A stretch of DNA of 31,285 bases from a virus, in IMG/VR virus record IMGVR_UViG_3300036823_000083, positions 1 to 31,285 of that record. One strand, written 5' to 3'. Both the position numbers and the translations under genes were made by a program. Below the pieces are notes generated by a model that was given only the letters and a program-made list of their open reading frames with translations, was not told the origin of the DNA and made no database searches. Of this stretch, positions 1 to 31,285 are shown one piece after another (the stretch's first letter is position 1; each line of letters opens with the position of its first letter).

Positions 1-627
1 GAGGCCGGTGCCGACGCAACCGCAGTCGCCGCCCTGCGCACACGGGTAGGTTTCCGGCTTCTCCGGATCGAACTCGGCCGCGACGTCGGGCTGTGTCCAC
101 CCGAGATCGACCACGGTCACGTTCGCCGGATCGGCCTCGGCGAACGCGACGAGCGGAAGTGACCCGGTCTGTGTGACGTCGGTCCGGATCGTCAACGTCT
201 GCCCGTTCCCGAGCGGCGGCACGTCGGCGAGCGGCATCCACGGGCCGTCGTCGACCCGGGCCGGCGAGTCGTCGCCGACCGGCGTGGACGTGCCGTCAAC
301 GTATGCCGAGATCGTCGCCTCGGCCGCCGCCTCGACGCGACGACGCCGGAACTCGGCGCGGCCCTCGGGTGACCAGGGCGAGTGCCGGGAACCGAGGTTG
401 ATCGACGCCGTCCGGTTCCGGGCGGCCTCGGCAAACAACGGCCGATTGGGCGGGGCGAACGAGCCACCGATCGGCGCCGGGCCGGTCTCGCGCACCGGCA
501 GCGCGGGCTCGGGCAACTGCTCGGCCTCCGGATGGAACAGGGACCGGACGTAACCGTCATGCGGCTGAGATTCCATAAGCGCGTAGTACGCGGGCGTTTC
601 AGGATCGAACAGGGATGCTCTCGCCAT
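1..627 (-). CDS. Hypothetical protein, C terminus cut by window edge
   Basis: An uninterrupted minus-strand frame runs 209 codons from an ATG at 627 through the left edge. A GGAAGAG-type ribosome site lies about 6 bases upstream of the ATG. The protein begins MARASLFDPETPAYYALMES, has a proline-rich stretch, an acidic, hydrophilic middle, and a segment around residues 145-185 with alternating hydrophobic residues that suggests beta structure. The last visible residues are Cys-rich (CAQGGDCGCVG), so a metal-binding or disulfide element may continue outside. I do not recognise the family. It is the last visible gene of the minus-strand group that starts at 2398, and a hairpin separates it from the small peptide gene upstream. 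Confidence 0.7.
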   Translation of the reverse strand, partial: MARASLFDPETPAYYALMESQPHDGYVRSLFHPEAEQLPEPALPVRETGPAPIGGSFAPPNRPLFAEAARNRTASINLGSRHSPWSPEGRAEFRRRRVEAAAEATISAYVDGTSTPVGDDSPARVDDGPWMPLADVPPLGNGQTLTIRTDVTQTGSLPLVAFAEADPANVTVVDLGWTQPDVAAEFDPEKPETYPCAQGGDCGCVGTGL

Positions 628-668
628 CGTCTCTCTTCCTTCGCTCGGGTTGTGCATGATGTGGGTTG

Positions 669-700
669 CGGGCGGGGCGAGCGTCGGGGCGCCCCGCCCG
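669..700 (-). terminator. GC-rich hairpin, terminator-like
   Basis: Bases 669-679 and 690-700 form a perfect 11-bp stem (GGGCGGGGCG core) around a 10-base loop. It lies in the gap between the peptide gene ending at 709 and the gene starting at 627. There is no T run after it on either strand, so termination is inferred from position and stem strength only. Confidence 0.5.
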
Positions 701-708
701 TCCTCACC

Positions 709-816
709 TCACCAGCCGGCGCGGTGCGCCGGCGGCTTAGGCGGCGGGCACGGGCCCTCGACGCCGGACAGGATCAGACTTGCGGCGATCACAACCAGAG
801 CACGAATGATCCGCAT
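709..816 (-). CDS. Small membrane/exported peptide, 35 aa
   Basis: A short frame with a strong ribosome site (GGAGG, then 6 bases, then ATG) encodes 35 residues. It starts MRIIRALVVIAASLILSG, a positively charged start followed by one hydrophobic helix. It then reads GPCPPPKPP and ends in Trp. The Cys is not preceded by a proper lipobox, so a lipoprotein is not supported. The layout of one short hydrophobic helix, Cys, then a Pro/Lys motif is shared with the products of 1081-1284 and 7681-7845. It overlaps the 3' end of the YidD-like gene by 80 bases in a different frame. Function unknown. Confidence 0.6.
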   Translation of the reverse strand: MRIIRALVVIAASLILSGVEGPCPPPKPPAHRAGW

Positions 817-1093
817 GGAATTTCCTCCTCTCCTCCACATTGCACCGCAGCAAGCGTTCCGCGATCAGGACGACACCCTCACGGAACCCGTGCAACTCAA
901 CAACTTTCAGGGCGTACGTGGAACAGGTGGGCCGATACATGCACTGCCGGCTGTACCCGACCGACAAATGCGCCCGGTAGAACCGGATAGCCGCCAAGGC
1001 CGCCCACCGGGCGCCACCCCGGTGGGCGGCCATAACAGCAACGGCCACCGAGGCGCCGACCAGCAGCAACCTGCGGCCAGCTACCGCTGCCAT
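737..1093 (-). CDS. YidD-like membrane protein insertion efficiency factor
   Basis: The 118-residue product has an N-terminal hydrophobic segment (about 8-25), then the YidD (DUF37) core: AIRFYRAHLS, CMYRPTCSTYA, a KVVELHGF segment and a terminal RLLRC. The conserved Cys, the PTCS motif and the RC pair are all present. YidD proteins are small membrane-associated factors that help the YidC/Sec insertase place membrane proteins. The usual C-terminal glycine/DPVP end is replaced by a Cys/Arg-rich tail that overlaps the next gene. The ATG at 1093 overlaps the upstream gene by 13 bases; the ribosome site is weak, so the start is less certain than the core. Neighbours on both sides encode single-helix peptides, possible substrates (inference). 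Confidence 0.75.
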   Translation of the reverse strand: MAAVAGRRLLLVGASVAVAVMAAHRGGARWAALAAIRFYRAHLSVGYSRQCMYRPTCSTYALKVVELHGFREGVVLIAERLLRCNVEERRKFHADHSCSGCDRRKSDPVRRRGPVPAA

Positions 1094-1284
1094 TCCGGGC
1101 CCTGGCCCGGGGTCACGGGTTTCTTCGGGCAGGACTCCTCCCCGAGCAGGGCGAAGCCGATGATGGCCAGGCCCATCCAGAATCCGGGCGGTTTCGTGGG
1201 AGCCTTGGGCTGCGATCCGCCGCACGGTCGCCCGGACGGCTGCCGGTGCGGCATCGGGGCGGGGCCATCGGGATGTTCGGGCAT
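1081..1284 (-). CDS. Small single-helix membrane protein, 67 aa
   Basis: A strong GGAGGAAAA ribosome site precedes the ATG at 1284. The N-terminal 30 residues are polar and Pro/Gly-rich. They are followed by one hydrophobic helix (GFWMGLAIIGFALLG, about 34-48), then ESCPKKPVTP and a polar tail. The segment from GFW to CPKKP closely resembles the protein at 7681-7845, so the two look paralogous. The 124 bases upstream (1285-1408) hold no convincing gene. Function unknown; co-transcription with the YidD-like gene is likely because the two overlap by 13 bases. Confidence 0.65.
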   Translation of the reverse strand: MPEHPDGPAPMPHRQPSGRPCGGSQPKAPTKPPGFWMGLAIIGFALLGEESCPKKPVTPGQGPEWQR

Positions 1285-1408
1285 GAGGGGTTTTCCTCCG
1301 TTGGGTTGATGATCGGGGGGACTGGTTGGCGGCCCGCCGGGCGAGTCCGCAGCCCTGCATTCGTCGGGCGTGCAGGATCGTGGAGGCGTGCCCGTGCGGA
1401 CCGCCGGT

Positions 1409-1699
1409 TCAGGGGGAGGCGTTCACGAACGCCCGGATCCGGGCGTCGTCGGCCAGTTCCTCAGCGAACCTGCGGCACGCCTGGTTGAGGTCGACGACAC
1501 CAGCGATGGTGATCAGAAATGCTTCGTTCGCGGACAGCGATTTCGACTCCAGGAGCGCACCGCATCCGCGGGCCCGGCATACCCCGAGGACATGCCGCAT
1601 AGCCCCGATAGCGTCGAGGACGACGTCGCCCCGGCCTAGATGCCACACGGCCGCACAGTTGCGGCACCCGAGGATGAACACCATTGGCCGTTCAGCCAC
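1409..1699 (-). CDS. Cys-rich, putative zinc-binding small protein
   Basis: About 96 residues with a CRNC pair near the N terminus and CRARGC about 30 residues later, a spacing that fits a zinc-ribbon fold, followed by a helical C-terminal half (residues 50-96). I chose the GTG at 1699, which overlaps the upstream stop in an 8-base GTGGCTGA arrangement seen repeatedly here. An ATG at 1684, just ahead of the first Cys pair, and a GTG at 1711 are alternatives. No family assigned. Confidence 0.55.
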   Translation of the reverse strand: MAERPMVFILGCRNCAAVWHLGRGDVVLDAIGAMRHVLGVCRARGCGALLESKSLSANEAFLITIAGVVDLNQACRRFAEELADDARIRAFVNASP

Positions 1700-1868
1700 C
1701 CGCGCCACCACCGTACGAGTCGGCGATGAACCGGAACCACTGGTGCGAGTTGGGTTCGAACCACCAAAACCAGGCGCACGCCGGGCACCGGAACAGCTCC
1801 CCCGCCGGACGCGATCCGGGCAGGGCGCATAGGTGCCCAGCCGGCCGCGGGTACTCGAGGTCAGTCAC
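1692..1868 (-). CDS. Small zinc-ribbon-like protein, 58 aa
   Basis: A GTG at 1868 overlaps the upstream stop (GTGACTGA) and opens a 58-residue frame. It reads HLCALPGSRPAGELFRCPAC followed by a tryptophan-rich AWFWWFEP and a second Trp cluster, ending in a glycine run. His12/Cys14 and Cys28/Cys31 are plausible zinc ligands. Such tiny Cys-His proteins are common in actinophage non-structural regions and have no settled role. The chain of overlaps on both sides supports translation. Confidence 0.6.
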   Translation of the reverse strand: MTDLEYPRPAGHLCALPGSRPAGELFRCPACAWFWWFEPNSHQWFRFIADSYGGGAGG

Positions 1869-2157
1869 GGGAGCCCAGCCCGGGTTGGGCGAGGCCGATG
1901 CTGTCGCCGAAGTGGCCGACGAGGTCGACGAACGTGATGGGGACGGCGTGTTCGGCGGTCGCGTCGTGCTGAGTCAGATAGGTGAAAGTGCAACGGGTGA
2001 TGTGCCTGGCGGGGTCGTAGTCGGCGGTCGCGACGACCAAAAGCTCGTCGAAGAGGTTGGGGCCGACGATGCGACAGGCCAGGGCGGACAGGTCGCCGGG
2101 GTAGGTGCCGTGTACGGCGTCGAGAGGTGGGGTGGTGGTTGCCGGGATGACGGACAT
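1861..2157 (-). CDS. Hypothetical protein, 98 aa
   Basis: It starts at an ATG 4 bases after the stop of the HTH gene, with GAGG inside the end of that gene serving as ribosome site. The product MSVIPATTTPPLDAVHG... has no signal peptide, no Cys cluster and a mixed alpha/beta character. I recognise no family. It is probably co-transcribed with the HTH gene and the two Cys-rich genes downstream. Confidence 0.6.
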   Translation of the reverse strand: MSVIPATTTPPLDAVHGTYPGDLSALACRIVGPNLFDELLVVATADYDPARHITRCTFTYLTQHDATAEHAVPITFVDLVGHFGDSIGLAQPGLGSRD

Positions 2158-2161
2158 TGGC

Positions 2162-2398
2162 TTAGTCCTCGAGGGGTTCGATGGGTTCGGGTAGGAGATC
2201 CAATTTGGCCCGGTCGTACAGGGTTCGACCGCCGAATCGGGCGGCGGCGGGGCGGGCATGGCGTTGGATGCTGCGTTCTGAGCAGCGTAGGTAGATGGCT
2301 GCCTCGGCCAGGTCCAGCCAGCGGCCCGGATCACCGACTGGCGCCGGGTCGGGGCCAGCGCCGGCCGGGTCGGTCGGTGTGCTGCTGGTCTCGGTCAT
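2162..2398 (-). CDS. Excisionase/MerR-like helix-turn-helix protein
   Basis: The 78-residue product has a disordered Pro/Gly start (1-26), then WLDLAEAAIYLRCSERSIQR, a classic HTH_17/excisionase-type helix-turn-helix, followed by a wing-like RFGGRTLYDRAKLDLL. Members of this family bind DNA as excisionases or as small transcription regulators. It lies divergent from the plus operon that begins at 2521, with the operon's promoter between them, so it could control that operon or its own group. With no integrase in view, a role in excision cannot be tested. The ATG at 2398 has only a weak ribosome site. Confidence 0.7.
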   Translation of the reverse strand: MTETSSTPTDPAGAGPDPAPVGDPGRWLDLAEAAIYLRCSERSIQRHARPAAARFGGRTLYDRAKLDLLPEPIEPLED

Positions 2399-2449
2399 GA
2401 TGGTGACGGTAGTCCGGCGTGGCGGGCCCTGTCTACCCACGGTCGTCTG

Positions 2450-2478
2450 TTGACGCCTCCTGACCGTACCGCTAATGT
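2450..2478 (+). promoter_or_regulatory. Sigma-70-type promoter for the plus-strand operon
   Basis: TTGACG (2450-2455) and TAATGT (2473-2478) are separated by exactly 17 bases. This matches the primary-sigma consensus well in GC-rich surroundings. The predicted leader is about 36 bases and ends in a strong ribosome site (GGAGGAAATC) before the GTG at 2521. Confidence 0.65.
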
Positions 2479-2520
2479 AATTCCTGGTAGTCAGCATCCC
2501 GGACACCTTCGGAGGAAATC

Positions 2521-3519
2521 GTGACCAGCACCGATCGGACACCCGCTAGCCGCACCATGCGGATCGTCGCCGCCGCGCTTCGCAAGATGAGCACCCATTT
2601 CGCCGACGACGATGAGGTCCTCGTCAGCGCCGACCTGGACGGCAACGTCCGCTTCCAGTTGTTCTGCGGCACCGAGGCGGCGGGTCGCCGCATCGCCGCC
2701 GCGCTGGGCCTCGAGGGTCAGACGATGTCGGCGACGGCCAAAGACATCCACTACACGTGGTCAGGGCACGCGTCGGGGGTGACGCTTGTCCTGCTGGTCC
2801 CCACCGAGGTGTGGGCCGCCGACCACATCGACGATTTCGCGAACCTGCCCGAGCAGGGCCCGTTCTATTCGAGCAAGCCGGACCCGACGACGGGTGAGAT
2901 CCAGACGGCGGCCCTCCTCAATCGCTACCTGGATGCGGTCGAGGTCACGGCTGACCGGTCCGGTCACGTCGCCGATCTTCTCCGAGGGATCGACGAGGAC
3001 GGCACCTACGTGGACGCGATCATGCGGTCCATCGAACGCGCCGAGGGCGATGCGGTCACGTGCGCGAACTCGAAAGGTGGCACTCAGATCTACGCCTGCT
3101 CCGGTGAGGTTGCCAGCCACGTCAGGGCTGATGGCGGCCAGCGCGTCGCCTTGTGCGCGGCCCACGCCGAGGCCGCGCGCACGGTCCGTCTGATCCTCGA
3201 CCGCGCCAGCGTCCGCCGCCCGCTCGAGGAGCCGACCGAACGCGCGGAGACTACGGCCGCCGCCTACCTGGCGAACCGGTTCGTCGACGTCTACACCGTC
3301 GCGGCCGGGAAGCGGTCGGAGGCTGCTACCTCGCTGATGGGGTCCCTGCGGGCCTACGCCGTCCACGATGACGACTGGCAGGTCAAGTCCGACCTCGTCA
3401 TTAGTCAGTTCGAGACGGCGGCCGAATGCATCGACGCGGTCGCCAAGATCTCGGCGAACATCTCGGCGGCCGCGTGTTTGAACGCCGCCGCCTACGAGGC
3501 CGCCCTCTCCGCCGAATAG
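2521..3519 (+). CDS. Hypothetical cytoplasmic protein, first gene of plus operon
   Basis: A GTG with GGAGG placed 5 bases upstream opens a 332-residue acidic protein. It has no signal peptide or transmembrane helix. The C-terminal third is Ala-rich and helical. Cys residues at about 181, 194 and 212 lie around a CSGEVASHV...ALCAAHAEAA segment, which may form a small zinc site. I do not recognise a domain. As first gene after the promoter it is probably the most transcribed of the operon, because a 13-bp hairpin follows it. Confidence 0.75.
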   Translation: MTSTDRTPASRTMRIVAAALRKMSTHFADDDEVLVSADLDGNVRFQLFCGTEAAGRRIAAALGLEGQTMSATAKDIHYTWSGHASGVTLVLLVPTEVWAADHIDDFANLPEQGPFYSSKPDPTTGEIQTAALLNRYLDAVEVTADRSGHVADLLRGIDEDGTYVDAIMRSIERAEGDAVTCANSKGGTQIYACSGEVASHVRADGGQRVALCAAHAEAARTVRLILDRASVRRPLEEPTERAETTAAAYLANRFVDVYTVAAGKRSEAATSLMGSLRAYAVHDDDWQVKSDLVISQFETAAECIDAVAKISANISAAACLNAAAYEAALSAE

Positions 3520-3531
3520 GCGCCCCCGAAC

Positions 3532-3578
3532 CCGGTCCGGTGCCCGCCGACGCTTACCTCAAGCAGGCACCGGACCGG
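3532..3578 (+). terminator. Perfect 13-bp inverted repeat, possible attenuator
   Basis: Bases 3532-3544 and 3566-3578 (CCGGTCCGGTGCC and its complement) form a 13-bp stem with a 21-base loop. It lies just after the first gene of the operon and before the membrane-protein genes. There is no T run. Partial termination, or an mRNA-stabilising stem, would set the ratio of first to later genes (inference). Confidence 0.5.
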
Positions 3579-3619
3579 CCTATACCAGCCGCCACCGACA
3601 GCCACCCCGGGGAGCACCC

Positions 3620-4003
3620 ATGCCCAGGTTCTATGACCAGGACGCCGACGCGACCGCCCCACGCCCGACCTGGCAAACACTCGGCCATGACCGGCAGCAC
3701 GCCGAAACCGAGATCCTGCCCGCCTACCAGGCCAGTGGGCCCAACCACCGGCCGCGGCTTGCGCAGCCTTCGCCGTTCCCTGCCGGCCACGGCCAGCACG
3801 CCAACCCCGTGATCGCCCGCAACCCAGGCCTGCAACGCGTCGCGTTCTGGTCAGTGTTCTGGCCCGTCCTGGCCGCGATCCTCGCTGCCATCATCATCAC
3901 CGTCACCGTCGGCGCCCTGCTGACCGGGCTGATCCTGCACAACCTCTTCACCAATAACGACCCGGCCAACGCCCTCGGCCACTCGATCACCAACCTCGTG
4001 TAG
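3620..4003 (+). CDS. Membrane protein with one C-terminal helix
   Basis: 127 residues starting at an ATG with a GGGGAG ribosome site. The first 75 residues are polar, rich in Pro, His and Gln. They precede a long hydrophobic segment (about 75-110, WSVFWPVLAAILAAIIITVT...) and a short polar tail. It is predicted to be a single-pass inner-membrane protein with a cytoplasmic N-terminal region. A small 8-bp hairpin (3998-4016) spans its stop codon. No family recognised; its place next to the Ltp-repeat and GDPD-like genes suggests an envelope role. Confidence 0.65.
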   Translation: MPRFYDQDADATAPRPTWQTLGHDRQHAETEILPAYQASGPNHRPRLAQPSPFPAGHGQHANPVIARNPGLQRVAFWSVFWPVLAAILAAIIITVTVGALLTGLILHNLFTNNDPANALGHSITNLV

Positions 4004-4041
4004 CGATCCGCTACACGCACGCCCCCCCAGAAAGGCACCCG

Positions 4042-4683
4042 ATGAGCACCGACGACCGCGACGACCCCACCGATCCGCTGTACCGCCAGCACTGGCCCAT
4101 GGTCCCCGACCGCGACCCCAACCGGGAGTACGGCGACCACACCCCGCGTCGGCGCCTGCCGATCCCTGACCCCAGCGTTCTGACGGCGGGGCGCCGCATC
4201 AACCGCCGCCACCCGCTACGGGCCATGATCGGCGTGGCCATGCTTCTCTTCGTCGTCATCTGCATTGTCACCGCCCTCGGCGGCCAGCACGCCGACAACA
4301 ACGCCGGGCAGGCCGGGGCGGTCGCATCGACCGCGACGGCCGCCGCCAAGCACGCCACCTCGACCGCAACGAAAGCCACGGCCGGCCAACGGCAAGCGAT
4401 CCGGGCCAGCCGTGAATATCTGACCTCCATGGGGTTCTCGCGGGCTGGTCTGATCACGCAGCTGTCCTCGAGCGCTGGGTCCGGGTTCAGCCACGCCGAT
4501 GCCGTTTACGCCGTCGACCACATCAAGGTCAACTGGGATGCTCAGGCCGTCCGGTCCGCCCGCGAGTACCTGGCCGCACAGAGTTTCTCCCGCACCGGCC
4601 TGATCGCGCAGCTGCATTCGACGGCGGGGTCCGGGTACACGCTGGCCCAGGCCACCTACGCGGTTAAGACGGTCGGGCTATGA
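4042..4683 (+). CDS. Membrane-anchored protein with two Ltp repeats (putative superinfection exclusion)
   Basis: 213 residues: polar N terminus (1-58), one transmembrane helix (about 61-80), an Ala/Thr-rich linker (82-115), then two tandem repeats (119-165 and 168-213). Each repeat has the pattern A.R.AREYL....FSR.GLI.QL.S..GSG.....A.YAV. This is the Lipoprotein_Ltp (PF07553) repeat. The phage TP-J34 Ltp protein is known to block DNA injection by other phages at the cell surface. Here the anchor is a helix instead of a lipobox. The gene overlaps the GDPD-like gene by 4 bases (ATGA). I infer a superinfection-exclusion role; other surface-exposed roles of the repeat are possible. Confidence 0.8.
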   Translation: MSTDDRDDPTDPLYRQHWPMVPDRDPNREYGDHTPRRRLPIPDPSVLTAGRRINRRHPLRAMIGVAMLLFVVICIVTALGGQHADNNAGQAGAVASTATAAAKHATSTATKATAGQRQAIRASREYLTSMGFSRAGLITQLSSSAGSGFSHADAVYAVDHIKVNWDAQAVRSAREYLAAQSFSRTGLIAQLHSTAGSGYTLAQATYAVKTVGL

Positions 4684-5522
4684 GCGCCCACCGTGCCCCC
4701 GGGCATGCACGGAAGGGCCCGCGCCGGTGGGACGCTCCCTCTGCGGCGCTGCCAGTCGTCCCCCGCTGGCAGGCCATTATCTTCGCCGGCGCCCTGGTCG
4801 TCGCGGTGGTGGTCGGGGTGAACGCGGCCACGTCGGCGCACGCCGACACCCCCGTGACGTGTATTGCCCACAGGGGCGGCCCGACTGGGTCTCAGGCCGA
4901 GGAAACCATGCCCGTGTACACGTCGGCTGCGGCCGACGGGCTGACCGTCCTGGACGGTGATGTGCGGTGGTCGTCGACCGGGTACCCGTACATGCTGCAC
5001 AACGCCGACATGGGCCTGTTCGGGCACGCCTCGGTTGACCTGGCCGACATCTCCGGGACGACGGCCAGCAGCTACCGGGCGACCGACGGCTCGCAGATCG
5101 CGTCGCTGTACCAGGTGTCGCAGCTACTCCAGCTGAACCCGGGCGTGGGCCTCGAGGTCGAACTGAAAACCACGCTCACCGAGGCGCAATGGGCGATGCT
5201 CGCCACCCGGCTGGACCCGATCAGGGGCATGACCACCGTGACCAGTTTCAGCCTGGCCACGGTCCGGGCCGCACAGGACCACGGATATCGGACGGCCTAC
5301 CTGGTATCAGCACCGACCTCGAGCACGGCCGCGCCGGTCGTCGACCAGGACTATCCGACGATCACTCGGGCCGAGGTGTTGAAGCTGGCCGCAGTGGGCG
5401 TGAACGTCGAGGCGTGGACCCCGAACACGGTGTCCGAGTGGAACGCCCTCGCCGACCTCGGTGTGACCGCGATCAACACGGATGATCCGCGGGCCTGCGT
5501 CACATGGGCGGCCGGCCGATGA
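4680..5522 (+). CDS. Membrane-anchored glycerophosphodiester phosphodiesterase-like protein
   Basis: 280 residues with a cytoplasmic start, one hydrophobic anchor or signal (about 31-50) and an extracytoplasmic GDPD-type TIM barrel. Visible motifs are HRGG (64-67), EET (74-76), DGDVRW (92-97), a His-Asn pair (107-108), LEVELK (158-163) and a C-terminal VEAWTPNTVSEWNALADLGV. The family hydrolyses glycerophosphodiesters and, when secreted, can act on teichoic acids or lipids. The usual Glu-x-Asp metal pair is Asp-x-Asp here and the usual His-Asp is His-Asn, so activity needs testing. It is translationally coupled to the Ltp-repeat gene. Changing the host surface polymer could remove a phage receptor (inference). 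Confidence 0.75.
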   Translation: MSAHRAPGHARKGPRRWDAPSAALPVVPRWQAIIFAGALVVAVVVGVNAATSAHADTPVTCIAHRGGPTGSQAEETMPVYTSAAADGLTVLDGDVRWSSTGYPYMLHNADMGLFGHASVDLADISGTTASSYRATDGSQIASLYQVSQLLQLNPGVGLEVELKTTLTEAQWAMLATRLDPIRGMTTVTSFSLATVRAAQDHGYRTAYLVSAPTSSTAAPVVDQDYPTITRAEVLKLAAVGVNVEAWTPNTVSEWNALADLGVTAINTDDPRACVTWAAGR

Positions 5523-5743
5523 GCGAGATCACGATCCCCGGCGTCCCGGAGACGATCACCAGGGCGACCTACGTCGACACGATCGAATCTCTCGGCCTCG
5601 ACCCGAAATGGGTGACTACCTTGCAGTTCCACGCGGATTACATCACGGCAACCGTGATCGCCCAGGACGAGAACGGCAGGCCGTACGACGACGGCCAGGG
5701 CAGCTTGGCCGAGCACCAGATCATGATTCGAGTCGTCGAATGA
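5519..5743 (+). CDS. Hypothetical protein, 74 aa
   Basis: The ATG at 5519 overlaps the GDPD-like gene's stop (ATGA). The product MSEITIPGVPETITRATYVD... is an acidic small alpha/beta protein with a conserved-looking LGLDPKWVTTLQFHADYITATVI core. It resembles small uncharacterised actinophage proteins in size and tone, but I assign no function. It is the first of a run of soluble small proteins that follows the membrane genes. Confidence 0.65.
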   Translation: MSEITIPGVPETITRATYVDTIESLGLDPKWVTTLQFHADYITATVIAQDENGRPYDDGQGSLAEHQIMIRVVE

Positions 5744-5775
5744 GCCCGATGGCGAGCGAGCCGAAGGAGTGGACG

Positions 5776-6075
5776 ATGAGCGAGCAGGACGACACCAGCC
5801 GCGACTTCGGGGCCTGGCAGATCAACCGTGGCAGCCACGAGGGGTACTCGGCCGCCCGCTGGACCGTGTACCGCGCCGCGGTGGTTGCCGAGGTAACTCG
5901 GGTCACGGGGCGCCTGATGGCGGCCCAGGCCGAGCAGCTTGAGGCATGCCCGGAATGCCGGGCCGGGAAGCACGACAACTGCACCGGCTACACGTGGAAC
6001 TGGTCTGCGTACCGGCCCGCCCCGTGCCCCTGCGAGACCGCCAGACACGGGAAAGCAGGCGACACCAATGGCTGA
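5776..6075 (+). CDS. Small Cys-rich protein, putative zinc-binding
   Basis: The ATG at 5776 has a good ribosome site (AAGGAG then 6 bases). An in-frame ATG at 5740 overlaps the previous stop (ATGA) and would add 12 residues. The 99-residue product has a helical middle and a C-terminal Cys cluster, CPECRAGKHDNC followed about 20 residues later by CPCE, enough ligands for one zinc site. Function unknown. Confidence 0.65.
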   Translation: MSEQDDTSRDFGAWQINRGSHEGYSAARWTVYRAAVVAEVTRVTGRLMAAQAEQLEACPECRAGKHDNCTGYTWNWSAYRPAPCPCETARHGKAGDTNG

Positions 6076-6712
6076 TCTACTCGGAACCGCCAGCACGGAC
6101 ACCGGCCTCGGCCGGATGTCGGCCGCCCGCATCACCGCGGCCATGCATCTCTCCATCCGGATGCGGCTGTACTGCCACCGTTGCAACGCCGTCCACGAAT
6201 TCCCGCTGGCCGCCGTCGAGCGGATCGTCTATACGCTCGCCGCCGACGGGGCCGACGGGTGGGCCGAGCCGGAGGCCGTGAGCTCGGAAGAGCCGGCGTG
6301 CCTGCGTGAGGCCCTGGTGTGGTCGCTCGAGGAAGGTCTCTACCTCGAGCACGCCGACCAGGGCGCGGGGCAGAGGGCCGCTGGTGAGGTCACCACGCCG
6401 CGGATGCCCCTCGACCAGGGCGACCTCCATAAGTCGACCAGCGGCGACGAGGCGGCCTGGTGTCTCTGCGCGATCGGCGTCGACCACGCCGAGGGCCGGC
6501 CGTCCGAGGTCGCGGGTGCGCCGCTAGCGGTTCCCGCAGGCAAGCCGGTCGCGGCCCTGTTCGGGGAACGGGTCGCGGACTGCGTGAACTGCGGGCGGCC
6601 GATCGTGCTCACGATCGCGCTTGAGGCCAGGCCGAGCCGATCGGACGACTATCAATGGCGTCACGCCGCCACCGACGCGCTGGCCTGCGTTGAGGGGACG
6701 GTGAGGGCGTGA
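6068..6712 (+). CDS. Double zinc-ribbon protein
   Basis: 214 residues. The ATG overlaps the previous stop by 8 bases (ATGGCTGA). An N-terminal CHRC motif (about 37-40) sits in a helix-rich region. A C-terminal zinc-ribbon module reads CVNCGRPI, then QWRH, then a Cys about 10 residues on. The same C-terminal module occurs in the next gene product, so the pair probably arose by duplication. Such modules may bind nucleic acid or protein; no role is assigned. Confidence 0.65.
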   Translation: MADLLGTASTDTGLGRMSAARITAAMHLSIRMRLYCHRCNAVHEFPLAAVERIVYTLAADGADGWAEPEAVSSEEPACLREALVWSLEEGLYLEHADQGAGQRAAGEVTTPRMPLDQGDLHKSTSGDEAAWCLCAIGVDHAEGRPSEVAGAPLAVPAGKPVAALFGERVADCVNCGRPIVLTIALEARPSRSDDYQWRHAATDALACVEGTVRA

Positions 6713-7278
6713 GCGTCTGCTACGAACCAGGTTCCGAGGACTGGATCCCGGGCCGCGGTGACTACGGGACCGAATACTCGTTCGACCTGGTCGACCTGGT
6801 CGAACGGATGAACTGCTCGGCCGGGTGCGTGTTCGCGATCTCTGCGAACAGCGGCGGCCTCGGACCGGGCGGGACGTGCTCGATCCTGAACCAGGTCGGC
6901 CTCGGCGAGAACGTCCCGATTCCAGAGCTGGACCCGCGCCCGTCCGGGCCGTTCTGCCGGAAGCAACGAGTACCAGCCGAGCAGGCACTGGCCGGCCAGG
7001 GCGATCTGTTCACGATCACGACGGCCGGCCAGCCGGTCGCCAAGCCGCGGAGGATGCCTGGGGCCGCCTCGGCCGGCCGCTCATCGGCCGAGTGCGAGAA
7101 CTGCGGGCGGCCCATCGGGTGCATGCTCGACAGCCTCCGGCTGGACGGCGACCACCAATGGCGTCACGACGACAACGACAGGCGGGAATGCGCGCCGGTA
7201 CCGGACCGGCACCGGGACCTCGAGCGAGGCGAACGGGCCGAAGCCCGACCCGAACCACCTGACCCGGACGAGAGATAA
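6709..7278 (+). CDS. Cys-rich protein with zinc-ribbon module, paralogue of the preceding gene's C terminus
   Basis: A GTG overlaps the previous stop (GTGA). The 189-residue protein has scattered Cys residues in its first half (MNCSAGCVF and GGTCSIL). A zinc-ribbon module at about 130-160 (CENCGRPI, then HQWRH, then REC) matches the preceding protein's C terminus. A very charged Arg/Glu/Asp tail follows. Coupled translation and shared module suggest the two proteins act together or on the same target. Function unknown. Confidence 0.65.
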   Translation: MSVCYEPGSEDWIPGRGDYGTEYSFDLVDLVERMNCSAGCVFAISANSGGLGPGGTCSILNQVGLGENVPIPELDPRPSGPFCRKQRVPAEQALAGQGDLFTITTAGQPVAKPRRMPGAASAGRSSAECENCGRPIGCMLDSLRLDGDHQWRHDDNDRRECAPVPDRHRDLERGERAEARPEPPDPDER

Positions 7279-7283
7279 GCGAG

Positions 7284-7352
7284 ATGGCCGACGAGAGAGT
7301 CACTCTCGATCTGCGTTGCCATCCCAACGACGGAACGGAACGAACACCATGA
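7284..7352 (+). CDS. Possible 22-aa micro-gene or leader peptide
   Basis: An ATG 6 bases after the previous stop opens a 22-codon frame, ending in a TGA that overlaps the next gene's ATG (ATGA). The product is MADERVTLDLRCHPNDGTER followed by two residues. The only ribosome-site candidate is a GAGATAAGCGAG stretch. The next gene has little ribosome site of its own, so this frame may serve mainly to deliver ribosomes to it. Confidence 0.35.
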   Translation: MADERVTLDLRCHPNDGTERTP

Positions 7353-7681
7353 CCGAGCCCACCAACCCAACCCCACATCCACTCATCGAGTACCGGATCA
7401 CGTTCGGGCCCGAACACGCCGGGCAGAACATCTCCGCAGATCCCGCCGACGCCTGGTTGTCCATGCCGTCCGGGTGGCTGTCCGTCCTGGCCCCCGACGA
7501 ACTCACCGCCAGGGTTGCCGTGATCAATCGGATCGGCCGCCGGTGGTCCGGCATCACTGCGATCCACTGGAGTTTGCGTTTGGTGACCCCGAACTACTGG
7601 ACGTCCACGTTCCCGCTCGGCGAGCTGGCACGGTGGGAGTGCCCAGTCGTGGATTACGTTCTGATCCCCAGGAATGGCTGA
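7349..7681 (+). CDS. Hypothetical protein, 110 aa
   Basis: I chose the ATG at 7349 because it overlaps the 22-codon frame's stop; a TTG at 7316 in frame is a weaker alternative. The product MTEPTNPTPHPLIEYRITFG... has a mixed alpha/beta composition and several Trp residues (LSMPSGWLSVLAP, IGRRWSG, NYWTSTFPLGELARWE). No family recognised. The stop overlaps the next ATG by one base (TGATG). Confidence 0.6.
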   Translation: MTEPTNPTPHPLIEYRITFGPEHAGQNISADPADAWLSMPSGWLSVLAPDELTARVAVINRIGRRWSGITAIHWSLRLVTPNYWTSTFPLGELARWECPVVDYVLIPRNG

Positions 7682-7845
7682 TGGGGTTCTGGCGGGCTCT
7701 GTTCCTCATCGGCTGGGTTCTTCTCCTTGCTGATGGGAACGGGCCCGGCGACGGCCCGTGTGGGCCGAAGAAGCCGCCGGCCAGCCCCTACGGTCCGCCG
7801 TCACGTAAGCCGGGATGGTGGGACGCCGGGAACTATCCGCCGTAG
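7681..7845 (+). CDS. Small membrane peptide, 54 aa, last gene of plus operon
   Basis: 54 residues: one hydrophobic helix (about 3-17, FWRALFLIGWVLLLA), a Gly/Pro/Asp spacer, CGPKKPPASPYGPP, and a Trp-rich end. The GFW...IG..LL...C.PKKP order matches the 67-residue protein at 1081-1284, which is on the other strand. Either a signal peptide or a membrane anchor is possible. A strong terminator follows 18 bases after the stop. Confidence 0.65.
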   Translation: MGFWRALFLIGWVLLLADGNGPGDGPCGPKKPPASPYGPPSRKPGWWDAGNYPP

Positions 7846-7863
7846 GCCCCAGGAACCAAACAC

Positions 7864-7906
7864 CGAACGGCGCGGCCCCGAATCTCACCAGGGGCCGCGC
7901 CGTTCG
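7864..7906 (+). terminator. Perfect 16-bp terminator hairpin
   Basis: Bases 7864-7879 and 7891-7906 are exact complements (16-bp stem) with an 11-base loop. It closes the plus operon. It lacks a long T run, as is common for actinobacterial terminators, and could also stop transcripts arriving from the right. Confidence 0.75.
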
Positions 7907-7969
7907 TCTAGCGGGAGCATCCCGGCACGCCGCAGCCCACAGTCTACCTGGGAGCCGCCATGCGCCCGC

Positions 7970-8156
7970 TCAGGCGGCCGGCGGGAGCGTGTTCCATGTT
8001 TGGGTGCAGTCTCGGCACTGGCGGCCGATGAGCATGGCGATGGCGGCCGTACGCGGACGCGCTGATGGTTCTGATGGAATCAGAATCGCAGCGGGGGCAG
8101 CGTTTCCGGGCGCGTTCGTTGGTGTTGACCGTCGGCTCGCGCCGCGAGTCCTTCAC
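7970..8156 (-). pseudogene. Zinc-ribbon protein apparently split by a +1 frameshift
   Basis: A frame opened by a GTG at 8156 contains RKRCPRCDSDSIRTIS, the first half of a zinc ribbon, then loses all sense. One base shifted, the same DNA reads IGRQCRDCTQTWNTLPPAA and stops at 7970, a fitting second half. Joined near 8040 the two give a normal CxxC...CxxC ribbon of about 60 residues. I read this as a decayed gene, a sequencing error or, less likely, programmed +1 shifting. The remaining parts of the 7907-8207 stretch show nothing I can support. Confidence 0.4.
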
Positions 8157-8207
8157 GCGTTCGCGCGTTGTCCAGGTTGAAACCGTCGGCGTCTTGGATG
8201 CCCCCTT

Positions 8208-8516
8208 TCAGGCGTGCGGGCCGAGGGGGTGGCGGATGGGCCGGTACAACGCCGCATCGATCGCGGGGACAGGCACAACGTCCCCCACCGACATCCCCAG
8301 CACGCCGGCGAGCTGGAATAGCTCTTCAACCCGCCAGCGATACAACCCGTCAAGGCGCTTCGACAGCGACGGGGCGCTGATGTCGAGAGCGCGAGCGACC
8401 GCGAGTTGGGAGAAGCGGCGGCTGGCGATGGCGCCGCGGATACTGGCGTTGAGGGCGGCGACGGCGTCGTCGGTATCGGGTCGAGCGAACAGTTCGAACG
8501 TCGGGTTTCTGCTCAT
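8208..8516 (-). CDS. Cro/CI-type helix-turn-helix regulator (possible immunity repressor)
   Basis: 102 residues with a five-helix HTH core at about 20-80: ALNASIRGAIASRRFSQLAV, ARALDISAPSLSKRLDG and a WRVEELFQLAGVLGMSVGDV scaffold. The XRE-like fold binds palindromic operators as a dimer. The start codon lies 7 bases after a predicted -10 box, so the mRNA is probably leaderless. A palindrome sits between it and a divergent plus gene. It is a good candidate for a lysogeny switch, but it lacks a C-terminal cleavage or oligomerisation domain, so a Cro-like or accessory role is equally possible. Confidence 0.75.
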   Translation of the reverse strand: MSRNPTFELFARPDTDDAVAALNASIRGAIASRRFSQLAVARALDISAPSLSKRLDGLYRWRVEELFQLAGVLGMSVGDVVPVPAIDAALYRPIRHPLGPHA

Positions 8517-8523
8517 GCCGTCG

Positions 8524-8587
8524 ATTCTGCCACGGCAAGATTCTTTCCGTCAACGTCTAGACGGATGCCTCATCTGCGAGCTAAAGT
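8524..8587. promoter_or_regulatory. Divergent leaderless promoters around a palindromic operator
   Basis: Minus side: TTGACG (8553-8548), 18-base spacer, CAGAAT (8529-8524), then 7 bases to the regulator's ATG. Plus side: TAGACG (8558-8563), 18-base spacer, TAAAGT (8582-8587), then 7 bases to the ATG at 8595. A perfect palindrome CGTCTAGACG (8554-8563) lies between the two -35 boxes and overlaps the plus one. A wider dyad TCCGTC-N8-GACGGA (8546-8565) covers both. The symmetry fits a repressor that blocks both promoters. Confidence 0.5.
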
Positions 8588-8594
8588 TTCTTCC

Positions 8595-8849
8595 ATGACA
8601 ACGCAGAGCATCCCGGGACCAGTCGCCACCCTGGCCGCGAATCTCTACCAGCACGCCATGGAACTCGACGAGATGCCGTTCGTCGGCACCATCGCCGAGT
8701 ACGCCGAGACCAACGAGAAGCTGGCCCGCGACGCCGTCCAGCAGCTGCACGACTTCCTCACCCTCTTCGCCGACCAGCTGGACGACGAGTGGAGCCTGAT
8801 GATGAAGAACACCAGCACCTATTCGGCGTGGGAAGCGCATACCAGCTGA
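8595..8849 (+). CDS. Hypothetical small helical protein, 84 aa
   Basis: The ATG lies 7 bases after a predicted -10 box and has no ribosome site, so leaderless expression is expected. The product begins MTTQSIPGPVATLAANLYQH and is an acidic, mostly helical protein with no Cys cluster or membrane segment. Its position across the operator from the HTH regulator is that of an early or switch gene. No family recognised. Confidence 0.6.
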   Translation: MTTQSIPGPVATLAANLYQHAMELDEMPFVGTIAEYAETNEKLARDAVQQLHDFLTLFADQLDDEWSLMMKNTSTYSAWEAHTS

Positions 8850-8851
8850 CC

Positions 8852-8885
8852 CCCCGGCCGACCCCGCCACGGGGACCGGCCGGGG
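8852..8885 (+). terminator. GC-rich hairpin after the 84-aa gene
   Basis: A 9-bp outer stem (8852-8860 with 8877-8885) and a 4-bp inner stem (8862-8865 with 8871-8874) enclose a 5-base loop, with a small internal loop. It begins 3 bases after the stop at 8849. There is no T run. It may reduce transcription into the next gene. Confidence 0.45.
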
Positions 8886-8926
8886 ACACCAGCCCTCTCA
8901 CATCGCGACCAGAAGGAGAACCCGCC

Positions 8927-9148
8927 ATGTCCCGCATCCGCACCACGAGGGCCGTCTCGGCCGAGCAGGATCCTGCCCCCGTAGGGCTGGCCCAGGCACG
9001 GGTAGACGCCGTCGCCATGGGCATGGGCCGCGGCCTGGCCTACCTCGTCATGGGCGTGTTCATCGTCGGCGCGCTCGCCTGCGCCGTATTCGTCGCCCTG
9101 GCGGTCGGCGTCGGAGCCGTCCACATCGTTTACGCGATCGTCGGCTGA
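8927..9148 (+). CDS. Small membrane protein, 73 aa
   Basis: A good AAGGAG ribosome site lies 8 bases before the ATG. A polar N-terminal half is followed by one or two closely spaced hydrophobic segments (about 37-72, LAYLVMGVFIVGALACAVFV, then further Val/Ala/Gly). It could be a hairpin-type two-helix membrane protein. It ends only 24 bases from the convergent minus gene, and the parS-like palindrome fills that gap. Function unknown. Confidence 0.65.
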   Translation: MSRIRTTRAVSAEQDPAPVGLAQARVDAVAMGMGRGLAYLVMGVFIVGALACAVFVALAVGVGAVHIVYAIVG

Positions 9149-9151
9149 CGC

Positions 9152-9167
9152 CGTTTCACGTGAAACG
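9152..9167. promoter_or_regulatory. Perfect parS-type ParB-binding site
   Basis: CGTTTCACGTGAAACG is a 16-bp perfect palindrome. Its core GTTTCACGTGAAAC is identical to the bacterial chromosomal parS consensus used in Streptomyces, Mycobacterium and Bacillus. It is non-coding, sitting in the 24-base gap between convergent genes. No ParA or ParB gene is in the window. As RNA it folds only to a 6-bp stem, so a terminator is a poor explanation. Function as a binding site for host ParB is inferred from sequence identity. Confidence 0.65.
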
Positions 9168-9172
9168 CAATG

Positions 9173-9601
9173 TCAGCTAGTTGAAACGCCGGGGTCGACG
9201 TCGCCCGACGGGGCCGCCGTGGCACTGTCCGGCGGAACTGTCTGCCCGGACGCCGTGTCGCTGATGCCGTCGTCAGTCGGAACCTCCGGGGCGGCCTGGC
9301 CGAGCGCCACGATCCGCGCGATCTGCGCCTGCAGGGCGTCCAGCTGGCCCTGCGTGATGTCGTTGACGTCGGTCGGGATCTGCACGGCCGACAGGGCGTC
9401 GATCGCCGAACCCAGAGCGGTGATCTCGTCCGAAAGATCCTGCGAAAGCGACATGAGTTTCCCAATCTGATCGGTAAGGGCCCGCTGCTGATCCAGGAGG
9501 CGCCCATTCTGAAGGATGATCGTTCGCTGCCCTGCCAGCAGGCCTGCGAGCTGGTCGGCAACAGGCCTCTGGCCTCGCAGCAGGTCCCGCGCACGTCCCA
9601 T
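9173..9601 (-). CDS. Coiled-coil protein, 142 aa
   Basis: I start at the ATG at 9601, 8 bases after the upstream stop; a GTG one codon earlier is possible. Residues 10-100 are rich in Leu, Gln, Asp and Ala with heptad-like spacing (RTIILQNGRLLDQQRALTDQ, LMSLSQDLSDEITALGSAID), typical of a long coiled coil. The C terminus is Pro/Thr/Asp-rich and disordered. It is the last gene of the late minus operon, after the membrane proteins. A structural or lysis-accessory role is possible; no family assigned. Confidence 0.65.
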   Translation of the reverse strand: MGRARDLLRGQRPVADQLAGLLAGQRTIILQNGRLLDQQRALTDQIGKLMSLSQDLSDEITALGSAIDALSAVQIPTDVNDITQGQLDALQAQIARIVALGQAAPEVPTDDGISDTASGQTVPPDSATAAPSGDVDPGVSTS

Positions 9602-9609
9602 CACACCTA

Positions 9610-9972
9610 CTAGTCTGCATCCCCATCGCTGTCGTCCTTCCGGGGCCCTGGGGGCGCCGGAACCTCGGCCGGCCGTTCGTGCTGAACGGTGATCAGCAAC
9701 CACAGCAACCAGGCCAGCACGGCAGCGATGGCGAACCGGCCGACGACCCGCAACCAGGCACCGGCCCCCGATGTCTGCCGGCCGAACGTTCCCGGCCAGA
9801 ACAGGGCCAGCAGGGACAGGTCGTAGGAGACGACGGTGACCGCGAACAAGGCGAACAGGACGCGGCCGGGGACGGTGCGATACCAGTTGGTTCGCAACCC
9901 GTAGATCAACGCCAACCCGTGGGCCGGGATCGCGCCGACGATGAACGCGACGGTCAGTAGGGCGGCGGCCAT
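9610..9972 (-). CDS. Three-helix membrane protein, holin-like
   Basis: 120 residues with about three hydrophobic segments (2-24, 37-58, 78-95), the loop YGLRTNWYRTVPGR between the first two, and a Pro/Asp-rich cytoplasmic tail. This layout occurs in membrane proteins next to actinophage endolysin genes. The cassette also has a single-helix candidate at 10189-10542, so this one may be a second holin, an antiholin or an envelope protein. Topology is my estimate from hydrophobicity. Confidence 0.65.
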   Translation of the reverse strand: MAAALLTVAFIVGAIPAHGLALIYGLRTNWYRTVPGRVLFALFAVTVVSYDLSLLALFWPGTFGRQTSGAGAWLRVVGRFAIAAVLAWLLWLLITVQHERPAEVPAPPGPRKDDSDGDAD

Positions 9973-9979
9973 ATCGGGT

Positions 9980-10192
9980 CTATCTCCGTTTCATCAGCTC
10001 GAGGATCAGCGGCGCGAAGTGGTTCTGTTCGCGTTGCCTGGTGGTCTCGGCGACCTGCGAGCGCATGTCGTCGAGGTCGCGTTGGGCTTTCGCGGCCGCC
10101 GTCCGGGCGGCCGCGAGGGCGGCCTGTGCTTCGTCGTCGTCGCCCCGCGGGTGGGTGGGGGGTGTCCGGTGACGGTGCAGCGGCCATCTCAT
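9980..10192 (-). CDS. Small helical protein, 70 aa
   Basis: The ATG overlaps the upstream stop (ATGA). A basic, His/Pro-rich start is followed by a charged helix (residues about 20-55, AQAALAAARTAAAKAQRDLD) and the ending NHFAPLILELMKRR. Similar short proteins ending in an N.F...I motif accompany lysis genes in many actinophages, without an assigned role. Translational coupling to the preceding membrane protein suggests a shared function. Confidence 0.65.
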   Translation of the reverse strand: MRWPLHRHRTPPTHPRGDDDEAQAALAAARTAAAKAQRDLDDMRSQVAETTRQREQNHFAPLILELMKRR

Positions 10193-10542
10193 CCCGTGGC
10201 GCCCTTCCTGCGGTCGATGTCGGCGTCCGCAGCTAAGGCTTGGGCGTAGACCTCGGCTGCGTTCCGGAAACCTCTCAGTGCGTCGTTTGCGGCCCTTACC
10301 GCCTCGAGGCTTTCGCGCACGGTCTCGTCCTGTTTTTCCCTGGCTGACCGTTCGGCCGCCAACGCCTCACGCCAGATGTCGATTTGCCGATCCTTGTCGG
10401 CCAGTCTCGCATCACGGTCGGCCCGGACCTCGGCGACCGCACGGTTCGGGCGGATGTACCCCAGCATGTTCAGGAGGAAAAAGAGGAGGAGGAGACCCGG
10501 CGCACTGAGCTTGTCGACCAGGTCACCGGTGACCCATTCCAT
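10189..10542 (-). CDS. Single-helix membrane protein with coiled coil, candidate holin
   Basis: 117 residues: MEWVTGDLVDKLSAPG, one strong transmembrane segment (about 15-31, LLLLFFLLNMLGYIR), then a charged coiled coil (35-105). It directly follows the amidase gene in the direction of transcription, the usual holin position, and one-helix holins are common in actinophages. A role in triggering lysis is inferred from place and topology; a spanin-like or scaffold role is an alternative. Confidence 0.65.
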   Translation of the reverse strand: MEWVTGDLVDKLSAPGLLLLFFLLNMLGYIRPNRAVAEVRADRDARLADKDRQIDIWREALAAERSAREKQDETVRESLEAVRAANDALRGFRNAAEVYAQALAADADIDRRKGATG

Positions 10543-10544
10543 AC

Positions 10545-10601
10545 CCCGGTACCGCCGTTCTCTTCAGAATCCTGTGTCGGGGTCGCGCGGGCGGTACCGG
10601 G
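10545..10601 (-). repeat. 12-bp inverted repeat between amidase and holin-like genes
   Basis: CCCGGTACCGCC (10545-10556) and its exact complement (10590-10601) flank 33 bases in the 78-base gap between the amidase stop and the next start. Each arm contains the palindrome GGTACC. It could be an mRNA structure controlling the membrane-protein gene, a weak terminator, or a protein site. Confidence 0.5.
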
Positions 10602-10620
10602 ATCGGGGAGAGAAGCGACT

Positions 10621-11454
10621 CTACTTCTTGAGGGCGGCCAGGGCCTTGGTCGCACCGGCCGCGGCGGCGGCCTCGACTTCGGCGGCGGTGAGGGTGGCGC
10701 CGGTCCCGAGGTGGGCGGCGAGTGTGGCGATCGTAGCGTTGAGGGCCCCGAACTGTGCGGCGGCCTCGGCCCGGGCGACAGCGATCTCGTCGCGGGCGAA
10801 CCGGACGGCGGGTGGCCACTGCAAGATCATGCTCACCGTGTCCTGTGTCTTCCCGATCCGGGCCTTGGCGGAGGTGGTGTATTTGACCTCGTCGGACAGT
10901 TCCATGGGTGCTCCTTCGCTGAGATCTACGGCGGACACTGCTAGGCGAAATTCGGACATGCTGAAATCGGGGTCGGTTTTCCGGCCGACCGGCGAGCATG
11001 TCTCCTTGTGACCGCGGACGTCGGCGACGTCGAGGCCGTAGTGGGCGACCAGGGCCCGGCAGAGACGGTGATAGGCGGTCATCTGGATGGCCGGCCAGTC
11101 GTCCTTGACCCCGGGGACGCCGTCCGCCTCGGCCTCGATACCGATGGCGTAGCTGTTCGTGTACTCGGTCTTGAGACTCACACCAGCGTGGTTGCATTTG
11201 CCAGCGGCGACGACGTAGATCGTGCCGTCCTTGCCGAGGCCGTACTGCGCGAGCGGGCCCGGGAGCCCGGCGCGGCCGTCCCGGACGACGGCCAGGGACG
11301 GCATGTTCCCGCCGGCCCCGCCGTTCGCCGTGTGATGGCAGGTGATCGTTTTGACGCCGAGCATGACGCCGTCACCTCGGGTCTGCCAGCCGTCCACTTC
11401 AACGACTGGGCAGCCCGTGGTGCGGGCGATCTCGGCGAGCGCCGTCAACATCAT
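10621..11454 (-). CDS. Endolysin: N-acetylmuramoyl-L-alanine amidase (Amidase_2)
   Basis: 277 residues. The catalytic domain covers about 15-170. It shows ITCHHTANGG (zinc ligand His40), a conserved GIEAEA (Glu107), RGHKETC (His149) and KTDPDF (Asp161 as third ligand). The enzyme cleaves the bond between muramic acid and the stem peptide at lysis. The remaining 100 residues are Ala-rich and helical, and no known wall-binding domain is visible. The double ATG at 11454 is preceded by AGGAAGG at a good distance. It follows the last tail gene and precedes the membrane proteins, so it heads the lysis cassette. Confidence 0.88.
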   Translation of the reverse strand: MMLTALAEIARTTGCPVVEVDGWQTRGDGVMLGVKTITCHHTANGGAGGNMPSLAVVRDGRAGLPGPLAQYGLGKDGTIYVVAAGKCNHAGVSLKTEYTNSYAIGIEAEADGVPGVKDDWPAIQMTAYHRLCRALVAHYGLDVADVRGHKETCSPVGRKTDPDFSMSEFRLAVSAVDLSEGAPMELSDEVKYTTSAKARIGKTQDTVSMILQWPPAVRFARDEIAVARAEAAAQFGALNATIATLAAHLGTGATLTAAEVEAAAAAGATKALAALKK

Positions 11455-11499
11455 CGGTGGGGCCTTCCTAGCATCGGGAGTTACATTCTCTCCCCGCGT

Positions 11500-13869
11500 C
11501 TACCGCTTCCGGAGACGGGCTGTGGTGAGGCCGGCGAGCTGCCGGGCGATCGTCCGGTTATAGGAGTCCAGTTCGAGGCTGGCCGAGGCAGTGTCGGCGT
11601 TGAATTCGACGGAAATCACCCGGAAGATCGTGATTCCGTCTCTTCCGGCCGGGTTCAGGGCATCCACCCTCGGGGACACGCCGCGGACCCGGATGAGACC
11701 ACCTGGTAGCAGCTCCCAGGGCTGGACCATGCGCCCGCTGTCGTTGTCGAGGATCGGCCTGGCCACCGTCAAGGTCCCAGCGTTTTCCGGGTATTGGTGC
11801 TCTGCGAGGAAGTTGTCCCCGATGTACTGCGCGTTGATCAGCGACCCCATTTCGTCGCTGATGTCGATGTAGGAGGTTCGGGTGAGGCCGGCGTCCGTGA
11901 GCTGGTCGACGGTCTGGGTTCGGACGGTATGGCGGATGCGTCCGGAGGCGTCGCGCCAGCGGACGTCGACGGCGTTGTACAGGTCGGTGGCTGATCCGGG
12001 GGAGTCGAATCCGTCTATGGTGTCCGCTTCGTAGCGGACAGTGGACGGCCAGGGCACGTACTCGAAGCGGTTGAGACCCGTGTTGGGGTTGGTTTCCCAT
12101 GCGGCCCAGTAAAAACCGGGGTCGAAGACGGCGATGTCGTCGAAGATGTCGGAAGCAGTTGTGCCGTCTGGGTAGGCGAGCTGGGTAATGTCGACGCCGG
12201 ATCCGATGAGGACGGCATTGGCGCCGTCGTACCGGTTGAGGACGCGGCCGAGGAGGTCAGCCACGACTTCGACGGGGTCGATGTTGTTGACCCCGTAACC
12301 AGTGAGACTGAAATTGTCTGTCCCGTCAGCGTTTTTGACGGCGCATCGAATGCTCACGTTGTAGAACGCGGCCCAGGCCATCGCGTCGGCGGTGGTGGAG
12401 GAGACGTCACGCTCGGCGCGGAACGACACCATGCTGTCCGTGGTGGGGATCCCAGATCCGAGGTTATCCGCCAGGGTCGCCGACGACGTAACCCAATTCG
12501 CCTTGTGGGAGAAATCGGCGGTGGTGTCTCCGCTCCGGCCGAAGATCGCGACTTGGTAGTTCGATGATGAGCCACCGCAAATATAGTCGGCGCGAATCCG
12601 GGCGATGGTCTGCCCGGCGTAGTAGATGGACCGGTAGATTGCGTCGCCGGCCCAGGACGTGGAGATGGGTGTCCCTTCATCGGCTGAGATGAGGATGCAT
12701 GGGGTTCCCTCGTCGCCCGATGACGCAGTGTTCGGAAGGTCAACGCCGATATCGACTTTCGCCCCGGACGGCGTCGAATACCTTGACCTATGCCATCTTT
12801 CCAATGACTGGTCGACGTAGATAACGGGGAACGTGCGGTCCTTCGCGTGGGCGGACGGCCCGACAGCGGTGATGTTGTACACCTCGCCCTGCTCGGCGAC
12901 CCCACGGCCTGGGTCCTCGAGGCGCCCTTCGAAGAGGGTCCCACCATGGCGGCCATCGTAAATGTAGACGGTCGCATAGTATTCGACGTCGTCGGGGGTG
13001 ACATCCAACGGCCGGTTGAGGGTAAAGCTGGCCGAGGCATATCCGCCCGGGATCGACGACCGCCACGACAACGCCGATAGCTGATCGGTGATGTCGTCGT
13101 CCGATCGGGACGTCTTCACCCGTACTGTGATTGGCAGCCGGCGTGGCACGAATTGGTAGACGCCGACCGCTGTCGTCGCTGCTGTTGGGTCCGGGGTCGA
13201 CCCCGAGTCGGACACACCGAATGCGACGGACAGCAAGCCCAGGCTGCCCAGGGCGCCGGCCTGGTTGCCGGCTGCGATCTTTCCGCCCTGAGTTCCGGGG
13301 CCCAGGCCTCCCAGTGTTGCGGTGAGGGCGACCAGGTAGGGGAATGGGTCGAGGCCCGATGTCCCGGTCATCCCGGACGGGGCGGTGATCGTGGCCCCCG
13401 TGCTGATGTTCTGGTACATCCACGACTGGAAAAGCAACCCGGACGCCCCGAAGTTCACGGCGGGCCCGAGCAACGAGAACGGTGGGGAGCCTACGGCGAG
13501 TAGCGTTTTCCATGACCACACGGGGACACCGGAGAACGGGGTGGATGCGTTATGCCCATTGATCCGGTGCACGGTCACGTAGTTGGTGGCAGCCCCTGTT
13601 CCGGTGAATGCGTAGGAAGCTGCCTCGGAGCCGCCCGCGATTTTGTACCAGACTTTCCCGTAGCCGCCGGATGTCGACCCCACGCCGTCGGAGCGGGAGA
13701 GTTCTGTCCACCCGGCGGGGGCGTTCATGTTCGTGAATGTACCGCCGTCGATGTCCAGGTACTGGACGGCGACCAGGAGATCACCGGACACGGTGCCGGT
13801 GGGTTTCGTGACGGTCGCTGTGCCGCCGGCGACGGCCCCGGTCGCGGTGGCTTGGACGGTTGCGGTCAT
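11500..13869 (-). CDS. Large minor tail protein (baseplate hub/Tal-like) with N-terminal beta domain
   Basis: 789 residues, ATG overlapping the upstream stop (ATGA). Residues 1-230 form an all-beta domain (TVSGDLLVAVQYLDIDGGTF, WTELSR, YGKVWYKIAGG). It resembles add-on domains of actinophage tail-tip proteins. From about 240 (VRVKTSRSDDDITDQLSALS) the protein resembles siphophage hub proteins, with a probable inserted beta domain (about 360-520) before the hub resumes (DPVEVVADLLGRVLNRYDG). As third gene after the tape measure start, it should form the tail tip with the preceding protein and contact the host surface. No peptidase motif seen. Confidence 0.75.
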   Translation of the reverse strand: MTATVQATATGAVAGGTATVTKPTGTVSGDLLVAVQYLDIDGGTFTNMNAPAGWTELSRSDGVGSTSGGYGKVWYKIAGGSEAASYAFTGTGAATNYVTVHRINGHNASTPFSGVPVWSWKTLLAVGSPPFSLLGPAVNFGASGLLFQSWMYQNISTGATITAPSGMTGTSGLDPFPYLVALTATLGGLGPGTQGGKIAAGNQAGALGSLGLLSVAFGVSDSGSTPDPTAATTAVGVYQFVPRRLPITVRVKTSRSDDDITDQLSALSWRSSIPGGYASASFTLNRPLDVTPDDVEYYATVYIYDGRHGGTLFEGRLEDPGRGVAEQGEVYNITAVGPSAHAKDRTFPVIYVDQSLERWHRSRYSTPSGAKVDIGVDLPNTASSGDEGTPCILISADEGTPISTSWAGDAIYRSIYYAGQTIARIRADYICGGSSSNYQVAIFGRSGDTTADFSHKANWVTSSATLADNLGSGIPTTDSMVSFRAERDVSSTTADAMAWAAFYNVSIRCAVKNADGTDNFSLTGYGVNNIDPVEVVADLLGRVLNRYDGANAVLIGSGVDITQLAYPDGTTASDIFDDIAVFDPGFYWAAWETNPNTGLNRFEYVPWPSTVRYEADTIDGFDSPGSATDLYNAVDVRWRDASGRIRHTVRTQTVDQLTDAGLTRTSYIDISDEMGSLINAQYIGDNFLAEHQYPENAGTLTVARPILDNDSGRMVQPWELLPGGLIRVRGVSPRVDALNPAGRDGITIFRVISVEFNADTASASLELDSYNRTIARQLAGLTTARLRKR

Positions 13870-15254
13870 GTCGTCAACCCTGCCACGTAGAGGTACTGGG
13901 GCCAGTAGGAGCAGGTCAGTGTTTGCGACCCGGCATTGGTGTCTTCCGTTGTGTTGTCGGGGGTAACGTCATTGATGAAGACGAGCCGGTTCGTGACCCT
14001 GGGCGACACGACGGGGAAGTCTCCTTCGATCGCGGTGCCCGTGATGTCGGCCAACTGGCCGGAAGAGTTGAGCCCATACACGCTACGGGAGTACCCGTCG
14101 AGGACCATCGTGGTCGGGCCGGTCGTGCCCCAGGTGACCAGAGTGAGGGTGTCGTCCGCGGGGACGAACAAAAAGTAGTCCCACAGCAGGTTCCCGGACC
14201 CGGACGTTCTGAAAGCCTGGACGGACAGGGCGACACCGGCGACCTGAATCGCTGCCCCCGAACCCCCGTCGTAAATGGGGTCGAACCCTTCGGGCATTTG
14301 AATGAGGCCCAGGTCGACCATGTTCGGAGACGTCGTCGACGACGACACAATATCGACGGCCGTGTTCACCACCCCCCGAGCCCCGTGCGTGAGCTGCATT
14401 TCGAATTTGTCCCCGGCGACCGTGCTGTTGACGCGGGCAAACACCCGGTAGGTGCCGCGCACGTCGATGCTGGCCGTACCCGGAAACAGAGTCGTCGACA
14501 ACCGAGTGATCATCGTGTTGGACCCGAAAGTGGTGGTGGAAAAGTTGTTCGACGACCCCGAGTATCGGGAGTTGTTCGCGGTCGTCGAGGTGTTCGTGCC
14601 CTGCGTCATCGCCTCGGCCTGTAAAACCAGGGGCGCTTGCGATGGTGTCCCGCGCCGGCGTAGCCCGATCGCGGATTGTCGGCCGACCGTTGTCGACCCG
14701 GTCAATTTGATCAGCAGGGGGGATTCGACATCGCCGCGTATGCCGGTGAATTCGCAGAACTTCCCGTTCGATCCGGCCGCTGGGTCGTTGTTGATCGTCG
14801 CCGGGGACAGGTCGATGCGGGAACCGATCGCGAACGGATCGGCCGACAGTGCGATCGTGAAATCGAAACTGTTCAGTCCGTGGTCGACGATTTGGGCGTA
14901 GTCGCTGGCCCGCAGCGTCCGGAAGTACACGGCCGGCAGGGACGCTTCCGGTTGCCAGCGGAGCACGTTGCGTGGCTTGTCCAACTCCTGGTTGAGGAGC
15001 TGGAGTTCGGCGGCGGCCGTCGCCGGGTCGACCGTGCGCAGCTGCAAATGCAGGGTGACTACCCGGTTGCTGTAGGCCGTCTGGGACACGAATTCGCCGT
15101 CTCGCAGCAGGGTGTCCACGATGACCCGCCGCATCGGCGGTGGGGATGCATCCGTGCCGGCCAGCAGCACCCGCCATGGGTGCGCCGACAATGCCAGGTT
15201 GACCGTGGCGGTGTCGGACACCGAGGCCACGAACGCGATCTTTTCTGAGCCCAT
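13866..15254 (-). CDS. Distal tail (Dit-like) minor tail protein
   Basis: 462 residues, starting 4 bases after the tape measure stop. The N-terminal part (1-165) contains the features of the siphophage distal-tail fold: RRVIVDTLLRDGEFVSQTAY, a long strand of TLHLQLR and FDFTIALSADPFAIG. A beta-rich insertion (about 210-380, starting LQAEAMTQG) looks like a carbohydrate-binding jelly roll, as in evolved Dit proteins. The C terminus returns to the tail fold and ends in PQYLYVAGLTT. It should form the ring joining tube and tip, possibly binding cell-wall sugars (inference). Confidence 0.75.
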   Translation of the reverse strand: MGSEKIAFVASVSDTATVNLALSAHPWRVLLAGTDASPPPMRRVIVDTLLRDGEFVSQTAYSNRVVTLHLQLRTVDPATAAAELQLLNQELDKPRNVLRWQPEASLPAVYFRTLRASDYAQIVDHGLNSFDFTIALSADPFAIGSRIDLSPATINNDPAAGSNGKFCEFTGIRGDVESPLLIKLTGSTTVGRQSAIGLRRRGTPSQAPLVLQAEAMTQGTNTSTTANNSRYSGSSNNFSTTTFGSNTMITRLSTTLFPGTASIDVRGTYRVFARVNSTVAGDKFEMQLTHGARGVVNTAVDIVSSSTTSPNMVDLGLIQMPEGFDPIYDGGSGAAIQVAGVALSVQAFRTSGSGNLLWDYFLFVPADDTLTLVTWGTTGPTTMVLDGYSRSVYGLNSSGQLADITGTAIEGDFPVVSPRVTNRLVFINDVTPDNTTEDTNAGSQTLTCSYWPQYLYVAGLTT

Positions 15255-15257
15255 GGC

Positions 15258-18254
15258 CTATGTTCTCCCGAGCAGCGTGGCGGACTTGCCGATGACCCGG
15301 CCGATCGCGGAGCCGTCCATGGTCACCGACACCCCGGCCTTGATGAACGCTCGCACGACATGCTCGCCGAGAGCCTGGTAGTCCATGTCCGGGCCTCGGC
15401 TGGCCGTCGACGACATCGCCTGGGGACGGCTGATGTATTGCACCAGCTGATCGAACGACTTCGTCTGAGCCCCGGACAGGACCCGTTCCGGTTCGAGCGT
15501 GTTCTTGGCCATCCAGCCGCGGCCCATGGCCATGCCGCCCTCGTCGTACCAGCCGTGCGCTTTCCAGAATGCCTCGGCCCGCTCGGCGGTCCCGTACCGG
15601 TCGCGGACGTACATGCGGAACATGGACAGTTGCGCGGCGTAGTTGGTGGTGTTCGCCGGGACCCCGAGGATCGCCCCGTAGTGCTCCCTGTTCGCGATCA
15701 GCAGCTGGCCGAGGCCGAACGCCGTCGACGTCGGGTTCTGCGCGGTCGTCCGGTTCCCTGACTCATGATCGACGATCCACGACTCGGCCGCGGACAAGCC
15801 CTTGATCGACCCTGACTTGCCTCCGCCACCGAACAGGCCGGCGAACTTCCCGCCCAAGCCCTCGAGCGTGTTCAACGCCTTGCCTGGCAGTTCCGCGACC
15901 TTGATCAGGCCCTTGTCGACGATCGCACCGAGCGCCTTGGGCATCGACCCGAACACCTTGTCCACGATCGCCTCAGGCGAGTGCTGGACCATGCCCAGGA
16001 TCAGGCCCTGCATGAGGTGCGACCCCATCGTCGCGAATACGGTCGAGGGGGAATGAATCCCGAAATAGCCCTTCACCGCAGACACGATCTTCCCGCCGAC
16101 GCTGGCCGCCCACGACCCCGCCAGTCTGGCCTCGGCGACCATGCCGTCCCGCAGCCCGGCCAGCAGGTGCGTGCCCGCCGTCACCAGCCATTTCCCGGCC
16201 GAGGAAAACGGGGAGACCACCGCATGGATGGCTTTCTCGGCCGTGTTTCCCAGGGCGGTCCCGGCGTCGCTGATTCCAGTGCGCAGACCGGTGATGACCG
16301 CGGTGCCCTTGCTGACGAGCCAGGACGCCGCCTTGTCGAATGGGGCCCGTAATTTGCTGATCGCCGAGTTGACGGTGTCGACCAGTGGGCCGATCTTCTC
16401 GGCCAATCCTGAGGTCAGTCCCTCGAGTACTTCCTTTCCCCTACTGACCAGCCATTTTCCGGCATCAATGTAGGGGGCCGTCAGATCCTTGACGATCTGG
16501 CCGCCCCATTTGACGATGTCCGCGGCCTTGCTGCCGATCCCGCGGGCGAGACCGTCCATGTACTCGCCGGCAGCCTCGGCGGCGTACATGGCCTTGAGGC
16601 GGATGGTATCGGCGAGGCCGGTAAAGAGTCCGTCGACGCCCTTGGACAGGGCGGGGAACGAATCGGTGAACCCTTCGCCCATCAATTTGAAGAAACGGAC
16701 GATGAAGTCTTTCACCCCGTCGAATACGGGGACGGCGGAGTGGTCGAGCATCTTCGTGAACCACTCACCGAGGGGAAGGTGCTCGATGAGGTCACGCAGC
16801 GGCCCGAACGCTGCGGCGAACTTTCCCAGTGGAATCAGAGAAATGATGAACAGGGCCGTATCGAGCGGGTGCTGCTTGGCAACGGTGATGAATCCGTCAA
16901 GCATGGTCGTCGAGAAACCGACGATGAATGGAATGGCCTGCTTGCCAACGGATTCGCCGAGTCCGAACCAGTCGATCGACGTGAACCACCCGCCGATGAT
17001 CGTCCCCAACTGGATGCCGATCTTCGCGCCACCCTTCACGGCGTCCAGGAGACCGTCACCGATTACCGTCCCCAACGGTCCCCATCCGCCGCCGGCGAAC
17101 CCCAACTGTAACGAGCCGAGGAGCCGACCCGGCCAGCCGCTCACCTGGGTGTCGAGTTTGTTGCCTATCGTGGTAAATCCGCCGGTGATCGCGTCGGAGG
17201 CGACCTTGAGGAGCGGACCCCAGTCTCCGAAGTGGATTCCCAGGGCGATCCCACCGGAGATGCGCCCACCCCAGTGCTTGGCTTGATCGCCAAGGTCTTT
17301 CCCCAGGCCCGAGAGGTCAATGTTCGGGATGTGGGACCCGATGCCTTTCCACGCCTCAGCGAAAATTGGCTGGGCGCCCTTGATTACCTTCCCTGCGCCC
17401 TTGAATGCGGTGGTCGCGACGTCGAGGACGTCCGGGAGCTTCGCCAGGGCCTTCGCGGCGATGTTCGATGCGTCGGCGATACCCGTTTTCAGCATGGGAA
17501 TGATCGGGGTGATCGCCTTGGCCAGGCCGAGATTCAGGGTGTCGGTGAATGTGGACCACAGACCGTTCAGCGTCTCGGACTGCTTCGCCATGGCGCCCCC
17601 GTAGTCCACGTGCATCTGCTTTTCCAGGGCAGGGAGCACAGTGGCCGACAACAGTTTTCCTTGCGAGGCCATCTGCCGCAGCTGTGGGACGGACTTCCCC
17701 ATGGACTGAGACAGGATTTTCCAGATTGGGATGCCGTTCGTGGCGATCTGGTTGAGGTCGCCGGCCTGGAATTTCCCGGCGCTGATCGCTTGGGAGGTGG
17801 CGAGCATGATCCGCTGGAATGCGGCCTGGTCGATGCCGACCGCGCTGGCTGCGTCGCCGAAGTCGACCAATGCTTTCTTGGTGTCCTTCGCGGACAGGCC
17901 GACACCGATCAAGGTTCGTGAGGATTCTACGAGGCCGGACAGCTCGAAGGGTGTTGCCGCAGCGAATTTGGTGAGATCGGCGAGGAACGCTTTCGCTTTC
18001 TGCCCAGACCCGAGCAGGGTCGTGAACCCGACTTGGGCCTGCTCCATGCTGGCCGCCGTCTTGACGCCCATGGCGGCCCCGGCAACACCGAGACCGACCA
18101 TGGCGCCGCCGGCGAGCTTCAGGGCGGTGACAGCGGCCCCACCGAATTTTGTGACCTTCCCGCCGAGCCCATCGGACTCCTTGGAAATCTTTTCGAAAGT
18201 GGGTGACGCTTTGTCGGTCGCGAGGAAATCGAACCGTAGGACGCTGTCAGCCAT
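15258..18254 (-). CDS. Tail tape measure protein with C-terminal transglycosylase-like domain
   Basis: 998 residues. The N-terminal third carries the tape measure domain (MEQAQVGFTTLLGSGQKAKA, ATPFELSGLVESSRTLIGVG, GDLNQIATNGIPIWKILSQS). The middle has hydrophobic stretches and about three repeats with the theme P[FY]..AGKWLVS.G..VL.GL..G (about 590-700). Residues 819-905 resemble a lytic transglycosylase, with Glu831 in IVDHESGN and STAFGLGQL as substrate groove. The protein sets tail length (about 1.5 angstrom per residue, so roughly 150 nm) and may open peptidoglycan during DNA entry. It follows the frameshifted chaperone pair, the canonical place. Confidence 0.92.
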   Translation of the reverse strand: MADSVLRFDFLATDKASPTFEKISKESDGLGGKVTKFGGAAVTALKLAGGAMVGLGVAGAAMGVKTAASMEQAQVGFTTLLGSGQKAKAFLADLTKFAAATPFELSGLVESSRTLIGVGLSAKDTKKALVDFGDAASAVGIDQAAFQRIMLATSQAISAGKFQAGDLNQIATNGIPIWKILSQSMGKSVPQLRQMASQGKLLSATVLPALEKQMHVDYGGAMAKQSETLNGLWSTFTDTLNLGLAKAITPIIPMLKTGIADASNIAAKALAKLPDVLDVATTAFKGAGKVIKGAQPIFAEAWKGIGSHIPNIDLSGLGKDLGDQAKHWGGRISGGIALGIHFGDWGPLLKVASDAITGGFTTIGNKLDTQVSGWPGRLLGSLQLGFAGGGWGPLGTVIGDGLLDAVKGGAKIGIQLGTIIGGWFTSIDWFGLGESVGKQAIPFIVGFSTTMLDGFITVAKQHPLDTALFIISLIPLGKFAAAFGPLRDLIEHLPLGEWFTKMLDHSAVPVFDGVKDFIVRFFKLMGEGFTDSFPALSKGVDGLFTGLADTIRLKAMYAAEAAGEYMDGLARGIGSKAADIVKWGGQIVKDLTAPYIDAGKWLVSRGKEVLEGLTSGLAEKIGPLVDTVNSAISKLRAPFDKAASWLVSKGTAVITGLRTGISDAGTALGNTAEKAIHAVVSPFSSAGKWLVTAGTHLLAGLRDGMVAEARLAGSWAASVGGKIVSAVKGYFGIHSPSTVFATMGSHLMQGLILGMVQHSPEAIVDKVFGSMPKALGAIVDKGLIKVAELPGKALNTLEGLGGKFAGLFGGGGKSGSIKGLSAAESWIVDHESGNRTTAQNPTSTAFGLGQLLIANREHYGAILGVPANTTNYAAQLSMFRMYVRDRYGTAERAEAFWKAHGWYDEGGMAMGRGWMAKNTLEPERVLSGAQTKSFDQLVQYISRPQAMSSTASRGPDMDYQALGEHVVRAFIKAGVSVTMDGSAIGRVIGKSATLLGRT

Positions 18255-18282
18255 GTCCCGCCCTCAAATCCGCTTGGGTACT

Positions 18283-18707
18283 TTACGTGGTGTCGTCCAG
18301 CATGTCCCGCAACGTCAGGTAGTCGGCTCGCTCGAGCCGGTCGCACTCCCAGGGTCGGAGCCCGTACTGGACGAGGAACCGGATTCGGGTGGCGAAGTAG
18401 GTTCGCTCGATCCCACGTTCTCCGGTGGCGCCGCGGAGTCTAAAGGGGCGTCATCCTCCGCCTTGAGGTTGAAATCGCCCATCTCAAAAACGATGTCGTC
18501 GAAGAGGGTGGCGGGGTCGACGTGCCTGCGCTTCAGAATCCACACGAGGGCGGTGCAGGCGATGACGGATCCGCGGTTCACACCATTCTCGAATTCGTTG
18601 GCGTTGAACCCCGTTGCGCGTTCGATGGCCATGAGTTCGACGTTGAGGCACCGTTCGGCGTCGAACGGCCATGAGTCCTCGCCTACGGTCACAATAACTT
18701 TCGACAC
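18283..18707 (-). CDS. Tail assembly chaperone, -1 frameshift product (GT form)
   Basis: The first 89 codons are those of the G form. A -1 slip at the CCCTTTA heptamer (18447-18441) moves ribosomes into a frame of 52 codons ending in TAA at 18283. That frame reads RLRGATGERGIERTYFATRI, then RFLVQYGLRPWECDRLERAD and YLTLRDMLDDTT, a sensible helical extension. The fusion would be 141 residues. In siphophages the G and GT proteins bind the tape measure and recruit tube subunits, and this gene lies directly upstream of the tape measure. The other frame here is a Ser/Thr/Pro-rich stretch of no evident fold. Confidence 0.75.
18315..18707 (-). CDS. Tail assembly chaperone, unshifted form (G)
   Basis: 130 residues from a GTG at 18707 with GGAGG placed 8 bases upstream. 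An earlier start would lack a ribosome site. Residues 1-80 (VSKVIVTVGEDSWPFDAERC, AIERATGFNANEFENGVNRG, a helix CTALVWILKRR) are typical for actinophage gpG-like chaperones. The tail after residue 90 is low-complexity Ser/Pro/Gly, consistent with a segment constrained by the overlapping frame. It is the major product expected from this gene. Confidence 0.82.
   Translation of the reverse strand: MSKVIVTVGEDSWPFDAERCLNVELMAIERATGFNANEFENGVNRGSVIACTALVWILKRRHVDPATLFDDIVFEMGDFNLKAEDDAPLDSAAPPENVGSSEPTSPPESGSSSSTGSDPGSATGSSEPTT
18441..18447 (-). promoter_or_regulatory. Slippery heptamer for -1 programmed frameshift
   Basis: On the minus strand the sequence reads C-CCT-TTA in the zero frame, an exact X-XXY-YYZ heptamer. 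After a slip, CCC and TTT re-pair. The TTA leucine codon is rare in GC-rich actinobacteria, which may add a pause. A GC-rich region that can fold lies downstream. Confidence 0.75.
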
Positions 18708-18730
18708 GTCTGTTACCTCCGCTTGTCGGG

Positions 18731-19213
18731 TTAGCGGTGCTCGCACTGCTTCGCGATACCGTCGAGCACCTTACCTAGCTCGCGTCGGACCCCGGGTGCC
18801 GCATACCGGTTGCCGTTGTCGAACCATCCTTTCCGTGATGTCTGTGTCACCCACACATTTCGGTGGCCGAACACTAGGTGCCGCCACGATCCCTCATTGG
18901 TGACCTTCCCCAGGGCCGCTTTATCACCGAGCTTCGCCCGGCGGATCCGCACGGCGACGCCAGCGTCCTTCCCCGTGGTGCGGACCTGGATGCCGGCCGC
19001 CGCGACCAGCAGGGGCCGCAGCACCGGTGTCCCACCATGGTGGGACGGCAGAGATGCCGCGCCCGCCTGCACGGCCTTGAGTGCGGGTTTCGTGCCGTTG
19101 CGCAGACCGGTGAGAAGTTGCTTCCGGACGGCTTTCGGGTCACCGGCTGTCCGCAGCTGTTTCGCGACGACTCGCAGGTCCGTCGATGCCCGTCCCGCTG
19201 ACAACCCGATCAT
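18731..19213 (-). CDS. HK97 gp10-like tail/neck component
   Basis: 160 residues, ATG overlapping the upstream stop (ATGA). The N-terminal half is helical and basic (LRVVAKQLRTAGDPKAVRKQ). A beta-rich second half has AGIQVRTTGKDAGVAVRIRR and RHLVFGHRNVWVTQTSRKGW. The order of a helical start and a late R[HP]..FG.R..W..Q....GWF motif is typical of gp10-like tail-completion proteins. Such proteins help close the head-tail joint or cap the tube. The usual order would put it before the tube gene; here it comes after, so a tail-assembly role is also possible. Confidence 0.6.
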   Translation of the reverse strand: MIGLSAGRASTDLRVVAKQLRTAGDPKAVRKQLLTGLRNGTKPALKAVQAGAASLPSHHGGTPVLRPLLVAAAGIQVRTTGKDAGVAVRIRRAKLGDKAALGKVTNEGSWRHLVFGHRNVWVTQTSRKGWFDNGNRYAAPGVRRELGKVLDGIAKQCEHR

Positions 19214-19614
19214 GCCTGGTTCCCTTTCTCCTTCAACCGCATGGGAATGAACAGGGCGTGCGTCGCCGGTTTGTCCTCGTGCGGTTTCATGGCCACGTCG
19301 GCCGCCGTGCATCGGTGACAGCGGATCGGGGGGCCGGCCGCTTCATAGGCGTATTCGTTTTCGGCGGCGGCTGTCTCGGCCAGAGGGTGAGCGCAGCTGG
19401 GGCAGAGACCCGCTTCCCACTCGACCAGGGCCATGGCCGCGTCACGGTCGGCCTCAGTCCATTCCGGGGCGACCGTGGTAGTGGTGGTCGTCCCATCCGT
19501 GTTGATCGTCCGCAAACTGCGGGGTTCGCCGAGGAACATCGACGGCGACACCCCCCACGACCGGGCCGCCTGGAGGACGGCACGGTGGCGGGGGTCGTCG
19601 ACGTCGAAACGCAT
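19210..19614 (-). CDS. Zinc-ribbon tail-region protein, 134 aa
   Basis: The ATG overlaps the tube gene's stop by one base (TGATG). The product starts MRFDVDDPRHRAVLQAARSW, contains WTEADRDAAMALVEWEAGLC and two Cys pairs, CPSC and CHRC, about 28 residues apart, forming a zinc ribbon. Proteins of this layout often follow the major tail protein in actinophages. Its role is not established; an assembly factor is plausible. Confidence 0.7.
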   Translation of the reverse strand: MRFDVDDPRHRAVLQAARSWGVSPSMFLGEPRSLRTINTDGTTTTTTVAPEWTEADRDAAMALVEWEAGLCPSCAHPLAETAAAENEYAYEAAGPPIRCHRCTAADVAMKPHEDKPATHALFIPMRLKEKGNQA

Positions 19615-20093
19615 CAGGCTACGGAAGCCCGCAGCACGGGCTGTGAGGTGATGTCGAGGGGCACCTCGTATTTGTGGACGGCGTTGGCCTCGGGTGCGAG
19701 GTTGCGGACGAACCCCAACTGGCAGGGGTAGACCTCGATCTTGTCCGACGACGCCCATGCCGTGGCCGAGGTGACATCTCGGCGGATGACGATGTTCGTC
19801 TGGTAGTACTCGACCAGAGTGTTGTAGACGGTATCGGTGCCGGTCTGCTTGATGAGCCGCAGCAGGGTGCCTGAGAAGCTGGCCCGCCCGGCGGTGGTCG
19901 TCGTGAACGTCGAATTGATCTTGCTGTTGTCCACGGATCCGGTATCCGGCTCGAACCCCACGAGACCGTCCGGGGTCATCAGGCTGGACAGGTCCGTGCC
20001 GGCGTTCAGCTCAGTTGTCGTCGGCGCACTGAGCGAGCTGATCGACGGGACAGAGTAAATCTTGATCCTGCCATCGGTATTTGAGTCGGTCAC
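19614..20093 (-). CDS. Major tail tube protein
   Basis: 159 residues. It starts MTDSNTDGRIKIYSVPSISS, has a Thr/Ser-rich beta-sandwich composition and ends VPLDITSQPVLRASVA. The size, the start with strand and loop segments, the YNTLVEYYQTNIVIRRDVTS segment, and the place upstream of the chaperone and tape measure all fit a siphophage tube subunit. It should polymerise around the tape measure as the tail shaft. Confidence 0.78.
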   Translation of the reverse strand: MTDSNTDGRIKIYSVPSISSLSAPTTTELNAGTDLSSLMTPDGLVGFEPDTGSVDNSKINSTFTTTTAGRASFSGTLLRLIKQTGTDTVYNTLVEYYQTNIVIRRDVTSATAWASSDKIEVYPCQLGFVRNLAPEANAVHKYEVPLDITSQPVLRASVA

Positions 20094-20096
20094 GGA

Positions 20097-20486
20097 TTAC
20101 ACCTCTTCCTTTTCGGCGGGCGCCTCGGCGGCCGGCTCTTCGGGTTCGCCCACCGGGTCGGCCAAGGCGGCCGGCTCGGGGGTGCTGGTGTCGCCGGTCG
20201 GGGCGGCGGGGGCCGGGCGGATGATCCACCCGGACTCGGCGGCCCCGGCGATCGCGGCGGGGTTGTTCGCGAATGCGTGTTCCCGGTCGAGCGCTGGATG
20301 CCACAACTCGATCCACTCCGACGGGGATTCGGCCTGGTCACCGGACGGCGGCCGGAACGCCTCGGGTGCGGGCCTGTCGGCCCGCACCCATCCGAGGGCC
20401 TCCTGCCGTTCCACGACCCCGTCGAGATCGGACACTTCCTGCGATGCTCCACCGAGCGCAGGATTGGTCATGTACACGAAACCCAT
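20097..20486 (-). CDS. Small protein with duplicated segment, 129 aa
   Basis: I chose the ATG at 20486 because GGAGGTAAAC precedes it directly. Residues 3-36 (VYMTNPALGGASQEVSDLDG then VVERQEALGWVRADRP) and 59-95 (ELWHPALDREHAFANNPAAI then AGAAESGWIIRPAP) follow the same plan, PAL...A...GW..RP, so the protein seems to hold two copies of one small fold. The C-terminal third is Pro/Ala/Glu-rich and disordered. It lies between virion genes and may be a minor structural or assembly protein. Confidence 0.65.
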   Translation of the reverse strand: MGFVYMTNPALGGASQEVSDLDGVVERQEALGWVRADRPAPEAFRPPSGDQAESPSEWIELWHPALDREHAFANNPAAIAGAAESGWIIRPAPAAPTGDTSTPEPAALADPVGEPEEPAAEAPAEKEEV

Positions 20487-20488
20487 GT

Positions 20489-20830
20489 TTACCTCCGGTA
20501 CCAGGCCGCGACGAGGCCCGTGGGCTGCGCGGAGAACGTGACGGTAATCAGCCCCGTGGCTGGGGCGACCAGTGCTTTCGGGACGGCAACCAGCAATTCG
20601 CCCGAGGTGATCGGGACTGCGATGGTGACGCCAACCCCTGCTGTTCCGGCGGCCGTGTTCCCGCCGTCGACGAGCACGAGGTTCACCGCCGTGGAGCTGG
20701 TGTTCTTCGCGTAGATGAAGAGCCCATCGTCGGCGAGGATCGTCTCCGACGCCGACGGCTTGACGGCGTTCGTGCCGACGATCGCGCCGGCCGTGATGAC
20801 CGCGAGGACACCGTTGAGTGCGTTGGCCAT
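20489..20830 (-). CDS. Putative virion beta-protein, 113 aa
   Basis: A GGAAGG ribosome site precedes the ATG at 20830. The protein is rich in Val, Ala, Thr and Gly with strand-like alternation throughout (TSSTAVNLVLVDGGNTAAGT, VTIAVPITSGELLVAVPKAL). It ends in GLVAAWYRR, with no Cys or charged clusters. A small beta-sandwich, such as a decoration or tail accessory protein, is likely from composition and place. I cannot assign a family. Confidence 0.65.
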   Translation of the reverse strand: MANALNGVLAVITAGAIVGTNAVKPSASETILADDGLFIYAKNTSSTAVNLVLVDGGNTAAGTAGVGVTIAVPITSGELLVAVPKALVAPATGLITVTFSAQPTGLVAAWYRR

Positions 20831-20844
20831 TAGGCAACCTTCCT

Positions 20845-21294
20845 TTAAACCTCGAGCCGGTACCGGACGGTGAACCCGGCGATATACGTTGCGCCGTCCG
20901 CAGTTTGCAGCGTCCGGCCCGTGCCCTGGTCGAGGACAGCCGAGTAGACGACCCCGCCGAGAGTCATGTCAGCGATGAGGCTGTCGGAGATCGCCGCAAC
21001 CAGGGTCTCGGCCGCCGCCCGGATCGAATCGATCGCGATCGAACCGGACTGCGCGATCGCCGCACAAATGATCTCCCCTGTCTCCTCCATGCGCGTGCAC
21101 GCCATGTCGACCCACGCCCGCTGAAACGTAGACTGCGCATCGGACAGCGGGTCACCGTTCTCCCCGATCAGCACCAGCCGGGCCGGAATCGAGTTGGCCA
21201 CGGGCGGCCCGTCGAACAGGCCGACACCCTCGAGGTCGTCCAGGGCCGCCCACGACGTCATCAGGGCGGTCGTGACCTCCGCTATCCCCGTCAT
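20845..21294 (-). CDS. Tail terminator-like protein
   Basis: 149 residues. The start (TTALMTSWAALDDLEGVGLF then DGPPVANSIPARLVLIGENG) follows the pattern of tail terminator/completion proteins: helix, a V.(L/V)FDGPP strand-turn, then a beta strand. The later part has alternating strands ending in YIAGFTVRYRLEV. It lies directly after the head-tail connector in the transcript, which is where the tail terminator is expected. It should cap the tube and dock to the connector. Confidence 0.65.
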   Translation of the reverse strand: MTGIAEVTTALMTSWAALDDLEGVGLFDGPPVANSIPARLVLIGENGDPLSDAQSTFQRAWVDMACTRMEETGEIICAAIAQSGSIAIDSIRAAAETLVAAISDSLIADMTLGGVVYSAVLDQGTGRTLQTADGATYIAGFTVRYRLEV

Positions 21295-21300
21295 GGATGG

Positions 21301-22128
21301 TCACGCCACCTGGGGCAGTTCGTACGGGCGTACCAGGGCGGCCACCAGCGGGGACAGGGGATCCTGCTGTGTCGGGATCCACGCGTCATCCGCGTTGCTG
21401 GTGAACGGGACCGCCGATGCACCGCGAAGGGCCCGCCACCGCTCCTTGACCATGTTCTGCACTGCGGACGTGAGGTCTTCGGGGATCTCGCCACGGCGTC
21501 CGGCCAGGTAGGTCCACACATACCGGCCGTAGGGGAGGATCTGCTGGACGGCGTATTCCACCCGCCCTTGGTCGTCGATGACCAGCTGCGAAGGGATCAC
21601 CGATGTCACCGATCCGTCCACGGGCAGCACGGAAGTGATGCTGATCCCGGGCGGCCGGCGAAGCATGACCGACCAGCAGGCCGCCCCGTGCCAGTGCCGT
21701 TCGGTAATGGCGCGGGGGACGATCGGCCCGGTCCGGTATTCGACGGTGCGCGTCGCGGCGCCCATGAACTGCTCGAGGAGAACGTCGGAGGTGGTGTCGG
21801 TGGTGTCGATCCGCAGAAAGGTCTTCATTCCCTCAAGGGACGTGAATAGCAGATCCGACATGGACGCCACCGTGAACCGCTGTTTGAATGTGCCCGCGTT
21901 GTTCCCGGTCGCCGTCCATACTCCCGAGGCCAGGCCGGCCGTGGGCGCCGGGACGTCAACGGCGTATTTCCCTGCCGTGGCCGAGGCGACCGTGAACGGC
22001 GACCCGGCCACGGCGGTGCCGTCGAGGGTCACGGTCAGAGTCATGGCCCCCGCGTCCTCGAGGTCACCGGCCGCGTTCCGGACGCTGGCCGAAAAGGGCA
22101 GCAGGTCACCCGCCGTGTAATCCGCCAT
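21301..22128 (-). CDS. Head-tail connector (gp6-like) with N-terminal Ig-like domain
   Basis: 275 residues. A good ribosome site (GGAGG, 8 bases) precedes the ATG at 22128. Residues 1-88 form a predicted Ig-like beta domain (MTLTVTLDGTAVAGSPFTVA, SGVWTATGNNAGTFKQRFTV). From residue 90 (SDLLFTSLEGMKTFLRIDTT) the protein matches the gp6-like head-tail connector, with a helical D..LLEQFMGAATRTVEYRTG and a later strand region. It should form the adaptor ring under the portal. A fusion of this adaptor to an Ig domain is unusual, and the gene is far from the capsid gene. Confidence 0.75.
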   Translation of the reverse strand: MADYTAGDLLPFSASVRNAAGDLEDAGAMTLTVTLDGTAVAGSPFTVASATAGKYAVDVPAPTAGLASGVWTATGNNAGTFKQRFTVASMSDLLFTSLEGMKTFLRIDTTDTTSDVLLEQFMGAATRTVEYRTGPIVPRAITERHWHGAACWSVMLRRPPGISITSVLPVDGSVTSVIPSQLVIDDQGRVEYAVQQILPYGRYVWTYLAGRRGEIPEDLTSAVQNMVKERWRALRGASAVPFTSNADDAWIPTQQDPLSPLVAALVRPYELPQVA

Positions 22129-22166
22129 TCAGCGCACCTCCATACGGTCAAGATACGACCAGATGA

Positions 22167-23921
22167 CTATCCGCCCGTAGGGCCGCCGGAACGCCCGGCC
22201 CCGGCGGTCACCCGCCGGGCGCCTGGGTCGCCCTCGGCTGGGCCGCCCACGGCCCGCGAGTAGGCGCCCAGGGTGCCCCTGGTCATCTCCGTGGGGATCG
22301 TCGCGACTGCGGTGATCGCGGCGACGACGAGGATCGTGGCCGCTGCGGCCAGCGACACCCGGGCGCCGGCGGCGATCGTGGCCAGGGCGCCCAGGGTCGC
22401 AGTCGCCGCCTGGGTGCCACCGGTGGCAGCAGTGATCGAGGCGGTCCCGGTGAGCGTTGCCGGGCTGGCCCGGATGTAGGCGCCGGCCGCAGTGATGCTG
22501 GCGGTCGCGGCGAGCGTGGCCGCGACCGGCGCCGTCCGGGCAGCACCAGCCGTGATCGTGGCCGAGGTTACGGACGTCACGCTGGCGAGTGCCGTCGCCG
22601 ACGCTGCGACCACGATCACGGCGGTACAGGCAACGGTAGCGGTCGTCCCCGACAGCCCGGCCGTAGAGATGGTCGCAGTCGCGGTCACTGCGGTCACCGC
22701 TGTGCTGGTGGAGTAGCTCCCGACGGCGGTAATCGTCGCCGACACGGCCAGGGTCGCAGCGACCCCAGCCGTGCGGATTGCCGCCGCGGTGATGGTGGCC
22801 GTGCCGGCCAGGGTGGCCCCGGATGCTTCCGGCCGTAGCCCGGCGGCTGTGATCGTCGCGGTCGCGGTGACCGCAGCGGCGGCGAGTTCTGTTTCTTGGG
22901 CGGCCGCTGTGATCGTGGCCGACACGGCCACGGTCCCGGTCGCGAGTTCTGTCGACGTCGCCGAGGTCGTGATCGTCGCGGACGCGGCCAGGGTCGCACC
23001 AGATACCCGGGTGAGCGCCCCACCAACGGTGATCGTCGCCGTCGCGGTGAGGGCCGCCGGCGACGACACCGAGTAGGTATCGCCGACGATGATGCCTGCG
23101 GCGACGGCGAGGGTGGCTGCGCCCAGATCGGTGACCGACGCAGCACCGGTGATGGTCGCGGTACTGGTGAGGGTGGCAGTTGTCAGGCTGGTGACGGCCG
23201 CACCGGCGGTGATGGTGGCCGTCCCGGTGAGGGTCGCGTCACCGGTCTGGGTGCTGCCCTCGGGCCCGAGTTCGTTGGTGCCGCCGATCTCGTAGCGGAT
23301 GCTGTCGACGACGATCGTGGCGGCCACGGCCGTGCCGTTGCTGATGATGCCCGCCTGGATACCGCCCAGGGCGGCGGTCCCCATGTTGTAGTTGCTGCGC
23401 GTGATCCCGGTGACGAGCGGGGTCGTCCCCTGGGATGTATAGATGTTGAGGCTGAAAAATCCGGTAGTGGATGTGCCGACGACGCCGAGGATCTCGACCC
23501 GGTACACGGTGCCCGTCGTCCACGTCGATGACGCCGTGGACACGGTCGTGGCACCGCTGGTGTCCTGGACCTGGACTTGTCCTGATGCACCGGCGAGGTT
23601 CACGGACAGGATTGTCGCTGCCGATGAATTCGTGACCGTGAGAACACGTTTCGTTGTCGACGCGAACGCTACCGGTACATAAAACTTGAACGACACCGCG
23701 AATGTCGTTGTGCCCGAGCCGATGGCGAAATCTGTGCGTGCCGATGCCGACGTGGAACCTACGGTATATGACCCTGCCAGCGCCCCGCCGCCGACACCGG
23801 TCACCGTGGAAACGGCCACCGCGCCAGTCCCGAGAGTCATCGTCCCACCGGTATTACCGTTGGTCAGAGTCGTCCCGGCCGGCCCGGTGCCCTCGTAGTC
23901 GCAAGCGTAGGCGACGGTCAT
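22167..23921 (-). CDS. Fibre/adhesin-like virion protein: lectin-type domain plus about 16 Thr/Ala repeats
   Basis: 584 residues from an ATG overlapping the upstream stop (ATGA). Residues 1-225 resemble a concanavalin-type jelly roll (YACDYEGTGPAGTTLTNGNT, FAVSFKFYVPV, YRVEILGVVGTSTTGFFSLN). Residues 228-545 consist of about 16 imperfect 19-21-residue repeats with core ATL..TATITA. The end is Gly/Arg/Pro-rich. The repeats have regular strand-forming Thr/Val patterns and could form an extended stalk. A host-binding or surface-coating appendage is inferred. The Thr-rich repeats are a possible target of the glycosyltransferase encoded nearby. Confidence 0.65.
   Translation of the reverse strand: MTVAYACDYEGTGPAGTTLTNGNTGGTMTLGTGAVAVSTVTGVGGGALAGSYTVGSTSASARTDFAIGSGTTTFAVSFKFYVPVAFASTTKRVLTVTNSSAATILSVNLAGASGQVQVQDTSGATTVSTASSTWTTGTVYRVEILGVVGTSTTGFFSLNIYTSQGTTPLVTGITRSNYNMGTAALGGIQAGIISNGTAVAATIVVDSIRYEIGGTNELGPEGSTQTGDATLTGTATITAGAAVTSLTTATLTSTATITGAASVTDLGAATLAVAAGIIVGDTYSVSSPAALTATATITVGGALTRVSGATLAASATITTSATSTELATGTVAVSATITAAAQETELAAAAVTATATITAAGLRPEASGATLAGTATITAAAIRTAGVAATLAVSATITAVGSYSTSTAVTAVTATATISTAGLSGTTATVACTAVIVVAASATALASVTSVTSATITAGAARTAPVAATLAATASITAAGAYIRASPATLTGTASITAATGGTQAATATLGALATIAAGARVSLAAAATILVVAAITAVATIPTEMTRGTLGAYSRAVGGPAEGDPGARRVTAGAGRSGGPTGG
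22287..23240 (-). repeat. Tandem coding repeats, about 16 units of 57-66 bases
   Basis: Each unit encodes a version of [AV]TL..TATITA followed by 8-10 variable residues. The units are diverged at base level, so the array looks old or under selection and not recently expanded. The complementary strand also stays open here because of this composition; those frames are not genes. Confidence 0.8.
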
Positions 23922-25039
23922 TGCGTTGCGGAGTTGGACGAAACCATGTACTGGCCGGTCGTTCCCGATCCTTGGGTGACCGCACCCGGCATGAGGGTGC
24001 CGCGAAGCGCGGTGGGCACGTTTGCGTCCGACAACCACACGTTGTCGTGAACGTCTGCCGGTAGTGGGCCCTCAAGTTGACCCCACCGGATGAACTGTTT
24101 GCTGTACAGGCCCGAGTAGGGACCGTACCCGTGGACCCCGTAATCGTGGCGGTTACCCGTTACCGTCCACGAGTTACCGGTGTCAAAACTGTTGTTCTGC
24201 AATGGCAAACAGAAGTGGACTTCACCGAATCGGGCCCAGTTGTCTTGAATCGTGAACCCGGTGATGTGGGATGTGCTCGGGGTGAGGATGCACGCGGAGC
24301 CATAGTTGCGGTTCGGGAAACCGCCGCCGGTGAGGGTGGCGACGTCACCGACGCCTACGGCCGCCCGCACGTCGAACGAGTTCCCGCGAACGAACCCGCC
24401 CGAGCTTCCGGAGTTTTGAATCATATCCGGGTGGCACCACCCTGGATGCGTCCCGTCCGAGGCATGTTTCGGATCGTTCGACCAGAACGAGTAATCGTGC
24501 ATGTAGCAACCTGTGACGTTCGGGACGGCGGGAGCCCAGTAGTCCAGCTGATCGGACCCCAACGAAATATCGCACCGGTCGAACGATCCCAGGCGCTCCC
24601 CTGCGGCGCAGCAGATTCCGACGTCGGGTTGGACCGGGCGGATCAGGCAGTTCGCGAAGCTGATCAGCGCCGACGCCGGAGTCGACGTCGACCGGGCCTT
24701 GATGAGCGCCTCGTAGGGGGCTGTCCCGGTGAAGGTGCGGCCCTCGATCAGGCAGTTCGTGAAGGTGACCGGGACTGCGGCGGTCATGACGATGAAACCC
24801 TTCACCCACAGCCGGTCGAACGCTGCACCGTTCGCGGTGACATAGGCGGGGGTGAGGAGCAGATCCCCGTTGACGACCGTGAGGTCGGCGGTCGTCAACC
24901 CCAGCACGTTGAGACCAGTGTTCGCCGCTGTCGGCTCGGTCGCGCCAAGAGTGAACGAGTCGGTAATGGTCGCCGACGTCACCGCCGCCGCGGTGGCGCC
25001 GGCCTGGTCGGTTGCCGTCGCGGTGACGGTGATCATCAT
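23918..25039 (-). CDS. Right-handed beta-helix protein (tail spike/appendage-like)
   Basis: 373 residues. The start TVTATATDQAGATAAAVTSA resembles the second half of an Ig-like domain. From about 65 onward the protein has the short repeated strands and turns of a parallel beta-helix (VTFTNCLIEGRTFTG, ISFANCLIRPVQPD, FDRCDISLGS, VTGCYMHDYSFW, GFVRGNSFDV, ITGFTIQDNWARF). Cys residues recur at equivalent rungs. A conserved-looking HPDMIQNSGSS could be an active-site or stacking loop. Phage proteins of this kind are often spikes that bind or cleave polysaccharide. No catalytic triad can be claimed. Confidence 0.65.
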   Translation of the reverse strand: MMITVTATATDQAGATAAAVTSATITDSFTLGATEPTAANTGLNVLGLTTADLTVVNGDLLLTPAYVTANGAAFDRLWVKGFIVMTAAVPVTFTNCLIEGRTFTGTAPYEALIKARSTSTPASALISFANCLIRPVQPDVGICCAAGERLGSFDRCDISLGSDQLDYWAPAVPNVTGCYMHDYSFWSNDPKHASDGTHPGWCHPDMIQNSGSSGGFVRGNSFDVRAAVGVGDVATLTGGGFPNRNYGSACILTPSTSHITGFTIQDNWARFGEVHFCLPLQNNSFDTGNSWTVTGNRHDYGVHGYGPYSGLYSKQFIRWGQLEGPLPADVHDNVWLSDANVPTALRGTLMPGAVTQGSGTTGQYMVSSNSATQ

Positions 25040-25048
25040 GCGGGCGGC

Positions 25049-25318
25049 TTAAGCGGTCGCGGTGAAAACGGCGACGGCCCCGGTGTCGGAGACCTTCGTC
25101 CACGTCCGGGTCGGGGTCGAGGACACGGCGACAGCGACCGGGTCGATCACGGCAGTGGCGACCGCGGGTGTGGACGTGTTGCCCTCGGCGTCGGTGACGG
25201 TGGTGGTGACGGTAAGGGTTTTGGTGTCGGCGTCGGCGTAGGTGACGGTGAGCGTCATCGTTTCGCCGACGGCGTAGGTGGTTTTGTTCAGGGTCGCGGT
25301 GACGGTGGGTGTTGCCAT
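25049..25318 (-). CDS. Ig-like small virion protein, 89 aa
   Basis: The product MATPTVTATLNKTTYAVGET followed by MTLTVTYADADTKTLTV and VTDAEGNTSTPAVATAV is a compact Ig-like or bacterial adhesion-type beta sandwich, ending in RTWTKVSDTGAVAVFTATA. It shares its reading frame with the beta-helix gene downstream; the two are separated only by a TAA and three codons. It is most likely an independent decoration or fibre subunit. Confidence 0.65.
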   Translation of the reverse strand: MATPTVTATLNKTTYAVGETMTLTVTYADADTKTLTVTTTVTDAEGNTSTPAVATAVIDPVAVAVSSTPTRTWTKVSDTGAVAVFTATA

Positions 25319-25360
25319 CGTGGTGGCGTCCGATCGGTTGTTGTTGGGGTTGTGTGGCAG

Positions 25361-25756
25361 TTAGGCGGCGATCGGGGTGAGCGCGATGCTCAACGACGAC
25401 AGGGTGAGCGTGTCCCCGTTCGTCATCGCCTTGGACGCCGTGAGCGCAGCCGAGAACAGAAAGTTTCCCGACCCGGTCGTTGTCGCGTCCCGCGAGCTGA
25501 TGTGGGAGACGGTGACGCTACCGCCAGCCCACGACGTGAACGACGGCGTGTTGCTGATTGACTTCGATCCCGCCGAGGCCGCATTCCACGTCATCGCCTG
25601 ACCTGTCGTGCTCGACGCCGGCGACGTGACGCCGGTCGCGCCGGGATCGGCCGTGTGCGGGATGACGTCCGATGCCGAGGGCGCGGTGAACGCCGACGCC
25701 GAGAGCATGTCGAGCCACTTGTTCGCCAGGGTGGTGGCCGCGAGTCCAGTAGTCAC
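25361..25756 (-). CDS. Phage tail-fibre-like virion protein, 131 aa
   Basis: A GTG overlaps the upstream stop (GTGA). The product begins VTTGLAATTLANKWLDMLSA with a helical LANKWLDML start. It continues with a Ser/Thr-rich beta region (GQAMTWNAASAGSKSISNTP, FTSWAGGSVTVSHISSRDAT) and ends GNFLFSAALTASKAMTNGDT and TLTLSSLSIALTPIAA. This order is seen in small tail-fibre-type proteins of actinophages and their prophages. Assignment rests on pattern only. Confidence 0.6.
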   Translation of the reverse strand: MTTGLAATTLANKWLDMLSASAFTAPSASDVIPHTADPGATGVTSPASSTTGQAMTWNAASAGSKSISNTPSFTSWAGGSVTVSHISSRDATTTGSGNFLFSAALTASKAMTNGDTLTLSSLSIALTPIAA

Positions 25757-26226
25757 GATTGGCCCCCTTCCGCCGCAGCGACGATCGTTCGGGCCTGCGC
25801 GAGCTGGTCGGCTGCCTGCGCAGCCACGTCCGCCTCCTGCTCGGCGTGGCCCTTCGCGCTGGCCGCAGCCTGTAGCTGGTCGCGGTTGTCGACCAGGTGC
25901 GCGAGCAGGTCGGCGCCGCGGAGGCCGGCCGCGCCGTCGACCAGCTCGCCGGCGACGTCGCACGACCCGCCAGGGCAGCCCACTGACCGGCAGCAGTCGA
26001 GGTGCCGGTTCTGCGAGCTGGTGTCGAGCAGATCCTCGAGCAGGGCATTCGCGACCTCCGGCGGATACGCCTGCCCACCGTCGACGACGGCCCGGACGAT
26101 CGCCGGGGACGGAGCATGCGTCCCGGGATCACCCGCGATCACGTGGCGGGGGTGATCATCGATACCCCCGCACACGTCGCACACGCGGACCGGCCGATCA
26201 CCGCCGATCATTTCCACATCAGACAT
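25753..26226 (-). CDS. Cys-rich hypothetical protein with N-terminal zinc motif
   Basis: The ATG overlaps the methyltransferase stop (TGATG). The 157-residue product has an N-terminal VCDVCGGIDDHPRHVI motif (two Cys, two His), likely a zinc site. A second Cys group follows (DCCRSVGCPGGSCD, about 80-92). The rest is a long Ala/Gln/Asp-rich helix (residues 105-157). Proteins with the CxxCG.DDHPRH start recur in actinophage structural regions without known function. Confidence 0.65.
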   Translation of the reverse strand: MSDVEMIGGDRPVRVCDVCGGIDDHPRHVIAGDPGTHAPSPAIVRAVVDGGQAYPPEVANALLEDLLDTSSQNRHLDCCRSVGCPGGSCDVAGELVDGAAGLRGADLLAHLVDNRDQLQAAASAKGHAEQEADVAAQAADQLAQARTIVAAAEGGQS

Positions 26227-26744
26227 CAGCTCTGATCCTTCCCTAACGGTCGCCGTCCAATGCCTCGAGTATCCGCTGGCCGAGGCTGTTCCTCGGTCAC
26301 GACGTCCACGAACCCCGCATTCTTCATCGCAGCCGCCAGCGCAGCGGCCGTAACATTCCCGTAATACTCGCCCGGGTGCAGCACCCAACCCCCATCGATC
26401 GCCGAATGCTCAGGGCGCCCAGGCCCGGCCATTGTGCAGACGAACTGGCCACCACCGACCAGGGCACTGAACGCGGTCGCGACGATCGCCGGCCACTGGG
26501 GTGAGTGCTCGAAGACCTCCGTGCAGACGACGACGTCGAACTCTTCACCGCTGGTCGTCCAGGTCGCCGCATCGGCGACGATGTCGACTCCGGGGCCGGG
26601 GAGGATGTCGAGGGTCCGGTAGGTGGTTGCGAACCGGAACAGGTCGCGGGTGGATCCGTTGAGGTCGCGGGCCCCGATGTCGAGGACGCGTCCGGCCTCG
26701 AGGTCGGCGTTGTCGAGCACCCACGCGTACGCCTGGTCATGCAC
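26226..26744 (-). CDS. SAM-dependent methyltransferase (Methyltransf_11 type)
   Basis: I start at the GTG at 26744, giving VHDQAYAWVLDNADLEAGRV, which fits family N termini and overlaps the upstream stop by 8 bases. Motif I is VLDIGARDLNGS. An acidic LDILPGPGVDIVADA follows, then FDVVVCTEVFEHSPQW (motif IV region), GGGQFVCTMAGPGRPEHSAI, and a C-terminal AGFVDVV strand. The 172-residue enzyme would methylate a small molecule, sugar or protein; the substrate is not evident. Grouped with a glycosyltransferase and a CmcI-type enzyme, sugar methylation is plausible. Confidence 0.8.
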   Translation of the reverse strand: MHDQAYAWVLDNADLEAGRVLDIGARDLNGSTRDLFRFATTYRTLDILPGPGVDIVADAATWTTSGEEFDVVVCTEVFEHSPQWPAIVATAFSALVGGGQFVCTMAGPGRPEHSAIDGGWVLHPGEYYGNVTAAALAAAMKNAGFVDVVTEEQPRPADTRGIGRRPLGKDQS

Positions 26745-27006
26745 TGGCGGACCGAACGCAGACTGCGTGCACCGTGACCGCGATCGTCCCGAACGTGAGC
26801 GCCCGGACATACCAACGGTTCGTCGTGTAATCCGGGTAGGACTCGAGGATTTGGGATGTGAGGTTGTCCGAGAACAGGCCGCCCGAGATCGGGACGAACC
26901 CTTCCGGGGCCTCGGCGTAGACCAGGAAATTGTCCGTCTGACCCGTGTAGTCCTGCGTGATCCTGATCAGGTTCTGTTCGGGGATGACGTCCTCGGTTGT
27001 GCTCAT
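26737..27006 (-). CDS. Hypothetical protein, 89 aa
   Basis: The ATG overlaps the upstream stop (ATGA). The product MSTTEDVIPEQNLIRITQDY, with FLVYAEAPEGFVPISGG and YTTNRWYVRALTFGTIAVTV, is a predicted small beta protein. It sits between two methyltransferase-related genes in a fully coupled set of genes. No family recognised; it could be a virion protein or an enzyme partner. Confidence 0.6.
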   Translation of the reverse strand: MSTTEDVIPEQNLIRITQDYTGQTDNFLVYAEAPEGFVPISGGLFSDNLTSQILESYPDYTTNRWYVRALTFGTIAVTVHAVCVRSASA

Positions 27007-27224
27007 TGCTTGACCCACCAGCCTTTTGGAGATGTCGTCAACGGGGATAGGCCGTCGGTTTCCTGGTCTAGTTCCCACCGAGGATCGGTGGACAGAAGTT
27101 GCTCGATTGCGTCCAGCGGGCCCACCCGCCCCTCGACACCGTCGACGTACTTGACGACCTGGCCACGGCGTCCGAGGTTGTCGAGAGCGGCGAGACTTCC
27201 CGCGACGTCCATTTCGTACGTCAT
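27003..27224 (-). CDS. Stand-alone copy of the CmcI-type C-terminal segment, 73 aa
   Basis: The ATG at 27224 overlaps the CmcI-like gene's stop (ATGA); an upstream ATG at 27239 in frame lacks that coupling. The last 39 residues follow the pattern GP.DAI..L..DP.W..D.ET..L.P....P.GWWVK and match the end of the CmcI-like protein at about 20 of 39 positions. The first 34 residues show no catalytic motif. It may be a regulatory subunit, a substrate-binding piece, or the remnant of a duplicated gene. Confidence 0.65.
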   Translation of the reverse strand: MTYEMDVAGSLAALDNLGRRGQVVKYVDGVEGRVGPLDAIEQLLSTDPRWELDQETDGLSPLTTSPKGWWVKQ

Positions 27225-27829
27225 CGTTTCACCCACCATCCTGCCGGGTACATCGAAACCGGCTCTAGTGATTCTGTTTCCGTGTCACGTTTCCACGCCG
27301 GATCGTCGACCAGGCAATCCGTGATCGCGTCGAACGGGCCTGGCTTGAACGGGCCCGGGGCGGCGAAATCGTAGATACCATCTTCGACGACCAGGTAACA
27401 CCCGGGCGTCACCAGCGGCCCGTAGAGGGCGATCTCGGCGCGGACATGCGCGCTCGAATGGTCCGAGTCCAGCACGACCATGACCCGCTCGTGGCCGTCC
27501 GCGATCGCCCGCACAATGGCGAAAACATGCGGACTCGTGGAACTTCCGATGAGGACGAGGGCGGCCTCACGCGTCCGAGGGTGGATCGCCGCCTCGTCGA
27601 CGTCGATCGTGATCACTCTCGCGCCGCTCTCGGCGAACCAGAGGGCCGACCCGCCGACTGCCGTCCCGGTCTGAACGATCAGGTCCGGCCTGGTCGCCTC
27701 GAGGACCTTCTTGTACCGGGCCAGGTCCTCGACGCCCTTCATGGCCGGCACGCCACCGATCAGGACGCCCTGTTCCATCGCCGCCACGCTGGCCGGAATG
27801 TCGATGTAGACCGCGGGCGCGTCAGGCAC
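27221..27829 (-). CDS. CmcI/cephalosporin-hydroxylase-family methyltransferase-like protein
   Basis: The track of overlaps favours a GTG at 27829 (8-base overlap GTGCCTGA); 27838 or 27874 would extend it. About 202 residues: VYIDIPASVAAMEQG, RYKKVLEATRPDLIVQTGTA with GGSALWFAESG (SAM motif I), RVITIDVD, an acidic VLDSDHSSAHVRAEI metal/SAM loop and GCYLVVEDG. CmcI family members are SAM-dependent enzymes acting on antibiotics or on sugars (rhamnosyl O-methyltransferases). In this gene set, methylation of a sugar attached to virion protein is likely (inference). Its last 39 residues recur in the next gene. Confidence 0.78.
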   Translation of the reverse strand: MPDAPAVYIDIPASVAAMEQGVLIGGVPAMKGVEDLARYKKVLEATRPDLIVQTGTAVGGSALWFAESGARVITIDVDEAAIHPRTREAALVLIGSSTSPHVFAIVRAIADGHERVMVVLDSDHSSAHVRAEIALYGPLVTPGCYLVVEDGIYDFAAPGPFKPGPFDAITDCLVDDPAWKRDTETESLEPVSMYPAGWWVKR

Positions 27830-28460
27830 GGACTGCACCGGCGGGGTGCCAGACCGTCGAGTGATCGGCCGCATAACCCTCGGGCTCGTCCTCGGTGAAA
27901 AAGTACGCCGCGACCGACGCCCGGTAGCGGGTCGTCGGCATCGGGTGCCCGTGCCAACTGCGGTCGCTGGTCTCGAAAACGACGACCGTGCCGAACTCCG
28001 GTTCGACCTTCACCGACGGGCCGGCCGCATCCCACAATTCCAGTTGCCCGCCCTGCTCGGGCAACCACTGCGGATTCAAGTAGGTGAGGCAGTTGAGGCG
28101 ACGGAACTGGCCCGAGTTCGGCGAACGGTTGAAGTCGGTGTGCACGGCCAGGTAACCGCCCGGCGGGATGAGATGGTAACCGCCGCCCACGGTTTCCATC
28201 GTGAGCCCGTCGATACCGAACGCGTCCCCGAGGGCACCGGACATGTCCTCGACCTCACCGAGCAGTTCCCGGATGTTGCCACCCCACATGTTCGGGCCGC
28301 CCTCAAGCTTGCTTTCCTGCGAGTTCCCGAACCGGCGCCAGCGCGGATCCGACGGGTCCGGCATCTCTTCGACCACATCGCCGAGCAGACCCGAATCGAA
28401 CCAGTCGGTGAGAACGACGTGGGGGAACGGATCCCGCACAACCTCAATACCGATACCCAT
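27822..28460 (-). CDS. 2-oxoglutarate/Fe(II)-dependent oxygenase (prolyl-hydroxylase-like)
   Basis: 212 residues, ATG overlapping the glycosyltransferase stop (TAATG). The double-stranded beta-helix ligands are visible: His107-x-Asp109 in YLAVHTDFN, distal His170 in SWHGHP and the 2-oxoglutarate-binding Arg180 in TRYRASVAAYF. GGYHLIPPGG and LNCLTYLNP precede and follow the first pair. The family hydroxylates amino acids or small molecules using O2 and 2-oxoglutarate. With a glycosyltransferase next to it, hydroxylation of protein side chains followed by glycosylation is attractive; the substrate is not known. Confidence 0.85.
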   Translation of the reverse strand: MGIGIEVVRDPFPHVVLTDWFDSGLLGDVVEEMPDPSDPRWRRFGNSQESKLEGGPNMWGGNIRELLGEVEDMSGALGDAFGIDGLTMETVGGGYHLIPPGGYLAVHTDFNRSPNSGQFRRLNCLTYLNPQWLPEQGGQLELWDAAGPSVKVEPEFGTVVVFETSDRSWHGHPMPTTRYRASVAAYFFTEDEPEGYAADHSTVWHPAGAVRA

Positions 28461-29956
28461 TACTGCGATCCTTCCTTGCGACTCGCCCGCAGGCGACGAC
28501 GGAACGTTTTCTGGTCGGCGTGCTGCCAGCGCTGGCCGAGCATGTAAACCTCATCTTCCGGCGCTTTCCCCCACGCCGGGTGAAGGTGCTCGACGACCGA
28601 CCCGAGGGACATCGCCCACTGGCCGCGCTGCTTCGCGGCCGTCACGATCTCGTCGTCGACGAACCAATGGTGATACACCTCGCACGCGATCTCACCCGGC
28701 CGGCCGTCCCACGATCCACCGACGGCGTCGATGTAGGCGCGGCGCAGCAGCATGTGCGTTGCGTGCTCGCCACTGGTGACCCGCGGCGAGCCGAGGTCGT
28801 TCGTTCCGACCACACCGGCGGAACTGATGTCGGCGGTGTGCTGTGCGGCGTCGAGCCAGCCGGGATGGAACCGGACGTCGTCGCCGACGATGAACACGAA
28901 CGGCTCTACCGTCCTCGTGAACCCGTAGTTCACCTTCTGCGCGAACGTACCGACCAGGACGCCGTCCTCGGTCCGGTTCATCAACCGAGCGGCGGTGTCG
29001 TCGTCATCCGAGTCCGGATCGAACACCAGCACCGTGGCGCCCGCGACGGCCCACGCCTCGGCCGTCTCGACGTCGGCGGCATCCGCGATCGCGTACACGG
29101 TCGCCAGGCCGGTCGACGCGCGCAAACTGGCCATGAACGGGGCCGCGTTGTCCGGGCGCAGAGCGACCGGGACCAGGACGGCCGTCTCGGCGATCGCCGG
29201 CGGGTTCGACCGCCACGCCCAGAAATCGGGTTCGCCGAGCCACAACGTTTTCTGGTGCGTCGTCTTCACCGAGGTATCCACGTAGATCGGGAACCCCGCA
29301 TTCGCGGCCCGCACACAGAACGACAGGTCCTCGCTGATCCATTCTCCCGTAGAAGGATTCAGGATCCGCTGATACCAGATCGGGCCCTCGGCGACCTCGG
29401 CGACCTTCTCCAGCACGGTGCGGTGAATCAGGATGCACGCCGACCCCGTCCCGGATACCTGCGCGATCGTGTTGACCGGGTACTCGCTGCGCGCCGCGAA
29501 CCCCGTCTTGCCCTGGCCGGTGACCCAATCGAACAGGGTCGGACGCGGGACGCACCGATACCCGCGGTACCCGTCGGGTTCCTGCTCCGACTGCGCGAAC
29601 GCCAGGGCGCCCACGATCGGCCGGTCAACAGGGTGTGCGGCCTCGACCAGGCGATCGACGGTGTCCGGGGCGAACCCCATGTCGGCGTCGATCCAGAACA
29701 GCCACTCGGCGTCGGACTCACGGAGGAAGCGGGCGGCGGCCAGGTTCCGGCCGATGTCGACGCCGCCGGTGCCGACCTTGATCTCGATCTGGCCGCCGCC
29801 GATCACCCGCTGATGGTGGGCGATGTCGTACCCGAGCAGGTCGACGTACGAATGGTGCCAGGAATGGGCGACGTCGTTCGGGTGCAGGTAGGCGACCATG
29901 ACCGATCCGGGAACGATCGGCGGGCCCTCGGTGGGCGTGCTGGTGTCGTCGGGCAA
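28460..29956 (-). CDS. Bidomain glycosyltransferase (two GT-A-like folds)
   Basis: I chose the TTG at 29956, which has GGAG 8 bases upstream; a GTG at 30013 would put the start inside a hairpin, and an ATG at 29899 is also possible. The roughly 498-residue protein has a first GT-A domain with FWIDADMGF (DxD, about 90-92) and EWISEDLSFC. A second domain has AVLVPVALRPDNAAPFMASL, AQKVNYGFTRT and FIVGDDVRFHPGWLD (about 358-360). Two nucleotide-sugar transferase folds in one chain suggest sequential additions. It lies next to a hydroxylase and two methyltransferases. Confidence 0.8.
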   Translation of the reverse strand: MPDDTSTPTEGPPIVPGSVMVAYLHPNDVAHSWHHSYVDLLGYDIAHHQRVIGGGQIEIKVGTGGVDIGRNLAAARFLRESDAEWLFWIDADMGFAPDTVDRLVEAAHPVDRPIVGALAFAQSEQEPDGYRGYRCVPRPTLFDWVTGQGKTGFAARSEYPVNTIAQVSGTGSACILIHRTVLEKVAEVAEGPIWYQRILNPSTGEWISEDLSFCVRAANAGFPIYVDTSVKTTHQKTLWLGEPDFWAWRSNPPAIAETAVLVPVALRPDNAAPFMASLRASTGLATVYAIADAADVETAEAWAVAGATVLVFDPDSDDDDTAARLMNRTEDGVLVGTFAQKVNYGFTRTVEPFVFIVGDDVRFHPGWLDAAQHTADISSAGVVGTNDLGSPRVTSGEHATHMLLRRAYIDAVGGSWDGRPGEIACEVYHHWFVDDEIVTAAKQRGQWAMSLGSVVEHLHPAWGKAPEDEVYMLGQRWQHADQKTFRRRLRASRKEGSQ

Positions 29957-29998
29957 GGCGGTGACTCCGGTTCCGGGACGGGTGCGGGATGGGTAGGC

Positions 29999-30038
29999 CC
30001 TCGGCCGGCGCACCCATCCCGAGGGACGCCGGCCGAGG
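29999..30038 (-). terminator. 12-bp hairpin between the 92-aa gene and the glycosyltransferase gene
   Basis: Bases 29999-30010 and 30027-30038 are exact complements with a 16-base loop. A second, overlapping 10-bp pairing joins 29985-29994 to 30012-30021. The two alternatives exclude each other, resembling an attenuator. It sits directly after the stop at 30049 and supports a start downstream of 30013. Confidence 0.55.
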
Positions 30039-30048
30039 AATCAGGGGG

Positions 30049-30327
30049 TTACGCCTGCGGGTTGTCCTTGATCGGGCGGCCGCGGCGGACCGCGTCGGCT
30101 GGGGCGACGTCGCGGCGTTCGCCCGGGGCCGCGGTGGCCGTCTCCGAGCCGGGCAGTCGGGAACTGTTCACCGACGACGACTTGGCCAGGCCCGCACCGA
30201 TCGGGTCGTCCGTGAAGAACGACGGATGCGCGAGGACGATCGGGTCGTCGTCCGCATAGATGTCGCCCCTGTCGAGCCGGAGATTCGGGTCGACCCATGC
30301 CGTACTGATCACGACCACATGCCCCAT
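30049..30327 (-). CDS. Hypothetical protein, 92 aa
   Basis: An in-frame ATG at 30327 with GGAGG 8 bases upstream defines the gene inside a longer spurious frame. The product MGHVVVISTAWVDPNLRLDR, then GDIYADDDPIVLAHPSFFTD, has a beta-rich first half and a basic, disordered end (ERRDVAPADAVRRGRPIKDN). Similar small proteins between the capsid and connector genes of actinophages have no firm role. Flanking hairpins insulate it. Confidence 0.65.
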   Translation of the reverse strand: MGHVVVISTAWVDPNLRLDRGDIYADDDPIVLAHPSFFTDDPIGAGLAKSSSVNSSRLPGSETATAAPGERRDVAPADAVRRGRPIKDNPQA

Positions 30328-30354
30328 GAGGGTGGCCTCCGTTCGGGATTGGCT

Positions 30355-30388
30355 ACGCCCCGTCCCCGAACGTACGGGGACGGGGCGT
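30355..30388 (-). terminator. Perfect 13-bp hairpin, terminator-like
   Basis: Bases 30355-30367 and 30376-30388 pair exactly (ACGCCCCGTCCCC arm) around an 8-base loop. It lies between the 120-aa gene (stop at 30422) and the 92-aa gene. No T run follows. Confidence 0.65.
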
Positions 30389-30421
30389 TCGCCGTCGGGA
30401 TGGTGCTCGGGTGTCCCGAGG

Positions 30422-30784
30422 CTACTTCGTTCCGCTGGCGGGCGTGCTGGCCGTCTCGCGGGCCGTCTCGTGCGGGCCCGGCTTCGCCCGGTCCGTACTG
30501 GCCTGGCCGGCGTCGGCCCGCTCGAGCGCGTCGGCGTCGTCGGCGTCGTCGGCGACCGGGTCAGGGACGGGCTTCTGACCCTCACCGTTCCCGCCCGTGC
30601 CCTCGTAGGCGGCGGCCACGTCCGGGTAGCCGTCGATCGCTTCCTCGGGCAGCAGGTGCTCACCCGGTGCGCCGGCCGCGCCGTCCGGGAGCGGCGACAC
30701 GGACAAGGCCGCACCCGGCTGACGGCGTGGCTTCTCGACGCCCGGGACGGGGGCGGCGGGGTTCGTGCTGGTGTCCTCGGACAT
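30422..30784 (-). CDS. Disordered Pro/Ala/Asp-rich protein, 120 aa
   Basis: It follows the capsid gene. The product MSEDTSTNPAAPVPGVEKPR... is rich in Pro, Ala, Gly, Asp and Glu, with a short hydrophobic-acidic core (EHLLPEEAIDGYPDVAAAYE) and charged tail. There is no signal peptide or membrane segment. Proteins of this kind next to capsid genes can be capsid-associated or connector-region proteins; I assign none. The frame has a downstream 13-bp hairpin. Confidence 0.6.
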   Translation of the reverse strand: MSEDTSTNPAAPVPGVEKPRRQPGAALSVSPLPDGAAGAPGEHLLPEEAIDGYPDVAAAYEGTGGNGEGQKPVPDPVADDADDADALERADAGQASTDRAKPGPHETARETASTPASGTK

Positions 30785-30858
30785 GACGGTTCCTCTCGTC
30801 GGCGATCCTGCCTGCTGGTTCTCAGTGTCGCCGCCCTGGCCCCGCCCGCAAACGACGA

Positions 30859-30888
30859 ACGGCCCGCCCCTGGTCGGGGGCGGGCCGT
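30859..30888 (-). terminator. Perfect 12-bp terminator hairpin after the capsid gene
   Basis: ACGGCCCGCCCC (30859-30870) and its complement (30877-30888) form a 12-bp stem with a 6-base loop, 11 bases after the capsid stop codon. A weak T-rich stretch follows on the minus strand. Partial termination here would give more capsid mRNA than downstream mRNA. Confidence 0.7.
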
Positions 30889-30899
30889 CGCTGGTCGGC

Positions 30900-31285
30900 T
30901 TACGTGTTGAGCAGCAGCCGGAACCCGACGTCGTTCACCGAGTTCCCGCCGACCCGGGCGGACGCGAACCAGCCGCGCGACCCGGTCGGCCGGTTGTTCG
31001 TGACGTCGAACAGCTGCGGCACGAACTCGATGTTCATGCCGCGGCGGGTCGCCACCACGTAGTTGCTGAAGTCGCCGACGACGGCGCGGGCCTCGATACC
31101 CGTGGTGCCCGTGAAATCCGGGAAATACGGGTTCTCGTACCACGCCTTGCCCATGATGACGTTGGCGTTCTCGGCGCGCAGGTCCACGGTCTGCGTGCCG
31201 AAGTTGTTGCCGTTACCGAACTGGCGGATCCGGTTGTCGATGTCCGTCGAGGACATCCACGAAGCGTTGCGCCGGTACTTCTGCG
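30900..31285 (-). CDS. Major capsid protein, HK97 fold (C-terminal part)
   Basis: The frame is open to the right edge, with 9 codons visible before the first Met. The 128 visible residues start QKYRRNASWMSSTDIDNRIR, the helix and turn typical of the HK97 capsid A/P-domain region (YR.NA.W..S..T...IR). They continue with GKAWYENPYF, a strand-rich RAVVGDFSNYVVATRRGMNI and the end RVGGNSVNDVGFRLLLNT. It forms the icosahedral shell. The N-terminal part, with the E-loop, lies outside, as presumably do terminase, portal and protease. Confidence 0.85.
   Translation of the reverse strand, partial: QKYRRNASWMSSTDIDNRIRQFGNGNNFGTQTVDLRAENANVIMGKAWYENPYFPDFTGTTGIEARAVVGDFSNYVVATRRGMNIEFVPQLFDVTNNRPTGSRGWFASARVGGNSVNDVGFRLLLNT

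Follow-up and report, generated by a model that had tools for sequence, protein, structure and literature searches.

Why would a phage carry the partition site of a bacterial chromosome in the gap between two of its own gene blocks? parS is among the most conserved bacterial DNA elements, and accounts of it usually deal with chromosomes or with replicons that have a Par module of their own. The question is raised by a 31,285-bp linear IMG/VR virus record of 66.8% GC, analysed here over its whole length (the window), in which direct reading of the sequence reveals the 16-bp perfect palindrome CGTTTCACGTGAAACG at positions 9152–9167 (no strand). Its inner 14 bp, GTTTCACGTGAAAC at 9153–9166, is the chromosomal-type parS core with 0 mismatches and fits the parS consensus GTTNCACGTGNAAC (a 14/16-bp palindrome). 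The C/G pair at 9152/9167 extends this core to the 16-bp perfect palindrome, whereas T/A are the host consensus flanks at these ±1 positions. The palindrome nearly fills a 24-bp gap (9149–9172, no strand) between convergent genes, bordered by a plus-strand open reading frame (ORF) that ends at 9148 and a minus-strand ORF whose stop begins at 9173. An earlier note on this DNA had claimed an exact parS core, a 16-bp palindrome and a convergent-gene gap, all of which are confirmed by the sequence and the ORF borders. The site is the single parS copy in the window, where the only other match within 3 mismatches has 3 mismatches.

The same note held that a chance 14-mer of this kind is improbable, and the numbers agree: a first-order Markov model of the window predicts 7e-5 occurrences of the 14-mer and 1.1e-5 of the 16-mer. 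Palindromy by itself is unremarkable, as the window contains nine perfect palindromes of 14 bp and three of 16 bp. The improbability thus attaches to the match with parS and not to the symmetry. The parS motif was chosen after the fact, a worry that is removed by its enrichment in other viral genomes, described below.

The gap separates two blocks of genes. Small plus-strand genes, mostly without known function, occupy 2.5–9.1 kb, and the last of them (8927–9148, +) encodes 73 amino acids with one membrane span predicted by eye and no family match. The late operon lies on the minus strand, running from approximately 26 kb down to 9.2 kb, from head genes through the endolysin to small ORFs. Its virion genes, tail proteins included, span 11500–25963 and encode a head/fibre protein (25361–25963), a head-tail adaptor (21301–22128), the major tail protein (19614–20093) and the tape measure (15258–18254). 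The lysis end of the block (9610–11454) consists of small membrane or coiled-coil ORFs and the endolysin (10621–11454, Amidase_2), and the last gene (9173–9601) is a 142-amino-acid ORF that is coiled-coil-like by eye and has no family match; all of these features are on the minus strand. The plus block that ends at the parS site includes an Ltp-type lipoprotein gene of the superinfection exclusion type (4042–4683, +; phrog_4980, 2.6e-33; PF07553, 8.6e-30). This gene is followed by one for a glycerophosphodiester phosphodiesterase; the pair spans 4042–5522 and is oriented opposite to the late genes. Positions 26226–30013, upstream of the virion genes, contain methyltransferase, 2OG-Fe(II) oxygenase-like and glycosyltransferase-family matches. 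The host, judged only by GC content and endolysin similarity, is probably actinobacterial.

Searches of the 31-kb window for ParB_N (PF02195), HTH_ParB (PF17762) and ParA-type AAA_31 (PF13614) returned no match, and neither did searches for tyrosine integrase (PF00589) and serine recombinase (PF00239). Genes for replication or for a repressor were likewise not recognised there. The remark in the earlier note that no parA or parB gene is in view is thus borne out for this fragment, and because PF02195, PF17762 and PF13614 are all missing from the window we call the site an orphan. Since the record covers only a 31-kb linear piece, a gene missing from it may still belong to the phage. Within this fragmentary record, parS has neither parAB nor oriC linked to it, and no phage-encoded ParABS module was found next to the site. 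Relatives G001 and G002 are likewise without ParB_N, HTH_ParB, ParA-type ATPase, tyrosine integrase and serine recombinase.

Tail-protein scans of viral and genome contigs found four distant viral relatives of the window, no bacterial genome and no close relative. The four share tail genes with the window, mostly at approximately 45–75% amino-acid identity in the best genes. Conservation of the site at the same junction, a possibility raised earlier, was not seen in these four available relatives, all of them distant, and both genes flanking the junction have no detectable homologues in the sources searched. No parS within two mismatches is present in G001, G044 or G045. G002 contains GTTCCACGTGAAAC at 6103–6116 (L124 1501–1516), at the start codon of a gene adjoining a capsid-like gene. 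This variant encodes the N-terminus MFHVKQ, and the centromere-type site therefore doubles as coding sequence. G005, which shares early genes with G002, has four exact parS sites. A 3-mismatch site in G002, near the region equivalent to the window junction, lies within a gene and was taken as chance.

The wider viral record shows parS to be a recurrent feature. The 16-mer is present in at least 119 stretches of IMG/VR, compared with 0, 3 and 5 stretches in complete scans for three control palindromes of matched composition. Most of the 16-mer records listed are phages, and a large terminase match was found in 27 of the 38 records with the 16-mer. The viral sites also favour non-coding positions: of the 240 with enough flank among the matches listed, 141 (59%) lie between genes as called by our home-made predictions, versus 791 of 4800 random positions (16%) in the same loci. 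Counted by locus, this intergenic bias has an odds ratio of 6.6 (p = 3e-38). By junction, viral parS loci comprise 16 convergent, 15 divergent and 84 tandem arrangements, with no significant excess of convergent junctions by locus and no excess of divergent junctions among the sites. Insulation of the late operon, a candidate role suggested in the earlier note, thus has no special convergent placement of viral parS to draw on.

The variation among viral sites resembles that of chromosomal ones. Bacterial parS sites have been found with the consensus TGTTTCACGTGAAACA (PMC10197239). When viral sites were retrieved by the 14-mer alone, the ±1 flanks were T/A in 190 of 242 (79%); these positions, unused in the search, extend the viral core to the host consensus. 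Thirteen of the 15 one-mismatch sites in 38 whole records are GTTCCACGTGAAAC, and a reversed control pattern had 0 matches in the same 38 records. Across all loci, the T4C change, which creates the half-site GTTCCAC, accounts for 11 of 18 one-mismatch sites. GTTCCAC is one of two half-sites bound by chromosomal ParBs (PMC7022226). As a class, then, the viral sites display the variation that ParB tolerates, namely the GTTCCAC half-site and T/A at ±1. The protein itself is nearly absent: among the matches listed, ParB_N was found in only 4 of 41 16-mer records, and HTH_ParB in 1 of 49 records searched, many IMG/VR records being fragments outside which a parB could sit. Of the phages picked for comparison, Streptomyces phage Keanu (MT723933.1, 82 kb) has one exact parS core at 70523–70536, and nothing within 2 mismatches of parS occurs in phiC31, BFK20, Olihed, Benry or Soondubu; parS carriage is therefore common yet by no means universal. 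Searching by similarity with other GC-rich parS loci yielded short matches only. For the class as a whole, support for the parS reading is good.

Six isolate records among the 16-mer matches pointed to Korravirus (Arthrobacter phages, cluster AK). In 9 of 9 sampled Korravirus genomes (species-level), GTTTCACGTGAAAC lies between DNA polymerase I (pol I) and purZ. In Nubia both outer flanks have changed together, from CG to TA and beyond, with the core and the symmetry intact. A second exact site is present in most Korravirus genomes at the end of one gene and the start of the next; in Bennie (23616–23629; L260 2117–2130) it overlaps the GTG start of gene 30 and the end of gene 29, and in Litotes this second copy has decayed. 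Gene 29 differs strongly among Korravirus phages, and the overlapping second parS stays. Some genomes have GTTCCACGTGAAAC as a third site. The polA–purZ palindrome is like that of the window in being intergenic and without ParB, and its 16-mer is the same in most sampled genomes. It differs in belonging to an unrelated phage, in lying between tandem rather than convergent genes, and in that Korravirus usually has 2–4 sites (core or GTTCC variant) per genome and the window a single one. The 2017 description of these phages treats them as primarily lytic, the singleton Galaxy alone being likely temperate, and mentions neither parS nor a palindrome (PMC5513430).

Two uncultured purZ relatives, G009 and G017 (purZ approximately 46% identity), have parS elsewhere: three exact sites in G009, of which one adjoins a dUTPase gene and two lie at convergent junctions, and an exact site plus a variant in G017. 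We infer that presence kept while position moves fits the site of a spreading protein better than the operator of one gene. At the two convergent junctions of G009 (L288 1283–1296 and 3667–3680), parS forms the tip of long, GC-rich inverted repeats of the form CGGCCCCC-parS-GGGGGCCG, which are apparent terminators with a nested parS.

Larger arrays also exist. The viral contigs G040 (L133/L287), L029 and L074 contain five exact parS sites each, approximately 70–620 bp apart, in iteron-like clusters. In the 96-kb virus record G024 (L286), 12 parS-type sites with GTTTCAC or GTTCCAC half-sites were found at 1286–12435, mostly in gaps directly upstream of successive small genes, and the record has no ParB_N, HTH_ParB or ParA match. 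This array looks like a set of operators or a large centromere, and since its sites precede successive small genes, more than one use of parS may exist.

The host-type flanks, the permitted variant, the intergenic bias and the near absence of viral ParB together indicate that the viral sequence is parS of the host type, at which host ParB probably binds. For the window, judging from the sequence, we lean towards reading the palindrome as an orphan host-type parS that would load host ParB on phage DNA, with positioning of the phage genome, competition for ParB, or both as the outcome. Counting against this reading are the single copy in the window, the three of four relatives that have no parS within two mismatches, the G024 array, which resembles operators more, and the sites located in terminator-like hairpins. 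The proposal in the earlier note that host ParB could load here accordingly survives as a host-type parS and a probable ParB site, and its extension to segregation of a plasmid-like prophage is not supported as a general explanation. Chromosomal ParB, on recognising parS and binding CTP, forms a closed clamp that slides onto neighbouring DNA, and it works with ParA and SMC (PMC12704722; PMC8494293). A phage with parS would be loaded with host ParB in any host with ParABS: the protein would bind the phage site, close as a CTP clamp and slide along phage DNA, and once loaded may bring ParA and SMC to it. The most likely benefit would be that the phage genome is positioned or condensed like an origin region. 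Rising phage copies would also compete with the chromosome for ParB, and host segregation may be disturbed; ParB loading could in addition stabilise a resident phage. Positioning and competition follow from the same binding, and for this reason the data do not separate them. Both kinds of effect have parallels, as plasmid-borne parS lowers Caulobacter viability 100- to 1000-fold (PMC5815017), and the parS mimics of SGI1 bind the ParB of its helper plasmid, SGI1 being stabilised and the plasmid destabilised (PMC10954446). We tentatively entertain, at somewhat short of even confidence, a broader hypothesis of widespread centromere mimicry, in which phages, lytic ones included, carry 1–12 parS sites without ParB, load host ParB (with SMC and ParA), have their genomes positioned or condensed, and starve the chromosome.

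Other explanations of the window site have to be weighed against host ParB loading. That it is the centromere of a plasmid-prophage, an episomal phage segregating via host ParABS through parS, appears unlikely. In its favour, the plus block has an Ltp-type superinfection exclusion gene, of a kind that resident phages usually express; SGI1 is stabilised by the parS it has stolen (PMC10954446); and some mycobacterial prophages are known to be extrachromosomal and to have partition systems (PMC7157519). In the window and in relatives G001 and G002, however, no integrase, serine recombinase or ParA was found, no replication, partition or repressor gene is recognised in the window, no integrated relative was found, and Korravirus, in which the site is best conserved, is described as lytic. 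An operator or roadblock, at which host ParB or a phage DNA-binding protein controls neighbouring transcription, is rather unlikely for a site that has gene ends on both sides and no promoter-like match close by. Repeated intergenic repressor sites occur in other phages, and such a role would suit both the G024 sites directly upstream of successive small genes and the Korravirus site that overlaps a start codon; against it, viral parS shows no excess at divergent junctions, its position shifts between related phages while copies persist, and the pattern of flanks and variants is that of chromosomal ParB sites.

The location between convergent genes also invites a bidirectional terminator, in which the palindrome would be the inner part of a hairpin ending both converging transcripts and its parS identity incidental or secondary. 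A possible nested hairpin at 9143–9178 (no strand) would reach over both stop codons: an 8-bp outer stem takes in the two stops, and the parS arms pair as a 6-bp inner stem. Its stability of −17.8 kcal/mol corresponds to a z of −1.4, which is not significant, it has no U tract, and scans for terminator-like sites (covering 8600–9800) and sigma-70 promoters found nothing. The two G009 sites at the tips of GGCCCCC/GGGGGCC stems at convergent junctions, and the Korravirus flanks that extend the palindrome, speak for a terminator; yet equal hairpins of other sequence are at least 24- to 40-fold rarer (0–5 versus at least 119 stretches), GTTCCACGTGAAAC as the usual variant loses a base pair of the hairpin while keeping ParB half-sites, and the ±2 and ±3 flanks pair in only 35–40% of viral sites. 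We regard this explanation as improbable. Chance occurrence in the window genome seems very improbable indeed given the expectation of 7e-5, the non-coding placement, the class-wide enrichment and the independent parS variant in G002, even though the relatives of the window are mostly without the site and the window itself, with its further perfect 14-mers, clearly forms palindromes freely.

The window site can be placed among known systems by likeness and difference. Its core is identical to that of chromosomal parS (GTTTCACGTGAAAC; TGTTTCACGTGAAACA), the former sequence being given as parS of Mycobacterium smegmatis (PMC7022226), and the permitted variant GTTCCAC recurs in other viral copies and in G002. 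Unlike chromosomal parS, the window site is viral, has no detected ParA or ParB, and is not beside parAB or oriC. The stolen plasmid parS sites of SGI1, which mimic those of IncC plasmids, are the closest precedent, since there too an element with sites only exploits the ParB of another replicon (PMC10954446). The SGI1 sites address the system of a helper plasmid, have their own sequence class and have been shown to bind, whereas the window site would likely address chromosomal ParB, through binding that we infer. Phage-plasmid and mycobacteriophage ParABS modules also place a parS-type site on phage DNA, but encode their own ParA and ParB, none of which was found in the window. The stoperators of cluster A mycobacteriophages are short, asymmetric and numerous intergenic sites bound by the phage repressor. 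They resemble the window site as short sites in phage intergenic gaps and differ in that the window has a single symmetric site; many gap copies with a cognate phage repressor were not found there, the window holding one copy. The literature searched (parS or ParB with phages, prophages and plasmids) yielded no paper describing host-type parS in phages, which does not prove that none exists. The earlier statement that no phage module of this sort is known therefore stands in that literature, though the phenomenon is widespread.

If true, a class of orphan parS sites in phages would tie phage infection to the way hosts segregate their chromosomes. A rule of host dependence would follow, by which such phages would go with hosts that have ParABS. 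Cultured Korravirus of Arthrobacter sp. ATCC 21022 make a genetic test of this idea easy.
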